DNA of 64,000 nt, from the NCBI RefSeq assembly GCF_009687865.1, contig NZ_BLAE01000003.1, positions 116,873-180,872 of the forward strand, read 5' to 3'. How positions within the stretch are numbered: position 1 is the stretch's first letter; every line of letters starts with the position of its first letter. A program made the position numbers and the translations under genes. Below, one piece after another: positions 1-64,000 of this stretch. The notes below the pieces were generated by a model. It had not been told where the DNA came from. It made no database searches and saw only the letters and a program-made list of their open reading frames with translations. Source of the stretch: Acrocarpospora macrocephala (lineage in GTDB: Bacteria > Actinomycetota > Actinomycetes > Streptosporangiales > Streptosporangiaceae).

Positions 1-358
1 CGCTGGATCGCACGGCGTAGGCGGCTTGCTCGCCTCGCTGGGCGAGCGCGCGGGTGATCGCTGCCGCCAGATCGCCCGGGATGGCGATCCCTTCGATGGT
101 CCGGCGGATCACCGCGCTGAGCGTGCGGATCGCCTCCCGGTCATCCGGGTTCAGGCGCGACAGCTGATCGAGCCGATCGTCGATCGACGGCGCTTCCGCC
201 ATGATCCGCCGGAAGGCGGCCGTCGTCACACAAAACCCGGCCGGCACGCGGATGCCTTCGATCCGTGACAGCCCGCCCAGGTGCGCGGCCTTGCCGCCAA
301 CGACCGCGACCTGCGTCTCGTCAACCTCTTGAAGATCCAACACGTACTGCTCGATCAT
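1..358 (-). CDS. rph: Rifampin phosphotransferase, N-terminal part (cut by window start)
   Basis: This is the first 119 codons of a gene running off the left edge. The protein opens MIEQYVLDLQEVDETQ, continues VVGGKAAHLGGLSRI and GIRVPAGFCVTT, and reaches AYAVRSS at the boundary. That is the start of the PEP-synthase-like ATP-grasp domain, and it follows the known rifampin phosphotransferases more closely than housekeeping PEP synthase. Family members inactivate rifamycins by ATP-dependent phosphorylation and have a swivelling His domain, which would lie outside the window. The ATG at 358 gives the correct family N-terminus. A rifamycin-associated element lies about 320 bp upstream, which supports the assignment. 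A generic PEP/pyruvate-binding protein is the alternative. Confidence 0.82.
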   Translation of the reverse strand, partial: MIEQYVLDLQEVDETQVAVVGGKAAHLGGLSRIEGIRVPAGFCVTTAAFRRIMAEAPSIDDRLDQLSRLNPDDREAIRTLSAVIRRTIEGIAIPGDLAAAITRALAQRGEQAAYAVRSS

Positions 359-675
359 TGCGATACCTCCGAGGCAGCCGTGCTCCGTCGCACTGCACTG
401 GCCGATCGAATCACCGGCGCCTCGAGCTGTGTCGAACCCCTTGCTGGGCACGTCCTCATGCCTGGTTGGCTTCCCTCTGACGAGTCGGCCGGCCGCTGCG
501 CCCGGCCGGGCGGCGCGCACCCCCGCACCTCCGCGTCAAGCGCCCGCAACTGCACCGCCAATCTCATCAGCGGTTCGAGGTCGCCGCGTCCCCCGTACAT
601 CGACAACACACCCACGTCGTGCCCCCCATTTCCTCGTCGGTGCTGTGTCCGGCCGCCGATTCTGCGGCAAGGCCC

Positions 676-694
676 GGGTCTTGCCGCAAGCCCC
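676..694 (-). promoter_or_regulatory. Rifamycin-associated element (RAE) upstream of rph
   Basis: The minus strand reads GGGGCTTGCGGCAAGACCC. From memory, the published 19-bp RAE of actinomycete rifamycin-inactivation genes is GGGGCTTGCGGCAAGGCCC, so this copy differs at one base. A second, partial copy (TGCGGCAAGGCCC on the plus strand) abuts it at 663-675, forming a head-to-head arrangement. The element lies in the upstream region of the rifampin phosphotransferase gene. It is therefore expected to mediate rifamycin-inducible expression. Confidence 0.75.
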
Positions 695-759
695 CCTGCG
701 CGCTATACGTTAGAAACGGCAAGGAGTGAGATCTTCTTGCCTTTGCCTTTGTCGTCCGC

Positions 760-1022
760 GTCGGGCTGAGATCCTTCGACCGTGGCCCATGGTGTAGGGC
801 ACCGTGTTGTCCGGGAGCAAGTCCGCTGGCACCCAATCGACTTTTGCGCATTTGCCCGGTTCGGCGTTGGTTGGTTCACCCGTCCAGGTACGCGTAACGA
901 AGAAGAATCCCACCCGTGGGCGGCCTGAAGCGACAGCTTGCGGTGGTTCGTGCCCGGTGGTGTATTGCCGAGGACGGCCGTCGCCCGCTGTACCTCCAGG
1001 TGCCTGGAACCGGGAGGTACGC
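760..1022 (-). pseudogene. Decayed NUDIX hydrolase remnant
   Basis: On the minus strand, the frame at about 925-770 encodes RVGFFFVTRTWTGEPTNAEP followed by KCAKVDWVPADLLPDNTVPY. This is the typical C-terminal half of small actinomycete NUDIX hydrolases. The Nudix box that should precede it is not intact. A different frame at about 1020-980 holds PPGSRHLEVQRAT, which looks like an eroded PGGHLE.GE segment. Frame changes and loss of the catalytic REXXEE motif indicate a dead gene. Its 5' end overlaps the ribosome-binding region of the divergent cupin gene. Confidence 0.5.
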
Positions 1023-1030
1023 TGGCCACC

Positions 1031-1372
1031 ATGCAGATCATCAAGGGTGCGGGGGAGTGGGTGCAGCCCGCCGCCGGGGCCGCCAACGACTGGGTTGAGC
1101 AGCTCAAGGTGCCAGATCTGTCCGTTGGGACGTACTGCATTCCGGCTGGCGGGGTTGATGACCAGAGTCCGCACACCGAGGATGAGATCTACGTGGTGAC
1201 CGCAGGTCGAGCCCGGGTCGTGGCGGCGAGTGGTGAGGTGGAGGTCGGTCCTGGGGCGGTGATCTTTGTTCCGGCCGGTGAGGAACACCGCTTTGTGGAC
1301 GTCACTGAGGATCTGGCTCTGTTGGTTGTGTTCGGGCCGGCCTATGGCTCGCGCACTGGGTCCCTGGCCTGA
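1031..1372 (+). CDS. Small single-domain cupin protein
   Basis: The 113-residue protein has one cupin_2 barrel. Motif 1 appears as SPHTEDEIYVVTAGRARV (about residues 48-65) and motif 2 as PGAVIFVPAGEEHRF (about residues 74-88). H and E of motif 1 and the late H of motif 2 could bind a metal. The ATG at 1031 follows GGGAGG at 1012-1017, a rather long spacing. Upstream in-frame starts would only add residues unlike any cupin N-terminus. Substrate and partners are unknown: its neighbours are a NUDIX remnant and, converging from the right, an ABC exporter gene. It could be a dioxygenase, an isomerase or a small-molecule-binding protein. Confidence 0.7.
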   Translation: MQIIKGAGEWVQPAAGAANDWVEQLKVPDLSVGTYCIPAGGVDDQSPHTEDEIYVVTAGRARVVAASGEVEVGPGAVIFVPAGEEHRFVDVTEDLALLVVFGPAYGSRTGSLA

Positions 1373-1406
1373 TGCCTCAGAGCGCTCCCGGTGACTGTCG
1401 GAGGGG

Positions 1407-3236
1407 TTAGGCGCGGGTGACGATCGGGTCGTGGTAGCCGGATGCCTGGAGTCTGAACAGGCGGGCGTAGAGGCCGTTTTGGGTCATGAGTTCGTCGTGG
1501 CGGCCGATCTCGGCGAATACGCCGTCCTGGAGGACGGCGAGCGTGTCGGCGTGCCGGATGGAGCCGAGTCGGTGGGAGACGAGCACACTTGTCTGGCCGG
1601 TTCGCAGGGTCGCTATGCGTGTGTGGACCTCGTGTTCCGCCTCCGCGTCGAGGCCGGAACTCGGCTCGTCGAGGATCAGGAGATCGCTGTCACGGCGGAG
1701 CATCGCGCGAGCGAGCGCCACCCGCTGCCATTGCCCCCCGGAAAGGAATATCCCGGTGGTGTCGCCATCTTGGTCGGGCTCGTCGATGAACAGTCGAGTC
1801 AGGAGGGTTTCGTAGCCGCGGGGTAGGGAGTGCAGCGTTTCGTCGATTCCCGCATCGTGAGCGGCGGTTTTGATGGCGATTGTGTCCTTCATGAGTTCGA
1901 GCCGCCCGATCGCGATGTTCTCCCGTGCTGACATGTCGTACGCCATGAAGTCCTGGAAGACGGCGCCTATTCTGGCTCTGAGCTCCGCAGGCTCGAAGTC
2001 CCTCAGATCGATTCCGTCCCAGGTGATACGACCTGCGCTCGGATCGTACATACGGGTCAGGAGCTTCACTATCGTGCTCTTTCCCGCGCCGTTCAGGCCC
2101 ACCAGCCCCATCGACGTCCCGGCCGGAATCTCAAGGCGCGCGCCACGGAGAATCCAGGGATGAGCTTCGCTGTAGCGGAACCAGACATCGTGCAGCGTGA
2201 TGCCCTGGGACAGGGAAGGGACGAGTGCGGGGTGGGGTGCCACGACGAGATCTGGTTCTGTGCTCTCGATGGCTACGAAACTCCTGAACAACGCGATCTG
2301 CTCATGGGTTCGCGCCATTTGGCCGATGAGCCCGGCGAGTTGACTCTGCATCCCTCCCACGGCGGCGATGAACATTGAAATGTCGCCGACCAGCAGGGCA
2401 CCGTCATGAGCGCGGATGATGGTCCAGACCAGACCGCTTCCCGCGATCAGTGCCGCCAGGCCGCCAAGCGCGAGCTGGGTTACGAGATCACGCCGATCCA
2501 ACGTCCGGTTCTCGGCATTCGCCGCCTGTCGCTCGGAGACCATCCGGGTATGCAGGAAGGAGCCGATGCCGAACAGCCGGACCTCTTTCGCGGCCTGGCC
2601 GTCGGTCATCAACTGGGCGTAGAAGATCTCCCGTCGTTCGAGCGGACCTAGTCTCATGTGCATGGCGACCCGGCGCCGGGAAAGTGAAATCTCCGCCAGC
2701 AGGGTCGGCACCACACTGATCAGGATCACACCGGCCATGATCGGGCTGAGGGAGAACAGGGATCCGACGAAACCCGCGATGCCCAGGGTCGCTCCGGCGA
2801 TGGCCAGAAACCCGGAGAGGATCTGGCTGGGGGTGCGACCGCCCATGGTCTGGGCCAGCTGCAGTTGGTTGAGAAAGGCGGGATCTTCGAAATGCGCGAG
2901 TCCGGGCAGCCGGTTGAGTGCGACGTACAGCCTGCTCTGCGCCTTCAGCGCGATCAATCTGTCCAACTCTGACTGGCAGTAGCGCGCACCCTCCGCCAGT
3001 GCCTTCGAGACCAGCCCCAGCGTCGCGAGCAGGCTCGCGAGAACGAGCAGCGTTCTCGCTGGAAGGTTCATCACGATGGCGTCCAGAATGAATTTGGTCA
3101 GCCATGCGACGGTGACGGGTACCGCGGCGGTGGTCACGGCGATGAGCACCGCCAGGACGACGAGCCGTGCCCTCGCCTGCCAGGCCAAGGAGAATGCCCT
3201 GGCGGTCGTGTGGACGCTGTCTCGTATTGATTTCAT
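1407..3236 (-). CDS. ABC exporter, fused membrane and ATP-binding domains
   Basis: This 609-residue half-transporter has an N-terminal membrane domain of about six helices (residues 1-310) and a C-terminal nucleotide-binding domain. The latter shows Walker A GLNGAGKST (about 380-388), the signature LSGGQWQRVALARA, Walker B LLILDEPSSGLD and the switch SHRL. There is no N-terminal C39 peptidase domain, so any leader removal must be done by another protein. It is the last gene of the operon beginning at 5189, 48 bp after the MauE-like gene. In that context it most likely exports the Cys/Tyr-rich peptide or its mature product. It probably acts as a homodimer, since no second half-transporter is encoded nearby. 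Confidence 0.85.
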   Translation of the reverse strand: MKSIRDSVHTTARAFSLAWQARARLVVLAVLIAVTTAAVPVTVAWLTKFILDAIVMNLPARTLLVLASLLATLGLVSKALAEGARYCQSELDRLIALKAQSRLYVALNRLPGLAHFEDPAFLNQLQLAQTMGGRTPSQILSGFLAIAGATLGIAGFVGSLFSLSPIMAGVILISVVPTLLAEISLSRRRVAMHMRLGPLERREIFYAQLMTDGQAAKEVRLFGIGSFLHTRMVSERQAANAENRTLDRRDLVTQLALGGLAALIAGSGLVWTIIRAHDGALLVGDISMFIAAVGGMQSQLAGLIGQMARTHEQIALFRSFVAIESTEPDLVVAPHPALVPSLSQGITLHDVWFRYSEAHPWILRGARLEIPAGTSMGLVGLNGAGKSTIVKLLTRMYDPSAGRITWDGIDLRDFEPAELRARIGAVFQDFMAYDMSARENIAIGRLELMKDTIAIKTAAHDAGIDETLHSLPRGYETLLTRLFIDEPDQDGDTTGIFLSGGQWQRVALARAMLRRDSDLLILDEPSSGLDAEAEHEVHTRIATLRTGQTSVLVSHRLGSIRHADTLAVLQDGVFAEIGRHDELMTQNGLYARLFRLQASGYHDPIVTRA

Positions 3237-3284
3237 GGAAATCTGACATCCAAACCATGCCGGGAAATGGCGGGACCCGCTCGT

Positions 3285-3806
3285 TTAGGCGAAGAGATCT
3301 ACCAGGTCGTCCATCAGGATGACCAGAAGCGACAGGACCAATCCCGCGACGATGGTGATTCCTGTTTCCGTGGTCCAAGAGCTGACCCCGACGTCGGCGC
3401 TGAGCATACCGACGACAGCTGCGGCCGCAAGTAAGGTATTGCGCACGATGTGCCGGGCGGAAAATTCCGACGCTTGTCGCCCAAAACAGTTGCAGGCCAC
3501 GGAGCTGCCTCGACGAATCACGGTGATAATCGCCAGACTGAATGCCACGCAGAGTACGGCGGAAAGGGCGAAGGCGTACACGAGCAGAGCCGAGCTCGTC
3601 AGCAGGCCTATCGGTATCGACAGAGCGGCGACCAGCTCGGCAGTTACTATCAGGATTGCGACACTCGGTACGGCCCCGATGGGCAGGAGCCGCATTTCAC
3701 GGACCGAGTCCGTGAACGATGAGAAGTGGAAGATCTTCCCGACGCTCGAGGTAAGGAAGACGGCGACGAGTAGAGTTCCGCTGAACAAGAGTGCATGGTC
3801 TGCCAT
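3285..3806 (-). CDS. MauE/DoxX-family redox-associated membrane protein
   Basis: The 173-residue integral membrane protein has about four hydrophobic segments and a CNCFG motif (Cys105, Cys107) after the third. MauE proteins are known as partners of the thioredoxin-like MauD in forming disulfides in the methylamine dehydrogenase small subunit. No mau structural genes are present here. A TlpA-like redoxin lies two genes upstream and a six-Cys peptide starts the operon. The inferred job is passing electrons from cysteine oxidation into the membrane. The family call is firm from topology and motif; the target is an inference. Confidence 0.75.
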   Translation of the reverse strand: MADHALLFSGTLLVAVFLTSSVGKIFHFSSFTDSVREMRLLPIGAVPSVAILIVTAELVAALSIPIGLLTSSALLVYAFALSAVLCVAFSLAIITVIRRGSSVACNCFGRQASEFSARHIVRNTLLAAAAVVGMLSADVGVSSWTTETGITIVAGLVLSLLVILMDDLVDLFA

Positions 3807-3876
3807 CTAGCCGTCACCCACAACAGTCAGAGGGCCTGGGCCACCGGGAAACAGGCGCCGAGGTTCCATTGAGACG

Positions 3877-4269
3877 CTATATTATCAGCCGCCGTATCAT
3901 TCGCCCCACTACTCGGTCCATCGGAACGAACCCGAAATGACGCGAATCCATACTGGACGGCAGGTTGTCGCCGAGAACGAACACATGGTTCGGTGGCACC
4001 GTTTCCAGCCCGCCCGGGAATCGGTCACCGGAAACAGCCGCGATCCGCTTGATAAGTTGCCCCGGCGAGTCAGGACGCGTGATCACCACAACGTCCCCGC
4101 GCGCATAATGTGACGGACGGCGCGCGATAATGACTCTGTCGCCCGCGTTCAGATGCGGGTGCATGCTCGGCCCATGAACATGCACGACGCCGAACTTCCG
4201 GCGCAGCACGCCAAAGGCAAAAGCTAGACAGAGCGCCACCGAGACAAGGGCTATGTAAGCGAATTCCAT
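3877..4269 (-). CDS. S26-family signal peptidase (type I)
   Basis: The protein is 130 residues if started at the ATG at 4269. It has one N-terminal membrane helix (residues 3-22) and all S26A boxes: GPSMHP with nucleophile Ser35, GDVVVI, LIKRI with general base Lys74, and GDN..SSMDSR at 100-110. It is much shorter than housekeeping LepB and resembles the compact S26 peptidases of actinomycete accessory operons. Upstream in-frame codons would add a low-complexity extension with no helix. It sits between the redoxin and MauE-like genes. The likely substrate is the operon's precursor peptide, whose DAAAS segment could be a cleavage site. Confidence 0.82.
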   Translation of the reverse strand: MEFAYIALVSVALCLAFAFGVLRRKFGVVHVHGPSMHPHLNAGDRVIIARRPSHYARGDVVVITRPDSPGQLIKRIAAVSGDRFPGGLETVPPNHVFVLGDNLPSSMDSRHFGFVPMDRVVGRMIRRLII

Positions 4270-4300
4270 GGCAAGCAACCCCGGTCGAGCAGATAGGCGG

Positions 4301-4825
4301 TTACGCGGGTATGGTGATTCTTGAGTCCGGGCCGATCTCCGAACTGGTCGCGAGCACGTTCCCGACCCCCACGGTGACGAAGACAGGAACTCCGATGACA
4401 CCGAACGCCTTGGCCACGGGCCCATTCGGCGCTTCGACGAGAACCGGGCCCAGCGCCTCCAATGTGGCCATGACATCCCCGCCATAGGCGCCGGAGAGTA
4501 CGGACACGACTGTCCCCTTGTTCATGGCCGCGTAGGAGATGAAAGCCGGCATGGCCTCCTGGCAAGGTTCGCAGCCCGGCGAGAGGAAGGCGAACACCGT
4601 ACCGAATTCGAGGGTGTTACGACTAACCGTCACCCCCTGTGTACTCGTGGCCACAAACCCGCCTATAGGAGTTCCCGGCGATGAGCTCAGTTGGGGGTCC
4701 CTAGCCGGGACGGGCATCACTCCTGCACCCCGCCCAACCTTTCGTGCGATACCTAGGGTGAACACCAGGTTGAGCAGAGTCAGACATAACGTCAGTATTA
4801 GCAGACTTACCTGGAGTACGATCAC
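4301..4825 (-). CDS. Membrane-anchored TlpA/MauD-like thioredoxin-fold protein
   Basis: The 174-residue protein begins with a membrane helix (residues 2-27) and continues with a thioredoxin-fold domain carrying CEPC (Cys85, Cys88) in SPGCEPCQEAMP and a probable cis-proline at GVPVFV (Pro147). The GTG at 4825 is preferred because it overlaps the preceding stop as GTGA and follows GGAG at suitable spacing. An ATG at 4888 in the same frame would add 21 residues inside the upstream gene. The domain should face the outside and handle disulfides, with the MauE-like protein as redox partner. Function in peptide maturation is inferred from the operon. Confidence 0.78.
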   Translation of the reverse strand: MIVLQVSLLILTLCLTLLNLVFTLGIARKVGRGAGVMPVPARDPQLSSSPGTPIGGFVATSTQGVTVSRNTLEFGTVFAFLSPGCEPCQEAMPAFISYAAMNKGTVVSVLSGAYGGDVMATLEALGPVLVEAPNGPVAKAFGVIGVPVFVTVGVGNVLATSSEIGPDSRITIPA

Positions 4826-4983
4826 AATTCGGCTCCGGATAGAAGATGGAGCGGGTGGAGATTTCCGGACACCGGCACCGCAATCCATATCAGCATCACG
4901 ATGCCGGAGATTCCAGCGATCAGATCACCCCACGAGAAGCCGACCGAATTGCGATCGAAGCAGCTCTCTGGGATGATCGGCAT
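4822..4983 (-). CDS. 53-residue single-helix protein, translationally coupled
   Basis: This small frame starts at an ATG inside the stop of the precursor gene (TAATG at 4985-4981). It ends in TGA overlapping the GTG start of the redoxin. The product starts MPIIPESCFDRNS and has one hydrophobic helix, LIAGISGIVMLIWIAVPV (about residues 21-38), and one Cys. I recognise no family. The double stop-start coupling argues that it is translated. It could be a second substrate, an immunity peptide or a small membrane subunit. Ordinary gene finding may miss it because the longer redoxin frame covers part of it. Confidence 0.55.
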   Translation of the reverse strand: MPIIPESCFDRNSVGFSWGDLIAGISGIVMLIWIAVPVSGNLHPLHLLSGAEL

Positions 4984-5189
4984 TAGCAGCTACCGCAGCC
5001 GTAGTCGGTGCTCTGGTAGTAATAGCCACCGCCGCTGGGGTAACACTTGTAGGTGACCACTAACCTCGAGTAGCTCGACGAGCAGTAGTAACAGGCGCGA
5101 CTGTAAACGGTACAGCTGGCCGCCGCGTCGGATTCCGGAAGAACTGCCGACAGCAGTTCATCTCTGAAACGAGCCAAATAGCGCTTCAC
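4983..5189 (-). CDS. Candidate precursor peptide, Cys- and Tyr-rich, 68 residues
   Basis: The GTG at 5189 follows AAGGAAG about 10 bases upstream. The first 25 residues form a charged, amphipathic leader (MKRYLARFRDELLSAVLPES, then DAAAS). The remaining 43 residues hold six cysteines (26, 33, 36, 49, 65, 68) in CYYC and a terminal CGSC, plus ten tyrosines and a GGG run. The leader is not a classical hydrophobic signal peptide. The following genes encode a redoxin, S26 peptidase, MauE-like protein and ABC exporter. A disulfide-rich secreted peptide, perhaps a bacteriocin-like RiPP, is therefore the best reading. I know no named family with this Cys pattern. Confidence 0.65.
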   Translation of the reverse strand: MKRYLARFRDELLSAVLPESDAAASCTVYSRACYYCSSSYSRLVVTYKCYPSGGGYYYQSTDYGCGSC

Positions 5190-5400
5190 CGGATGATCGC
5201 TTCCTTTCTGATTGAGCCGTGCCGGGCCGAAAGAATCAGTTGAACCACGCGCCTTTCCGCTTCGCCCTACCACTGGGGCGAAGCCGGGGGCGGCTCAGAT
5301 CGAGCATCGGACAGGCCGGTATAGGCGAGGTATATGCCCTGGTAGAACACGCTTTATCGTCTGTTGAGAGCCCTCCAGGTGCGCGTCGCCATCGTCGCTC

Positions 5401-5666
5401 GGTGGTCGGCGCTGGCGTGGTGTTCGGAGCGGTCCTGGCCTCGCGCATCGCCGACTTCTTGGCCCCGAGGCCGTAAGGCGGCACCGTTCCGGCGTTCCCG
5501 ACCCTGACCGCCCGGAACATGAGGTGCTTGACCTGGTGGCCGCCTGTCGAACAGCCAGAGCGCCGCACGGTTGTTCTTGTCCCAGAAGACCGTGTGTAAC
5601 TATGTGTACTCGGTGCTCAACAAGCTCCAGACCGCCGACCGGGCGGAAGCGATCATCCGCGCTTGA
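5401..5666 (+). pseudogene. Broken LuxR/NarL-type response regulator, C-terminal remnant
   Basis: Three pieces in different frames line up with the end of a NarL-type regulator. They are a linker-like VVFGAVLASRIADFLAPRP up to an in-frame stop at 5474, then FPTLTAR and EHEVLDLVAA across a frame change near 5515. Last comes LFLSQKTVCNYVYSVLNKLQ with ADRAEAIIRA and stop TGA at 5664. The last block is a nearly complete DNA-recognition HTH. The receiver domain is missing and the frame is broken, so this is a pseudogene. Confidence 0.7.
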
Positions 5667-6072
5667 GACGCCGGCCTCGGCCGCTGATGGCGTGAACTGG
5701 GTTATGAGTGCTGCTGGTCTCGTGCGGACAGCAGGTTCACGGGCGGTGTCTAGCCGCTTGATCGTCGTATCCGGGCCGCAGCTTTCGACTGCTGCATGCC
5801 GCGCGTTGATCGGGACAGAGGCTGATCCGCCGAAGTGAGCGGCGGCGTCGTGACGCCGGGGTCGTTGGGCCACGGGTCCCACTCTGATCATTCACCTGCT
5901 GTCGATCATCCATTGCTGGCACTCTCGCAATGTGCTGGCGAACTTACCCCCTGTAGCAGCCAGAACTAGACAAAGATTCACCTGACCGCTGAGTCATACG
6001 TGTGTTCGAATGCGTGACTAGGGTATGAACCGAAGGTAGTTTTATGACGGATCCACTGCTGGGAGGGGAGGG
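5667..6072. other. Intergenic stretch without a recognised gene
   Basis: No frame here reads as a protein family and no RNA gene was recognised. The last 80 bases before 6073 are more AT-rich. They contain an imperfect inverted repeat (AGTCATACG ... CGTGACT, about 5992-6021) close to a TAGGGT-like -10 hexamer. This could be the autoregulated promoter of the toxin-antitoxin pair. A strong Shine-Dalgarno sequence (GGGAGGGGAGGG) ends the stretch. Confidence 0.3.
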
Positions 6073-6747
6073 ATGAGCGTGGCTGCTGCTTTTGAGCCTG
6101 CTGACGCTCAGCTCAAAGATGCCCTCCTTGCCCTGCTCAAGGTTGCCAAAGAGCAAGGGCGACGTGTCACCCTCACTCGCATGAAAGCGGCGAAGTTGCT
6201 CTACCTGGCCGACCTGGCTGCGGTGAGTGACGGGATGCCGCCCATCAGTGGTGCGAGCTGGAAGTGGCACGACTACGGGCCCTTCGACTACGCGTTGTAC
6301 GACGTGGAAGATCAGCTTCTTTGGTCTAACAAGATGAATCGGCAGGACGGGCGGATCCTCCAGGCAATGCACGGTTCCGTCGTTCTCAGCCTGGCCGACG
6401 ATGTCAAGCAGGTGGAGGATCCTCTTCCGCCGGGCGCGATGGGTATCCTGCGGAGGATTGTGGTCGAGCATGGGGCCAAGAACGCCACCACGCTCAAGGA
6501 TCTGTCATATGCGACCCCGCCGATGGCCGAAGCACAGGCAGGCGGACAACGTGGCGTCGTGCTTAACCTCGACCGCGCGCGCGAGGCCAAGAAGGTCCGG
6601 GCATTGATTGAGCGCCACCGCGCCCTTCTCCAGGACCAAGGCGTCGACCAGGATGACCCGGGCGTGGCCGCCGAGCTGATCGCCGAGCAGACAGAATTTG
6701 ATGAGCTTCGCCGTCGCGCCAACACCAAGGAGCTCGGAGACGAATGA
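6073..6747 (+). CDS. Panacea-domain (DUF4065/SocA-like) antitoxin
   Basis: The 224-residue protein carries the Panacea/SocA-like fold, seen in KAAKLLYLADLAAV and the segment ISGASWKWHDYGPFDYALYD (about residues 38-85). Panacea proteins are known as antitoxins paired with many unrelated toxins. The C-terminal third (EAKKVRALIERHRALLQ onward) is helical and charged. The gene has a strong GGGAGGGGAGGG ribosome site. Its stop overlaps the start of a MazF/PemK-like toxin gene (ATGA at 6744-6747), as expected for co-translated antitoxin-toxin pairs. Confidence 0.75.
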   Translation: MSVAAAFEPADAQLKDALLALLKVAKEQGRRVTLTRMKAAKLLYLADLAAVSDGMPPISGASWKWHDYGPFDYALYDVEDQLLWSNKMNRQDGRILQAMHGSVVLSLADDVKQVEDPLPPGAMGILRRIVVEHGAKNATTLKDLSYATPPMAEAQAGGQRGVVLNLDRAREAKKVRALIERHRALLQDQGVDQDDPGVAAELIAEQTEFDELRRRANTKELGDE

Positions 6748-7115
6748 TTGCCGCTATCCGCAGGGGTAGCGTCTTTCTCGTCAACGACACCGTGTTGACG
6801 CTGCCCCCCAACGACGGCCGCCAGTATCATCAGCAACGCCATGTGGTGGTGATGAGTGGGAACCTCAGGAATTCCGATCCCAACTGGCCGACCGTGCTGG
6901 TTGTCCCTACGTCCACGCAGGGCAAACTGGCCACCGCCTACTGCGTCAAGCTGGACAAGGGTGTAGGGAACCTCCCCAAGTCCTGCTGGGCGCGGGCCAC
7001 GATGCCCCAACCCATCCTGAAAGAGGATTTACGGGACCGTGCCGGTGACCTGCCTCTTCCGTACGTCGATTTGATCGTCAACGGGATGCTCAACTACATG
7101 GGCCTGTTGGATTGA
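6744..7115 (+). CDS. MazF/PemK-like toxin
   Basis: This 123-residue protein starts IAAIRRGSVFLVNDTVLTLP and continues HVVVMSGNLRN, WPTVLVVPTSTQGKL and CWARATMPQPILKEDL. That is the order of beta strands in MazF/PemK endoribonucleases, including the serine/threonine-rich VVPTST strand and the late QP.I/KEDL region. The canonical early motif (RG.V...D) is altered to RRGSVFLVNDT, so activity is not certain. It overlaps the antitoxin gene by four bases. If active it would cleave mRNA until neutralised. Confidence 0.7.
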   Translation: MIAAIRRGSVFLVNDTVLTLPPNDGRQYHQQRHVVVMSGNLRNSDPNWPTVLVVPTSTQGKLATAYCVKLDKGVGNLPKSCWARATMPQPILKEDLRDRAGDLPLPYVDLIVNGMLNYMGLLD

Positions 7116-7140
7116 CCCCGAGGGCCACACAGAGAATGTC

Positions 7141-7162
7141 CCCGTTCTCCGAAGAGAGCGGG
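7141..7162. terminator. Bidirectional hairpin between toxin and NRPS genes
   Basis: CCCGTTCTC (7141-7149) pairs with GAGAGCGGG (7154-7162), with one G-T pair, around a CGAA tetraloop. CATTTT follows on the plus strand. It lies between the convergent toxin gene (ends 7115) and the last NRPS gene (ends 7195), and could serve both. Confidence 0.6.
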
Positions 7163-7194
7163 CATTTTGGTTGAGTGGTCCGTCGGAGCCTGCG

Positions 7195-8676
7195 TTAGCG
7201 TGGCATGGTCCCGCGGGAGTCGGCGCGAGCCGCCTCCACCTGGGAGACCAGTTCGGCGAGGGTCGGGGTCTCGAAGAACGTGTCGAGGGTGAGTTCGACG
7301 CCGAGGCGCTTGTCCACCCGGGCGATGATCTGGGTGATCGTGAGCGAGTGACCGCCCAGGTCGAACAGGTCGTCGTCCGGGTGCACCTCCTCGACGCCCA
7401 GCACCTCGCACCAGATCGCGGTCATGACCGCCAGGATGCCCTCGTCGGCGGGACCGGCCGGGGCCGCCGACGCGGGAGCGCTCAGGGAGGCCGGTTCCGC
7501 CGGGTGCGGCGGGGGCAGGTCCTTGAGCCGCTTGTACGGCGTCGCCGCCAGCGCGGCCAGCAACGCGGCCAGGTCGGCGGCGACCAGATCGGCCGACGCC
7601 CGGCTCAGGCAGGCGGGATCGAACGACAACCGCGCGCCCACACCGTCCACAACCTGCACATGCAGGGTGTTCCTGAGCGCGCCGCCGGCGGTCATCCACT
7701 CGACCGAGCTGGCCAGGCCGGGGAACTCGGGATCCGGCGCCGACCGTTTGCGGTAGCTGAGCGATACGGGGGCCAGCGCCGCCCGTGGCGTGATCCCGGT
7801 CACCGCGCGGGCGAGAGGAACGCGGCGGTGGCGGTAGATCTCGCGGAGTTCGGCGCGGACGTTGCGGGCGAACTGGGCGAAGGAGTCGGTCGAGCTCGGG
7901 GTGGTGAAGACGGGCAGCTCGTTGGCGAACAGGCCGATGGTGTCCTGGTCCGCGGCGGTTCTGGTGGAGAGGTCGACGGCGACGGTTTGCGGGCCGGGGC
8001 GGTAGCCGTACAGGAGGGTGTGCAGGAGGGAGACCAGGGCTTCGAAGCGGGTGACGCCGAGCGATTCGGCGAGCTGGCCGAGTTCGGGGTCGAGTTTGAG
8101 GTCGACCGCGTCGGCGGGGGTGGCGCGCAGGGAGAGCGCGGTCAGGCCGGGGAGGGCGAGGTCGACGGGGTCGCGCCAGCGGGGGCGCCAGAATTCCGTG
8201 GCGGCGGCGATGTCGGCCGGTTCGGACTCCGAAGCCGTGGGGGGTGAAAGGGGTGAACCGCTGTAAGCCAGGGCGAGGTCGCGGACCAGGAGGTCCTTGG
8301 AGACGCCGTCGAAGACCGCGTGGTGGGCGACCACGAGCAGCTCGTGCTCGGATCCGGACGAGGTCAGGATGAACCGGGTCAGCGGGCCGGTTGCGAGGTC
8401 GAACCGTACCTCGGCGGGACCTGGTTCGAGCGCGGGCGGCGTCGCGGCGGGGACCAGGCCGACCACGCCGTCGCGGTCGGCCAGGGCCTTGCCCAGCAGC
8501 GGATGGCGTTCGACCACGGCGGCGCACGCGGCGGCGAGCGCGGCCCGGTCCAGCTCCCCGGTGAGCCGGATGAGTAGCGGCATGTGGTGGGCGCGCGGGT
8601 CGCCCCCGAGCCTGTCGGTGACCCACATGCCGTGCTGGGCGGGGGAGGCCTGCTCCCAGATCAGCGACGAGGACAT
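7195..8676 (-). CDS. NRPS protein, condensation + peptidyl carrier domains
   Basis: This 493-residue protein has a condensation domain (residues 1-about 385) with an intact AHHAVFDG motif (His118, His119, Asp123). A Pro/Ala-rich linker leads to a carrier domain with DDDLFDLGGHSLT, whose Ser takes phosphopantetheine. It is the last gene of a five-gene operon transcribed leftward from 14824. There is no adenylation domain, so its carrier must be loaded in trans, perhaps by the acyl ligase just upstream. No thioesterase follows, so product release is unexplained. It starts two bases beyond the stop of the ligase gene. Confidence 0.85.
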   Translation of the reverse strand: MSSSLIWEQASPAQHGMWVTDRLGGDPRAHHMPLLIRLTGELDRAALAAACAAVVERHPLLGKALADRDGVVGLVPAATPPALEPGPAEVRFDLATGPLTRFILTSSGSEHELLVVAHHAVFDGVSKDLLVRDLALAYSGSPLSPPTASESEPADIAAATEFWRPRWRDPVDLALPGLTALSLRATPADAVDLKLDPELGQLAESLGVTRFEALVSLLHTLLYGYRPGPQTVAVDLSTRTAADQDTIGLFANELPVFTTPSSTDSFAQFARNVRAELREIYRHRRVPLARAVTGITPRAALAPVSLSYRKRSAPDPEFPGLASSVEWMTAGGALRNTLHVQVVDGVGARLSFDPACLSRASADLVAADLAALLAALAATPYKRLKDLPPPHPAEPASLSAPASAAPAGPADEGILAVMTAIWCEVLGVEEVHPDDDLFDLGGHSLTITQIIARVDKRLGVELTLDTFFETPTLAELVSQVEAARADSRGTMPR

Positions 8677-8677
8677 G

Positions 8678-10120
8678 TCACTCGCTTTCCTCGCGCGGCG
8701 TCCCGAGCAGGCCGCGCAGTTCGGTCTTGAGGATTTTGCCCGACGGGTTCTTGGGGAGCGTGTCGAGCAGCAGGATGTGCGCGGGGAGCTCGTGCCGGGC
8801 CAGCCGGGTGGCCAGGAACGCGCGCAGGTCGTTGGCGGAGACGTCGGCTACCACGGCGGCGGCCACCGCCGTGCCCAGCGAAGGGTCGGGCACGCCGAAG
8901 ACGGCGGCTTCGACCACGTCCGGATGTTCGTACAGGGCGGCTTCCACCATGATCGTGGAGACCTTGAAGGCGCCGGACTTGACCACGTCGCTCTCGCGGT
9001 CGACCAGGTAGAGGTAGCCCTCCTCGTCGAGGTAGCCGAGGTCGCCCATGCGGATCCAGCCGTCCTTGAAGACCGCGCCGGTGGCCTCGCCGTCGCCGAC
9101 GTACGAGCGGGGGGCCGCGCCGGAGCGCAGCCATACTTCGCCTGTTTCGCCTGGTGGGAGCGTGCCGTCGCCGATCCGCAGGCCGCTGCCGAACGCGGGG
9201 CGGCCGAGCGCGGCCGGACGTTTCGGATCGAAGATCATCACGGTTTGGGCGGGTGCGGCTTCGGTGGAGGTGTAGTAGTTCGTCACCGTCGCCTTCGGGA
9301 ACGCCTTCGTGAGCCGGAGCGCCAGCGCGGGCGGCAGGGCGGCGGCGGCCGAGCCGAGCAGCAGCACCGAGGAGAAGTCATGCCGGTCGGGCGCGCCCGA
9401 GGCGAGGAGCTCGTTGGCCATGGTCGGGACCAGGAAGACCGTGCCGACGCCGTGCGACTCGATCAGGCGGGCGAATCTGGACGGGGTGAACACGGGAGGG
9501 GTGAGCATGGCCGGGAAGGCGTCCAGCGCGTTGAGCAGCATGGCCTGACCGGCCTGGGTGCCGATCGGGAAGGCGTGCAGGAAGTGTTTGGAGTGCCGGA
9601 ACATCCGGCGCGCGGGCGGCCCGCCCCGGCCGAAGGCCAGGTTCGCGTGGGTGGCGCCGACTCCTTTCGGCCGTCCGGTGGTGCCGGAGGTGTAGAGGAT
9701 CTGCGCCAGATCCTTCGGCCGTGGCCCCTCGGGGAGGTCGCCGTGGGCGAGTTCGAGTTCGGTCACGACCGACGACCAGCCTTCGATCTTGGGCGGGCGT
9801 AACCGGGAGGCGTGCACGATGCCCACGGCTCCGCAGTCGCGTACCAGGAACTCCAGCTCGGGTTCGGCCAGCCGGTCCGACAGCGGCACCGCCACCGCCC
9901 CGGCCATCAGCACCCCGACGTACGCCACCGCGTAGTCGGCCCAGTCCCGGGACCCGAACAGCAGCGCCACCCGCTCGCCCGCCCGGGCCGGCAGCCCGCG
10001 CGCCACGGCGGCCGAACGCCGCTCCCACGCCCCGAACGTCAGCGAGTCCACCCCCGCGACCTCGATCGCGACCCGGGCGGCGTCCTCCCGCGCGCGCGTA
10101 CGGAGCAGCTCGGCCAGCAT
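8678..10120 (-). CDS. Stand-alone acyl-AMP ligase of the NRPS operon
   Basis: The 480-residue ANL-superfamily enzyme shows ILYTSGTTGRPKGV (P-loop), YYTSTEAAP, GWIRMGDLGYLDEEGYLYL and a C-terminal NPSGKILKTELR with the catalytic Lys. The residue pattern expected of amino-acid adenylation domains (Asp after the A3/A4 region) is absent. It therefore looks like an acyl- or aryl-CoA/ACP ligase supplying a carboxylic acid to a carrier protein. The ATG at 10120 overlaps the preceding TGA; a GTG at 10123 is equally well placed relative to GGAGG. The acid cannot be predicted from the sequence alone. Confidence 0.8.
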   Translation of the reverse strand: MLAELLRTRAREDAARVAIEVAGVDSLTFGAWERRSAAVARGLPARAGERVALLFGSRDWADYAVAYVGVLMAGAVAVPLSDRLAEPELEFLVRDCGAVGIVHASRLRPPKIEGWSSVVTELELAHGDLPEGPRPKDLAQILYTSGTTGRPKGVGATHANLAFGRGGPPARRMFRHSKHFLHAFPIGTQAGQAMLLNALDAFPAMLTPPVFTPSRFARLIESHGVGTVFLVPTMANELLASGAPDRHDFSSVLLLGSAAAALPPALALRLTKAFPKATVTNYYTSTEAAPAQTVMIFDPKRPAALGRPAFGSGLRIGDGTLPPGETGEVWLRSGAAPRSYVGDGEATGAVFKDGWIRMGDLGYLDEEGYLYLVDRESDVVKSGAFKVSTIMVEAALYEHPDVVEAAVFGVPDPSLGTAVAAAVVADVSANDLRAFLATRLARHELPAHILLLDTLPKNPSGKILKTELRGLLGTPREESE

Positions 10121-11493
10121 CACGGCGCGACCTCCAGCTCACCCGGCCGGGCGTCCCTGAAGGCCGACTCCACCACGAGCTCCTCCACCGCGCGCAGCAG
10201 CCCGACCATCCGGCTCTGCGGCAGGCGGCAGGTGTCGGCGTTCAGGCCGATCGACAGGATGCCGCTCTGGCGGGTCACGAAGAAGCAGAAATTGCAGGTG
10301 AAATGGTCCACCCCCGGCAGCCACTCGATCCGGGAGGACGTCACCGAGGTGCGGATCGCGTCCTCGCCCGGCGAGCTCTCCTGCAGAGCGCTGTGATCGA
10401 CCGGGCGCATGTCGTTGAAGCAGCACGACGGGTCGACCTTGACCGCGCGGTCCGCGCTCACCCGCTCCACCATGGCCTCCCAGGCCAGCTGGTCGTACTG
10501 GGCGTGCCGGTAGGCGCGCATCGCCTCCGGCAGGGTGGCCTCCAGCGTCTCGGCCAGCGTCGCGTCGGGATCGGGGGACATCGTGAACAGGCCGAGCTGG
10601 CTGAGCGAGGTCACCAGATCCCTGGTCTCCGGCCGGAACCGGTTGTGCACGATCGGGGTGATCACGCAGGTCTCGTGCGGGGTGATCGTGCCGATCAGCG
10701 CCGAGACGGCGGTGAGCAGCACGGTCGCCGTGCTCATGTGATGCCGCGCGGCCACGATCGTGACCGCGTCCTCCAGCGCCCGCGACTCCAGCATCGCCTT
10801 GCTCCAGCGCGGCGAGCCCGGCTCGGCGACCAGATCGGGGAACATCGTCGGCGGGCCCTTGCGGTAGCCCGCCTCCCAGTGCGCCAGCGCCCGCTCGGAC
10901 CGGTTCCGCCCCACGCCGGACTCCTGCTCGGCCACCAGATCGAGCACCTGCTGGGACGGCGGCCTGGCCAGGCTCCCGCGCAGCAGCAGCTGGCGCAGGT
11001 CGCGGACCACGATGTCGGCCGCGTAGCCGTCCACGGCGGTGTGGCACAGCACCACCCCGACCTGCCGCACCACGTCGTCGACGGTGATCAGCCCGATCCG
11101 GACCGGCCACTCCTCGACCAGGTCGAACGAGCGCGCGGCCAGATCCAGGACCAGGCCCTCGGCCGCCTTCTCCGCCTCCTGCTCGGTGGCCGCCAGCACC
11201 TGCCGCTCTAGCCAGCCGGTCTCCGACACGATCTGGAACGGCTGGCCGTCCGCGTGGAGGGCGATCCTGGACCGCAGCGAGTCGTGCCGCGCGACCAGCG
11301 CGACCACGGCCGAGGTCACCTGCTCCACCGTGTACGGGCCGCGCCCGCGCGGCATCGGCAGCACCCGCCAGAGGTTGAAATAGTGCGCGCTCGCCGGACC
11401 GGCCTGCCGCATGGCCTCGTAGATGGACCGCTGCCCCCACGCCAGGTTCGCGCGGCCCCCGCGCCCGCCCGAGAAGCGCACGCGCTCGCTCAT
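10120..11493 (-). CDS. Stand-alone condensation domain protein
   Basis: The 457-residue protein is one condensation-type domain. The active-site motif reads LCHTAVDG: the first His of HHxxxDG is Cys150, while the catalytic His151 and Asp155 are kept. It starts with ATGA overlap to the carrier protein upstream and ends overlapping the ligase start, so the genes are co-translated. It probably joins the acyl group activated by the ligase to the aminoacyl carrier. The WxxxR-like and DFG-type later motifs are poorly conserved, typical of free-standing C domains. Confidence 0.78.
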   Translation of the reverse strand: MSERVRFSGGRGGRANLAWGQRSIYEAMRQAGPASAHYFNLWRVLPMPRGRGPYTVEQVTSAVVALVARHDSLRSRIALHADGQPFQIVSETGWLERQVLAATEQEAEKAAEGLVLDLAARSFDLVEEWPVRIGLITVDDVVRQVGVVLCHTAVDGYAADIVVRDLRQLLLRGSLARPPSQQVLDLVAEQESGVGRNRSERALAHWEAGYRKGPPTMFPDLVAEPGSPRWSKAMLESRALEDAVTIVAARHHMSTATVLLTAVSALIGTITPHETCVITPIVHNRFRPETRDLVTSLSQLGLFTMSPDPDATLAETLEATLPEAMRAYRHAQYDQLAWEAMVERVSADRAVKVDPSCCFNDMRPVDHSALQESSPGEDAIRTSVTSSRIEWLPGVDHFTCNFCFFVTRQSGILSIGLNADTCRLPQSRMVGLLRAVEELVVESAFRDARPGELEVAP

Positions 11494-11731
11494 CGCAGCC
11501 TCCCGGCCACGTCCGCGACCAGGTTCGCGAAGTCGTCCACCAGGCCGGGGTCCACGTCCACGCCGAACTCGTCCTCGATGGCGTCCACCAGCCGGATCAG
11601 GCTGAGCGAGGTCACGCCGAGCGCGGCCAGCGAGTGCCGCGCGGCCAGCACGTCGTCGGCCGAGATCTGGTCGTCGGTGGCGGCGGCCACCATGACGGCC
11701 AGCCGGTTCTCCAAGGGGTCCTGCACTATGT

Positions 11732-11735
<4 letters not shown>
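11490..11735 (-). CDS. Free-standing carrier protein (PCP/ACP)
   Basis: This 81-residue protein has the four-helix carrier pattern, with the phosphopantetheine Ser in LGVTSLSLIRLVD (about residue 43). The acidic second helix continues AIEDEFGVDVDP. GTG at 11735 overlaps the stop of the large NRPS gene as GTGA, and its own stop overlaps the next ATG. It is probably loaded by the stand-alone ligase two genes downstream. Confidence 0.82.
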
Positions 11736-14824
<3,089 letters not shown>

Positions 14825-14853
14825 CGAAGCCCTTTGACCAGCGACTTATTTGA

Positions 14854-14867
14854 TGGGAACGCTCCCA
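14854..14867. promoter_or_regulatory. CelR/CebR-like operator upstream of the NRPS operon
   Basis: TGGGAACGCTCCCA differs by one base from the palindromic CelR/CebR operator TGGGAGCGCTCCCA. It is centred about 36 bp before the NRPS start at 14824. A minus-strand TTGACG hexamer at 14887-14882 could be the -35, which would place the operator over the -10/start region as for a repressor. The same operator in perfect form sits before the adjacent cellulase gene. Confidence 0.65.
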
Positions 14868-14948
14868 CCGTGGGACCGTTTCGTCAAGATCCACCCATCA
14901 CAGCAGGATGGATGGCCTGTGCGGATATGAAACTTTCATCCGATAAAG

Positions 14949-14988
14949 CCGGGACGGCTGCCGCCACGGGGGGCGGCAGCCGTCCCGG
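14949..14988 (-). terminator. Strong terminator hairpin after the cellulase gene
   Basis: A 17-bp perfect stem (CCGGGACGGCTGCCGCC with its complement) closes on a six-base loop. It starts 11 bases past the cellulase stop codon. No U-tract follows, as is common for actinomycete terminators. Confidence 0.8.
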
Positions 14989-14999
14989 ATCTAACTAGA

Positions 15000-17900
15000 T
15001 CAACCTGCGGGGAAGAACGAGCCGTAGTCGGCCAGCGCCATCGCGACGTCCGCCTGAGCCCAGAATCGGTGGTAGGTGAACGTCGGCACCGCGCCGCCGT
15101 TCAGGTAGGTCTGCACCTTCGGCCAGTCAGGGTCGCTGGTGTAGAAGGAGCGGATGCCGAGGAAGGTCTTGCCCGGCACGATGGTGTCGCCGTTGGGCAT
15201 GACCCCGCTGTAGCCGGACGGGATGTACAGACCCGTCTGGTTGGCCGAGGTCCACACGTCGTCGAACCTGTTGTAGTCGGCGCGCGGTTCGGCTGTGACG
15301 ATGCCGCGGGAGTCCTTCAGCAGGAGCAGCCGGTCCAGCAGGCCCTTGGCCGTGTTCTTGGCCGAGATACCGAGCGTGCTGGTGGGCTCCTTGGCGGCGT
15401 AGTAGATCAGCGTCCGGGCGTACGCGGCGGCGACTCCGACGTCCTGGGAGAACGTGCGGACCGTCACGTGCAGGCCGGGGTTGTCGGCCGGAGTGCCCGT
15501 GGTGCTGCTGAAGCTGGCCGAAGGAGCGCCGCTCCAGTCCATCTCGCTGGGGATCTGGAAGTTGCTGCCGGTGCCGAGCGTGGTCTGCGAGATGGCCCAG
15601 GCCACCCACTTGTCCAGCACGGTCTTGGCCATCGCGTTGCCGGTCACGTAGTACAGCTCCGCGAGGCGCTGCACGCCCCAGCCCTGGAAGCCGAACCACT
15701 GGTTCGAGGGCGGGTCGTGGTAGACCGGGTCGACGTCGTACGTCATGCCGAAGAACTGCGGAGCGCCCGCCGGCCGGGCGGCGTACGCGCCGTCCCAGCT
15801 GTTGGTCGCGCCACCGGCGATGGCGCCCTCAGCCGACTGCAGCCACTTGTAGAACTGCACCTGCCGGGTGAGGCTCTGGTTCCAGTCGGCGGCCGCGGTC
15901 GGCGACTGCGGGCGCAGCGCCGTCGGACCGGCCGGGGACAGCGCCCACGCGGCGAGCGGGTTCTGGTAGCCGCCGTGGTTGTGGCTGGAGCCGATCCGCC
16001 ACGACCACGCGCCGTCCAGCGCGCCGCCCCACGCGAAGTACCAGTTCAGCAGGTACGCCGAGCTGCTCTTGCCGGAACCCGCGGTACAGGTGGGCGAGGC
16101 GCAGCCGGGGTTCTTGAAGTACTTGTCGTACATCGCGTAGCGCAGGTAGTCGCCCAGCTTGGCGGCCTTGGTGAGGGTCCCCGAGATCTGGGACTGGTTG
16201 CCCTGCTCGGTCGCCCAGGTCAGCGCCCAGTAGGCGGCCTGAACGGCGCGGGCGTCGGCGTCCGGGGCGTTGGTGTAACGCCACTGGGCGGCGGCGGTGC
16301 CCTGGATGAACAGCGGCTGGTAGCCCTGGCCGGACTGGCCGTACCGCTGCGTCTCGCACGAGGGGTGCGGGACGGTCTCCCAGACCGACTCCTGCGGGCC
16401 GCGCTGGTAGGTGTTGATGTAGGTGACCCGCTTGGTGTTGTCGCCGCACTCGGTGAGCGAGCTGCCCCGCCCGGTGCCGTAGCCGTAGACGTCGTCGACG
16501 TCGATCAGCCAGTGCATGGCGTACATGTTGCGGTTGCCGTACGTCGAGGCGAGTTCGTTGGCCAGCGGGTCCTGGCCCGCGACGACGCTGGTGCTGAGCG
16601 GCGACGGGTACTGGCTCGGCTGGTTGAACTCGGGCGCGTAGTCGGCCGGGTCCGCCGGGTTGTAGCTGGTCTGGCCGCCGGGCTGGCCGGCCGCGGACGG
16701 GATGATGTAGTTCTCCATCAGGGTCCAGGCGGCGTTGAACGGCGCCCAGTTCTGGGTGACGCGGCCGTACTGCGCCTCCAGCCAGAGCAGGAAGCTGAAC
16801 GCCTCCGACGTGGTCTCGTGACCGTGGTCTGGGGCCTCCACCATGAGCGTCTCGACCGAGTGGTACGGGATGCCCTCAGGCGAGAGGTAGCCGCTCGCGG
16901 ATGCCTTCAGCTTGTCGTACTGGGCCTGGAACTCGGTCAGGTACGCGTTGGTGCTGCCCGGCTCGTCGTCGGCCTCGGTCGCGGTGACCGGAACCGTGGT
17001 CAGGCCGCTGGAGGCGACGTTGATGGTGCGCGAGCCGTTGGTGTTGTCGGCGTCCTGCGCCGCCGAGAGCGTGACGCTCTGCGCGGTGGCGAAGTTGGCC
17101 GGAGTGAAGGTCAGCGTGGCGCCGCCGGTCACGGTGATGTTGGTGTCACCGGTGGCCGCGGCGGTGTTGGTCACCGTCACGTTGGCGGTCGGCGCGATGG
17201 CCAGCCGGACGCTGTAGATCGCGGTGGAGCCCTCCGGCACGCTCAGGCTGGTCGGGGTGACGACCAGGGACTGGGTGGTGACCGGGTCGTCGTCCGCCTC
17301 CGTCGCCGTGATCGGGGTGACGGGCCCGCCGGAGCCACAGGTCAGGTTGATGGTCCGGGTGCCGTTGGTGGTGTCGGCGTCCTGAGCGGCGCTCAGGGTC
17401 ACGTTCTGCGGCGTCGCGAAGTTGGCCGGGGTGAAGGTCAGCGAAGCGCCGCCGGTGACGGTGATGTTGGTGTCACCACCGGTCGCCGCCGCGCTGGTCA
17501 CGACCACGTTCGCGGTCGGCGCCTGGTTGAGCCGCACCGAGTACGTGGCCGTGCCGCCCTCGGGCACGCTCACCATCGTCGGGGTCACGATGCAGGACAG
17601 CGTCGTGGTCGGATCGTTGTCCACCTCGGTCGCGGTCACCGCCACCGTGGTCAATCCGGCGGAGGCCACATTGATGGTCCGCGTCCCGTTGGTGGTGTCG
17701 GCGTCCTCGGCCGCGGCCACGGTCACGTTCTGCGGGGTGGCGAAGTTCGCCGGCGTGAACGTCAGGCTGGCGCCGCCGGAGACGGTCAGGTTGGTGTCCC
17801 CGGTGGTCGCGGCGGTCGAGGTGACCGTCACGTTGGCCGTGGGCGCCGACTGCAGCCGCACCGAGTAGGTCGCGGTGCCGCCCTCGGGCACGTTCACGCT

Positions 17901-18359
17901 GGTCGGCGTGACCACCAGGGCCTGGGTCGTCACCGGGCCAGTACACGGGGTGCCGTTCAGCGAGAACGCGGTCGGGTTGGTGTTGGTCCCGCTGAAGGTG
18001 AAGTTGGCGCCGGGCTGGACGACCGCGTTGGCGGCCAGGTTGGGCGCCCAGGAGGGGGCGTCGATGGTGACGTTGGCGCCGGACTGGCTCCAGGTGCCTT
18101 CCCAGCCGTTCTGGAGGGTCTGGTTGCCGGGGAAGGTGTAGGTGATCCGCCAGTTGGACACCGGGTCGCCGAGGTTCTGGAGCCGGACGGACGCGCCGAA
18201 GCCGTTGCCGCCCTCCCAGGTCTTCGTGTATGTCACCTGACAGGCCACGGCGGCGTTCGCCGGGGTCGAGGGGACGGTGGCAAGAGCGAGGGCAGTGGCG
18301 AACGCAGTCGCCACCGCCATCAAACGCCCTCGCCAGGATCTTGATCTCAAACTGATCAT
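15000..18359 (-). CDS. Secreted family 48 cellulase with CBM2 and three tandem repeats
   Basis: The protein is 1119 residues from the ATG at 18359. A signal peptide (about 1-36, ending ANA) is followed by a CBM2 (about 39-140, two terminal Cys, Trp-rich face). Three near-identical about 100-residue Thr/Val-rich modules come next (149-469), then the GH48 catalytic domain (about 470-1119). The catalytic domain contains EAPDHGHETTSEAFSF with the probable proton-donor Glu. GH48 enzymes are reducing-end processive cellobiohydrolases. GGGAG directly precedes the chosen ATG with almost no spacing, so an upstream ATG at 18413 or an internal start remains possible. A perfect CelR/CebR operator lies about 75 bp upstream, pointing to cellobiose-type induction. 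Confidence 0.92.
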   Translation of the reverse strand: MISLRSRSWRGRLMAVATAFATALALATVPSTPANAAVACQVTYTKTWEGGNGFGASVRLQNLGDPVSNWRITYTFPGNQTLQNGWEGTWSQSGANVTIDAPSWAPNLAANAVVQPGANFTFSGTNTNPTAFSLNGTPCTGPVTTQALVVTPTSVNVPEGGTATYSVRLQSAPTANVTVTSTAATTGDTNLTVSGGASLTFTPANFATPQNVTVAAAEDADTTNGTRTINVASAGLTTVAVTATEVDNDPTTTLSCIVTPTMVSVPEGGTATYSVRLNQAPTANVVVTSAAATGGDTNITVTGGASLTFTPANFATPQNVTLSAAQDADTTNGTRTINLTCGSGGPVTPITATEADDDPVTTQSLVVTPTSLSVPEGSTAIYSVRLAIAPTANVTVTNTAAATGDTNITVTGGATLTFTPANFATAQSVTLSAAQDADNTNGSRTINVASSGLTTVPVTATEADDEPGSTNAYLTEFQAQYDKLKASASGYLSPEGIPYHSVETLMVEAPDHGHETTSEAFSFLLWLEAQYGRVTQNWAPFNAAWTLMENYIIPSAAGQPGGQTSYNPADPADYAPEFNQPSQYPSPLSTSVVAGQDPLANELASTYGNRNMYAMHWLIDVDDVYGYGTGRGSSLTECGDNTKRVTYINTYQRGPQESVWETVPHPSCETQRYGQSGQGYQPLFIQGTAAAQWRYTNAPDADARAVQAAYWALTWATEQGNQSQISGTLTKAAKLGDYLRYAMYDKYFKNPGCASPTCTAGSGKSSSAYLLNWYFAWGGALDGAWSWRIGSSHNHGGYQNPLAAWALSPAGPTALRPQSPTAAADWNQSLTRQVQFYKWLQSAEGAIAGGATNSWDGAYAARPAGAPQFFGMTYDVDPVYHDPPSNQWFGFQGWGVQRLAELYYVTGNAMAKTVLDKWVAWAISQTTLGTGSNFQIPSEMDWSGAPSASFSSTTGTPADNPGLHVTVRTFSQDVGVAAAYARTLIYYAAKEPTSTLGISAKNTAKGLLDRLLLLKDSRGIVTAEPRADYNRFDDVWTSANQTGLYIPSGYSGVMPNGDTIVPGKTFLGIRSFYTSDPDWPKVQTYLNGGAVPTFTYHRFWAQADVAMALADYGSFFPAG
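16953..17915 (-). repeat. Three tandem about 325-bp coding repeats in the cellulase linker
   Basis: Modules at 17915-17592, 17591-17265 and 17264-16953 each read V-T-P-T..VPEG.TA.YSVRL, GDTN.TV.GGA.LTFTPANF, DAD.TNG.RTIN and end TATE.D. They look like Calx-beta-type beta-sandwich modules and act here as spacers between the CBM2 and the catalytic domain. High similarity at DNA level suggests recent duplication or conversion. Confidence 0.85.
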
Positions 18360-18432
18360 CTCCCAGCCATATGGGGTCCACGCCGTCCCGGTTTTGCGGG
18401 TGTACGGCTCCAAGCGCGCCCAACCCCCTCAT

Positions 18433-18446
18433 TGGGAGCGCTCCCA
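18433..18446. promoter_or_regulatory. CelR/CebR operator upstream of the GH48 gene
   Basis: TGGGAGCGCTCCCA is the exact 14-bp palindrome bound by CelR/CebR LacI-family repressors. Here it extends to ATTGGGAGCGCTCCCAAT (18431-18448). Those repressors respond to cello-oligosaccharides and are known to control cellulase genes in actinomycetes. The repressor gene itself is not in the window. Confidence 0.88.
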
Positions 18447-18579
18447 ATGTCCGTTGGTTTCGGGGGGGCGTACAGGGTGTTTCGCCAACATGACGGGGTG
18501 GCCCCCTTGTGACGTGCGCCGCTTCGCCGGGGGCGGTGAAACGTTCAGCGCATCTTGTGTGGTAGGGGCTCGCACGTTA

Positions 18580-18594
18580 TTCTCATTCAGAGAA
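18580..18594. promoter_or_regulatory. Palindrome before the NUDIX gene
   Basis: TTCTCATTCAGAGAA is a perfect TTCTC-N5-GAGAA inverted repeat 27 bases before the NUDIX start. Because that protein resembles NrtR-type NUDIX regulators, this may be its own operator. No consensus was matched. Confidence 0.35.
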
Positions 18595-18620
18595 CTACTC
18601 GACTTGAGAAAGACGGGCGG

Positions 18621-19364
18621 ATGGACGAATCGGATTTCCTCGCGGCGTACAACCCGCGGGCCTTCGACCCGATGGCCGTCACGGCCGACATCGTGGCGCT
18701 GACCATCCGGGACGGGCGGCTGCACGTCCTGCTCGTGCGGCGCGGCGAACCGCCGTTCCGCGGGGCGTGGGCGCTGCCCGGCGGCTTCGTCCGCGAGGAC
18801 GACCTGGAGGAGGCCGCGGCGCGCGAGCTCGCCGAGGAGACCAGTCTGTCCCCGGCCGATCTGGACCGGGTCCACCTGGAGCAGCTCGGCACCTACGGCA
18901 AGCCGGGACGTGACCCGCGGATGCGCGTCGTCACCGTCGCCTACCTCGCCTTCGCCCCCTGGCTGCCCGATCCGAAGGCCGGATCAGACGCGGACGCCGC
19001 GGTGTGGACTCCCTTGACTGCCACTCGGGAGCTGGCCTTCGACCACGCGAAGATCCTCGACGACGGCCTGGAGCGGGCCCGTTCGAAGCTGGAGTACACG
19101 CCGCTGGCGACCTCGTTCGTCGGCGAGGAGTTCACCATCTCCGAACTGCGCGCCGTCTACGACGCCGTCTGGGAGGAGCAGCTACACCCCGGCAACTTCC
19201 ACCGGAAGGTGCTGTCGGTCCCGGGCTTCGTGGAGAGCACCGGACTGACCACGGAACGCGGGGGGCCTCGGGGGGGCCCTCGTGCCCGGCTCTACCGCAA
19301 GGGCGACGCCAAGTACCTGCACCCGGCCCTGCTGCGGCCATCGCGTGAAGACGAGATCCGCTGA
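18621..19364 (+). CDS. NUDIX protein with C-terminal winged-helix, NrtR-like
   Basis: The 247-residue protein has an N-terminal NUDIX domain (about residues 15-145) with box GGFVREDDLEEAAARELAEE, close to GX5EX7REUXEE. A C-terminal winged-helix-like region contains YTPLATSFVGEEFTISELR and FHRKVLSV. This is the layout of NrtR/ADP-ribose-sensing NUDIX regulators, which control NAD or pentose genes. The ATG at 18621 was chosen over upstream starts because the family begins near here. It is followed 27 bp later by a VWA gene and then a PurA-like gene on the same strand, apparently one operon. It could be a catalytic ADP-ribose pyrophosphatase, a regulator or both. Confidence 0.78.
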   Translation: MDESDFLAAYNPRAFDPMAVTADIVALTIRDGRLHVLLVRRGEPPFRGAWALPGGFVREDDLEEAAARELAEETSLSPADLDRVHLEQLGTYGKPGRDPRMRVVTVAYLAFAPWLPDPKAGSDADAAVWTPLTATRELAFDHAKILDDGLERARSKLEYTPLATSFVGEEFTISELRAVYDAVWEEQLHPGNFHRKVLSVPGFVESTGLTTERGGPRGGPRARLYRKGDAKYLHPALLRPSREDEIR

Positions 19365-19391
19365 AACGAAGCCACCGGATAGGAGTACCAA

Positions 19392-20222
19392 ATGGGGGAC
19401 GGAAAGTGGTCCATCGATGCCTACGACGCCGCGCAGCGGTATCGGGCGGAGCGGGGTCAGAGCGCCTTCGGGCACAGCGATGAGATGCGGCGGCTCAGCC
19501 GCCATCAGTGGCATGTCCACCAGGCCCTGGATCCGATCGGGCTCGGCTTCCGCGAATCCCGTGACTCGGCGGAGCACCCGGAGTCCGTGGCCATCGCGGT
19601 GCTCTTCGACGTGACCGGCTCCATGCAACTGGTCCCGCGGGAACTGCAGGCCCGGCTGCCCAACCTGCTCGGCACCATCACCGAGCACCTGCCGCACGCG
19701 CAGATCCTGTTCGGCGCGATCGGCGACGCCACCTGCGACCGGGCGCCGCTGCAGATCGGCCAGTTCGAGTCGGACAACCGGATGGACGAGGACCTGCGCC
19801 GGATCCTGCTGGAGGGCGGGGGCGGCAGCAACATGGGCGAGTCTTACGAGCTGGCCTTCTACTTCCTGGCCAAGCACACCCGACTGGACTGTTTCACCAA
19901 GCGCGGGGTGCGCGGCATCGCCTTCGTGATCGGCGACGAGACCGCTTATCCGGCGGTCAAGGGCCACGAGGTGGCCAGCCTGTTCGGCGAAGGGCTGCCG
20001 AACGACATCCGGCTTGAGGAGATCCTCAGGCAGGCGAAGGTTTCCTGGGACATCAACTTCGTCATCCCCGGCGGCACCTCGCACGGGCGCGACCAGTTCG
20101 TCACGGGTTTCTGGTACAAGCTGCTCGACGACCGGGTGATCGAGATCGACGATGTCTCGCAGATCTGCGAGACGATCGCGCTCACCGTGGTCGACCGCGT
20201 CATGTCCCAACGGGCACGGTAA
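19392..20222 (+). CDS. VWA-domain protein with intact MIDAS
   Basis: The 276-residue protein contains a von Willebrand A fold. The MIDAS motif is AVLFDVTGSMQLVPRE (DxTxS form, about residues 71-86), followed by GGGGSNMGESYELAF and FVIGDETAYPAV. It has no signal peptide or membrane helix, so it is cytoplasmic. VWA proteins usually act with an AAA+ ATPase or as metal-dependent adaptors, but no ATPase is next to it. It sits between the NrtR-like gene and the PurA-like gene, with GGAG ahead of the ATG. Its role is unknown. Confidence 0.75.
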   Translation: MGDGKWSIDAYDAAQRYRAERGQSAFGHSDEMRRLSRHQWHVHQALDPIGLGFRESRDSAEHPESVAIAVLFDVTGSMQLVPRELQARLPNLLGTITEHLPHAQILFGAIGDATCDRAPLQIGQFESDNRMDEDLRRILLEGGGGSNMGESYELAFYFLAKHTRLDCFTKRGVRGIAFVIGDETAYPAVKGHEVASLFGEGLPNDIRLEEILRQAKVSWDINFVIPGGTSHGRDQFVTGFWYKLLDDRVIEIDDVSQICETIALTVVDRVMSQRAR

Positions 20223-20232
20223 CGGGGGAGAG

Positions 20233-21483
20233 ATGGACGAGCACGTCATCATCGCCGATCTGGGGTACGGCGACAGCGGCAAGGGCACCATCGTGGACTG
20301 GCTCTGCTCGCGCACGAAGGACGCCCCGCACGCGGTCGTCCGCTACAACGGCGGCGCGCAGGCCGGCCACAACGTGGTCACGCCCGACGGGCGGCACCAC
20401 ACGTTCGCGCAGTTCGGCGCCGGGACGTTCTGGGGCGTCCCGACGTTCCTGTCGCGCTTCATGATGGTCGACCCGCTGGCGCTGATCGCCGAGCACGCGC
20501 ACCTGCGCTGGCTCGGCACGGGCGACCCGTTCGAGCTGCTCACCGTCGCGCCCGACGCGCTCGTCACCACGCCGTACCACAAGGCGGCCAACCGCGCGCG
20601 GGAGCGGGCCCGGGGGCGCAGCCGCCACGGATCGTGCGGGATGGGAGTCGGCGAGACGGCCTCCTACGCGGTTTCCCATCCCGCCGCCGCCCCCCGGGTG
20701 GCCGACTGCGGCAGCCCGCGCTCGCTCCGGCTGCTGCTGCGCCGGCTGCGCGAGTGGGTGATCGACGAGGTCGGCCCGGTGCCGCTGCCCGCGGTGGACG
20801 ACGTCGCCGACGCGTTCGGCGCGTTCGCCCTCCGGGTGCGCACCGGGCGGCTGCCCTCGGGCGGGCCGCTGCTGTTCGAGGGCGCGCAGGGCGTGCTGCT
20901 CGATGAGGTGTACGGCTTCCATCCGTACACGACCTGGTCCACGACGACGTTCATGAACGCCTTCACGCTGCTGGACGAGGCGGGGGCGGGGGCCGGGGAC
21001 GTGCGGCGGCTCGGCGTGCTGCGCACCTACGGGACGCGGCACGGCCCCGGACCCTTCGTCACCGAGGACGCCAAGCTCTCGCTGCCGGAACGGCACAACG
21101 ACACCGGCGAGTGGCAGGGCGCGTTCCGGGTCGGCCACCTGGACCTGGTGGCCGCGCGGTATGCCGTCCAGGTGTGCGGCGGCGTGGACGAGCTCGCCCT
21201 CACCCACCTGGACGTCGCCGACGAGCACCCCGAACTGCGCGTCTGCCGCGCCTACGACCAGCCGGTACGGCTCACGCCCGGCGACCTCCCGCACCAGGCC
21301 GACCTGGCCCGGCGGCTGGCCGCTGCCCGCCCGATCCTGGAACCGGTACCCGGGCCGTGGCCCGCCTTCGTGGCCGACGAGCTCGGCGTGCCGGTCACGG
21401 TGACCTCCAGCGGGCCGACCTGGCTGGACAAGCGCGTCCGCCGCATTCCCCGGGTGAGCAGGAAGATGGCGCGGGCCGCCTAA
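20233..21483 (+). CDS. Adenylosuccinate synthetase-like protein (PurA paralogue)
   Basis: The 416-residue protein has the PurA fold with LGYGDSGKGTIVDWL (residues 10-24), keeping Asp14 and the P-loop Lys, and NGGAQAGHNVV with His46. Later motifs are CGMGVGETASYA, FEGAQGVLLDEVYGFHPYTT, RTYGTRHGPGPF and SSGPTWLDKR. It diverges from housekeeping PurA: GDEGKGK is GDSGKGT, and it is operonic with NUDIX and VWA genes rather than purine genes. The start follows GGGGGAG with good spacing. It may ligate aspartate or another amino acid to IMP-like nucleotides in a specialised pathway, which remains inference. Confidence 0.8.
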   Translation: MDEHVIIADLGYGDSGKGTIVDWLCSRTKDAPHAVVRYNGGAQAGHNVVTPDGRHHTFAQFGAGTFWGVPTFLSRFMMVDPLALIAEHAHLRWLGTGDPFELLTVAPDALVTTPYHKAANRARERARGRSRHGSCGMGVGETASYAVSHPAAAPRVADCGSPRSLRLLLRRLREWVIDEVGPVPLPAVDDVADAFGAFALRVRTGRLPSGGPLLFEGAQGVLLDEVYGFHPYTTWSTTTFMNAFTLLDEAGAGAGDVRRLGVLRTYGTRHGPGPFVTEDAKLSLPERHNDTGEWQGAFRVGHLDLVAARYAVQVCGGVDELALTHLDVADEHPELRVCRAYDQPVRLTPGDLPHQADLARRLAAARPILEPVPGPWPAFVADELGVPVTVTSSGPTWLDKRVRRIPRVSRKMARAA

Positions 21484-21601
21484 TCCAGGAACGTGCGAGC
21501 GACCGCGACCAGGTTCTCGCCGAGGAAGCCCTCGGCGCGGACCTGGGTCGCGGTTACCACGTCGGGGACGACCACGCCGGGCATGTCCCGACATACACAG
21601 T

Positions 21602-21621
21602 GCGCCGGAAATATCCGGCGC
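21602..21621 (-). terminator. Hairpin after the amidohydrolase gene
   Basis: GCGCCGGA pairs with TCCGGCGC around AATA, an 8-bp perfect stem 19 bases past the amidohydrolase stop. It lies between the convergent PurA-like and amidohydrolase genes. Confidence 0.5.
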
Positions 21622-21639
21622 GCATGAGTTACCCCGTAC

Positions 21640-22863
21640 TCACGCGAAAGATGTGTGCGACCACGTGGTCGCGACCACTCGGCCGGAAACGATCACGTGG
21701 CTGGGCGGGGTGTGCGCGGCCAGCGCCTGGCGTACGGTGCGGCCGTTCAGGATCACCAGGTCGGCGTCGTGGCCCGGCTCGAGCCGGGGGACGGGACCGC
21801 CGAGGACCTGGGCCGCGGTGACGGTGATCATGTCGTAGAGCTCGTCCAGCCGGGCGTCGGTGCGGGCGTCCAGCAGGTGGGCGGCCAGGAAGGCGACCTC
21901 GAGCAGGTTGTGCCGGCCGAACGGGTAGTAGGCGTCCTCGATGTCGTCCTGTCCGAGCGCGACGGGGACGCCCGCCTCGTGCAGCGTGAAGACCGGCAGG
22001 TGGAGCGGCCCGGTGTGCGGATCGCTGACGAAGCCCAGTCCCGCCGCCCGGCATAGGCCGATCAGCCTCCGCAGGTAGGGCTCGGGGTAGCGGGCCATCG
22101 CGCGGGCGTGCTGGGCGCTGCCCTGGCCGATCATGCCGCGTGCCAGCAGTGCGCTCGCCAGCATCTCGGTGGTCCGCAGCGACGCGTCTCCCGCGTCGTC
22201 CACCAGCATGGCGACTCTGCGCCGATACCGGTGCGCCAGGTCGACCATTTTGCGCACGTGCTCCCGCGCGTCGTCGTCGGTCCACTCGATCCACGGGATC
22301 CCGCCGACCACGTCCGCGCCGAGCCGGACGGCTTCCTCTACGAGCTCTTCCGTCCCGGGCGAGCGCACCACCCCGTCCTGCGGGAACGCCACCACCCGAA
22401 CGTCGACCCGGTCGCGGAACTCGGCCTTCAGGTCGAGCAGGGCGCGCACCCCGGTCAGCTCGGCCACCGGGTCCACGTCGGCGAAGGCCTGCACGCGCCG
22501 CACGCCGTGCCGTACCGACTCCACCAGCGCGGCCCTGGCCCGGCCGGTGACCGCCTCCACCGACTGGCCCGCCTTGACCGCTGCGGCCTGCTCGATCGCG
22601 CCCATCGCCGCGCCCATCGAGCCGCCGGTGTACGCCTCCAGCGCCGACGGCCCCGCCACGTCGAGCGTGTGCACCTTGCACAGATGCAGATGCCCGTCGG
22701 CGAACGGCTCGGTGACCAGGTTCCCGCCCGCGTCGATGACCGTCCCCGCCGCCGGAGCGTCCCGGCCCTCCGGCTGTACGGCCGCCAGCCTGCCCCCTTC
22801 GGCGGCGATCATCCAACGGCCGGGCCGCCCGCGCAGGGCGGCGTCACGTATGAGCAGATCCAC
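21640..22863 (-). CDS. Amidohydrolase, cytosine-deaminase-like, atypical metal site
   Basis: The 407-residue TIM-barrel amidohydrolase has ADGHLHLCKV (the HxH metal pair, about residues 56-65) and VALGQDDIEDAYYPFG with the late Asp, closest to the cytosine deaminase/CodA branch. Aligned by eye with CodA, the VHCDE segment is MLVDD, so the third-strand metal His is Leu. The SHTTAMH segment is SAQHARAM, so the next His has shifted or been lost. It may use an altered site or be inactive towards cytosine. It faces leftward from a divergent region shared with a membrane protein gene. Confidence 0.72.
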   Translation of the reverse strand: MDLLIRDAALRGRPGRWMIAAEGGRLAAVQPEGRDAPAAGTVIDAGGNLVTEPFADGHLHLCKVHTLDVAGPSALEAYTGGSMGAAMGAIEQAAAVKAGQSVEAVTGRARAALVESVRHGVRRVQAFADVDPVAELTGVRALLDLKAEFRDRVDVRVVAFPQDGVVRSPGTEELVEEAVRLGADVVGGIPWIEWTDDDAREHVRKMVDLAHRYRRRVAMLVDDAGDASLRTTEMLASALLARGMIGQGSAQHARAMARYPEPYLRRLIGLCRAAGLGFVSDPHTGPLHLPVFTLHEAGVPVALGQDDIEDAYYPFGRHNLLEVAFLAAHLLDARTDARLDELYDMITVTAAQVLGGPVPRLEPGHDADLVILNGRTVRQALAAHTPPSHVIVSGRVVATTWSHTSFA

Positions 22864-22948
22864 GGCTCCGACGCTACGACCTGCCCGTGGGACACAGCAG
22901 AGCGAGAGTTGCCAACGGTGCCCCTGGGAACAGCAATCCCTTCACGAA

Positions 22949-22991
22949 TGAACCATTCAATAGCTCATCAGAACCCTTATTGAATGATTCA
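22949..22991. promoter_or_regulatory. Spaced inverted repeat in an AT-rich divergent promoter region
   Basis: TGAACCATTCAAT (22949-22961) and ATTGAATGATTCA (22979-22991) are inverted copies matching at 12 of 13 bases, separated by 17 bases. The 324-bp gap between the amidohydrolase (starts 22863) and the membrane protein (starts 23188) is unusually AT-rich around 23020-23060. It probably holds both promoters and an operator. Confidence 0.45.
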
Positions 22992-23187
22992 CGCCAATTC
23001 CCTTCAGGGAGTTTCCGTCATGGTTGAAATATACATTTATCCGTCTTTTGGTATATGGGCATCGTGCCAGGTCAACGGCTATTTCCGAATGGAATTCGAG
23101 TCGGGAAAGTTTTCCCTCCCGCACCGGGGATCATCGCCAACTTATGGTTTTTGCGGGCATTGACAGCGATTGACACGGAGGCCGACG

Positions 23188-23925
23188 ATGCCATCTCGCG
23201 TCCCCCACGCAACCGCGTGGACGGTGTTCGACCCAGCGGACCACCCCTCTCCGCAGGCGGATCAACCCGAGGCATCTCCCCAGGCGGCCGAGCCGGGGAC
23301 TTCCGGCTCAGCGGACGGAGGCCATTCGGCGATCTTTGAAGGGGCTTCCGGGCTGCGCGCGCTCCTCAGCCCTCGATTCGTGCTCGGGATCGTGCGCGAC
23401 TTCTACTCCCGCCGGATGGCCTGGGCCGCCCTCCTCATCTCGGCCCTCTTCCTCGCGTACGGCGGCGGCGCGGTGATGTTCTGGTACCACGCCATCTACC
23501 TAGGCGAAGGCGGCCCCGCCATCAGCCACTGGCAGCACTGGCTCCTCGACTCCTCGGCCGGCTTCATCGGCCTCCTCCCCGCCATCGCCCTCATCCTCCC
23601 CCTCGCCGGATGGATCTCAGCCCACGCCAAAGACGACCAACTCCGCCAGACCCTCTACGTCATCGCGGGCGGCGCCGCCTTCGCCCTGGTCACCGCCCCC
23701 GGCCCGTTCCTGCACGACGCCCTCGTCGGCCGCGGCACCTGGGTCGCCACCCAGGTCACCACCTGGTGGGGCGACGGCCGCGCCCCTCTACCCCAGGCCG
23801 AACCGGTCAGCGTCGTGGCCGAAGTCGCCCGCCAGGTCGCCCTCGGCCTCCCGCTCTACATCCTGGTCATGGCCATCGCCTTGATCGTGGTCCGAGCCGT
23901 CGTACGGACCCGGCACACCACCTGA
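23188..23925 (+). CDS. Membrane protein of unknown function
   Basis: The 245-residue protein has a Pro/Ser-rich cytoplasmic N-terminus (about 55 residues) and at least four hydrophobic segments: MAWAALLISALFLAYGGG, GFIGLLPAIALILPLAGW, LYVIAGGAAFALVTAPG and GLPLYILVMAIALIVVRAVV. The ATG at 23188 follows GGAGG with proper spacing, unlike an in-frame upstream start. No family motif was recognised. It is divergent from the amidohydrolase and ends 11 bases before the convergent GntR gene. Confidence 0.65.
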   Translation: MPSRVPHATAWTVFDPADHPSPQADQPEASPQAAEPGTSGSADGGHSAIFEGASGLRALLSPRFVLGIVRDFYSRRMAWAALLISALFLAYGGGAVMFWYHAIYLGEGGPAISHWQHWLLDSSAGFIGLLPAIALILPLAGWISAHAKDDQLRQTLYVIAGGAAFALVTAPGPFLHDALVGRGTWVATQVTTWWGDGRAPLPQAEPVSVVAEVARQVALGLPLYILVMAIALIVVRAVVRTRHTT

Positions 23926-23936
23926 CGCTCGGTGAG

Positions 23937-24623
23937 TCAGGGCGAGGAAAGTTCGGCGGTGCGGCCAGAGATCAGCAACTCAGTCGTGAGCCGGATGTGA
24001 GCTTCAGTCAGTTCCACGGCGCGGTCCGCATCGCGGCCGATCGCCGCCGCCATGATCTCGCGGTGCTCGCTGGCCACATCGCGGTGCGTGCGGGTGTGCT
24101 CGGGCCGCGACCAGCACCGATATACCTCAGAGATCGAGCGAAGCCGAAGTGCGATCTCGATGAGGTACGCGTTCTTGCAGCCCGAAAGGATGGAGGCGTG
24201 GAACGCCTCGTGGGCGGTCAGCCATTCCTCGGTGATGCCTTCGCTGAACATAGAGTCGCCGATGCGGGCCAGCGCGTGGTGTTTGGCGACCACGTCGGCT
24301 TCCCACGCGATGTCGCCGGCGGCGATCGCCTGTCGCGTGACCAGTGTCTCGATGGCGACGCGGGCATCGGTGAGCTGGATGAGGCGCTCGATCGAGACGT
24401 CGACGACCCGGAATCCGAACTGCGCCTCTGACTCGGCCAGTCCCTGCTCGACGAGTCGCGTCAGCACCTCGCGCAGCACGCCCGCGCTCACCGCGTACCG
24501 CTCGCCGAGATCGGCGAATCCGAGCCTGGAGCCTGGAGCCAGCCGGCCGTTGAGGATGTCGACTCGGATCTGGCCGAGGATCACGTCCGAGCGGGTGGGG
24601 TTTGAGGTTCGGGCACGCGGCAT
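23937..24623 (-). CDS. GntR-family regulator with FCD effector domain
   Basis: The 228-residue protein has an N-terminal winged helix (about 10-75: SDVILGQIRVDILNGRLAPG, then GVLREVLTRLVEQGLAE). A FadR-type all-helical C-terminal domain follows (about 85-215), with metal-ligand-like HEAFHASIL and late H.EI and H residues. It is divergent from the fumarylacetoacetase-family gene, and a palindromic promoter/operator lies between them. A related motif (GCACAACTTTCGGAA on the minus strand, 24643-24657) sits in its own promoter, suggesting autoregulation. It probably represses the catabolic island until an aromatic or acid effector binds. Confidence 0.85.
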   Translation of the reverse strand: MPRARTSNPTRSDVILGQIRVDILNGRLAPGSRLGFADLGERYAVSAGVLREVLTRLVEQGLAESEAQFGFRVVDVSIERLIQLTDARVAIETLVTRQAIAAGDIAWEADVVAKHHALARIGDSMFSEGITEEWLTAHEAFHASILSGCKNAYLIEIALRLRSISEVYRCWSRPEHTRTHRDVASEHREIMAAAIGRDADRAVELTEAHIRLTTELLISGRTAELSSP

Positions 24624-24690
24624 GACGACATCTTAACGAAGTTCCGAAAGTTGTGCGAACCTCACCGGGAGAAGAGGCAAAACGACAAAT

Positions 24691-24717
24691 CTTCGAAATA
24701 ATCTTGACACCTCGAAT
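24691..24717 (+). promoter_or_regulatory. Promoter/operator of the catabolic operon, copy 1
   Basis: The site runs CTTCGAAATA, three variable bases, then TTGACACCTCGAAT. TTGACA at 24704-24709 serves as -35, and TTCGA/TCGAA arms flank it. A -10-like TTGTGT lies at 24727-24732 at normal spacing, giving a leader of about 50 bases to the GTG at 24791. The same 27-bp element recurs at 39226-39252 with only the three central bases changed. Confidence 0.7.
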
Positions 24718-24790
24718 ATCAGGTGATTGTGTGAGCGCTGCCACAGTCTCGGTCGTCGCGGTGACGACCTCGTTCCAGGAGGTCAAACGA

Positions 24791-25645
24791 GTGCGCATTG
24801 CAACGCGGTCTGGAAGGACGGTTCTCGTCTCAGCCGACACTGCGTCGATCGTCGACGTCGCCCGGGCCAGCGGAGGCCGCTTCGGGCCTGAGCCGCGCGG
24901 CGTATACGACGCGTGGGATGAATTCGTCGACTGGGCGACCGGCTCGTCGATCGACTTCGCCGCCGACGGTGTGCCGGTCGTGCTCGAGGAGCTCGGTCCT
25001 CCCTCGACCGATCCACGGCAGGTCTTCGCGATCGGGCTCAACTACCGTGACCACGCTGACGAGGCGGGCTTGGAGCATCCTGACTCGCCCCCGGCGTTCA
25101 CCAAGTGGGTTGGCAGCTTCGCCGGACCTGTGGGCCGGCTCGAGCTGCCCGCGGCGACGGTCGATTGGGAGGCTGAACTCGTTGTCGTGATCGGGCGCCG
25201 GGCCGAGCGGGTGACGGCGGCCGACGCGTGGTCGTACGTGGCGGGCCTGACCGTCGGACAGGACTACTCGGAGCGCGCGCTTCAACTGTCGGGGCCGGCC
25301 CCGCAGTTCTCGCTCGGCAAGTCCTTCCCGGGATTCGCCCCCCAGGGCCCCTGGCTGGTGACTCCGGACGAGGTCGCCGATCCGGACAACCTGACGATCG
25401 AGTGCCGGATCAATGGCGAGACCATGCAGAAGAGCTCGACCAGCCGCCTGATCTTTCCTGTTCCGACGCTGGTAGAGCGCTTGTCGTCGGTCGTGCCGTT
25501 GATGCCGGGTGACGTCATCTTCACCGGTACGCCGGCCGGTGTCGGCGGTGCCCGCACACCCGCCGTCTTCCTCCAGGCCGGCGACGTGGTGGAGACGACC
25601 ATCGAGGGCATCGGCAGCCTGCGTCAGACGTGCGTCGCCCCCTAG
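24791..25645 (+). CDS. Fumarylacetoacetate hydrolase-family protein
   Basis: The 284-residue protein has the FAH fold: VFAIGLNYRDHADEAG, DWEAELVVVIG with the acidic metal ligands, VGQDYSER, GKSFPGFAPQGPWLV and MPGDVIFTGTPAGVG. Family members hydrolyse or decarboxylate C-C bonds of acylpyruvates and hydroxymuconate-type ring-cleavage products. The GTG at 24791 is preceded by AGGAGG eight bases away; longer in-frame versions would run through the promoter. It leads the plus-strand catabolic operon and is followed by an extradiol-type dioxygenase, so it probably acts after ring cleavage. Confidence 0.85.
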   Translation: MRIATRSGRTVLVSADTASIVDVARASGGRFGPEPRGVYDAWDEFVDWATGSSIDFAADGVPVVLEELGPPSTDPRQVFAIGLNYRDHADEAGLEHPDSPPAFTKWVGSFAGPVGRLELPAATVDWEAELVVVIGRRAERVTAADAWSYVAGLTVGQDYSERALQLSGPAPQFSLGKSFPGFAPQGPWLVTPDEVADPDNLTIECRINGETMQKSSTSRLIFPVPTLVERLSSVVPLMPGDVIFTGTPAGVGGARTPAVFLQAGDVVETTIEGIGSLRQTCVAP

Positions 25646-25671
25646 CTTCCCGAACCACAAAAGGATCTCTC

Positions 25672-26613
25672 ATGCCGCTGCACCGGCTCACTAGGATCAC
25701 GATGGGCGTGCCGGACGTCCGGAGTACCGCCGCGTACTACGGGGACTTCGGCCTGACGCGGGTCACCGCGACCGGCGGTACGCCGGACGTCGAACGGTTC
25801 AGCACCGTCGACGGCGGCGAGCAACTGGCCATCACCTATGCTCCCTGCCGCAGGTTGCTCGACCTCGGGGTAGGCGCCGACGACTCGGACGACCTCGACC
25901 GCGTGGCGCGGGCAATGGCGCGGTTAGAGGTCGAGACTGTGCGCTCCGCGACAGCGGTGGAGGCAGTCGACCCCGGTACCCACGTACGGGTGCGGGTGGA
26001 GATCGCCCCACGCGTTGAGTCCAGGCCGACCCCCGCTCCGGTCTACAACACGCCGGGCGTGATCGCCCGCGAGAACGCGCGCGCCGATGCCGTCACACGC
26101 GGGACCAGAGTCAGGCCGCGCAAGCTGGGGCACGTCGTTCTCGGGTCGGCCGACCAGGAGGCCACGCAGCGATTCTTCACCGAGGGCGTCGGCTTCAAAG
26201 TAAGCGACACCGTCAAGGACCTCGCCGCGTTCATGCGTTGCTCGACCGACCACCACAACCTCCTGGTGCAGCGTGCGCCCGTCACCTTCCTGCACCACAC
26301 GTCATGGCAGGTCGACGATGTCGACGAGGTCGGACGTGGCGCCGCGGAGATGCTCGAGGCGGACCCGGGACGACACGTGTGGGGACTCGGCCGGCACGCC
26401 ATCGGCTCGAATTTCTTCTGGTACCTCAAGGACCCGGCCGGGAACTTCTCCGAGTACTACGCCGACATCGACTGCATCGTCGACGACGCCCTGTGGACGC
26501 CGGGCGTGTGGGAGGGCGCCCGGTCGCTGTATCAGTGGGGTCCGCCCCCGCCGCCGTCGTTCCTCGCGCCCGAGGACCTCGCTGGTCTGATGACCGGATC
26601 GCACTCGTCATGA
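25672..26613 (+). CDS. VOC-family extradiol-type dioxygenase
   Basis: This 313-residue protein has two vicinal-oxygen-chelate modules (about 1-110 and 140-285). The second carries the probable Fe ligands: His in KLGHVVLGS, His in VTFLHHTSWQVDD and Glu in NFSEYYADID, as in type I catechol 2,3- and biphenyldiol dioxygenases. AAGGA lies seven bases before the ATG, and the stop overlaps the next gene (ATGA). With the FAH protein it suggests meta-cleavage of a catechol-like intermediate. The substrate is not predictable here. Confidence 0.8.
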   Translation: MPLHRLTRITMGVPDVRSTAAYYGDFGLTRVTATGGTPDVERFSTVDGGEQLAITYAPCRRLLDLGVGADDSDDLDRVARAMARLEVETVRSATAVEAVDPGTHVRVRVEIAPRVESRPTPAPVYNTPGVIARENARADAVTRGTRVRPRKLGHVVLGSADQEATQRFFTEGVGFKVSDTVKDLAAFMRCSTDHHNLLVQRAPVTFLHHTSWQVDDVDEVGRGAAEMLEADPGRHVWGLGRHAIGSNFFWYLKDPAGNFSEYYADIDCIVDDALWTPGVWEGARSLYQWGPPPPPSFLAPEDLAGLMTGSHSS

Positions 26614-28622
26614 CGGCGGCCTCCGACCGGCCAGGGGCTTCAGGGCCCGGCGCTCCGATCGGAGCCGGCTCCGCCATGGGCCGGTTCGCCGCTCGCGTCG
26701 CGAGTCGACACGGCGTGGACGTGTCGGACTACGGACTGCTGCACGCCTGGTCGGTCGCCCATCCCGGGACGTTTTGGGGCGAGGTGTGGGACTTCTTCGA
26801 GGTGATCTCGTCCCGGCCGTACGACACCGTCCTGGAGGAGCCCCGCATGCCCGGGGCACGCTGGTTCACCGGCGCACGCCTGAACTATGTCGACCAGGTG
26901 CTGCGGCACGTCGGCCGCCTGGACACGCCGGCCGTAGTAGTAATCGCCGAAGACGGCACGCGCCGCGAGGTCCGCTGGGACGAGCTCGGTGAACGTGTCG
27001 CCGCCTTCGCGGCGACGCTGCGGGACGCGGGTGTCGAGCCCGGCGACCGTGTGGTCGGCTACCTGCCGAACGCCGACGAGGCGATCGTCGCCTTCCTCGG
27101 GACGGCTGCGGTCGGGGCGGTGTGGGCGTGCTGCGCACCTGACTACGGGGCATCGGCCGCGAGCGACCGGCTCGCACAGCTCGAGCCCGCCGTGCTGGTC
27201 GGCGCGACCGCATACTCGTTCGGCGGCGTGCTCCGCGACCGCCGGGACGTCCTTACCGAGCTGGTCGACCGGCTCGACCCCCGCCTCGTCGTGACGGTCA
27301 CGCGTGGCGGCCTGGAGGTCGAGCCCGCGGACCAGCCTGCCGGTACCCGGTTCGTCACCTGGTCCGACGCCGTGGCGACGGCCGGCATCGACACCTTTCG
27401 CACCGAGCAGGTCGCGCCCGACCATCCGTTGTGGGTGCTGTTCTCGTCAGGCACGACGGGCATCCCCAAGGGCATCGTGCACGGCCACGCCGGTGTCGTC
27501 GTCACGCACTTGCTGATGCTCGGCCTGCACCAGGACCTGTCCGCGGGCAGCACCCTGTTCTGGTACACGACGACCAATTGGATGCTGTGGAACGTCGTCG
27601 TCTCGGCCCTGCTCGCCGGTGTCACGACCGTCGCGTACGAGGGAAGCCCGCTCTTCCCCACGGCGGACCGGCTGTGGGAGATCGCCGAGCGGGAGCGTGC
27701 CACTCAGCTGGGCACGAGTCCGGGACTGCTGCGGGCCGCCGTCGCCGCCGGCTTGCGGCCCGGCGACGACCACGACCTCGCACACCTCACCCAGATCATG
27801 GTGACCGGCGCCCCCGTGGCCGAGTCGCTTTACGACTGGGCCGCCGACGCCGTGTCGCCGGACATCCCGTTGATCTCGACCAGCGGCGGCACCGACGTGG
27901 TCAGCTCGTTCGTGGGCGGTGCGCCGGGTCTGCCGGTCCACCGCGGCGAGATTCCGGGTCCGCTCCTCGGCGTCGCGGTAGCGGCATTCGACGACGCCGG
28001 TCGTCCCGTGCGTGACACGGTCGGCGAGCTCGTCGTCACCGTCCCCATGCCGTCCATGCCGCTGGGCTTCTGGCGTGACGTGAACGGGGAGCGCTACCAC
28101 GAGGCGTACTTCGCGACCTTTCCCGGCGTATGGCGGCACGGCGACTGGGCGACTCACACCAGCCGCGGCACGTTCGTCGTCCACGGTCGTTCGGACTCCA
28201 CGCTCAACCGCAACGGGGTACGGATCGGGTCGGCCGATCTCTACCAGGTGGTCGAAGGCGCGGCCGGCGTCGCGGAGGCGCTCGTGCTGGGTGTCGAACG
28301 CCCGGACGGGAGTTACCGGATGCCGATGTTCCTCGTGCCGCAGGACGGCCATGCCCTCGACACCGAGGCCATCGAGCTGATCAGGCACAAGCTGCGTACC
28401 GAAGGCTCGCCGCGCCACGTTCCCGATGAATTCCATGTGGTGCCCGCCGTTCCGCACACCAAGACCGGCAAGAAGCTGGAGGTGCCGCTCAAGCGAATCC
28501 TCCAGGGCGCCGACCCCAATGAGGTGCTGAGCGCCGGCGCCATCGATCGCCCGGAGCTCGTCCCGTTCTATGTCGATCTCGCCCGCCGGTGGGCCGACGA
28601 GGAGTCGAGCGCCGACCGGTGA
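26610..28622 (+). CDS. aacS: Acetoacetyl-CoA synthetase
   Basis: The 670-residue ANL enzyme matches acetoacetyl-CoA ligases along its length: ARWFTGARLNYVDQVL near the N-terminus, VLFSSGTTGIPKGIVHGHAG as P-loop, TTTNWMLWNVVVSALL, DWATHTSRGTFVVHGRSDST and TKTGKKLEVPLKRIL with the catalytic Lys. It would activate acetoacetate, a plausible end product of the pathway with fumarate or another acid, for cleavage by the thiolase at 36.5-37.7 kb. The start overlaps the dioxygenase stop as ATGA. Confidence 0.88.
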   Translation: MTAASDRPGASGPGAPIGAGSAMGRFAARVASRHGVDVSDYGLLHAWSVAHPGTFWGEVWDFFEVISSRPYDTVLEEPRMPGARWFTGARLNYVDQVLRHVGRLDTPAVVVIAEDGTRREVRWDELGERVAAFAATLRDAGVEPGDRVVGYLPNADEAIVAFLGTAAVGAVWACCAPDYGASAASDRLAQLEPAVLVGATAYSFGGVLRDRRDVLTELVDRLDPRLVVTVTRGGLEVEPADQPAGTRFVTWSDAVATAGIDTFRTEQVAPDHPLWVLFSSGTTGIPKGIVHGHAGVVVTHLLMLGLHQDLSAGSTLFWYTTTNWMLWNVVVSALLAGVTTVAYEGSPLFPTADRLWEIAERERATQLGTSPGLLRAAVAAGLRPGDDHDLAHLTQIMVTGAPVAESLYDWAADAVSPDIPLISTSGGTDVVSSFVGGAPGLPVHRGEIPGPLLGVAVAAFDDAGRPVRDTVGELVVTVPMPSMPLGFWRDVNGERYHEAYFATFPGVWRHGDWATHTSRGTFVVHGRSDSTLNRNGVRIGSADLYQVVEGAAGVAEALVLGVERPDGSYRMPMFLVPQDGHALDTEAIELIRHKLRTEGSPRHVPDEFHVVPAVPHTKTGKKLEVPLKRILQGADPNEVLSAGAIDRPELVPFYVDLARRWADEESSADR

Positions 28623-28701
28623 TTCGCACAGTCGGGGGACGAAAAACGATCCAAAGAGATTTAGCACGATGTCCCACAGGGACAGCAGAGGAGCTGAAGA
28701 C

Positions 28702-29784
28702 ATGATTCAGCGAGATGTTGAAATCAGTCCCGCGTCGGCGGCCACGGGGCCGAGGCGCAAGGGCGTGACCGCTCGGCTCGCCGCGCTGGCCGTCATCTCC
28801 GTCCTGGCGGTGGGCTGTGGAGCAGGCGAAGGCGCCGACCGTGCGGCCTCATCGGAGGATGGGTCGCTGGTGGTCGGTGTGCGGAACGCAACCGTCCCCC
28901 AAGCATCCCTGTACTGGGCTGCGGCGAAGGGATACTTCAAGGACGCGGGACTCGACCTCTCCATCAAGGCCGGTGAGGCGGCCCACAGCGCTCAGCTCGT
29001 CGCTGGTCAGGTGGACCTGTCAATGGGCGCACAAGGTGCGCTGTTCGGCGTCATCAACTCCGGCAAGCGCGTCACCGCCATCTACGGTTCGGATTCGGGC
29101 ATCTCCGGGTGGGTCGTGACCTCGAGTGACTCGGTCAAGACGCCCACCGACTGCAAGTCGGTCACCACAGCGACTCCTGGCACGGTGCTGTACGCGTGGA
29201 CCAGACAGCTGGAGAAGGTCTACGACGTCAAATGGAAGATCACGCAACTCACCACGGTCCCGGCCATCGCGGCGAACGTCATAGGCGGGCGTACGGACTG
29301 CGCGACCGGAAACGTGTCCTTCTACCAGAGCGGCATCGACAGCGGCAAGCTGCGCGTCCTCCTCGACCCCACGGACAAATCCAGTCTTCCGCCCGGGTGG
29401 CCCGCCCTTGGCGTGGAGGACGTCTTCGGTGGACTTCCGGAGAGGCTGAAAGAGAAGAAGCCGGCCGTGGAGCGTTTCCTGAGGGCGTACGACACGGCGC
29501 TGTCCGACTACTTGGCGGCCGACTCGAAGGACATCGCTCGAACGCTGATCTCCTACGACCCCCAGTGGGCAGCGGTGGGCTCGGTGGACGTGCTGGCCGA
29601 GGCCGTGGAGAAGTTCAAGCCGCTGCTCAGCCCGGACAAGGGCTACATCTCCGAGGACGTCTGGGCTAGAACCCTGGCCTTCTACCAGACCGGCGGCTTG
29701 GACTTCCTCGCCAGCGACTCGAGCAGGTTCGACTACGCCAGCGCGGTCGACATGTCGTACTACAAAGCGGCGATTGGAGAATGA
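28702..29784 (+). CDS. ABC importer substrate-binding lipoprotein (NitT/TauT type)
   Basis: The 360-residue protein has an n-region rich in Arg/Lys, a short hydrophobic stretch and lipobox LAVGC (Cys39). The SsuA/NMT1-like fold follows: SLYWAAAKGYFKDAGLDLSI and LVAGQVDLSMGAQGAL. The ATG at 28702 follows GAGGAG. It forms an operon with the ATPase (ATGA overlap) and permease that follow. NitT/TauT importers take up sulfonates, nitrate, pyrimidine precursors or aromatic acids. Here the pathway context favours an aromatic or cyclic carboxylate. Confidence 0.86.
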   Translation: MIQRDVEISPASAATGPRRKGVTARLAALAVISVLAVGCGAGEGADRAASSEDGSLVVGVRNATVPQASLYWAAAKGYFKDAGLDLSIKAGEAAHSAQLVAGQVDLSMGAQGALFGVINSGKRVTAIYGSDSGISGWVVTSSDSVKTPTDCKSVTTATPGTVLYAWTRQLEKVYDVKWKITQLTTVPAIAANVIGGRTDCATGNVSFYQSGIDSGKLRVLLDPTDKSSLPPGWPALGVEDVFGGLPERLKEKKPAVERFLRAYDTALSDYLAADSKDIARTLISYDPQWAAVGSVDVLAEAVEKFKPLLSPDKGYISEDVWARTLAFYQTGGLDFLASDSSRFDYASAVDMSYYKAAIGE

Positions 29785-30662
29785 TGACGCATCTGTCGGA
29801 GTTCTCGACTCGCCCGGACAGTGAAACCGGGCGCGCCGCCGGCGCCTCTATCGAGTTTCGCAACGTGGGGTACCGCTACCCGAGTGGACTGCACGCGATC
29901 GACGGTCTCGACCTCAGCATCGCCGGTGGGCAGAGCATCGGCATCGTCGGTCCGAGCGGGTGCGGGAAGAGCACGGTGCTGAGCCTCATCGCGGGTCTTC
30001 GGGAAGCGCAGGCCGGCGACATCCTCGTACGCCCGGATCAATCGGGTCGGCATCTCCTCAGCATGGTCTTCCAGAAGGACACCGTGCTGCCGTGGCTGAC
30101 CGTGGAACAGAACGTCAAGTTGCACTACAGCTTCAAGAAGGGGTCAGGCGAGCGTCGCCGAGGGCTGTCGCGACGAGCGATCGATCAACGGATCCGCGAG
30201 CTCATCGCGATGGTGCATCTGGAAGGGTTCGAGAAGGCCTACCCGTACCAGCTCTCCGGCGGGATGCGCAGGCGGGTGGCAGTCCTCACCAGCGTCGCCG
30301 CGTTTCCGCAGATCCTGCTGCTCGACGAGCCCTTCTCGGCGATCGATGAGCCGAGCCGGGTGGCCATCCATCAGGACGTGTTCGACATCGTCAGGGAACT
30401 GGGCATCACCACCGTCCTGGTGACGCACGACCTCGCCGAGGCCGCGAGCATGTGCGACCAGGTGTACATCATGGGACCCCGGCCCACCTCCGTATTCAGC
30501 AAGCACGAGATTCCCTTCGGACCGGAGCGCGACATGATGACGCTCCGCGAGAGCGCCGACTTCCTTGATCTCTACAGCCGGCTCTGGCGGGATCTCCACC
30601 TTCAGATCGACGCGTCACACGAGAGTGAGTCGACTCGGGACGACGCCGAGGGGAGCCACTGA
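29781..30662 (+). CDS. ABC importer ATPase (NitT/TauT type)
   Basis: The 293-residue ATPase shows Walker A GPSGCGKST (about residues 58-66), MVFQKDTVLPWLTVEQNV (Q-loop), signature LSGGMRRRVAV, Walker B ILLLDEPFSAID and switch THDLAEA. The MRRRVA signature replaces the more common QRQRVA. It overlaps both the binding protein and permease genes by a few bases. Confidence 0.9.
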   Translation: MMTHLSEFSTRPDSETGRAAGASIEFRNVGYRYPSGLHAIDGLDLSIAGGQSIGIVGPSGCGKSTVLSLIAGLREAQAGDILVRPDQSGRHLLSMVFQKDTVLPWLTVEQNVKLHYSFKKGSGERRRGLSRRAIDQRIRELIAMVHLEGFEKAYPYQLSGGMRRRVAVLTSVAAFPQILLLDEPFSAIDEPSRVAIHQDVFDIVRELGITTVLVTHDLAEAASMCDQVYIMGPRPTSVFSKHEIPFGPERDMMTLRESADFLDLYSRLWRDLHLQIDASHESESTRDDAEGSH

Positions 30663-31546
30663 TGGCGACCAACACGTTCTCCGAGGCGAGCCCCAAGGAA
30701 TTCCCGGTCGTGAACCCGAGCGCCACGGGCACCGGACGTATCCGGATGAACAGCCGGTCACGCGTGGTCGTCACCGCGACGCAGGCACTGGTCGCGGTCG
30801 TCGTCCTGCTCGCGTGGGAGTTCGTTCCCCAGATCGGCAGCCTGTCGCAGTGGAAGCTCCTCGACCCGTACTTCATCAGTTCGCCGTCTCGCGTCGGCGC
30901 GACCTTGATGAACCTGCTGTTGGGGCGCGAGGGCGTACCCGCGGTCTGGGGGTACCTGGGGCCGACCTTTCTCGCCTCGATCATCGGCCTCGTGATCGCG
31001 ATGATCGTCGGAGGCCTGATGGGCCTGCTGCTGGGCAGCTTCGAGTTCGCGGGAGCGGTGTTCCGCCCGTTCGTGGTCGCTCTGAACGCGGTGCCGCGGA
31101 TCGCGTTGATCCCCATCGTGGTCGTGCTCTTCGGCAGCGGACTCCAGAGCTCCGTCGTGATCGCCTTCATGGTGGTCTTCTTCGTGGCTCTGTTCAATGC
31201 CTATGAGGGCGCCAGAACTGTCGAGGCGCATGTGCGGCACAATGTCCGCCTGCTCGGTGCCTCCGGGTGGGATCTCATGTGGCGAGTTCGATTCCCCTAC
31301 TCGCTGGCCTGGACGCTCTCGAGCCTTCCCGTCGCCGTCAGTTTCGCGATCGTCTCGGTGGTCACCGGCGAGATCCTCACGGGCGTGTCGGGGATGGGTC
31401 TGCTGATCACAGCCGCCACGAACGCGGCCGACACCAGCATGACGTTTGCCGTGATCATCGTCCTGTCAGTCTGTGCCTTGCTGATGCTCTGGATCGCGGA
31501 CGCGTTCAAGCGCCGGGTGCTGCATTGGTGGATTCAGTCGGAGTGA
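30662..31546 (+). CDS. ABC importer permease (NitT/TauT type)
   Basis: The 294-residue protein has about six membrane helices and the cytoplasmic coupling EAA-like loop, EGARTVEAHVRHNVRLLGAS, of BPD transporters. The start overlaps the ATPase stop (TGATG). It completes the three-part importer. The short GTG-containing junction to the next gene (31543) indicates continued co-transcription. Confidence 0.9.
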   Translation: MATNTFSEASPKEFPVVNPSATGTGRIRMNSRSRVVVTATQALVAVVVLLAWEFVPQIGSLSQWKLLDPYFISSPSRVGATLMNLLLGREGVPAVWGYLGPTFLASIIGLVIAMIVGGLMGLLLGSFEFAGAVFRPFVVALNAVPRIALIPIVVVLFGSGLQSSVVIAFMVVFFVALFNAYEGARTVEAHVRHNVRLLGASGWDLMWRVRFPYSLAWTLSSLPVAVSFAIVSVVTGEILTGVSGMGLLITAATNAADTSMTFAVIIVLSVCALLMLWIADAFKRRVLHWWIQSE

Positions 31547-31602
31547 CGGCGAGTCTTCGCGTCGGCACGTACTCGATTCGACTGGATCCAGGGAGTTCCG
31601 AA

Positions 31603-32604
31603 GTGGCCAATCTCGCTCAGGTCGCGCTGTGCACCGCTGATCTGCCTCGTACTATCCGGACGTTCGTGGACGTGCTCGGCTTCCGCAATGCGGGCGGGCG
31701 ACCGCGCTGGGGCGAGTACGCCTCGCGCGTCCATGAGCTCCCGACCGGAGATGACACATACGTCATGATGTGGTGGCTCGTCGGGCGGCAGGAGTTCGTG
31801 CAGATCGAGCTGTTCCACCACACGAGCCCCGCCCAACGACCGAGGCGTCCGGGCTGGAGACCCTCCGATCTCGGCTGGGTCCGGTTCGGAGTCACCGTTC
31901 CTGACTTCGACCTCACGATGCGGCGGTTGCACGGTGCGGGTCTTACCACGATGACCAGTCCGGTAGACGTCGACGGACGTCGTCGCGTGTGCGTTCGAGA
32001 GCCTGGCGCGGACGCCATCGTCGAGATCATGGAGGAGACGGTTGGGTCCCACGCTCCGGCGCTTGCGTATGTGGCGGCGTCCGTATCCGATCTTGAGGGT
32101 GCGCGCCGATACTTCGGCGAGGTCTTCGGCTTCCCCGAGATTCAGTCAGACGCTATCCACAGACCCGAGCACGAGGCCATGTGGGGGCTCGACGGCGCGC
32201 GACGGGCATGTGCCGTCTTCCGTGCCGGCGACGTACTGCTCGAGGTGATGCACTATGAGACGCCACGACCGAAGGCGCCGGCGGCGGATGCGCTGCTGAG
32301 TGACCAGGGCATCATGAATGTCGCTATCGGGCACCGGGATCGTGCGGAGATGCTCGATGCTCTCGCGGCCGCTGAGTCCCTTGGCGCTTCCACCACCACT
32401 GACCCGCCGCCTGTGTCGGGTGCCACCTACCTGCGGATCTCTGACCGGCTCTCCGTCGAGCTGCTCCTCGTGCCTCCGGATCTCGACGGGGCGTACGGCT
32501 TCAGCCCACAGGACTTGGCGCCCCCGGGAAGTGCTTTCGCCCCCGAGGTGGCCGCCAGCTTGATGGCACGTGACAGCGACCGGCCTCGCCGAGACCGTGA
32601 GTAG
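31603..32604 (+). CDS. Two-module VOC-family protein, paralogue of the one at 35.6 kb
   Basis: The protein is 333 residues from GTG 31603, a start chosen because its paralogue begins at the equivalent residue and GGGAG precedes it. Both begin with QVA.CTA..PRTIRT and share GRPRWGE, FVQIELFHH, RPSDLGWVRFGVTV, VSDLEGARRYFGEVFGFPEI, HRPEHEAMWGL and QGIMNVAIG. The two halves look like lactoylglutathione lyase/epimerase-type VOC modules. It could be an isomerase, a cofactor-independent lyase or a ring-cleavage enzyme. Its 3' end overlaps the MFS gene by 35 bases. Confidence 0.72.
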   Translation: MANLAQVALCTADLPRTIRTFVDVLGFRNAGGRPRWGEYASRVHELPTGDDTYVMMWWLVGRQEFVQIELFHHTSPAQRPRRPGWRPSDLGWVRFGVTVPDFDLTMRRLHGAGLTTMTSPVDVDGRRRVCVREPGADAIVEIMEETVGSHAPALAYVAASVSDLEGARRYFGEVFGFPEIQSDAIHRPEHEAMWGLDGARRACAVFRAGDVLLEVMHYETPRPKAPAADALLSDQGIMNVAIGHRDRAEMLDALAAAESLGASTTTDPPPVSGATYLRISDRLSVELLLVPPDLDGAYGFSPQDLAPPGSAFAPEVAASLMARDSDRPRRDRE

Positions 32605-33868
32605 GAAATGGTCGTTGCCGGTAGCTCCTGTCGTCCTCGTGGCAGTCTTCCTCACGCCCCTGAGCGTGGCCGGTACCGCGATCGCACTACCGGCGATCGC
32701 TCGGGACCTCGGCTCCGATCAGCTCGGTCTGCAGTGGGCGGTGAACGGGTTCAACTTCGCGTTCGCGGTCTTCACGATTGCCGCGGGAGTGTTCGCCGAC
32801 CGGTTCGGATACCGGCTCACCTTCGTGATCGGCCTGGTGGTCGTGCTCGCGTCGTCGACCGTCAGCGGGTTGGCGCCGACGTTGCTGGTCCTCGACGTCG
32901 GCCGCTTCCTCGGTGGGGTGGGAAGTGCGGGGATCATCGCTGGAGGATCGGCCGCGATGTCGCACGCCTACCCGAGCGGCCCAGCCCGGGCGCGGACGTT
33001 CGCGCTGTTCGGCACGACCGTGGGGATCGGACTGGCCCTCGGCCCCAGCATCATGGGAGGTCTGGTAGCGGGCGTCGGATGGCGTGGCGTCTACGCGGTC
33101 CTCGGCCTGGCGGCACTGGTCGTCCTTGTCGTGAGTGCGGCCCTTCCGCGCGCCCACCCGCAGCGCGAGCCGCATCAGACGGCCATGGACTTCACGCTGC
33201 TGCGCAATCGCCGATTCCTTGCCTTCTGCTTGGTTCCGCTGGCGCCGGCGGTGGGCTACGTCACTATCCTCACCTACTTGCCGGTGGCGACGGCGGCGAT
33301 GTTCGGTATGACCGCGGCGGACGCAGGGACGTTCATGCTCCCGATGACGATCCCGGTGTTCGTCGGTCCCCTGCTCGCCGCCCACCTGGTGCGTCGCGTG
33401 CGGTGGATCCGCCCCGAGACGATCATCTACGCCTCGCTCGCAGCCCTGATCATCGGAGACCTCGGCATGCTGCTGCTGTCCCCAGGCGTTGCGCTCGCCT
33501 GGCTGATCATGCCGTTGGCTCTCGTCGGCTTCGGCTACGGGTTCCCCATGGGGTTGATCGACGGTGAAGCGATCTCCTCCGTTCCCGTTCGCAGCAGTGG
33601 CACCGCCGTCGGCGTGCTCAACTTCCTCCGCACGGGCTCGGCGGCCATCGCCGTCGGCGGGTACGGCATGGTGATGGCCGCGCTCATCAGCTACTCACTC
33701 CCCCCGGCCACGGCTGCCCGGGTCGCCGCGGGCGGGGTCGGGCACGCTGACGTCTACGCCGCGGCGTTCCGCACGACCCTGATCGCGATGGCCCTCGTCG
33801 TGGCCGTGCTCTGCCTCATCATCGTCTGGCTCCATCGCACGGCGGCCGCCGGCCGACGAGCGGAGTAG
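32570..33868 (+). CDS. MFS transporter
   Basis: The 432-residue protein has about 12 membrane segments and the MFS loop signature GVFADRFGYRL after helix 2. In frame it starts at GTG 32570, overlapping the VOC gene by 35 bases, which is long for coupling but consistent with one transcript. It could import the growth substrate or export a toxic intermediate. The neighbouring ABC importer already offers one uptake route. Confidence 0.85.
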   Translation: MTATGLAETVSRKWSLPVAPVVLVAVFLTPLSVAGTAIALPAIARDLGSDQLGLQWAVNGFNFAFAVFTIAAGVFADRFGYRLTFVIGLVVVLASSTVSGLAPTLLVLDVGRFLGGVGSAGIIAGGSAAMSHAYPSGPARARTFALFGTTVGIGLALGPSIMGGLVAGVGWRGVYAVLGLAALVVLVVSAALPRAHPQREPHQTAMDFTLLRNRRFLAFCLVPLAPAVGYVTILTYLPVATAAMFGMTAADAGTFMLPMTIPVFVGPLLAAHLVRRVRWIRPETIIYASLAALIIGDLGMLLLSPGVALAWLIMPLALVGFGYGFPMGLIDGEAISSVPVRSSGTAVGVLNFLRTGSAAIAVGGYGMVMAALISYSLPPATAARVAAGGVGHADVYAAAFRTTLIAMALVVAVLCLIIVWLHRTAAAGRRAE

Positions 33869-33919
33869 GAGAGAAGTTCAGTGACCCACACGCTCGGCAT
33901 CCACGGAGGAGAAGACGTT

Positions 33920-34687
33920 GTGAGCAAAACCAACGCGAAGGTGTTCATCGTCACCGGTGGGCTTGGCGGGATCGGCAGCTCGACCGCGCGCTTGCTCACC
34001 GAGTCCGGGGCGCACGTCGTCCTGACGGATGTGGTCGAAACGGGCGGCGCCGCCTTCGCCGCGGAGCTCTCCGCTGGCGGGCCCGAGGCGTTCTTCGTCC
34101 AAGCCGACCTCGCCGAGGAGGACGAGGTGCGCGCGCTCGTCGAAAGCACGGTCGAGCGTTTCGGGCGGCTGGACGGCGCGTTCAACAACGCGGGAGTGGC
34201 ACAGAACGAGAAACCGCTCGTCGATCTGACCACTGACGATTTCCTCCGGGTGATGCGCGTCAACGTGCTCGGGACGTTCCATTGCCTGAAGCATCAGATG
34301 CGGGCGATGGCAGGCGGCGGGTCCATCGTGAACACCTCCTCCGGGCTCGGTGTGATGGCGTTGCCGAACCGAGCGGAGTACATCGCCTCGAAGCATGCCG
34401 TGTGCGGATTGACACGTGCCGCCGCAGTCGAGGGCGGGCCGCTCGGCATTCGGGTGAACGCGATCCTCCCGGGCTCGATACGCACGCCGATGGCCGAGGC
34501 CGTCTTCGGGTCGACGGAGTCCGCGGCGTACGTCGAGCGGGCGGCCAGCCTCCATCTGCTGGGCCGGCCAGGCGAATCGGTGGAGATCGGCCATGCGGCG
34601 CGATGGCTGCTGTCCGACGAGGCGTCCTTCGTCACGGGTGCGCTGATTCCCGTCGAGGGCGGCCTGACCGCGGGGCGGAGGTTGTGA
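33920..34687 (+). CDS. Short-chain dehydrogenase/reductase
   Basis: The 255-residue classical SDR has VTGGLGGIGSS (cofactor loop), NNAG, VNTSS and the catalytic YIASK pair. The segment after the loop (VVLTDVVETGG) with Asp suggests NAD preference. GTG at 33920 has GGAGGA eight bases upstream; a GTG at 33881 would add 13 residues and also has a ribosome site. It is followed 51 bp later by a second SDR, and the two probably oxidise consecutive alcohols of the catabolic route. Confidence 0.85.
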   Translation: MSKTNAKVFIVTGGLGGIGSSTARLLTESGAHVVLTDVVETGGAAFAAELSAGGPEAFFVQADLAEEDEVRALVESTVERFGRLDGAFNNAGVAQNEKPLVDLTTDDFLRVMRVNVLGTFHCLKHQMRAMAGGGSIVNTSSGLGVMALPNRAEYIASKHAVCGLTRAAAVEGGPLGIRVNAILPGSIRTPMAEAVFGSTESAAYVERAASLHLLGRPGESVEIGHAARWLLSDEASFVTGALIPVEGGLTAGRRL

Positions 34688-34738
34688 ACACCGAATGACC
34701 CGCATCACCACCACCCGCACAGTTATCGGAAGGTGATC

Positions 34739-35503
34739 ATGAACCTAGGACGCACGCCGCCCTCCAGCGACGCCGGCCGCATCGTCGCCGTCACCGGGGC
34801 CGCCTCCGGCATCGGGCTGGCCACCGCATCGGCGTTCGCCGCGGCCGGGATGACCGTCGTCGGGCTCGACCTGCGCGAAGGCCCGCCAACTGAGGGGATC
34901 AGCTGGATTCCGTGCGACGTCGCCGACGACGCCTCCGTGAGTGCGGCGTTCGCCGCTCTCGGCGACGCGTACGGGAAGCTCGACGTCGTCGTCAACAACG
35001 CCGGGATCGGGGCGAGAGGGTCGGTCGAGACGGCGACCGAAGACGACTGGCTCCAGGTCTTCGGCGTCAACGTGTTCGGCGTCGCGCGAGTCAGCCGGCA
35101 CTCGATTCCACTCCTGCGGGCGGGGCACTCGGCCACGATCGTCAATGTGGCGTCCATCGCCGCCGTCGCCGGGACCCCGCTACGCGCGGTGTACAGCGCG
35201 TCCAAAGGCGCGGTCGCCGCGCTCACCCGGGCGATGGCCGCCGATCTCGTGGCCGAGGGCATTCGGGTCAACGCGGTCTACCCCGGGGCGGTGCACACCT
35301 CCGTCACCGGTCGTTACGACGCGGATCCGGATGCCGCGCGGCAGCTCCTGACCGCCCGGATGCCGCTGGGGCATCTCATCGGCGTCGACGAGATCGCGCG
35401 GGCGATCGTGTACCTCGCCGACCCCGCCAACCGCTCGCTGACCGGCGCCGAGTTCCGCTACGACGGCGGGATCACCGAACTGGTCAACTTCGGCACGGCC
35501 TGA
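34739..35503 (+). CDS. Short-chain dehydrogenase/reductase
   Basis: The 254-residue classical SDR has VTGAASGIGLA, NNAGIGA, NVASI, the catalytic YSASKGA and the late VYPGAVHT. Asp after the second strand (VVGLDLRE) again suggests NAD. The ATG at 34739 follows CGGAAGG. It is clearly different from the preceding SDR, so this pair is not a recent duplication. Confidence 0.87.
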   Translation: MNLGRTPPSSDAGRIVAVTGAASGIGLATASAFAAAGMTVVGLDLREGPPTEGISWIPCDVADDASVSAAFAALGDAYGKLDVVVNNAGIGARGSVETATEDDWLQVFGVNVFGVARVSRHSIPLLRAGHSATIVNVASIAAVAGTPLRAVYSASKGAVAALTRAMAADLVAEGIRVNAVYPGAVHTSVTGRYDADPDAARQLLTARMPLGHLIGVDEIARAIVYLADPANRSLTGAEFRYDGGITELVNFGTA

Positions 35504-35557
35504 CGGGCCCGCATCGTCGCGCTCGTTCTCTGAATTCTGAATCAGGAAGGTTGGAAC

Positions 35558-36523
35558 ATGGCAGGTCTCATCCAGGTCGCCGTGTGCACGGCGAACATGC
35601 CGCGCACGATTCGCACGCTGGTCGAGGTGTTCGGCTTCTCGAGCGCGGGCGGGAGGCCCCGGTGGGGCGAGTTCGCCGCCCGCCTGCAGGAGCTGCCCAG
35701 TGGCGATGACACCTCGGTCATGCTGTGGTGGATGCTCGGACGTCAGGAGTTCGTGCACATCGAGCTGTTCCACCACATCAACCCCCCGCAGCGACCCCGG
35801 CCGGCGGGGTGGCGGCCCTCGGACCTCGGCTGGGTGCGCTACGGCATCACCGTCTCCGACTTCGACGCGGTGCTGGAGCGGCTGAGCGCGGCGGGGGAGT
35901 CGACGCTCACCGACCCCGTGATCGTCGATGGGGCGCGGCGGGTCTGCTTCCGGGAATCCGGGTCGGACGTCATCGTCGAGATCATCGAGGAGACCGAGGA
36001 GACAGCCGTTCCTGGCGTGCGGCCCGGCCCGGCCGTGTCCTATGCCGCGGTGTCGGTGTCGGACTTGGAGGTCGCGCGTCGCCAGATCCGAGAGGTCTAC
36101 GGGTTCCCCGAGATCGCGTCCGACGCCCTGCACCGTCCCGAGCACGAGGCATTGTGGGGACTCGAGGGTGCTCGGCGAACCTGCGCGGTGTTCCAAGCCG
36201 GCGACGTGCTCCTCGAGGTGATGGAGTACGAAATCCCCGAGCCGAAGGCCCCGGACCCCGACGCACCCTTGAGCGATCAGGGCTTCATGAACGTCGCCAT
36301 GGGGTACCGGGACCGCGACGAACTCCTGCGGGCGCGCGAAGCGTCCGAGCGTCTCGGCATCCGTTCGACCGCCGGGATGCCGGCGGTCTCCGGCGGCTTC
36401 TATCTGCGTCTCGTGGACAACCTCTCCGTCGAGATGCTGCTGGTGCCCGAACAGTTCGCGAGCTCGTACGGCTTCGAACCGCAGGAGCTCGCGCCGCCGG
36501 GAAGCCCGTACGTGCGGACATAG
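35558..36523 (+). CDS. Two-module VOC-family protein, paralogue of the one at 31.6 kb
   Basis: The 321-residue protein begins MAGLIQVAVCTANMPRTIRT and follows its paralogue throughout, with GRPRWGEF, LGRQEFVHIELFHHIN, RPSDLGWVRYGITV and a C-terminal DNLSVEMLLVPEQ. Both copies keep His and Glu positions suitable for metal binding. Two related copies in one island suggest action on two similar intermediates or stereoisomers. It ends three bases before the convergent thiolase stop, so the two transcripts run into each other. Confidence 0.75.
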   Translation: MAGLIQVAVCTANMPRTIRTLVEVFGFSSAGGRPRWGEFAARLQELPSGDDTSVMLWWMLGRQEFVHIELFHHINPPQRPRPAGWRPSDLGWVRYGITVSDFDAVLERLSAAGESTLTDPVIVDGARRVCFRESGSDVIVEIIEETEETAVPGVRPGPAVSYAAVSVSDLEVARRQIREVYGFPEIASDALHRPEHEALWGLEGARRTCAVFQAGDVLLEVMEYEIPEPKAPDPDAPLSDQGFMNVAMGYRDRDELLRAREASERLGIRSTAGMPAVSGGFYLRLVDNLSVEMLLVPEQFASSYGFEPQELAPPGSPYVRT

Positions 36524-36525
36524 GC

Positions 36526-37749
36526 CTAGGCGAGCCTCTCGATCACCATCGCCATGCCCATTCCACCGCCGACGCACATCGATTCGACACCGAACTGCTT
36601 GTCGCGCTGAACGAGGGCGTTGATGAGGCTGCTGGTGATGCGGGCGCCGGTCATTCCGAACGGATGTCCGATCGCGATCGCCCCACCGTTGACATTGAGC
36701 CGGTCGAGGTCGATGCCGAGCTTGTGAGCCGAACCAAGGCACTGTACGGCGAAGGCCTCGTTGATCTCGAAGAGGTCGATATCGGCGAGGGACATTCCGG
36801 CGGCATCCAGTGCGGCAGGGATGGCGGTCACGGGGCCGAGACCCATGATCTCGGGCGAGATGCCCGTGACGGAGGTGGCGACAATTCTGGCCAGGGGGGT
36901 GATGCCCAGGTCCTTGGCCTTGGTGGCGCTCATCACGACGACCGCGGCCGCGCCGTCGTTGAGGGGGCAGGCGTTGCCGGCGGTAACGGTGCCGCCCGCG
37001 CGGAAAACCGGTTCGAGCCGGCTCACCGCCTCGAGCGTGACGCCCGGGCGAGGCGAGTCGTCCGTCGCGACCACCGTGCCATCGGGCCGGACGACCGGGG
37101 TGATGTCGCTCGCCCAGAATCCGTCGGCGATCGCCTTCTCGGCGAGGTTCTGGCTGCGTACGGCGAACTCGTCCTGCTCGCGACGACTCATCCCCAGCAC
37201 TTGCTGGACGTTCTCAGCCGTCTGACCCATCGAGAGGTACACGTCCGGAAGCTCACCCCGCGCTCGGGGATCGATCCAGGGCTCAGGATGCGCGGCGCGG
37301 CGCGTGCTGCGAGCGAGGGAGTCCGCGAACCGAGGGTTCAGGAGGTCCTGGCCTTCGATCGAGTCGCTCGTACCCTTGCTGAATCCGCTCACGACCTCGA
37401 CGCCGGCGGAGATGTAGACGTCCCCCTCGCCGGCCTTGATCGCGTGGAACGCCATTCTCGTCGTCTGCAGCGACGACGAGCAGTAGCGCGTGATCGTGGT
37501 GCCCGGGAGGTGATCGTAGCCGAGCATGACCGCCACATTCCGGCCCATGTTCCACCCCTGCTCGCCGCCCGGCATCCCGCAGCCGAGCATGAGGTCGGCG
37601 ATGTCCGCCGCGTCGAGCTCGGGCACCTTATCCAGGGCGGCACGGACCATTTGCACGGTCAGATCGTCGGCGCGCATGCCGGCGAGGGTCCCCTTGAAGG
37701 CGCGGCCGATAGGCGAGCGCGCTGTCGAGACGATCACTGCTTCGGGCAC
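36526..37749 (-). CDS. Acetyl-CoA C-acyltransferase (thiolase)
   Basis: The 407-residue thiolase has all active-site elements: nucleophile Cys90 in TRYCSSSLQT, FEINEAFAVQ, GGAIAIGHPFGMTGAR and the second Cys in CVGGGMGMAM. It would split a 3-ketoacyl-CoA, such as the acetoacetyl-CoA made by the synthetase at 26.6-28.6 kb or a beta-oxidation product. It is the last gene of a leftward unit with two SnoaL-like genes. Confidence 0.9.
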   Translation of the reverse strand: MPEAVIVSTARSPIGRAFKGTLAGMRADDLTVQMVRAALDKVPELDAADIADLMLGCGMPGGEQGWNMGRNVAVMLGYDHLPGTTITRYCSSSLQTTRMAFHAIKAGEGDVYISAGVEVVSGFSKGTSDSIEGQDLLNPRFADSLARSTRRAAHPEPWIDPRARGELPDVYLSMGQTAENVQQVLGMSRREQDEFAVRSQNLAEKAIADGFWASDITPVVRPDGTVVATDDSPRPGVTLEAVSRLEPVFRAGGTVTAGNACPLNDGAAAVVVMSATKAKDLGITPLARIVATSVTGISPEIMGLGPVTAIPAALDAAGMSLADIDLFEINEAFAVQCLGSAHKLGIDLDRLNVNGGAIAIGHPFGMTGARITSSLINALVQRDKQFGVESMCVGGGMGMAMVIERLA

Positions 37750-37798
37750 AGGGATTCCTTTCTCCCGGACGTCGTCGAGTCCGGTGAAGCGATGGTGA

Positions 37799-38389
37799 TC
37801 AGGACTCGTTCAGCCAACGACGCTCGCGCTCGTAGAACGCGGCGACCTCATCGGGACGATCGTCGCCGAGCAGATCATCGAGAACGGTGTAGCCGCGCGA
37901 GGCCAGGAACCACGCGAGCAGACGGTAGGGCTTGCGGAACGGCGCAAGCTCGGCGGCAGCAACGTGCACGGACTCGCCGGGTGTCGTCACCACGAGGTGG
38001 TCGCGCTCGTAGACGGTGTCGAGTCTGAGGAGTCGCCATTCACTGTCGCGCCGGAGCGCGCGGTACTGAATGCGGAGGGATGACATCAGGACGACGTCGA
38101 CGTCGTTGATGGTGATCGGAGCTTCGATCACGGTCGGCAACTCGGCGATGGCGCGGTCTCCGGCGACGTGGACGACCAAGGGGGACAGGCGATGCGTCGA
38201 CACGCTGCCGTTCGCGTTCATCGCCTCGGACTGGTCGACGTTCTCGTAGGCGCTCCCCTCGAACCAGCTGAGGTGCACGGTGGCGTCCGGCCAGTACTGG
38301 GCGCGCATCTGGTCCCACCACCTGCGGTCGCGCCCCTGGCGCTCGTGCAGCACCAGTTGAGTCACGGTCTCGATGTCACTAATCGCCAT
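37799..38389 (-). CDS. SnoaL/NTF2-like protein
   Basis: The 196-residue protein has the NTF2-like cone fold: ETVTQLVLHERQGRDRRWWDQM, QYWPDATVHLSWFEG, THRLSPLVVHVAGDRAIAE and SEWRLLRLDTVYERD. Such proteins are isomerases, dehydratases or hydroxylase partners. It forms a tandem with the related gene at 38481-39077. Substrate unknown. Confidence 0.72.
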   Translation of the reverse strand: MAISDIETVTQLVLHERQGRDRRWWDQMRAQYWPDATVHLSWFEGSAYENVDQSEAMNANGSVSTHRLSPLVVHVAGDRAIAELPTVIEAPITINDVDVVLMSSLRIQYRALRRDSEWRLLRLDTVYERDHLVVTTPGESVHVAAAELAPFRKPYRLLAWFLASRGYTVLDDLLGDDRPDEVAAFYERERRWLNES

Positions 38390-38480
38390 GCCGCGAATGT
38401 AACAGACATTCTCGGGAAGAGGTGAAAATTACGAAAATAGTGCTCACTCTCCGAGGACCTGCCGTGATGGGGTGGGCCCG

Positions 38481-39077
38481 TCAGCGTCGGAGAGTCTCGC
38501 CAGCTAGCCAGCGCCGGCCATCCGCGTAGAGTTCCTGCACCTCTCGGCCGCGAAGACCTGGAACGTCCGTGTGGACGCTCATTCCCGCATTGCGCTGGCA
38601 GTAGAGCAGATGCCGGCAGCCGGACGGCAGCGTTGCCAGCACTGCTCGATCCATCACCGGAATCTGGCCGGGCGTCACGGGGTCCACTCGGTCCTTCTCG
38701 TAGATCGGTTCGCGAAGCACGATTCGCCAGTCGCCGCTTCGCCGCTCGAAGAAGTCGTAGAACCGCCCCACGCAGGTGACGTCAACCTCGACGTTCTCCA
38801 ACATGAGGCGCTGTGAGATGGACATCTTCGTCTGTGCGATCGCGCGATGGTCCGACACCTCGATCGATGAGCCACCGAGGAAGTGGTGCACCAGCACTCC
38901 CGCCTCAAAGCCGGCGCGAGCCGCAGCGACGAAATCGTCGGCAGAGCCCCTGAACCAGGTTGTCTTCATCCGACCGTCGTGATGCCACGTCAGACGGAGG
39001 TCGTCCCACGCCCCTGCGTCGCGCCAGATCGCCCAGGCTTCGATGACGGACCGGATACTGCGGTCGGGGCTGTCCAC
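38481..39077 (-). CDS. SnoaL/NTF2-like protein
   Basis: The protein is 198 residues from the GTG at 39077, preceded by AAGGAG at six bases. It shares the layout of its neighbour: SVIEAWAIWRDAGAWDDLRL, WHHDGRMKTTWFRGSADDF, HFLGGSSIEVSDHRAIAQTK and GDWRIVLREPIYEKDRVDPV. It is probably an isomerase or dehydratase of the catabolic route. It is the first gene of the leftward unit and is divergent from the second promoter/operator copy. Confidence 0.72.
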   Translation of the reverse strand: MDSPDRSIRSVIEAWAIWRDAGAWDDLRLTWHHDGRMKTTWFRGSADDFVAAARAGFEAGVLVHHFLGGSSIEVSDHRAIAQTKMSISQRLMLENVEVDVTCVGRFYDFFERRSGDWRIVLREPIYEKDRVDPVTPGQIPVMDRAVLATLPSGCRHLLYCQRNAGMSVHTDVPGLRGREVQELYADGRRWLAGETLRR

Positions 39078-39225
39078 GGGTACTCCTTCAGGACTCGATT
39101 GCGGCGCGGGCGGTGCGAGCTTCGAGCGCGGGCGAGCGGATCGTGGGCCACCTGGGACGCCACGGGAAGTGATGCCGCCAACGCCGGTTCGAACATGCTC
39201 GATGATTATGCAGCAAAGCGCACAA

Positions 39226-39252
39226 CTTCGAAATATCGTTGACACCTCGAAT
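39226..39252 (+). promoter_or_regulatory. Promoter/operator of the catabolic island, copy 2
   Basis: This is identical to the 24691-24717 element except for three adjacent bases in the middle (TCG instead of ATC). TTGACA is at 39239-39244. The downstream match extends to a TTGCGT block at the same distance as TTGTGT in copy 1. GCGCACAACTTCGAAA (39218-39233) also matches a motif in the gntR promoter. It reads rightward into a gene cut after six codons, and may also regulate the leftward SnoaL/thiolase unit. Confidence 0.68.
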
Positions 39253-39405
39253 CCAACATGGTTGCGTGATCGGCACCCCCGCACCCCGTGACGACCCGTT
39301 CGGCGCGAGGGCGTTCCGCGTCCCGAACGAGATCAATCCGCCCATCCGCGGGCTCGATCCCATCTTGGCGGGCGCGACGAAGTCCAAGAATGAGGAAGCG
39401 ACCAG

Positions 39406-39426
39406 ATGAGTTCGCTCGAGCGTTGA
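39406..39426 (+). pseudogene. Six-codon stub of a lost catabolic gene
   Basis: A good ribosome site (GAGGAAG, 39392-39398) precedes an ATG that encodes only MSSLER before TGA. It lies downstream of promoter copy 2. The adjoining sequence on the other side is the broken end of a GNAT gene. This looks like the 5' stub of a gene deleted together with the right end of the island. Confidence 0.4.
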
Positions 39427-39427
39427 C

Positions 39428-39720
39428 TGCGTAGCTCAGGAACGGTGTACATCTTCTTGATCTCTACCGTTCTGGTGTGCTCGTCGTGGGCGCGATAGCC
39501 GCCAGAGGAAACGGCGACACCGTTCAGGTACGCGACCAGGAACAGTCCGCTGGAGGGGGTGTACGCGGCCGGGTCCCCCTCGGCAGGATCTGCGTAGCCA
39601 TACCGCTCGGCCTGTTCGTCGAAGAGGGCCCGGACCAGTCGTACCGCATCGGGGATGCTCGTATGAGCGGATCAGGATGGCGAACCGGGTGGTACTGGAG
39701 ATCGAACTCGGGTAGGGCAG
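39428..39720 (-). pseudogene. GNAT acetyltransferase, 3'-truncated and frameshifted
   Basis: Minus-strand translation gives PDAVRLVRALFDEQAERYGY, then SGLFLVAYLNGVAVSSGGYR and TVEIKKMYTVPELR. This is the core of a GNAT N-acetyltransferase up to just before the acetyl-CoA-binding R/QxxGxG/A loop. There the similarity stops, at the boundary with the catabolic island. The N-terminal part changes frame around 39670. The acetyl-CoA site is missing, so it is inactive. Confidence 0.68.
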
Positions 39721-39803
39721 CACCTGCGGCCGCTCGAGGTCAACTACGTCGGCTGGTAGGCGGGCCGCGCTGAACATCGGAGCACCGACGGAAGGGTACG
39801 CGG

Positions 39804-40217
39804 GTGGTCGACGAACGGGATGTCCGGCGGGTCAGAGTGGCCCTCTTGGTGGCTCTCGGGATCTTCGTGCTGGTGTTCGCGCTGCCGGTAATCGGCTTCT
39901 ACGTCGCCGAATGGCGGTTTACCGTGGCGGCCGAGGAGGCTGCCGGGCGCTACGCCGTGCTGTTCGCCGAGCGCGCCGTGCAACGCTGGGAAAGCGTGGC
40001 CGACCCGGTGGCGGAGGCGGACGAAGCGCTCGCGGAGGTCCGGGTGCGCGCGACCGCACCCGGATCGCCCGTTGTCACGGTGGAGGCCGTGGCGGACAGG
40101 GGATCGTTCCTCGGGTCCGGCGGAGTCGTCGTGCGCTGCTTCTCCGTCGCCTTCGCCGCACCCCCGCAGGGTGGCCGGGTCACCCACGCGGTCGAACCCC
40201 TCGGCGCGTGTGATTGA
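39804..40217 (+). CDS. Small membrane-anchored protein of unknown function
   Basis: The 137-residue protein has one N-terminal helix (VALLVALGIFVLVFALPVIG, about 12-31). A mostly beta, extracytoplasmic-looking domain with two Cys follows (RCFSVAF and the terminal GACD). GTG at 39804 follows AAGGG. No family recognised. It precedes the glycosyltransferase/ABC operon by 170 bp of sequence in which I see no gene. Confidence 0.5.
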   Translation: MVDERDVRRVRVALLVALGIFVLVFALPVIGFYVAEWRFTVAAEEAAGRYAVLFAERAVQRWESVADPVAEADEALAEVRVRATAPGSPVVTVEAVADRGSFLGSGGVVVRCFSVAFAAPPQGGRVTHAVEPLGACD

Positions 40218-40390
40218 CGTGGGTCAGGCGTCGCGGGCCGGGACGGTGAGTGATCAGCGTGCGGGGCAGTGAAGGACTTCTGACCTGCAGGGATGACCTC
40301 AGCATTTAGGAAGATGCGGCTCAGGAGAGGCCACCGGAAGACTGACAGTCCGGGCGTTTTAGGCGCATTTCTCGACGGACTGGAGCGGCA

Positions 40391-41311
40391 ATGGCGGGGT
40401 CGTTGAAGTGCAGTGTGGTCATTCCTACCTACAACCGGGTGGGGCTGCTTCGGCACACGCTCGAGTCGATGGTCGGGCAGAGTCTGCCGAAGGACCAGTT
40501 CGAGGTGCTGGTGGTGGATGACGGGTCCACGGACTCGACGGCCGACATGGTGGACACCTTCCGCGGGCGGCTCAACCTCCGGTACTTCTGGCAGGAGGAC
40601 GAGGGGTACCGGGCGGCGCAGGCGCGGAATGTGGGGATCGCGGCGGCGGGCGGGGATGTCACCGTGCTCATCGATTCGGGGGTGCTGGCCCATTCCGAGT
40701 GCCTGCGGGCGCATCTGGCGAGCCATGAGAAGGCCGATGGGCCGGTCGCGGTCGTGGGCTACGTGTACTGCTTCAACCTCGACAACGAGGACGCGAAGCT
40801 GATCAACGAGGTCATCGACTTCGAGCGGCCGGATCGCACGATCGCCGACCTCCAGCGCAAGAAGGTCTGGCTGGACGTGCGGGAGATCTTCTACGGCCTG
40901 TACGGCGACGACTTCGGCCACCTCCCCGCCCCCTGGCTGAACTTCTGGACCTGCAACGTCTCGGCCGGAACCGAGCAGCTGCGCAGGATCGGGATGTTCG
41001 ACGAGGCGTTCCGGAAGTGGGGCGGCGAGGACATCGACCTCGGCTACCGGCTGCACCGGGACGGGGCCTACTTCGTGCTGAACCGGGAGGCGGCCGCCAT
41101 CCACTGCCCGCACGAGAAGAGCTTCGACGGCAACAACGAGCAGGCGGCGAGCAACTACGAATACATGGCGGCCAAGTACGCCACACCCATCACCGCACTC
41201 CTGCCGCACATCGGTGAGCTGAACTACTGGGAGCTGAACAACATCATCATGGCGCGCGACCTGCCGAGGTGCGCCGAGTATGTCGCGGCGAGCGGACGGG
41301 AGTCGTCATGA
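40391..41311 (+). CDS. Family 2 glycosyltransferase
   Basis: The 306-residue GT-A protein begins CSVVIPTYNRVGLLRHTLES. It carries VVDDGSTDST, AARNVGIAAAGGDVTVLIDSG and the galactosyltransferase-like segment FRKWGGEDIDLGYRLHRDG. No membrane anchor is seen. It overlaps the first ABC gene (ATGA at 41308) and belongs to an operon with two ABC half-transporters and a second GT2. It probably glycosylates a peptide or lipid substrate that the ABC pair exports. Substrate unknown. Confidence 0.83.
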   Translation: MAGSLKCSVVIPTYNRVGLLRHTLESMVGQSLPKDQFEVLVVDDGSTDSTADMVDTFRGRLNLRYFWQEDEGYRAAQARNVGIAAAGGDVTVLIDSGVLAHSECLRAHLASHEKADGPVAVVGYVYCFNLDNEDAKLINEVIDFERPDRTIADLQRKKVWLDVREIFYGLYGDDFGHLPAPWLNFWTCNVSAGTEQLRRIGMFDEAFRKWGGEDIDLGYRLHRDGAYFVLNREAAAIHCPHEKSFDGNNEQAASNYEYMAAKYATPITALLPHIGELNYWELNNIIMARDLPRCAEYVAASGRESS

Positions 41312-43176
41312 GCGCCAACCCCTATGTGATGTCGGCCGGCGATCTCGTCGCCTCGCGCTGGCGCATCGCCAAGCTGGTGCCGAAAGCCGGGACCGGCCTG
41401 GTCGCGCTGCTGGTCGTGGTCAACCTGGTGCTCGGCCTGCTGCCCGTGGTGTTCGTGATCGCCACCAGCGTGGTGCTGGGAAGGGTGCCCGCGGCCGTCC
41501 AGGGCGGGCTGGACTCGCCCGCGTGGGACTCGCTGGTCGCGATCTTCGTGGTGGCCGCGGTCGCGTTCGTGGCGCAGCAGATCATCGCGCCGCTGCAGGC
41601 GTCGCTGGGGGAGCTGGCGGCGCGCAGGATCGACGGGCAGATGGTCGAGCGACTGATGGCGGCCTCTCTGCGGACGCCGGGGATCGGGCCCCTGGAGGAT
41701 CAGGGCGCGCTCGAGGACCTGCGGGTGGCCGCGCGGGAGCTGGAGTTCGGGGTGCAGAGCCCGGGGCAGGCGTGCGCGGGTCTGGTGGCGCTGATCGGGC
41801 GCTACACGCAGCTGGCCGGGTACGCGGTCGTGGTCGGGGTGGCGTTCTCCTGGCTCGCCGCCGCCGGGCTGGTCGTCGCGGTCCTGCTCTTCCGGTACGG
41901 CCAGCGCGGCGGCCTGCGCAAATACGCCCGAGTGCGGTTCGCTCTCACCTCGGCCGAGCGTAAGGGCGACTACCTGCGCACGCTGGCCATCCAGCCGCTG
42001 GCGGGCAAGGAGATCCGGGTGTTCGGCCTGGCCGGGTGGATGCGGGACACGCTGCGGGCCGCGTACTTCGCCTGGCTGCGGCCGATGTGGGCGGAGCGGC
42101 GGCGGGTCTACCTGTGGCCGTTCGTCTGGTTCGGGGCGTGGGCGCTGGTGGCCACGGCCGCGGTCTTCGGTCTGGTCGGGTTCACCGACACGCTCACGCT
42201 GACGACGTTCATCCTGGTCATGCAGGCTTCGCTCGGGTCGCTGCGGCTGGCGGAGTACTACCCGGAGTCGGACCTGCAGACCGCCATCGGCATGGAGGCG
42301 TACGACGCGGTGCAGCGGTTCGCCGACCGCATCGACGAGCCGGTCGAGGAGGAGCGAACGGCCGTCACCGTGCCTGAGCCCGTGCACACCATTCAGTTCG
42401 ATCGGGTGACCTTCCGGTATCCGGGGCAGCGGCGCGCGGTCTTCGAGGACCTGGACTTGACCATTCCGGTCGGCCGGTGCACCGCGATCGTGGGGTTGAA
42501 CGGCGCGGGGAAGACCACGCTGGTCAAGCTGCTGGCCCGACTCTACGAGCCCACCTCGGGCGCGGTCCGGCTGGACGGCGTCGACATCTCGACGTACCCG
42601 ATCGAGGCCTGGCGCGCCAAGCTTGGCGTGATATTTCAGGAATTCGCCAGGTACGAGGCGCCGGCGGCGGACAACATCGGGTTCGGCGCGGTGGCGTACA
42701 TGGATGATCGGGCCGGGATCCGGGCCGCCGCCGAAGGGGTGGGCCTCACCGCCACGCTGGAGCGGCTGCCGCTCGGCATCGACACGCCGCTGGCCCGGCA
42801 CCTGACCGACGGCGCCGACCTGTCCGGCGGGCAGTGGCAGCGGGTCGCGCTCGCGCGGGCGTTGTTCGCCCTCCGCCACGGCTCCTCGATCGTGGTCCTG
42901 GACGAGCCCACGGCCAGCCTCGACGTGCGCGCCGAGGCCCGGTTCTTCGACGACTTCGCCGGCCTTACCCAGGGCGCGACCACGCTGCTCATCTCGCACC
43001 GTTTCTCCACCGTGCGGCAGGCCGACTTCATCGTCGTCCTGGAACACGGCCGGATCATCGAGCAGGGCAGCCACGAGGAGCTGCTGGCGCTGGACGGTCG
43101 GTACGCCACCCTGTTCCACCTCCAAGCCGATCGTTTCACCGACGAGACCGACATCGACGAGGAGGTGCCGGCGTGA
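41308..43176 (+). CDS. ABC exporter half-transporter A
   Basis: The 622-residue protein has an N-terminal six-helix domain, then a nucleotide-binding domain with VGLNGAGKTTLVK, FQEFARYEAPAADNI, LSGGQWQRVALARA, IVVLDEPTASLD and SHRF. It resembles the peptide and natural-product exporter branch. It overlaps the next ABC gene as GTGA, suggesting an obligate heterodimer. The ATG at 41308 is chosen from the ATGA overlap with the glycosyltransferase. Confidence 0.87.
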   Translation: MSANPYVMSAGDLVASRWRIAKLVPKAGTGLVALLVVVNLVLGLLPVVFVIATSVVLGRVPAAVQGGLDSPAWDSLVAIFVVAAVAFVAQQIIAPLQASLGELAARRIDGQMVERLMAASLRTPGIGPLEDQGALEDLRVAARELEFGVQSPGQACAGLVALIGRYTQLAGYAVVVGVAFSWLAAAGLVVAVLLFRYGQRGGLRKYARVRFALTSAERKGDYLRTLAIQPLAGKEIRVFGLAGWMRDTLRAAYFAWLRPMWAERRRVYLWPFVWFGAWALVATAAVFGLVGFTDTLTLTTFILVMQASLGSLRLAEYYPESDLQTAIGMEAYDAVQRFADRIDEPVEEERTAVTVPEPVHTIQFDRVTFRYPGQRRAVFEDLDLTIPVGRCTAIVGLNGAGKTTLVKLLARLYEPTSGAVRLDGVDISTYPIEAWRAKLGVIFQEFARYEAPAADNIGFGAVAYMDDRAGIRAAAEGVGLTATLERLPLGIDTPLARHLTDGADLSGGQWQRVALARALFALRHGSSIVVLDEPTASLDVRAEARFFDDFAGLTQGATTLLISHRFSTVRQADFIVVLEHGRIIEQGSHEELLALDGRYATLFHLQADRFTDETDIDEEVPA

Positions 43177-44951
43177 AGGACCTCCTCGCCGGCTCCTGGA
43201 AGATGATCAGCACCGCGTGGCGGATGGACCGGCGCAAGACCGCGATCTCGGTGGTGCTGATGGTGGCCGGCGCGGCGGCGGCCCCCGGGCTCGCCGCCGG
43301 TCTCGCGTGGATGACCAACGCCATCGTGGCCCACGACCCGGGCCAGGCGGCCCTGGCGGGCATCGTCGTCGCGGTGCTCGCCGTGATGGTGCTGACCTTC
43401 GGCCACTTCGCCCACCTGGCCTACTTCGAGCTCTCCGAGCTGGCGGAGCTCGACTTCGACGAGCAGCTCATCGCGCTCTCCAACGGTTCGGTGGGCATCG
43501 AGCACCACGAGCGGGCCGAGCACGCCGACGCGCTGACCGTGTTGCAGCAGGAGAGCCGCCAGTTCCGGGTCGGCCTGGAGGCGCTGCTCAACAGCATCGG
43601 CCTCGGCTTGGCGGTGGCGCTCACCGGCGTGCTGCTGGCCATGGTCAACCCGTGGCTGCTGCTGTTGCCGCTGGCCGCGATCCCGCCGCTGCTCACCGGC
43701 CGGGCCGCGGAACGGGTCAGGGACAGCGCGCGGACCGCCACCGCCGAGTCCACCCGGGTGGCGCTGAACCTGTTCCACCTGTCCACGTCGGCCAGGCTCG
43801 CCGGTGAGCTGCGCGTCTTCGGCCTCGCCGGGGAGCTGCGCGGGCGGCACACCCGGCTGTGGGCGGACGCCACCCGCGGCCTGTGGCGGGCGCATCTGGC
43901 CGCCACCTGGATCCGCGCCGCCGGGCAGGTGATCTTCGCGCTGGCGTACGTGGGCGCCGTCCTGCTGGTGGTGCGGGACGCGATCGCCGGGCGGCGCAGC
44001 GTCGGCGAGGTGGTGCTGGTCATCGCGCTCGCGGCGCAGGTGAACCAGCAGGTCACGACCGCTGTCACGCTGCTGCAGGATCTGCAGCGCATGTCCAGCG
44101 CGTACCGGCGGCTGGCCGGGATCAGGGACGTGGTCGCGGTCGCGGCGCACGGCGACGAGAGCCCGCCGGACCGGCTGCGGGACGGGATCCGGCTGGACGA
44201 CGTCGGCTTCACCTACCCGGGCACCGACGCGAAGGTGCTCAGCGACGTCAACCTGCACATCCCGGCCGGAGCCACGGCCGCCATCGTCGGTGAGAACGGC
44301 GCGGGCAAGACCACGCTGGTCAAGCTGCTGTGCGGGTTCTACCGGCCGACCCGGGGCCAGGTGCTCATCGACGGGGTGGACATGCGGCGCATCCCCATCG
44401 ACGCCTGGCGGGAGCGCATCGCCGCCGGTTTCCAGGACTTCGTCCGGTACGAGTTCCTCGCCGGCGAGACGGTCGGCGTCGGCGACCTGCCCAGGCTGGA
44501 CGACGAACCGGAGATCAGGGCCGCGCTGGACCGGGCGCAGGGGTCCGACGTGCTCGAGCATCTGGACGACGGCCTCCAGACCCAGCTGGGCAAGTCCTTC
44601 GCCGACGGCGTCGAGCTGTCCGGCGGCCAGTGGCAGAAGCTGGCGCTGGGCCGGGCGCTGATGCGGTCCTCGCCATTGCTGCTGGTGCTGGACGAACCCA
44701 CCTCCGCGCTCGATCCGCAGGCCGAGCACGCGCTCTTCGAACGTTACGCGGAGCAGGCCAGGCGGGTCGGCGAGGCGACCGGCGCGATCACGCTGTTCGT
44801 GTCGCACCGCTTCTCCACCGTACGGATGGCCGACCTGATCATCGTCGTGCAGGACGGCCGGGTCGTCGAGGTCGGCGACCACAGCACGCTGGCCGCCAGC
44901 GGCGGCCTCTACTCGGAGCTCTTCGCGCTTCAAGCAAAAGCGTACAGCTGA
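43173..44951 (+). CDS. ABC exporter half-transporter B
   Basis: The 592-residue partner has the same layout: VGENGAGKTTLVKL, FQDFVRYEFLAGETV, LSGGQWQKLALGRAL, LLVLDEPTSALD and SHRF. Both halves keep a catalytic Glu after Walker B, so both ATP sites may be active. The GTG start overlaps the stop of half A. Thirty bases separate it from the second glycosyltransferase gene. Confidence 0.87.
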   Translation: MKDLLAGSWKMISTAWRMDRRKTAISVVLMVAGAAAAPGLAAGLAWMTNAIVAHDPGQAALAGIVVAVLAVMVLTFGHFAHLAYFELSELAELDFDEQLIALSNGSVGIEHHERAEHADALTVLQQESRQFRVGLEALLNSIGLGLAVALTGVLLAMVNPWLLLLPLAAIPPLLTGRAAERVRDSARTATAESTRVALNLFHLSTSARLAGELRVFGLAGELRGRHTRLWADATRGLWRAHLAATWIRAAGQVIFALAYVGAVLLVVRDAIAGRRSVGEVVLVIALAAQVNQQVTTAVTLLQDLQRMSSAYRRLAGIRDVVAVAAHGDESPPDRLRDGIRLDDVGFTYPGTDAKVLSDVNLHIPAGATAAIVGENGAGKTTLVKLLCGFYRPTRGQVLIDGVDMRRIPIDAWRERIAAGFQDFVRYEFLAGETVGVGDLPRLDDEPEIRAALDRAQGSDVLEHLDDGLQTQLGKSFADGVELSGGQWQKLALGRALMRSSPLLLVLDEPTSALDPQAEHALFERYAEQARRVGEATGAITLFVSHRFSTVRMADLIIVVQDGRVVEVGDHSTLAASGGLYSELFALQAKAYS

Positions 44952-44980
44952 CACCAGCTACGACGTATTAGGGAGAACTC

Positions 44981-46207
44981 ATGAAGATTTCCGTGATTAT
45001 TCCCACCTACAATCGCGCTGAAATGCTGCGCGATACCCTTAATCACCTCGCCCGGCAGGACATTTCCGCCGACGATTTCGAGGTCATCGTCTCCGACGAC
45101 GGCTCCTCCGATCACACCAAGGACGTGGTCGACTCCTTCGCCGGGCAGCTGCACATGAAATACCACTTCATGGAGTATCTGGGGTTCCGGGCCGGGCACG
45201 CCCGCAACGCGGGGGCCAGGATGGCGTCCGCGCCGCTGTTCGTCTTCCTCGACACCGGCGGCATGGTCGGCCCCGGCTTCCTCCGCGCCCACCTGGCCGA
45301 GCACGCCCGTCCCGGCGGCCCGCGGGCCATCGTCGGGTACGCCTACGGCTACAACCCCGACTACGGCCACGACCAGGTGGACGCCATCGCCGAGGCGATG
45401 TCCCGGATGCCGCCCGAGCAGGTGGTCGAGCATTTCACCGGCCAGTCGTGGTTCCTGGACGTCAGGCACGGACTGTACGAGAAATATGACTTCGACCTGA
45501 GCCGCATGGCCATCCCGTGGCTGCTCTTCTTCACCATCAACGTCTCCGTCCCGGCCAAGGAGTTCCACGAGGTCGGCGGTTTCGACGAGGGCTTCGACCG
45601 CTGGGGCTGCGAGGACATGCATCTCGGCTTCAGGCTGTTCAAGAGCGGCGTGCCGCTGGTCCTGTCCAGGACGGCCTGGGCGCTGGAGTATCCGCACGAG
45701 CGGAACCGGGCCAACGACATGCAGGACGTCGCGATCAACCTGCGCTACTTCCTGCGCGGCTGGGAGGAGCCCCAGGTCGAGTTGCTCGCCCTGCTCATCC
45801 CGCGGCTGCTCTTCGGGACCATCGACGACGAGTGCCGTGCTGTGCTCGACTGGGCGGCGAGTGTCCGCGACCTGGACGTGTCCGCCGAGATCGACGCGGC
45901 CGTGCAGGAGATCGCGCCGACCGGCCGGATCGTCGTCATCGGCGCGGGCGGCCGGGTGCCGCCGTCGCTGCCCCCGGCCACCCTGTTCGACATCGACCGC
46001 GATCTGCTTCAGCGGGCGACCGCGGGCGGCGGCCACACCGGGCACCACCGGATCGGGCTGCTCACCGGTCTTGAGGACCAGTCCGTGGACACGGTCGTCA
46101 TCACCTCCCGCATGGCCGGGCTCTGGGATCGGTGGAGCGAGGACTTGCTGGCCGAGGCGGGACGGGTGGGGCGCAAGATCCACGTCACTTTCAGTGCGCA
46201 TTCTTAG
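44981..46207 (+). CDS. GT2 glycosyltransferase with methyltransferase-like C-terminal domain
   Basis: This 408-residue protein has a GT2 domain (about 1-265) starting MKISVIIPTYNRAEMLRDTL with VSDDGSSDHT and FDRWGCEDMHLGFRL, similar to the first GT2 of the operon. The remaining 140 residues (TGRIVVIGAGGRVPPS, TLFDIDRDLLQRA and LEDQSVDTVVITSRM) resemble a class I methyltransferase Rossmann domain with a shortened SAM-binding loop. The extension may be structural rather than catalytic. It closes the GT2/ABC/ABC/GT2 operon. Confidence 0.8.
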   Translation: MKISVIIPTYNRAEMLRDTLNHLARQDISADDFEVIVSDDGSSDHTKDVVDSFAGQLHMKYHFMEYLGFRAGHARNAGARMASAPLFVFLDTGGMVGPGFLRAHLAEHARPGGPRAIVGYAYGYNPDYGHDQVDAIAEAMSRMPPEQVVEHFTGQSWFLDVRHGLYEKYDFDLSRMAIPWLLFFTINVSVPAKEFHEVGGFDEGFDRWGCEDMHLGFRLFKSGVPLVLSRTAWALEYPHERNRANDMQDVAINLRYFLRGWEEPQVELLALLIPRLLFGTIDDECRAVLDWAASVRDLDVSAEIDAAVQEIAPTGRIVVIGAGGRVPPSLPPATLFDIDRDLLQRATAGGGHTGHHRIGLLTGLEDQSVDTVVITSRMAGLWDRWSEDLLAEAGRVGRKIHVTFSAHS

Positions 46208-46295
46208 AGATGCGCGGTCGCTCCCCGCATTCGAGTATCAATTCATCGGTAAAACGAGGAGGGACCGTGGAGACAAAGAATTCAGGGGGCCGGTC

Positions 46296-47243
46296 ATGAA
46301 GCGGCTCACATTATTCGCGGTAATCGCGGCGCTGGTGACCCTGTTCACCTCCGCCGCCGGGCCGGCCAACGCCGGCGGCGACCTCAGGCACGGCAAGGTC
46401 ACCGTGGACGGCGGCAGCATCCACTACGTCCGGGCCGGCAACGGCCCGCCGCTGGTGCTGCTGCACGGCTGGCTCGGCACCTGGTACACCTGGAACAAGG
46501 TCATCCCCGAGCTGGCCCGCGACCACACCGTGCTCGCCTTCGACCTGCCCGGCATCGGCGAGTCCAGCGTGTACGCCGGCGGCTACGACAAGGTCACCAC
46601 CGCCCACCGGATCCGCGAGGCGGTCCGCAAGATCGGCTTCCGCGGCCAGGTCGAGCTCCTCGCCCACGACGTCGGCGGCCAGGTCGCCTACCCCTACGCC
46701 CGGGACTTCCCCGGCGAGGTCACCAGGCTGGCGGTCATCGAGGCCCTGCTGCCCGGCTTCGGCCAGGAGGACTTCTACCCCTTCAGCTGGCACTTCCAGT
46801 TCAACATGTCACCCATCGCGGAAGCGGTCTGGGACACCGGCGACACCAAGCCGATCCTCGACCACTTCTTCGACGGCGCGCGGCACCCCGAGAACATCGC
46901 CCGCGAGGTCTTCTACAAGGCCTACTCCGACCCCGGCGACCGCCACGCCGGCTTCGAGTACTACCGCTCACTGGCCACGGACGCCGCCGACAACCAGGCC
47001 AACGCCGAGGCCAAGCGCCTGACGATGCCCGTCCTCGCGATCGGCGGCCAGCAGGCCCTGGGCGGAATCATCGCAGGCTCCTTCCGCCGCGTCGCCGACG
47101 ACGTCCGCGAAGTGATCGCCCCCGAATCCGGCCACTTCACCCCCGAAGAGAACCCCCAGTTCACCGCCGCCTGCACAAAACTCTTCTTCGCCAACACTCC
47201 CCAGCCGACTCCTCCCGCCGAACTCGCGGGTTGCGCCGCCTGA
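46296..47243 (+). CDS. Secreted alpha/beta hydrolase, epoxide-hydrolase-like
   Basis: The 315-residue protein has a signal peptide (MKRLTLFAVIAALVTLFTSA, cleavage near ANA). Its alpha/beta-hydrolase core shows oxyanion HGWLG, nucleophile Asp in LLAHDVGGQVAYPYA and catalytic His in APESGHFTPEENP. The Asp nucleophile points to epoxide hydrolase or haloalkane dehalogenase chemistry rather than ester hydrolysis. GGGGG lies about eight bases before the ATG at 46296. It sits next to the enediyne cassette and ends at a strong terminator. A role in detoxifying an epoxide-bearing metabolite is possible but unproven. Confidence 0.8.
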   Translation: MKRLTLFAVIAALVTLFTSAAGPANAGGDLRHGKVTVDGGSIHYVRAGNGPPLVLLHGWLGTWYTWNKVIPELARDHTVLAFDLPGIGESSVYAGGYDKVTTAHRIREAVRKIGFRGQVELLAHDVGGQVAYPYARDFPGEVTRLAVIEALLPGFGQEDFYPFSWHFQFNMSPIAEAVWDTGDTKPILDHFFDGARHPENIAREVFYKAYSDPGDRHAGFEYYRSLATDAADNQANAEAKRLTMPVLAIGGQQALGGIIAGSFRRVADDVREVIAPESGHFTPEENPQFTAACTKLFFANTPQPTPPAELAGCAA

Positions 47244-47259
47244 CCCAGCGTTTCATTGT

Positions 47260-47288
47260 CGCCGCCGCTCGGATTTCGAGCGGCGGCG
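47260..47288 (+). terminator. Terminator hairpin after the hydrolase gene
   Basis: CGCCGCCGCTCG pairs perfectly with CGAGCGGCGGCG (12 bp) around GATTT, followed by TTGTC. It lies 17 bases past the hydrolase stop and separates it from the enediyne cassette. Confidence 0.75.
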
Positions 47289-47389
47289 TTGTCATGTGCG
47301 CACGTTCGGAGATGGCTCGCGCACGTCCGGAGAAGCGTGGGTGCGGGGTGGCGGGGGATTGTGTGATTGACGCGATCCGAGGAGGGGCG

Positions 47390-48376
47390 ATGCCTACCAC
47401 GATTGGTTCGTTGCGCAGGCTGGTGTTGACGCCGGCGTTGCGGGAGGTGACTTTTGCCGCGCGGGGGTTTCCGGAGGGGCCGCCGGGGGCGACGCGGCAT
47501 CTGGAGGCGATTCCGCAGGCGGTGATCTGCGGGTTCGAGTGGGGGATCGACGCGCGGGACCAGTGGGAGGTGGAGCGGCGGCTGGAGCTAATCGAGCCGG
47601 AGCAGCGCGGGTTCGCCTACGAGGGGGCCACGATGGCGTTCACCGTGGTGGACGCGATGGGTGGGGGGCGTGGGAAGCGGACGAGGGACCTGTTGATGGG
47701 GCCGGGGCGGCCGCACATCTTCCTGACCTACATCGGGATCGGGTTCGCCATGGCGCGGCTGCCCCGGGTGCTGTGGAAGAAGGTGATGCCGGATCTGAGC
47801 GGCACGCCGTACTATCCCGCGATGACCTGGCTGGCCGTCGACGGGTACGGCTTCGACCGGGCCTACTTCGAGACCAGGCGCTGGGTGGACGAGCAGCGGA
47901 TCCCGGCCGCCTACCCGTGGGAGGGCCGGGCGGACTACTTCCCGCGCGCCATCGACCAGGGCATCGGCCGGGCGCTGTGGTTCATCCACGGCGGGCAGGT
48001 GCCGGGCGTGGCCGCCGCGGTGCGGCGGTTCGCGGGGGACCGGCAGGCCGACCTGTGGAGCGGGGTCGGGCTGGCGGCGACGTTCGCGGGCGGCTCGGAC
48101 CCGGCGGCGCTGGCGGCGCTGCGGCGCGAGTCGGGGGAGCACTGGGCGCAGCTGGCGCAGGGCGTGGTGTTCGCCGCGAAGGCCCGCCACTACGCCGGGC
48201 ACGTGCCCGAGCACAGCGCGGCGGGAGTGTCGATCCTGGCCGACCTGACGGTCGACGCGGCGGTCGCGGTGGCCGACGACTCGGCCGCGGATCCCGCCGA
48301 GAAGGCCGATCTCCCGGCCTACGAGTTGTGGCGGAATAACGTCCGCACCCGGCTTAATTCGCGTGAGCAAGTTTGA
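47390..48376 (+). CDS. Enediyne cassette DUF1702 protein, copy 1
   Basis: The 328-residue protein has the DUF1702 signatures RGFAYEGATMAFTVVDAM, IFLTYIGIGFAMARLPRV, WLAVDGYGFDRAYF and AIDQGIGRALWFI. DUF1702 proteins (UnbL/E3 group) are a conserved part of enediyne clusters, with no established chemistry that I know of. GGAGGGG precedes the ATG by two bases, so spacing is tight. A second copy follows 46 bp later, and both lie upstream of unbV on the same strand. Confidence 0.85.
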   Translation: MPTTIGSLRRLVLTPALREVTFAARGFPEGPPGATRHLEAIPQAVICGFEWGIDARDQWEVERRLELIEPEQRGFAYEGATMAFTVVDAMGGGRGKRTRDLLMGPGRPHIFLTYIGIGFAMARLPRVLWKKVMPDLSGTPYYPAMTWLAVDGYGFDRAYFETRRWVDEQRIPAAYPWEGRADYFPRAIDQGIGRALWFIHGGQVPGVAAAVRRFAGDRQADLWSGVGLAATFAGGSDPAALAALRRESGEHWAQLAQGVVFAAKARHYAGHVPEHSAAGVSILADLTVDAAVAVADDSAADPAEKADLPAYELWRNNVRTRLNSREQV

Positions 48377-48422
48377 AGTAGACGCACCTCCACAGTCAAT
48401 GGATATTTGATATGTGGCTAAT

Positions 48423-49388
48423 ATGGTGCGTGCGCTGAGGCGCAAAATACTAACCCCGGACATGTCCGCCACAAGGCTCGACGTGCGGGGCTTCCACGAA
48501 AAGAGCCCAGCCGCCAAAGAATTACTCGAAACGGTCGGGCGATCATTTCTCACCGGATTCGCCCACGCCGCCGAGGCGCGCACACCCGCCGACGCGGAAG
48601 AATTGCTGGAGAGAATTACCAAACGATTCCGCGGATTCGCCTACGAGGGCGCGGCGATGGCATTCACCATCGTCGACGCGCTGCCATTCGGCGGGCGCGG
48701 AAGGCTCCAGGGATTCCTCGAAGGGCGCGGCAAGGACCACGTCTACATGGTCTATGTCGGGGTCGGCTGGGCGATGGCCCGGCTGCCCCGGATGGTGTGG
48801 TCGCGCGTCCAGGCCCCCGATCCGCTGCTGCGCTGGCTGGCCCTGGACGGCTACGGCTTCCACCAGGCGTACTTCCAGACCGCCAAGTACGTGCACGGCC
48901 AGTTCCAGGAGCCGCGCTTCCCGTGGCCGCGCGGCGACCACGGCGGCTACCAGAACCGGGCCATCGACCAGGGCATCGGCCGGGCCATGTGGTTCGTCGG
49001 CGGAACCGACCCCGACCTGGTCGCCTCGATGATCGAGAAGTTCCCGCAGGCCCGCCGCGCCGACCTGTACGCCGGCACCGGCCTGGCCGCCACCTACGCG
49101 GGCGGCGCCTCGGAAGCCGAACTACGCGAACTCTGGGAACGGGCGGGACAGTACCGGCCGCAGGTCGCGCAGGGCAGCGCGTTCGGCGCGACCGCCCGGG
49201 TCCAGGCCGGGCTGCTCGGCCCGCACACCGAGCTGGCCGTCCGCGTCTTCTGCGGGATGACGCCGGAGAAGGCGTCCCTGATCTGCGCGGAGGCCCTGCC
49301 CGACGGGCCGCTGGACGGCGCCCCACCCGGCTACGAGGTGTGGCGCCAGCGCATCGCCGATGAATTCGTATCTCTTGGGAGGTGTTAG
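48423..49388 (+). CDS. Enediyne cassette DUF1702 protein, copy 2
   Basis: The 321-residue protein shares RGFAYEGAAMAFTIVDALPF, YVGVGWAMARLPRM, WLALDGYGFHQAYF and AIDQGIGRAMWF with copy 1. The two are diverged paralogues rather than a recent duplication. The start is uncertain: GTG 48414 and ATG 48423 are both possible and neither has a clear ribosome site. It ends three bases before the unbV start, so translation is probably coupled. Confidence 0.85.
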   Translation: MVRALRRKILTPDMSATRLDVRGFHEKSPAAKELLETVGRSFLTGFAHAAEARTPADAEELLERITKRFRGFAYEGAAMAFTIVDALPFGGRGRLQGFLEGRGKDHVYMVYVGVGWAMARLPRMVWSRVQAPDPLLRWLALDGYGFHQAYFQTAKYVHGQFQEPRFPWPRGDHGGYQNRAIDQGIGRAMWFVGGTDPDLVASMIEKFPQARRADLYAGTGLAATYAGGASEAELRELWERAGQYRPQVAQGSAFGATARVQAGLLGPHTELAVRVFCGMTPEKASLICAEALPDGPLDGAPPGYEVWRQRIADEFVSLGRC

Positions 49389-49391
49389 TCA

Positions 49392-51335
49392 GTGGCAAGC
49401 ACAGCTGGCTGGGTCCGCAGGCAACTGCCGGGCATCGTGGCACTGGTGGCGCTGGCGGTGGCGTACGTCATCGTCAAGCTGCCCACCCCGTCCCCGGCGG
49501 AACGGGCCGACATCGCGAGCACGTACGCGTTCCAGCCGATGAACATCGCCATGCCGAGCGGGTTCAAGCAGCAGACGATCCGCCGCGTCAACAAGGACTA
49601 CAAGCACATCGACGCGTGGATCTCCTCGGTCGGCTCCGGCATCGCCATGAACGATCTGGACGGCGACGGCCTGGCCAACGACCTGTGTGTCACCGACCCG
49701 CGCATCGACCAGGTCGTGGTCACCCCGACCCCCGGCCTGAAGTCCGACCGGTACGCGCCGTTCGCGCTGGTCCCGGCCGGGCTGCCGATGAACGACGTGA
49801 TGGCCCCGATGGGGTGCGTGCCCGCCGACCTGAACGAGGACGGCCGGATGGACCTGCTGGTCTACCTGTGGGGGCGGACGCCGATCATCTACCTGGCCAA
49901 AGCGGATGCGAAGGGCCTGAGCGCAGGGGCGTACCAGGCGATCGAGGCCGTGCCGCCGCGGAGCAGCACCCCGGGCTACACCGGCCCGCAGTGGAACACC
50001 AACGCCGTGGTCGTCGACGACTTCGACGGCGACGGCCACGACGACGTATACGTGGGTAACTACTTCCCGCACGGCCCGGTCCTGGACGACCGGCTGAGCG
50101 GCGGCGTCGTCATGAACGCCTCCATGTCGCGCGGCCTCAACGGTGGTGAGGACTACTTCCTGCGCTGGACCGCGTCCGGGCCGGACTCGGTCACCTTCCA
50201 GCAGATCGACAACGGGCTGCCGCGCACCGTCTCCGCGGGCTGGGTGCTGGCCGCCGGGGCCACCGACGTGGACGGCGACATGCTGCCCGAGATGTACCTC
50301 GGCCACGACTTCGGCCCCGACCGGATGCTGCACAACGCGTCTACCCCGGGCCGGATCAGGTTCACCGTGGCCGAAGGCACCAGGACCCCGCTGATCCCCA
50401 AGTCCAAGGTGGTCGGCCGGGACTCGTTCAAGGGCATGGGCGTCGACTTCGGCGACCTCAACGGCGACGGCCTCTACGACATGTTCGTCAGCAACATCAC
50501 CACCTCCTTCGGCATCGAGGAGAGCAACTTCGCCTTCATGAGCACCGCGAAGGACAAGAGCCAGATGCGCGCCGACCTGACCTCCGGGCACGCGCCCTGG
50601 GAGGACCTGAGCGCGCCCCTCGGCCTGGCCTGGTCCGGCTGGGGCTGGGACCTGAAGATCGCGGACTTCGACAACAGCGGCCAGCCGGCCATCGCGCAGA
50701 CCACCGGCTTCGTCAAGGGCGAGGTCAACCGGTGGCCGCTGCTGCAGGAGCTGGCCACCGCCAACGACGGCGTGCTCGAATTCCCGATGTGGTGGCCGAA
50801 CGTGACGGCCGGGGACGACGTCGCCGGCGGCCAGACCTTCGCCTTCTACGCCAAGGGCAAGGACGGCTACTGGAGCAACGTGGCCGGCGAGCTCGGCCTG
50901 GCCATCCCCGTGCCCACCCGCGGCGTCGCCACCGGTGACGCGGACGGAGACGGCCGCCTGGACATGGCGCTCGCCCGGCAGTGGGACGAGCCCGTCTTCT
51001 ACCAGAACACCAGCCCTGCCAAGGGCGGCTTCCTCGGCCTGCGGCTCACCCACGAGCAGGACGGCGACATCAAGCCCGGCTCGCCGGTGGTGGGCGCGCA
51101 GGTCACGGTGACCATGCCCGGCGGCGGCAAGCAGGTGTCCCGGGTGGACGGCGGCAGCGGCCACTCCGGTAAGCGCAGCAGCGAGGTGCACTTCGGCCTC
51201 GGCGACAACGTGACCGGCCCGCTCCAGGTGAACCTCTGCTGGCGCGACCGCACCGGTCAGATCCACGAACAGAATCTGCAGCTGACGCCGGGCTGGCACA
51301 ACATCCAGCTGGGCGCTCAGGCAACGGAGAGGTGA
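49392..51335 (+). CDS. unbV: Enediyne cassette protein UnbV (FG-GAP repeats, ASPIC/UnbV domain)
   Basis: The 647-residue protein has one N-terminal membrane helix (about 14-29) and at least six Ca-binding-type FG-GAP repeats: NDLDGDGLAND, ADLNEDGRMDLLV, DDFDGDGHDDVYV, GDLNGDGLYDMFV, ADFDNSGQP and GDADGDGRLDMAL. The C-terminal ASPIC/UnbV domain runs from GFLGLRLTHEQDGD to the end. GTG at 49392 follows GGGAGG. UnbV is one of five genes conserved across enediyne clusters. Its location, probably outside the cell and membrane-anchored, is inferred from the helix. Confidence 0.92.
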   Translation: MASTAGWVRRQLPGIVALVALAVAYVIVKLPTPSPAERADIASTYAFQPMNIAMPSGFKQQTIRRVNKDYKHIDAWISSVGSGIAMNDLDGDGLANDLCVTDPRIDQVVVTPTPGLKSDRYAPFALVPAGLPMNDVMAPMGCVPADLNEDGRMDLLVYLWGRTPIIYLAKADAKGLSAGAYQAIEAVPPRSSTPGYTGPQWNTNAVVVDDFDGDGHDDVYVGNYFPHGPVLDDRLSGGVVMNASMSRGLNGGEDYFLRWTASGPDSVTFQQIDNGLPRTVSAGWVLAAGATDVDGDMLPEMYLGHDFGPDRMLHNASTPGRIRFTVAEGTRTPLIPKSKVVGRDSFKGMGVDFGDLNGDGLYDMFVSNITTSFGIEESNFAFMSTAKDKSQMRADLTSGHAPWEDLSAPLGLAWSGWGWDLKIADFDNSGQPAIAQTTGFVKGEVNRWPLLQELATANDGVLEFPMWWPNVTAGDDVAGGQTFAFYAKGKDGYWSNVAGELGLAIPVPTRGVATGDADGDGRLDMALARQWDEPVFYQNTSPAKGGFLGLRLTHEQDGDIKPGSPVVGAQVTVTMPGGGKQVSRVDGGSGHSGKRSSEVHFGLGDNVTGPLQVNLCWRDRTGQIHEQNLQLTPGWHNIQLGAQATER

Positions 51336-51340
51336 CTCCT

Positions 51341-52336
51341 ATGGCTGCACAGAACGGATCCGCGAACGGCGCACATCCGGTGGCCGAACCGCCTCGGCAC
51401 GACGCCAAGGTGATCACCGCGCTACGCCGGTTCGCCATCTCCATCACGGTCTTCAACATCCTGGGCTACACCTGGCTGGGCTTCGAGCAGCCGTACCTGT
51501 GGCCGTTCATCGCGCTGGCCACCGGCTACACGGTGGAGATCGTGCTGGAGATCATCGGCGCCCGGGTGGAGCGGCGTGCCCCGCGCTTCCGGGGCAACGG
51601 GGCCAAGGGAATGATGGAGTTCCTCTACCCGGCGCACATCACCAGCCTGGCGATGAACATGCTGATCTACGTCAACGACCGGGTGCTGGTGATGATCTTC
51701 GGCGTGATGGTCGCGGTCGGGGCCAAGTGGATCCTGCGGGCCCCGGTGCGGGGGCGGCTGCGCCACTTCATGAACCCGTCCAACTTCGGCATCACGATCA
51801 TCCTGCTGGTCTTCCCGTGGGCCAGCATCGCGCCGCCGTACCACTTCACCGAGCACATCACCGGGGCGCTGGACTGGCTGCTCCCGCTGGGCATCGTCAT
51901 GGCCGGGACCATGATCAACGCCATGCTGACCGGGCGGACGTACTTGATCATGGCCTGGCTCGGCGGGTTCGCCCTGCAGGCCCTGGTGCGCGGCGTGCTC
52001 CTCGACGTCAACATCCTCGGCGGCCTGGCCACCATGACGGGGGTCGCGTTCGTGCTGTTCACCAACTACATGATCACTGACCCGGGCACCAGCCCGTCCA
52101 AACCGGGGGCGCAGATCGCCTTCGGCGGCGGCGTGGCGCTGACCTACGGCGTGCTGACCGGCATGAGCATCCCGTATGGGATCTTCTTCGCCACCGCCAT
52201 CGTCTGCCTGGTGCGCGGCGGCTTCCTGTGGTCCCTGCACTTCTCCGAGCGGTCCAGGGCCAAGCAGGAGGCGGCGGCGCTGGCCGCGGCCGAGGCCGCG
52301 CTGGCCAAGCCGGGCAGGGAGGTCGCGCCCGTATGA
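51341..52336 (+). CDS. unbU: Enediyne cassette membrane protein UnbU
   Basis: The 331-residue integral membrane protein has about eight hydrophobic segments and the RnfD/NqrB-like pattern: MEFLYPAHITSLAMNML, HFMNPSNFGITIILLVFPW and TNYMITDPGTSPSKPGAQ. It is the UnbU/E5 member of the enediyne core. The TDPGTSP motif in related redox pumps is the FMN-linkage region, which suggests electron transfer across the membrane. ATG at 51341 follows GGAGAGG; a GTG at 51332 overlaps the unbV stop. It ends with ATGA overlap to the PKS gene. Confidence 0.9.
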   Translation: MAAQNGSANGAHPVAEPPRHDAKVITALRRFAISITVFNILGYTWLGFEQPYLWPFIALATGYTVEIVLEIIGARVERRAPRFRGNGAKGMMEFLYPAHITSLAMNMLIYVNDRVLVMIFGVMVAVGAKWILRAPVRGRLRHFMNPSNFGITIILLVFPWASIAPPYHFTEHITGALDWLLPLGIVMAGTMINAMLTGRTYLIMAWLGGFALQALVRGVLLDVNILGGLATMTGVAFVLFTNYMITDPGTSPSKPGAQIAFGGGVALTYGVLTGMSIPYGIFFATAIVCLVRGGFLWSLHFSERSRAKQEAAALAAAEAALAKPGREVAPV

Positions 52337-55300
52337 CCAGGATCGCCATCGTCGGGATGGCCTGCCGTTACCCGGACGCGGACTCCCCGCGCGAGCTGTG
52401 GGAGAACGCCCTCGCCGGGCGCCGGGCCTTCCGGCGGCTGCCCGACCAGCGGATGCGGCAGGCCGACTACTGGGACGCCGACCCGGCCGCCCCGGACCGG
52501 TTCTACGCCCGCAACGCCGCGGTCATCGAGGGGTACGAATTCGACCGGATGGCGTACAAGATCGCCGGCAGCACCTACCGCTCCACCGACCTCACCCACT
52601 GGCTGGCCCTCGACACCGCCGCCAGGGCCCTCGCCGACGCGGGGTTCCCCGGCGCCGAGGGCCTGCCCAGGGAGCGCACCGGCGTGATCGTCGGCAACAC
52701 GCTGACCGGGGAGTTCGCCCGGGCCAACGTGATGCGGCTGCGCTGGCCGTACGTGCGGCGGACCGCGGCGGCGACGCTGAAGGAGCACGGCTGGGACGAC
52801 GCGAAAGTGGCCGCGTTCCTCAGAGATTACGAGACCGTCTACAAGGCGCCGTTCCCCGGCATCGACGAGGACAGCCTGGCCGGCGGCCTGGCCAACACCA
52901 TCGCCGGGCGGATCTGCAACCACTTCGACCTGAAGGGCGGCGGCTACACCGTCGACGGCGCCTGCTCCTCCTCGCTGCTCTCGGTGGCGACGGCGTGCCG
53001 GTCGCTGGTCGACGGAGATGTGGACGTGGCCGTCGCGGGCGGCGTGGACCTGTCCATCGACCCGTTCGAGGTGATCGGCTTCGCCAAGACCGGGGCGCTG
53101 GCCAGGGGTGAGATGCGGCTGTACGACAAGGGCTCCAACGGCTTCTGGCCCGGCGAGGGCTGCGGGATCATCGTGCTGATGCGGGCGGCCGACGCCGAGG
53201 AGGCGGGCCGCCGGATCTACGCGACGATCGCTGGCTGGGGCATCTCCTCCGACGGCAAGGGCGGCATCACCCGGCCCGAGGTGGCCGGATACCAGCTGGC
53301 GCTGCGCCGGGCGTACGAGCGGGCCGGGTTCGGGATCGAGACCGTGCCCCTGTTCGAGGGGCACGGCACCGGCACCCAGGTGGGCGACAAGACCGAGCTC
53401 ACCGCGCTGTCGCTGGCCCGCAGGTCGGCCGACCCGGATGCCGCGCCCGCGGCGATCAGCTCCATCAAGGGCATGATCGGGCACACCAAGGGCGCGGCCG
53501 GGGTGGCCGGGCTGATCAAGGCGGCGATGGCGGTGCACCAGCAGGTGCTGCCGCCGACCATCGGGTGCGTGGACCCGCACCCGGTGCTGGCCGAGGAGCC
53601 GGTCGCGCTGCGGGTGCTCCGCAAGGCGGAGGCCTGGCCGAGCGGCCAGCCGGTCAGGGCCGGGGTGACCGCGATGGGGTTCGGCGGGATCAACACCCAC
53701 CTGGTGCTGGAGCGGTCGGGGGCGCGCAAGCGGGCCCCCTTCGATCCGCGCACCAAGGCGCTGGCGGCGTCCGCGCAGGACGCCGAGCTGCTGCTGGCGG
53801 ACGCCGGATCGCTGGCGGAGCTGCGGGAACGGGTGGCCGAGCTGGTGGGCTTCGTGCCCGCTTTGTCGTACGCGCAGCTGGGCGACCTGGCCGCGGTCCT
53901 CCAGCGCGACCTGCGCGAACTGCCGTACCGGGCGGCCGTGATCGTGTCCTCGCCCGAGGACGCCGAGGCGCGGCTGCGCCGGATCCTGGAGGCGCTGGAC
54001 GCGGGCGAGACCAGCCTCCTCGACGGGCGGGCCTTCCTCGGCCACGTGACCGGCATCGGCAGGGTCGGCTACCTCTTCCCCGGCCAGGGTTCCGGCCGGG
54101 GCCTCAGCGGCGGCGCGCTGCGCCGCCGGTTCGCCGAGGCCGACGAGGTGTACGCCAAGGCGGCCCTGCCCGCCGACGGAGACGTGGTCGCCACCGCAGT
54201 GGCTCAGCCCAGGATCGTCACCGGTTCGATGGCGGGCCTGCGGGCGCTGACCACGCTCGGCATGGAGGCCACCGTCGCCGTCGGGCACAGCCTGGGCGAG
54301 ATCTCCGCCCTGCACTGGGCCGGGGCGATGGACGAGGAGACGCTGCTCAGCGTGGCCGCCGTGCGCGGCCAGACGATGACCGAGCACAGCTCGTCCGGCA
54401 CGATGGCCGGTCTGGCCGCGTCCCCCGACGCCGCCCTCGACCTGATCGGGACCGACCCGGTGGTGATAGCGGGATACAACGGCCCCGAGCAGACGGTCGT
54501 CGCCGGAACCGCCGAAGCGGTCGAGGCGGTCGGCCGCAGGGCCGCCGCGGCCGGGGTGACCTGGACGCCGCTGCGGGTCTCGCACGCGTTCCACTCGCCG
54601 CTGGTCGCACCCGCCGCGGCCGCGTTCGCGGCGAAGCTGGACCGGGGCGCGTTCGGCCAGATCGGCGCCAGGATCGTGTCCACGGTCACCGGCGACGCGC
54701 TGGCCGCCGACACCGACATCCCCGCGCTGCTCCGGCTGCAGATCACCGAGCCGGTGCAGTTCGCGCAGGCCGTGGAGCTGGCGGCCAAGGACATCGACCT
54801 GTTCGTGGAGGTCGGGCCAGGCCGGGTGCTCAGCGGCCTGGCCACCGGCGTCACCGGCGTGCCCGCCGTGTCCATGGACACCGACGACGAGTCGCTGGCC
54901 GGGCTGCTGCGCGTGGTGGCCGCCGCCTACGTGACCGGAGTTCCGGTCACGCCCGAGGCGCTCTTCCACGGGCGGCTGGTCCGGCCGCTGGAGATCGGGC
55001 AGGAGTTCTCGTTCTTCGCCAGCCCGTGCGAGCAGGTCCCCGACGTGGACATCGCCGCCGCCCCGGTGCTCGCCGTCGCCACGGCGACAGTGGCGGCCGA
55101 GGCGGGCGAGTCCGTCGTCGACCTGCTCAGGAGGCTGGCCGCCGAACGGGCCGAACTGCCCGTGGAGATGGTCGCCCCCGGCAGCCACCTCCTCGACGAC
55201 CTGCACCTCAGCTCCATCACCGTCGGCCAGATCGTCAACCAGGCCGCCCAGGCGCTCGGGGTGCCCCCGGCCACGGCGCCGATGAACTTCGCCACCTCGA

Positions 55301-58032
55301 CCGTGAGCGAACTCGCCGAAGCCCTCGGCAGCCTCGCGGAAACCGGCGCCCCGGCGGCGCCACGCGAGATCGCGGGCGCGGCCGCCTGGGCGCGGCCGTT
55401 CGCCCTCGACCTCGACGAGACCCCGTTGCCCCCGATTACACCCAGGGTCCCCGGGGGCAACGGGCCCTGGCGAGCGTTCGCGCCGCAGGGCCACCCGTTC
55501 GCGGAGCACCTGCGCGAACAGCTGGAACAGGCCGGAGTCGGCGGCGGCATCCTGGTGTGCCTGCCGGAATCGTGCCAGGAGTCCGACCTGGCGGCGGCCC
55601 TGACCGGCGCCAAGGCCGCCGCCGTCTCGGCCCCCGGCACGCGATTCGTGCTGGTCCAGTCGGATCCGTACGGCGCCGCCGGGCTGGCCAAGACCCTCTC
55701 CCTGGAGGCGCCGCACCTGCGGGTGACGATCGTCCACATCCCGTACGGGCCGGACGCCGTCGCGAAGGTGGTCACCGAGGTGGCCGCCACCGACCGCTAC
55801 GCCGAAGTCCACCTCGACGGCGTCCGCCGGGTGCCCACGCTGCGCGCGATGCCCGTCACCCCGGCGGTAACGCGACACCCGCTGACCGGCGAGGACGTGC
55901 TGCTGGTCACCGGCGGCGGCAAGGGCATCACCGCCGAGTGCGCGATCGCGGTCGCCGCCGACAGTGGGGCGAAGCTGGTCATCATGGGCAGGTCCGCGCC
56001 GGAGGGGGACGCGGAGCTGGCCGGAAACCTTCGGCGGATGAGCGACCTGGGACTTTCCGTCCGCTATGTGAGGGCGGACGTCACCGATCCCGCGCAAGTC
56101 GCGGCCGCCCTGGCCGAGCTCGGCCCGATCACCGCGATCCTGCACGGCGCGGGCCGCAACGAACCGGCCGGGCTGACCTCGCTGGACGCGGAGGCGTTCC
56201 GGCGCACCTTCGCCCCGAAGATCGATGGCCTGCGCGCCGTGCTGGCCGCCGTCGACCCCGACCGGCTGAAACTGCTGATCACCTTCGGCAGCATCATCGG
56301 CCGGGCCGGGCTGCGCGGCGAGGCGCACTACTCGACCGCCAACGAGTGGCTCCGCGCCCTGACCGAGCAGTTCGCCGCCGCGCATCCGGACTGCCGCACG
56401 CTCTGCATGGAGTGGTCGGTCTGGTCCGGCGTCGGCATGGGCGAACGGCTGGCCGTCGTCGAGTCACTGACCAGGGACGGCATCACCCCCGTCACCCCGG
56501 ACCAGGGCGTCGAGATCATGCGGCGGCTGGTGTGCGACCCGGACGCGCCGGTGGTCACCGTGATCAGCGGCCGTACCGAGGGCATCGAGACCGTCCGCTA
56601 CGACCGGCCCGAGCTGCCGCTGCTGCGGTTCGTGGACCGGCCGCTGATCCGCTACCACGGCGTCGAGCTGGTCACCGAGACCGAGCTCAGCGCCGGCAGC
56701 GACCTCTACCTGGCCGACCACCTGCTCGACGGCAACCTGCTGTTCCCCGCCGTGTTCGGGATGGAGGCGATGGCGCAGGTGGCCACCGCCGCCACCGGCT
56801 GGACGGCGACCCCGGTCATCGAGAACGCCGAGTTCCTGCGGCCGATCGTGGTCCCGCCCGACGGCGCCACCACCATCCGGGTGGCCGCCGCCGTCACCGG
56901 CGACGACCTGGTGGAGGTGGCCATCCGCAGCTCCGAGACGGGCTTCGCGGCCGACCACTTCCGGGCCCGGCTGCGCTTCACCGGCGCCGCCGTCCAGGAC
57001 GGGCCGCCCGCCCAGGTCGCCGAGGGCCTGCCCGCCGTCCCGCTCGACCCGGCCACCGACCTGTACGGCGGCATCCTCTTCCAGGGCGAACGATTCCAGC
57101 GCCTGACCGGCTACCATCGGGCCGCCGCCCGGCACGTGGACGCCGACGTGGCCGCGATCGACGCGTCCGACTGGTTCGCCGCCTACCTGTCCGGCGAGCT
57201 GCTGCTCGGCGACCCGGGCATGCGCGACGCCCTGATGCACGGCAACCAGGTCTGCGTCCCGCACGCCACCCTGCTGCCCCAGGGCATCGACCGCGTGCAC
57301 GCCACCCCGGCCTCCGGGCCGATGCGGTACAGCGCGGTCGAGCGGGAACGTGACGGCGACACGTATATATACGACATCGTCGTCCGGGACACGTCCGGGC
57401 GGCCGGTCGAACGCTGGGAAGGGCTGCGGCTGCGGGCCGTACGCAAGGGCGACGGCCGCGGTCCCTGGGCGCCCGCGCTGCTCGGGCCGTACGTCGAGCG
57501 CATGCTGGACGACCTGATCGGCGCGAACGTGGCCGTGGCGGTCGAACCCGGCGGTGAACGCCGCGCGGCGACGGCTTTGGCCGTCGGGCGCGCGTCCGGC
57601 GGACCCGTCGAGATCAGGTATCGCCCCGACGGGCGCCCTGAGATCGACGGCGGCACGATCTCCGCCGCGCACGGCGCCGGGCTCACGCTCGCCGTCCGCG
57701 CCGACGGTCCGCTCGGCTGCGACGTGGAATCGGTGGCGGAACGTTCCGCCGAGACCTGGGCCGGGCTGCTCGGCGGGCACGCCCCGCTCGCCGGCCTGGT
57801 CGCGGCCGAGACCGGCGACAGCGCGGACGCGGCCGGAACCCGGGTCTGGTCCGCACTCGAATGCCTGCAGAAGGCCGGGCTCACCCCGGCCGCGCCGCTC
57901 ACCCTGGCCCGCGCGGGCCGGGATCCGTGGGTCGTGTTCGCGTCCGGATCACTCAGGATCGCCACCCTCGTCACCAGCGTGCGCGGCCGGCACGAGCCCG
58001 TGGTGCTGGCCGTGCTGGCCGAGGGGCGCTGA
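52333..58032 (+). CDS. pksE: Iterative enediyne polyketide synthase (PKSE)
   Basis: The 1899-residue protein has the enediyne domain order. KS (1-about 450): Cys211 in DGACSSS, His344 in EGHGTGT, His384 in IGHTKGA. AT-like (about 577-880): Ser653 in GHSLGE. ACP (about 925-1010): phosphopantetheine Ser961 in DLHLSSITVG. KR (about 1187-1410): VTGGGKGIT. DH (about 1450-1660): ADHLLDGNLLFP with His1463. C-terminal PPTase (about 1720-1899): CDVESV with Asp1797 and Glu1799. Such enzymes build the polyene precursor released by the partner thioesterase. Length is typical of the family and all catalytic motifs appear intact. Confidence 0.96.
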   Translation: MTRIAIVGMACRYPDADSPRELWENALAGRRAFRRLPDQRMRQADYWDADPAAPDRFYARNAAVIEGYEFDRMAYKIAGSTYRSTDLTHWLALDTAARALADAGFPGAEGLPRERTGVIVGNTLTGEFARANVMRLRWPYVRRTAAATLKEHGWDDAKVAAFLRDYETVYKAPFPGIDEDSLAGGLANTIAGRICNHFDLKGGGYTVDGACSSSLLSVATACRSLVDGDVDVAVAGGVDLSIDPFEVIGFAKTGALARGEMRLYDKGSNGFWPGEGCGIIVLMRAADAEEAGRRIYATIAGWGISSDGKGGITRPEVAGYQLALRRAYERAGFGIETVPLFEGHGTGTQVGDKTELTALSLARRSADPDAAPAAISSIKGMIGHTKGAAGVAGLIKAAMAVHQQVLPPTIGCVDPHPVLAEEPVALRVLRKAEAWPSGQPVRAGVTAMGFGGINTHLVLERSGARKRAPFDPRTKALAASAQDAELLLADAGSLAELRERVAELVGFVPALSYAQLGDLAAVLQRDLRELPYRAAVIVSSPEDAEARLRRILEALDAGETSLLDGRAFLGHVTGIGRVGYLFPGQGSGRGLSGGALRRRFAEADEVYAKAALPADGDVVATAVAQPRIVTGSMAGLRALTTLGMEATVAVGHSLGEISALHWAGAMDEETLLSVAAVRGQTMTEHSSSGTMAGLAASPDAALDLIGTDPVVIAGYNGPEQTVVAGTAEAVEAVGRRAAAAGVTWTPLRVSHAFHSPLVAPAAAAFAAKLDRGAFGQIGARIVSTVTGDALAADTDIPALLRLQITEPVQFAQAVELAAKDIDLFVEVGPGRVLSGLATGVTGVPAVSMDTDDESLAGLLRVVAAAYVTGVPVTPEALFHGRLVRPLEIGQEFSFFASPCEQVPDVDIAAAPVLAVATATVAAEAGESVVDLLRRLAAERAELPVEMVAPGSHLLDDLHLSSITVGQIVNQAAQALGVPPATAPMNFATSTVSELAEALGSLAETGAPAAPREIAGAAAWARPFALDLDETPLPPITPRVPGGNGPWRAFAPQGHPFAEHLREQLEQAGVGGGILVCLPESCQESDLAAALTGAKAAAVSAPGTRFVLVQSDPYGAAGLAKTLSLEAPHLRVTIVHIPYGPDAVAKVVTEVAATDRYAEVHLDGVRRVPTLRAMPVTPAVTRHPLTGEDVLLVTGGGKGITAECAIAVAADSGAKLVIMGRSAPEGDAELAGNLRRMSDLGLSVRYVRADVTDPAQVAAALAELGPITAILHGAGRNEPAGLTSLDAEAFRRTFAPKIDGLRAVLAAVDPDRLKLLITFGSIIGRAGLRGEAHYSTANEWLRALTEQFAAAHPDCRTLCMEWSVWSGVGMGERLAVVESLTRDGITPVTPDQGVEIMRRLVCDPDAPVVTVISGRTEGIETVRYDRPELPLLRFVDRPLIRYHGVELVTETELSAGSDLYLADHLLDGNLLFPAVFGMEAMAQVATAATGWTATPVIENAEFLRPIVVPPDGATTIRVAAAVTGDDLVEVAIRSSETGFAADHFRARLRFTGAAVQDGPPAQVAEGLPAVPLDPATDLYGGILFQGERFQRLTGYHRAAARHVDADVAAIDASDWFAAYLSGELLLGDPGMRDALMHGNQVCVPHATLLPQGIDRVHATPASGPMRYSAVERERDGDTYIYDIVVRDTSGRPVERWEGLRLRAVRKGDGRGPWAPALLGPYVERMLDDLIGANVAVAVEPGGERRAATALAVGRASGGPVEIRYRPDGRPEIDGGTISAAHGAGLTLAVRADGPLGCDVESVAERSAETWAGLLGGHAPLAGLVAAETGDSADAAGTRVWSALECLQKAGLTPAAPLTLARAGRDPWVVFASGSLRIATLVTSVRGRHEPVVLAVLAEGR

Positions 58033-58034
58033 CC

Positions 58035-58472
58035 GTGGGCAACTACTTCGAACACCTGCACACGGTCGGCTTCGAGGAGACCAACATCGTCGGCAACGTC
58101 TACTACGTCAACTACCTGCGCTGGCAGGGGCGTTGCCGGGAGATGTTCCTCAAGACCCACGCGCCGGACGTGCTCGGCGAGCTGCAGGACGACCTCAAGC
58201 TGTTCACGCTCAAGGTCGACTGCGAGTTCTACGCCGAGATCACCGCCTTCGACGAGCTGTCCATCCGGATGCGCCTCGTCGACCTGGCCCAGACCCAGCT
58301 CGAATTCAGCTTCGACTACGTCAAGCTCGACGCCCGGAACCTGGGCGTCGGCGAGACGCTGATCGCCCGCGGCCGGCAGCGGGTGGCGTGCATGCGGGGG
58401 CCCAACACCCGCACCGTGCCCGCCCGCGTGCCCGAGTCGCTGGTTCGAGCGCTCCAACCTTACGTGCCGTAG
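58035..58472 (+). CDS. Enediyne hotdog thioesterase (TEBC/E10)
   Basis: The 145-residue hotdog-fold protein begins GNYFEHLHTVGFEETNIVGN with VYYVNYLRWQGRCREMFL, the known start of enediyne thioesterases. It hydrolyses the polyene from the PKS acyl carrier. GTG at 58035 lies two bases past the PKS stop, so translation is coupled. Together with the DUF1702 proteins, UnbV, UnbU and the PKS it completes the five-gene enediyne core. Confidence 0.93.
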   Translation: MGNYFEHLHTVGFEETNIVGNVYYVNYLRWQGRCREMFLKTHAPDVLGELQDDLKLFTLKVDCEFYAEITAFDELSIRMRLVDLAQTQLEFSFDYVKLDARNLGVGETLIARGRQRVACMRGPNTRTVPARVPESLVRALQPYVP

Positions 58473-58489
58473 CCCCCGGGGGAATGACC

Positions 58490-58984
58490 ATGGCAGACCA
58501 GAAGATCCTTCGCCGCGCCTTCGGGAGGTTCGCGACCGGCGTCACCGTGGTGACCGTCGGCGGGAACGCTCCGCACGGCATGACCGCCAACTCCTTCACC
58601 TCCGTCTCGCTGGACCCGCCGCTCGTGCTGATCTGCGTGGACCGCGGCGCGATCATGCACGGCATGCTGCCGGCCGCGGGCTCCTTCGGGGTGAACGTGC
58701 TCGCGGCCGACCAGGAGGCGCTGGCCAGGCACTTCGCCGACCGCTGGCGGGTGCCGGGCCAGGCCCAGTTCGCGGACGTGGACTGGTTCCCCGGCACGCT
58801 CACCGGCGCGCCCATGCTCAACGCCAGCATCGCCAGGTTCGAGTGCGAGGTCTGGCGGACGTACGACGGCGGCGACCACTCCATCTTCATCGGCAAGGTG
58901 CTCTCCCACGACGAGGAGGCCGAGGAAGCCCTGCTGTTCTTCAACGGCGGGTTCCGGCAGATCGAATTGAGCGCAGCGACATGA
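58490..58984 (+). CDS. Flavin reductase of the enediyne cluster
   Basis: The 164-residue protein belongs to the FMN/FAD:NADH reductase family: RRAFGRFATGVTVVTVGG, HGMTANSFTSVSLDPPLVLI and FGVNVLAADQEALARHFAD. It resembles SgcE6 of C-1027, which feeds reduced flavin to two-component monooxygenases. The ATG at 58490 is preferred over 58484 because GGGGGA then has normal spacing. The monooxygenase partner is not in the window and may lie beyond 64 kb. Confidence 0.88.
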   Translation: MADQKILRRAFGRFATGVTVVTVGGNAPHGMTANSFTSVSLDPPLVLICVDRGAIMHGMLPAAGSFGVNVLAADQEALARHFADRWRVPGQAQFADVDWFPGTLTGAPMLNASIARFECEVWRTYDGGDHSIFIGKVLSHDEEAEEALLFFNGGFRQIELSAAT

Positions 58985-58997
58985 ATGAGGTGAAGAC

Positions 58998-60362
58998 ATG
59001 ACCGCGACAACCGGCGGGCGGTCCCGGGCGGTTCCGCCCGGGCCGCCCCGGCGGGCCGCCCCCGGCCTGTTCGTCAAACTGGCCACCGACCGGCTCGCCC
59101 TGATGCGAGCCGCCGCCGACCAGTACGGCGACGCCGTGAAGATCTCCATGGGCCCCAAGACCCTCTACTTCTTCAACCACCCCGACCACGCCAAACACGT
59201 GCTCGCCGACAACAGCGGCAACTACCACAAGGGCATCGGCCTGGTGCAGGCCAAACGCGCCCTCGGGGACGGCCTGCTGACCAGCGAGGGCGACCTGTGG
59301 CGCAAGCAGCGCAAGCTGATCCAGCCGGCCTTCCAGGCCAAGCGCATCGCCGCCCAGGCGGGCGTGGTCGCCGAGGAGGCCGCCGCGCTGGTCGAGCGGC
59401 TGCGGGCCGCGGCCGGGACCGGTCCCGTGAACGTGGTGGACGAGCTGACCGCGCTCACCCTGGGCGTCCTCGGCCGGACCCTGCTCGACGCCGACCTGGG
59501 CGTCTTCAGCGGGGTCGGGCACGCCTTCGAAGCGGTCCAGGACCAGGCCATGTTCGAGATGGTGTCGCTGGGCGCGGTCCCGATGTGGGTGCCGCTGCCC
59601 AAGCAGCTGCGGTTCCGGCAGGCGCGCAAGGAACTCCAGCACGTCGTGGACCGCCTCGTCGCGGAGCGCAGGACGCGCACCGGCGACTGGGGCGACGACG
59701 TGCTGTCCAAACTGATCCAGTCCACCGCCGAGGAGCCCGACCCGAAGGTCGGGCGGCAGCGCATGACCGACGAGCTGATCACGCTCCTTCTGGCCGGGCA
59801 CGAGACCACGGCCAGCACCCTGGGCTGGACGTTCTACCTGCTGGACCGCGATCCCGAGGTGGCCGAGCGGCTGCACGCGGAGGCGGTGGAGGTGCTCGGC
59901 GACCGCCCGCCGGTCTACGAGGACCTGCACCGGCTGCGGTACACGTCCATGGTGATCGAGGAGGCGATGCGGCTCTACCCGCCGGTGTGGATCCTGACCC
60001 GGCAAGCGCTCGCCGACGACGAGGTGGGCGGCTATCACGTTCCAGCGGGGTCGGACGTGCTCGTGTGCCCGTACACGCTGCATCGGCATCCCGAGTTCTG
60101 GAACGAACCGGAGAAATTCGATCCGGAACGGTTCGATCCCGGCGTGCAGTCCGGCCGGCCGCGCTACGCCTACATCCCGTTCGGGGCCGGGCCGCGGTTC
60201 TGCGTGGGCAACAACCTGGGGATGATGGAGGCCGCGTTCGTGACCGCCTTGGTGGCCAGGGATCTGCGGCTGACCCGGGTGCCCGGCTACGAGGCCGTTC
60301 CTGAGCCGATGTTGTCGCTCCGGATGAAGGACGGCCTGCCTATGACCGTCGCACAACGCTAG
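58998..60362 (+). CDS. Cytochrome P450
   Basis: The 454-residue P450 has I-helix LLLAGHETTASTL, K-helix EAMRL, PERF and heme loop FGAGPRFCVGN. It resembles the CYP102/CYP4-like bacterial clan that occurs beside enediyne cores. It probably oxidises the enediyne precursor. It lies 13 bases after the flavin reductase gene and is the last gene before the cassette's terminator, so it belongs to the same operon. Confidence 0.92.
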   Translation: MTATTGGRSRAVPPGPPRRAAPGLFVKLATDRLALMRAAADQYGDAVKISMGPKTLYFFNHPDHAKHVLADNSGNYHKGIGLVQAKRALGDGLLTSEGDLWRKQRKLIQPAFQAKRIAAQAGVVAEEAAALVERLRAAAGTGPVNVVDELTALTLGVLGRTLLDADLGVFSGVGHAFEAVQDQAMFEMVSLGAVPMWVPLPKQLRFRQARKELQHVVDRLVAERRTRTGDWGDDVLSKLIQSTAEEPDPKVGRQRMTDELITLLLAGHETTASTLGWTFYLLDRDPEVAERLHAEAVEVLGDRPPVYEDLHRLRYTSMVIEEAMRLYPPVWILTRQALADDEVGGYHVPAGSDVLVCPYTLHRHPEFWNEPEKFDPERFDPGVQSGRPRYAYIPFGAGPRFCVGNNLGMMEAAFVTALVARDLRLTRVPGYEAVPEPMLSLRMKDGLPMTVAQR

Positions 60363-60373
60363 GAGATGTGAGG

Positions 60374-60399
60374 GGCCACGGTCGTCCTTGACCGTGGCC
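60374..60399 (+). terminator. Terminator after the enediyne core operon
   Basis: GGCCACGGTC pairs perfectly with GACCGTGGCC around GTCCTT, 11 bases past the P450 stop. The convergent AraC-type gene ends at 60420, so it may serve both directions. Confidence 0.75.
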
Positions 60400-60419
60400 T
60401 CGTCGTGCGTCCCCTGCTG

Positions 60420-61190
60420 TCACCCGGCTGATCTGAGCGCGACCTTGCGTACGTCGAGCAGTGCCATCAGAACGGGTGGGTCAAGGGGATGCGCCGGCCT
60501 GAGGTGCAGGTCGGCGGTCGTGATCCGGGTGTCGGGACCGATGGTGATCGGGCCGACCCCGGCGACCGACGGCGCGTGCGCTCGGCTGAAGGGGTCACCG
60601 ATGATCTCCTCTTCCCCAGGGGAGACCGCGTGCGAGAGCAGATGCCAGGCGCCCGCGGGCACGTCCTCCAGCAGGTACGGGCCGGGGTTGTGCAACACCG
60701 TGCACCGCACCGGCCTGCCCTGGGGCACACAGGTGGGGAAGAGCCCGACGAAGATCAGCCCCAGCCTGGCCGTCGAGGGCGCCCAGACCTCGCCCTGGAC
60801 GGTGGCTGACCTGATCTCCGTGCCGATCGAACGGCTGTCGGGCACGATGCGGGTGGCGAAGCCGCCGTACTGCCGGTAGGTGGTGGGGGCGATGCCCACG
60901 CTGCTCTTGAAGCGCGAGCTGAAGGTTCCCACGCTCGTGTAGCCGACCCGGTTGCTGATGTCGGCCACGCTCAGCGAGGTGGAGATGAGGAGCCGTTTGG
61001 CTTCCTGCAGGCGGAGGGCGGACAGGAACCGCCCGGGGGAGATCCCGGTGGCCTGGCGGAAGACGCGGGAGAAGTGGAACTTGCTGAACATCGCGGTGCG
61101 AGCCATGTCATCGACAGTCAACTGCTCGCTGAGATTCTCATGCATGGTCTGAATAACTCGTCCGACGGCTCTTTCGATGGCCTCTTCCAT
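60420..61190 (-). CDS. AraC/XylS-family regulator
   Basis: The 256-residue protein has the two-helix-turn-helix AraC domain at its N-terminus: LTVDDMARTAMFSKFHFSRV and LSVADISNRVGYTSVGTFSS (about residues 24-110). A C-terminal ligand-type domain of about 140 residues follows, the reverse of the usual order. C-1027 also encodes an AraC/XylS-type regulator (SgcR2) next to its core, which supports a pathway-specific role. Confidence 0.85.
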   Translation of the reverse strand: MEEAIERAVGRVIQTMHENLSEQLTVDDMARTAMFSKFHFSRVFRQATGISPGRFLSALRLQEAKRLLISTSLSVADISNRVGYTSVGTFSSRFKSSVGIAPTTYRQYGGFATRIVPDSRSIGTEIRSATVQGEVWAPSTARLGLIFVGLFPTCVPQGRPVRCTVLHNPGPYLLEDVPAGAWHLLSHAVSPGEEEIIGDPFSRAHAPSVAGVGPITIGPDTRITTADLHLRPAHPLDPPVLMALLDVRKVALRSAG

Positions 61191-61559
61191 TGTTGCTTCC
61201 CCTTGGCCAAAAACGTCTTATGCGACTACACGTAGTCGGACGTTTGAAGATGTCACAGGTCCAATTATTCCCCACATGAATAGAGCTCGAATTCGCGCGC
61301 GTCCTCGGTGAATTCGGTTTCCTTCTTCGGGGCAGCCTCCATTCACGCGTCGATATGAGAGAGGTTGGGCGGTGCCTTCTGCGAATCACCGCACAGCGTT
61401 AAGAGACAATGGGTTGCCCGGTCCTGTCAACCTTTCAGATTCTGAACATGAAAGTTTCCGGGGGGCCTTGCCGTGAACATTCGCGGGGGGTGGCCGGGCC
61501 GATGCGAGAGGTAATCGCACGAGGCCATGGGCGTATTACGACCGGCGCTGGGCCGTCGA
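61191..61559. other. Intergenic stretch between two regulators
   Basis: No coding frame with family likeness is seen. The region contains the promoter of the AraC-type gene and the 3' untranslated end of the StrR-type gene. No hairpin or clear operator was recognised. Confidence 0.4.
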
Positions 61560-62498
61560 TCAGCCGGGATTCTCCCGGCGCTGGAGCTCGGTCGCGAACT
61601 GGCCCCACGCCTCGGCGCAGTCGCGGGCCAGCCTCGCCACCGAGTCGGCGCAGTGCGGCGGCACGGCGTCGACCAGGTCCTGCCAGTCCCCGACGGCGAT
61701 CGACCGGGAGTGCAGCAGCCGCAGCAGCTCGCGGCCCGGGTCGGTCAGCCGCAGGGACGGGTCCTTCCGCAGCGTCTGCAGGATGCTCGGGGAGTCCTTC
61801 GGCTCCGGGCGGGCCGGCGCCGGCGGTATCCTGGCCGGCTGGGTCAGGGCCGGGTCGTTGCCCCTGAGCAGACGATGACGCACGTCGTGGGCGGTGCCGA
61901 GGGAGACGCCCGCGGCCCTGGCGATCTCGCGGATGGACGCCTCGGGATTGGCCGCGATCACCTCGGAGGCCCGGCGCCGGCCCGCCCCGCCGTCCAGCGG
62001 GCGCAACCGCCCGTCCACGCCGAGCCGCTCGTTCGACCGCGGCGAGTCCGCACTCGAACGGCGGCGCACCGCGCCGACCGTCTTGGCGGCCAGCCCGGCG
62101 CAGGCGGCGATGGCACGATCGGAGAGCATCGGGTGCGAGGCGATGATGCGCTCCGCGGCCGCCTTCCGGTCCGCCAGCGAGAGCGGCAGCCCGTGGGCCA
62201 CGTTCTCCTGGACGGCGCGGACGAACGCGTCCGCCTCGCTGCCGTCGAAGAAGCGCACCTCGATGGTGTCCTGGCCGCGCATCGCGGCGGCCCGCACCCG
62301 GTGCATGCCGTCGATCACGCGCATCGTCTGCCGGTGCACGAGGATCGGCGGGAGCGCGGTCTCCAGGCCCGCGAGCCGGATCAGATGATCGGCGTCCTCG
62401 CCCGCCAGCCGCGGCGAATCCGCAGGCCGGAGCGAAGCCAGCTGGACCAGGCAGGGTGCGTCGAGCCCGCCTGCCGGAGAATCAGGCGCACGTATCAT
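61560..62498 (-). CDS. StrR-type regulator with ParB-like N-terminal domain
   Basis: The protein is 312 residues from the ATG at 62498, which follows GGAGGTGG. The ParB/sulfiredoxin-like N-terminal domain (about 15-110) has ALPPILVHRQTMRVIDGMHR and ENVAHGLPLSLADRKAAAER. Two HTH segments follow: LSDRAIAACAGLAAKTVGAV and ASIREIARAAGVSLGTAHDV. This is the StrR activator layout found with several secondary-metabolite clusters, including SgcR1 of C-1027. It is divergent from the DUF5987-like/GMC operon and probably activates the cluster. Confidence 0.85.
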   Translation of the reverse strand: MIRAPDSPAGGLDAPCLVQLASLRPADSPRLAGEDADHLIRLAGLETALPPILVHRQTMRVIDGMHRVRAAAMRGQDTIEVRFFDGSEADAFVRAVQENVAHGLPLSLADRKAAAERIIASHPMLSDRAIAACAGLAAKTVGAVRRRSSADSPRSNERLGVDGRLRPLDGGAGRRRASEVIAANPEASIREIARAAGVSLGTAHDVRHRLLRGNDPALTQPARIPPAPARPEPKDSPSILQTLRKDPSLRLTDPGRELLRLLHSRSIAVGDWQDLVDAVPPHCADSVARLARDCAEAWGQFATELQRRENPG

Positions 62499-62754
62499 CG
62501 GCCACCTCCACCGGCACGCGGCACACGTGACGGTTCCGAGTAGGACGGGTCCCCGGCCCCTCCCCACGGGGGGCTGATCTTTGCAAAATACCCCGGGCTC
62601 GCGCGCACCGGAACCCCGGGAGCCGCCGCGGTCTGAACGCTCGGTGAGGACGGCATTTCGGAAGATGCATCGCAATCGGTGCTGAAACGACGATGTGGGA
62701 GTTCGATCGCGCGCGTCCACATGCCGACTCCACGGTACAAACGGGAGTAACCTC
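62499..62754. promoter_or_regulatory. Divergent promoter region of strR-type and DUF5987-like genes
   Basis: The 256-bp gap between two divergent starts must hold both promoters. I looked for the StrR target (GTTCGAC..N11..GTCGAAC) and found only a weak half-site GTTCGAT near 62701. Nothing else is clear. Confidence 0.4.
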
Positions 62755-63321
62755 ATGCGATCCGACTTATCCCATCAAACCAACCAAAACATGACGCTAG
62801 AGGCGTTCGCCGACACGATCGTTCCCGGTGAGAAGCGGTTTCCGGACGACATCGCGGTGGCCGGCGCCTCCTCAGGCGGCGGCGCGGTCGCGGCCGGCGC
62901 GCTCGAACTCCTGGCCGACCCGGCCACCGGCATCGCCGACGACCTCGGCGCGTTCGCGGATCTGATCAACGAGCACGCCCGGGCGTACGCAGCCGAGCAC
63001 GGCCTGACCCCCGACCCGGAGCTGCCGCCGCTGGTCGGCCTGTCCTTCGCCGACCGGACCGCGCTGATCCGGCACCTGACCTCGCCCACCCACCCGGAAC
63101 GCGAGATCTGGATCCTGGTCGCCCTGTTCAGCAACATGGCCTTCGACACCGGGGCCCACCTGCACACCGTCGACGCGATGGCGGCCGGTCACCCGGGCCT
63201 GGCCGCGATGGGCTTCGCCCAGCCGGACGCCGACGGGCTGTGGCGGTTCCCGGACTACTCCTACGGCCGCGAGCTGGCACACCTCCATCCGGGCACGACC
63301 TCATCGGGGAGCCCCGCATGA
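62755..63321 (+). CDS. DUF5987-like enediyne-associated protein
   Basis: The 188-residue protein begins MRSDLSHQTNQNMTLEAFAD and contains TIVPGEKRFPDD, an Ala/Gly-rich segment, and DYSYGRELAHLHPG at the C-terminus. It resembles the small helical gluconate-dehydrogenase-subunit-3-type partners encoded before GMC oxidoreductases. I assign it to DUF5987 from memory of such pairs in enediyne loci. GGGAG lies seven bases before the ATG. Its stop overlaps the next start (ATGA). Confidence 0.7.
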   Translation: MRSDLSHQTNQNMTLEAFADTIVPGEKRFPDDIAVAGASSGGGAVAAGALELLADPATGIADDLGAFADLINEHARAYAAEHGLTPDPELPPLVGLSFADRTALIRHLTSPTHPEREIWILVALFSNMAFDTGAHLHTVDAMAAGHPGLAAMGFAQPDADGLWRFPDYSYGRELAHLHPGTTSSGSPA

Positions 63322-64000
63322 CAGAAAGTAACGGCACAGAACGTGTCGACGTGCTCATCGTCGGGAGCGGGTTCGGCGGCGCGATCGCGGCCTACCACCT
63401 GGCCGCCGGCGGGGCCAGCGTCCTGGTCCTGGAACGCGGGCCCTGGCTGGAGGGCGAGGACTTCGACCACGACTTCAAGCTCGGCTCCTCCTACACCCGG
63501 ATCTTCGACTTCGTGGTCGGCGACGGCATGAGCCTGCTCGGCGGCAACTGCGTCGGCGGCGGCAGCGTGGTCTACTTCGCCGCGATGCCGCGCGCCCCCC
63601 GGTTCGTCTTCGACCGGCAGGGCTCGATCGGCCGCCGGATGTGGCCGGCCTCGGTGACCAGGGACACCCTCGACCCCTGGTACGACCGCGTCACCGAATC
63701 CCTCCCGGTCACCCGCCAGGACTGGAACGACGTCACCTACTCCGGCGGCCTGTTCGCCGCGGCCTGCGCGCACGCCGGGCGCACCGCCAACCCGGTGCCG
63801 GTGGCCATCGACGCGAGCAAGTGCACCAACTGCAACTGGATGATGGCGGGCTGCAGGTTCGACGCCAAACGGTCGCTGCTCTTCAACTACCTGCCCGCCG
63901 CGCTCGCGCACGGCGCCCGGATCCGGCCGATGCACGAGGTGCAGAAGCTCACCCGCAACACCGACGGCGGCTACCGGGTGCACTACAACGTCATCGACGA
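63318..64000 (+). CDS. GMC-type oxidoreductase, N-terminal part (cut by window end)
   Basis: The first 227 residues are present. The FAD-binding motif is VLIVGSGFGGAIAAYHLAAG (about 12-31) with VLERGPW. The GMC-type substrate/FAD segments are GMSLLGGNCVGGGSVVYFAA and CTNCNWMMAGC, a Cys cluster. It overlaps its DUF5987-like partner by four bases. A similar oxidoreductase (SgcE9) is found in C-1027-type clusters. The remaining part lies beyond the window. Confidence 0.87.
   Translation, partial: MTESNGTERVDVLIVGSGFGGAIAAYHLAAGGASVLVLERGPWLEGEDFDHDFKLGSSYTRIFDFVVGDGMSLLGGNCVGGGSVVYFAAMPRAPRFVFDRQGSIGRRMWPASVTRDTLDPWYDRVTESLPVTRQDWNDVTYSGGLFAAACAHAGRTANPVPVAIDASKCTNCNWMMAGCRFDAKRSLLFNYLPAALAHGARIRPMHEVQKLTRNTDGGYRVHYNVID

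Follow-up and report, generated by a model that had tools for sequence, protein, structure and literature searches.

A RiPP-like gene cassette in Acrocarpospora macrocephala predicted to export, cut and oxidise a disulfide-rich peptide

Introduction

Why does a short gene for a Cys- and Tyr-rich peptide stand at the head of an operon with genes for a redoxin, a signal-peptidase-type enzyme, a MauE-like membrane protein and an ABC exporter? The operon lies in a 64,000-nucleotide stretch of DNA of the soil actinomycete Acrocarpospora macrocephala (contig NZ_BLAE01000003.1, positions 116,873 to 180,872), which we refer to as the window. The original prediction was that it oxidises, trims and exports a three-disulfide peptide. 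At the level of sequence, this reading is supported by the linkage of the genes across genera, the parity of the Cys number and an AxA motif ahead of the core.

Results

Precursor peptide and operon layout

The operon runs on the minus strand from 5189 to 1407, in the order precursor, redoxin, S26 peptidase, MauE-like protein and ABC exporter (Table 1). Comparison with A. catenulata and M. glauca places the edges of the homologous block at about 1416–1426 and at 5248. The genes predicted for the peptide, redoxin, S26 peptidase, MauE-like protein and ABC exporter were all recovered at their positions, but the additional one-helix protein was not. Translation of the 68-codon, GTG-started gene gives the expected peptide, whose final 43 residues include six Cys and ten Tyr. 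The calculated monoisotopic mass of the proposed core is 4893.953 with three disulfides and 4899.999 in the reduced form.

The peptide is 57–94% identical across five relatives from three genera, and pN is lower than pS in 15/15 pairs of window-type peptides. On these two grounds, we regard the gene as more than a chance reading frame. The leader also has a lower pN than the core in 15/15 pairs of these peptides. The precursor matches no Pfam or NCBIfam family. Its predicted structure has a three-stranded core, with block means of 85–92 from residue 31 onward, and residues 17–23, beside the proposed cut, have pLDDT below 50. A. corrugata keeps the peptide and MauE, and the other three machinery genes are absent from the region examined.

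Table 1. Features of the operon in the window
Feature	Position	Strand	Remark
Precursor peptide gene	4983..5189	(-)	GTG start, 68 aa
Leader, residues 1-24	5189-5118	(-)	
Proposed core, residues 25-68	5117-4986	(-)	44 residues, six Cys, ten Tyr
Proposed AxA site for S26 peptidase, codons of A22-A23-A24	5118..5126	(-)	proposed cut after A24; from sequence
13-bp hairpin between peptide and redoxin genes	4872..4907	(-)	conserved, without U tract
'One-helix' reading frame	4822..4983	(-)	very probably not a gene; frames broken in relatives
Thioredoxin-like protein	4301..4825	(-)	CEPC, N-terminal hydrophobic segment
S26 peptidase, bacterial type	3877..4269	(-)	N-terminal hydrophobic segment; Ser (GPSM) and Lys (KR) motifs
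MauE/DoxX-type membrane protein	3285..3806	(-)	CxCFG motif; from Pfam and relatives
ABC exporter	1407..3236	(-)	membrane and ATPase parts in a single chain, without C39 peptidase domain

Machinery proteins

The predicted CEPC redoxin is present, and its Pfam match to AhpC-TSA reaches only E 0.049. Comparison of relatives makes GTG 4825 a more likely start than ATG 4888, which would give a longer form. CxxC occurs in 50/51 redoxin relatives examined. The S26 assignment is confirmed by PF10502 (E 2.3e-26), and the enzyme belongs to the bacterial signal peptidase I type, scoring 98.1 bits on TIGR02227 against a cut-off of 47 and falling below the cut-off of TIGR02228. On TIGR02754, the model of the Ni-SOD maturation protease, it stays under the cut-off (53.6 versus 63.25 bits). 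The Ser and Lys/Arg patterns occur in 56/56 S26 relatives and the GD..DSR pattern in 47/56. A hydrophobic segment within the first 70 residues was found in only 26/56 S26 and 24/50 redoxin relatives, counted from script-chosen, uncurated starts, so an anchored, outward-facing topology is putative for the family as a whole.

The MauE-family protein and its CNCFG motif hold as predicted (PF07291, E 1.2e-22, 81.0 bits against a gathering score of 27). CxCFG is present in 57/57 MauE relatives examined and H..RN in 54/57. The 609-residue ABC exporter matches an MsbA-type model over residues 31–597 and, in agreement with the prediction, has no C39 peptidase domain among its Pfam matches up to E 1; thus it is not a PCAT. 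A Walker A pattern occurs in 51/56 ABC relatives.

Among the matches listed for the six translated proteins (25 of 190 for the ABC protein), we found none to LanB/C/M or another lanthipeptide family, to YcaO or to radical-SAM enzymes, in line with the original prediction, and this sets the cassette apart from lanthipeptides, thiopeptides and sactipeptides. The lasso B protease and C macrolactam synthetase are likewise missing from these matches. The families identified for the cassette proteins include neither an RRE nor a kinase, and no recognised immunity gene lies in the cassette.

Linkage of the peptide with the machinery genes

Our searches place the cassette in a family that is large and mostly overlooked. 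When we looked for homologous loci lacking a short Cys-rich gene, 48 of the 51 four-gene loci, all found by MauE similarity, turned out to have one, in favour of the original prediction. Forty-four of these come from a MauE-first set of 80 regions (the best-scoring MauE matches listed, non-random and with near-duplicates included) and carry all four machinery genes together with a leader peptide. The others were added by direct similarity (L033), by the leader profile (L092) or by pattern and eye (L061 and L085); an ABC gene was scored leniently in the four-gene count, as any homologue of 150 residues. Two of the remaining three loci have a weak candidate and one is decayed. Loci with MauE alone have no Cys-rich leader peptide (0/9). 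In 60 regions that contributed nothing to the seed, the seed profile alone finds the peptide in 30/34 four-gene loci. Among 22 named loci, 16 have a leader-profile match and L145 was recognised by similarity; no peptide was found in the other five, four from Nonomuraea and one from a Thermomicrobiales MAG.

A peptide-first search detected the family in 92/200 genomes of the window's order, Streptosporangiales, with a profile that includes peptides from some of the searched genomes. As a reverse test, we inspected 40 peptide matches in regions outside the earlier sets: S26 is nearby in 35, the redoxin in 35, ABC in 32, MauE in 18 and none of them in three. MauE is not universal, since it was not found near 22/40 of these peptides, which were hand-picked from listings with the earlier, MauE-first regions omitted, a choice that favours MauE-less loci.

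Leader, cysteine parity and AxA site

The precursors have a common leader, xxDRLLxxxVPxxxAxA, whose profile, at E<=1e-3, picks out 92 ORFs across 103 loci; five of these ORFs belong to duplicate loci. Reversed DNA gives 0 matches, with a best control at E 0.0046. As in RiPP-like systems, one leader is common to precursors with differing cores, and a protease, a modifying enzyme and a transporter are co-localised. Core sequences vary widely under a conserved leader, and copies in tandem are seen. By eye, the cores are rich in Tyr and Trp.

After removal of the five duplicate-locus matches and addition of the window peptide, the set comprised 88 peptides, each required to have at least three Cys. 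The number of core Cys is even in 54/56 non-redundant peptides; two peptides of one locus (L042) have seven. Because the peptides are related, these counts are not fully independent, and stricter clusterings were made, which give 45/46, 30/31 and 21/21. This parity supports full disulfide pairing. In 53/56 non-redundant peptides, an AxA follows the VP motif and precedes the first core Cys, against a mean of 33.5 and a maximum of 46 in 2000 shuffled controls, which supports cleavage by S26. None of the 88 peptides exceeds a Kyte-Doolittle value of 1.6 in any 19-residue stretch, which argues against a Sec-dependent type. The 30 peptides that were scanned fall in no known family; their only match to a metal-site family is a chance-level zinc ribbon at E 0.042.

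One-helix frame and hairpin

The predicted one-helix protein is very probably spurious. In A. pleiomorpha (Acrocarpospora), indels flank the helix and shift the reading frame at both ends; in A. catenulata the ATG is missing and indels occur as well; Microtetraspora glauca has no hydrophobic stretch at that place.

The near-invariant DNA of this region folds as a 13-bp hairpin, paired in 65/65 cells over five species, three of them close kin, with two pairs changed on both sides. In shuffle controls, 13/500 reach the hairpin's values for covariation score and percentage paired, 74/500 its number of both-side changes and 500/500 its number of pair types. Folded singly, one of the five sequences gives an unremarkable z of -0.76, and no Rfam family scores above its gathering score. 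Across the family, the fold z after the peptide stop has a mean of -1.54 and lies below -2 in 21/55 cases, compared with 3/57 after MauE, 7/56 after S26, 3/51 after the redoxin and 9/56 after ABC, where the control stretches may be coding and the post-peptide stretch is often intergenic.

Discussion

Proposed mechanism and alternatives

We consider it likely that the locus is a RiPP-like cassette, self-contained and dedicated to a disulfide-rich peptide that is secreted: the ABC protein exports, S26 cuts after AxA, and the redoxin and MauE make the disulfides. We infer the following order of steps. A precursor made of a soluble, non-Sec leader and the Cys-rich core would be carried across the membrane by the ABC protein. 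At the outer face, the membrane-bound S26 peptidase would replace the C39 domain that the exporter lacks and cut after A22–A24. The CxxC redoxin would then pair all core Cys, giving three disulfides in the window peptide, and the MauE-like protein would re-oxidise the redoxin. The hairpin that follows the peptide gene probably maintains precursor mRNA at a higher level than the rest of the transcript downstream. A role in antagonism or signalling is probable for the product.

The same cassette could work in another order, which we regard as unlikely: S26 would take off the leader inside the cell or while the peptide is being exported, oxidation would occur spontaneously outside, and the redoxin and MauE would serve mainly in isomerisation or quality control. 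Ni-SOD maturation proteases cleave a leader at such a stage, and the resemblance of S26 to their model TIGR02754 (53.6 bits) makes cleavage inside the cell possible. A hydrophobic N-terminus in less than half of the S26 relatives with their uncurated starts points the same way, as does the lack of MauE near many peptides of the MauE-poor sample. Sviceucin still forms its disulfides after deletion of sviF, according to the passages cited (PMC9266682), so the redox genes of our cassette may be helpers. However, the window S26 scores far better on TIGR02227 than on TIGR02754 and has an N-terminal hydrophobic segment, and a redoxin adjoins 35 of the 40 peptide-first peptides.

A role for the peptide as small subunit or cofactor-bearing structural protein, comparable to the methylamine dehydrogenase beta subunit (the classical client of MauE/MauD), in place of an antagonistic or signalling role, seems improbable. 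No large partner enzyme lies within the conserved block, whose limits are at about 1416 and 5248, and the cores diverge while leaders stay and copies occur in tandem, although the link to MauE/MauD (PMC7794033, in the passages cited) and the aromatic cores would suit such a protein. We give still less credence to a secreted metallopeptide whose Cys hold metal. Its high Cys content would fit, and even parity alone agrees with some metal sites too, but the cassette has a CxxC redoxin and often MauE, and the scan for metal-site families returned the chance-level zinc ribbon. The idea that short Cys-rich frames merely happen to lie beside unrelated redox genes could draw on the frequency of MauE-family genes, present in 76/396 genomes of the phylum at 1e-8. 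Against it stand the MauE-alone loci without peptide, the reversed DNA without leader matches, and the identity and pN < pS of the window-type peptides, and we consider it next to impossible.

Comparison with known systems

The original prediction had no name for this route. The idea is partly named, since decRiPPter listed MauE-linked Cys-rich candidate families on computational grounds only (Kloosterman et al. 2020, PMC7794033). These are Streptomyces clusters in which MauE, in one case with MauD, adjoins precursors with at least eight Cys, and a RiPP modification was proposed. In contrast to our analysis, the main text mentions neither S26 nor thioredoxin, and the passages cited make no mention of a leader common to the precursors, of an AxA site or Cys parity, or of occurrence outside Streptomyces (PMC7794033). 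Compared by description, those candidates are likely to be of the same family as the window cassette.

Class I lasso peptides such as sviceucin are also actinomycete ribosomal peptides with disulfides, encoded with sviE (DoxX) and sviF (thioredoxin) (PMC9266682). There, however, B and C enzymes, which have no counterpart in the window cassette, remove the leader and close the ring, no S26 is named in the passages cited, and sviF is dispensable for the disulfides (PMC9266682). In the linear polyphosphorylated peptides (LPP) of Bacillota, a SipW-like enzyme of signal-peptidase type removes a RiPP leader; that enzyme is described as archaeal-type (catalytic S29, H68, D93), with an RRE protein as partner and a phosphorylated product (PMC13381572), whereas the window S26 is of bacterial type by its TIGR02227 and TIGR02228 scores. 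TMcins likewise have a compact cassette, in which precursor, protease, oxidase and ABC exporter genes serve a disulfide peptide, but are reported with a transmembrane precursor, an S2P protease, a DsbA-type oxidase and a single disulfide (PMC13252029). Actifensins are actinobacterial secreted peptides with six Cys, a mass six hydrogens low, diverse cores and multiple copies. They differ in having a subtilisin-like protease, several ABC genes and a leader that ends in G-X-E before the mature part, as far as the passages cited go, and no word of the paper begins with peptidase or oxidoreductase (PMC6989792). In methylamine dehydrogenase maturation, a MauE-family protein and a second accessory protein, MauD, serve a disulfide-bearing client, as outlined in the passages cited (PMC7794033). 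That client, however, is an enzyme subunit. S26 and an ABC exporter are not known to be part of that pathway.

Implications

On balance, we lean towards a broader interpretation, in which nearly half of the sampled Streptosporangiales genomes would encode secreted peptides rich in disulfides that form a large class without a name. A bacterial-type signal peptidase would act outside Sec and do C39 work for an ABC exporter, coupled with a redoxin and often with a MauE-type oxidase. The hairpin would set the precursor dose, and the four to twelve Cys of freely exchangeable cores would form two to six disulfides. Such a natural bacterial scaffold library would be comparable to conotoxins in its design logic.

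If true, the signal-peptidase-type cut of a non-Sec leader together with dedicated oxidative folding would be a widespread maturation logic new to ribosomal peptides, and peptides of up to six disulfides whose core can be exchanged would make useful scaffolds. The passages cited (PMC7794033, PMC9266682) call the role of MauE/DoxX proteins speculative or ambiguous, and the cassette would give these proteins a testable client. The leader profile lets annotators spot genes now called hypothetical; the precursors in Streptomyces clavuligerus and S. atratus are annotated as 'hypothetical protein'.

The cassette and its direct relatives

The original prediction had proposed that a Cys/Tyr-rich peptide encoded by 68 codons is oxidised, trimmed and exported. 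The peptide gene is present as claimed, and the CEPC redoxin, the S26 peptidase, the MauE-like CNCFG protein and an ABC protein without a peptidase domain were all recovered, the last showing no C39 match in a Pfam search. The precursor's leader reads KRYLARFRDELLSAVLPESDAAA, and its core contains six Cys and ten Tyr; the peptide has no match in Pfam or NCBIfam.

Cassette features in the window and two further precursors in the same genome (G000; C10 and C78 are its contigs)
Feature	Position	Strand	Description
Cassette (operon)	5189 to 1407	minus	
Precursor peptide gene	GTG 5189, stop 4983	minus	68 residues; first in gene order
Redoxin	downstream of peptide gene	minus	CEPC motif; Pfam AhpC-TSA only at E 0.049
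S26 peptidase	after redoxin	minus	PF10502, E 2.3e-26; TIGR02227, 98.1 bits (cut-off 47)
MauE-family protein	after S26	minus	CNCFG motif; PF07291, 81 bits
ABC exporter	last gene	minus	609 residues
Precursor L233	G000 C10:124107-124283		adjoins redoxin, ABC and S26; without MauE
Precursor L234	G000 C78:38709-38885		adjoins redoxin and a weak MauE

Named loci were retrieved through the MauE alignment and compared with the window. The full cassette occurs in Acrocarpospora pleiomorpha, A. catenulata and Microtetraspora glauca, with peptide identities of 94%, 81% and 57%. Microbispora hainanensis has the peptide (60% identical), redoxin, MauE and S26, the S26 match being split over two frames and the ABC gene lying on the opposite strand. 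Comparison with A. catenulata and M. glauca places the boundaries of the homologous block at about 1416-1426 and at 5248. All six cysteines are retained among the direct relatives. In all 15 peptide pairs pN is smaller than pS, and pN of the leader is smaller than that of the core. Judged by these relatives, the window genome, 12.1 Mb in size, probably belongs to Acrocarpospora.

We notice that A. corrugata retains the peptide (65% identical) and MauE at 7722-8507 of the locus, and that the fetched region yielded no redoxin, S26 or ABC gene. The M. hainanensis locus L033 also carries a second short frame with eight Cys (3439-3654), which gives no match to the leader profile; it adjoins ABC, redoxin and S26 genes divergent from the window-type cluster.

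A wide family with a conserved leader

Of 200 genomes of the order, 105 contain relatives of the window's MauE protein at 1e-5, and the surroundings of the best-scoring matches among those listed were fetched as 80 regions. The four machinery genes occur together in 51 of these; a leader profile built from 19 seeds detected the peptide at once in 44, giving all five genes, in several gene orders, in 44 of the 80 best-scoring regions. A check for homologous loci lacking a short Cys-rich gene found such a peptide in 48 of the 51 four-gene loci: the further four were recognised by direct similarity (L033), after profile iteration (L092), or by pattern and eye inside longer frames (L061, L085). 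The remaining loci are L046 and L055, with weak candidates only (E 0.017 and 0.0095), and L034, a decayed locus. In the 60 regions that contributed no seed, the seed profile alone detected 30 of 34 four-gene loci, and no peptide was found in nine MauE-alone loci. Across 103 loci the iterated profile picked out 92 ORFs at E<=1e-3; on reversed DNA it found none (best E 0.0046).

Leader-profile peptides also occur in Streptomyces clavuligerus, S. atratus, S. nigrescens, two further Streptomyces, Nonomuraea, Actinomadura, Micromonospora and Promicromonospora; five of 22 named loci had none. The S. clavuligerus and S. atratus records show one or two short hypothetical genes followed by MauE, a hypothetical gene, ABC and S26.

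In the reverse direction, a profile of 30 whole peptides had matches in 92 of 200 genomes at the level of the order; at class level 15 of 296 genomes were positive, three of the 15 lying outside the window's family. Around 40 peptide matches, all in regions not previously fetched, S26 and redoxin genes each lay near 35, ABC genes near 32 and MauE genes near 18; three had none of the four nearby. Thus peptide, redoxin, S26 and ABC are the regular members of the cassette, and MauE is frequent but not obligatory. A replacement for MauE was looked for in MauE-less loci, and none was found. The window's own genome encodes two further leader-type Cys-rich precursors (L233 and L234 in the table).

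Leader peptides at L230, L232 and L238 have none of the four genes within about 6 kb, and we regard them as orphan or trans-processed precursors. L238 (G045:C65) holds four in tandem.

Peptide and enzyme features

In a non-redundant set of 56 peptides (cores <60% identical), the core Cys count is even (4, 6, 8, 10 or 12) in 54, and at stricter clusterings in 45/46, 30/31 and 21/21. The two exceptions, each with seven, both come from L042 (6689-6853 and 10592-10753) and could pair through an intermolecular disulfide. In 53 of the 56, AxA, the proposed cut site, is found after a VP motif and ahead of the first core Cys (shuffled segments: mean 33.5, maximum 46). A Sec-signal-type hydrophobic stretch was found in none of 88 peptides. 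Among relatives, CxxC is kept in 50/51 redoxins, CxCFG in 57/57 MauE proteins, and the S26 Ser and Lys/Arg patterns in 56/56, with GD..DSR in 47/56.

A six-sequence model of the peptide (mean pLDDT 76, pTM 0.51) predicts a leader helix at 3-16 with low confidence (block means 58 and 51), then a linker at 17-23 (pLDDT <50) that borders the proposed cleavage point, and a core of three strands (block means from residue 31: 88, 92, 85 and 87). Comparison with solved folds gave no convincing match.

A conserved hairpin and a probably spurious one-helix gene

The 'one-helix protein' gene of the original prediction (4983-4822) is very probably spurious, since its reading frame is not conserved: indels on either side of the helix shift its ends into other frames in A. 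pleiomorpha, its ATG is lost in A. catenulata, and the hydrophobic stretch is missing in M. glauca. What is conserved instead is the DNA, as 13 base pairs at 4907-4872. All 65 cells are paired in five species, three of them close kin, with both-side changes in two pairs; sliding the partners by 1-3 columns lowers pairing to at most 54%. The shuffle control is only moderate (covariation score reached by 13/500, both-side changes by 74/500). Family-wide, the fold downstream of the peptide gene has a mean z of -1.54 (n=55); the other four genes are followed by stretches with means from -0.01 to -0.39, a control weakened because those stretches may be coding more often. In the same five-species comparison, the longer redoxin frame is disrupted within its first codons in A. 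pleiomorpha, and GTG 4825 is a start codon retained in all five.

Proposed mechanism and known systems

The simplest reading of the cassette is a split version of a peptidase-containing exporter. The ABC protein would transport the precursor, an anchored S26 enzyme would cleave it after AxA, and redoxin and MauE would pair the core cysteines; what redoxin and MauE do, the side of the membrane and the order of steps are all inferred. The window proteins clearly have the anchor; of the relatives, whose starts are uncurated, only some half show it. Caution is due on the mechanism because the window S26 resembles the Ni-SOD protease (NCBIfam comparison), and on the redoxin because, in the part of the sviceucin study consulted, the redoxin is not needed for disulfides. 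Judged from sequence, a conserved leader, cores that vary and tandem copies would fit an antagonistic or signalling product; an immunity gene was not recognised.

We place the product among disulfide-bearing ribosomal peptides. The consulted part of the decRiPPter paper describes three Streptomyces candidate families in which MauE accompanies precursors with at least eight Cys, and reports no experiment on them. Going by that description, the window-type family is probably the same kind of system, far wider, to which the leader, AxA, Cys parity, S26 and hairpin are added here. In the sources as far as consulted, class I lasso peptides share a DoxX and redoxin pair with the cassette, LPP peptides the principle that a signal-peptidase-type enzyme removes the leader, and TMcins and actifensins parts of the outcome; the full combination is described there for none of these, nor for the decRiPPter candidates. 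There is a fair chance that the family is a class of its own.

Surroundings in the window

Upstream of the cassette, a putative plus-strand fragment (about 5550-5666) looks, by eye, like the terminal part of a helix-turn-helix regulator of the LuxR type. Two overlapping genes at 6073-7115 look like a toxin-antitoxin pair, the second PemK/MazF-like (PF02452, E 1.7e-7) and the first without a Pfam match. NRPS-type genes occupy 7195-14824 on the minus strand, with condensation, AMP-binding and carrier domains at 11732-14824 and the remaining genes assigned by eye; in A. pleiomorpha, too, the cassette is flanked by such DNA, 95% identical to 7166-13212. Further along lie a large GH48 cellulase with CBM2 (15000-18413) and, at 49392-60362, an FG-GAP/ASPIC-UnbV gene, a PKS (KS-AT-KR-DH, 52228-58032) and a P450, which we take to resemble an enediyne PKS cassette.
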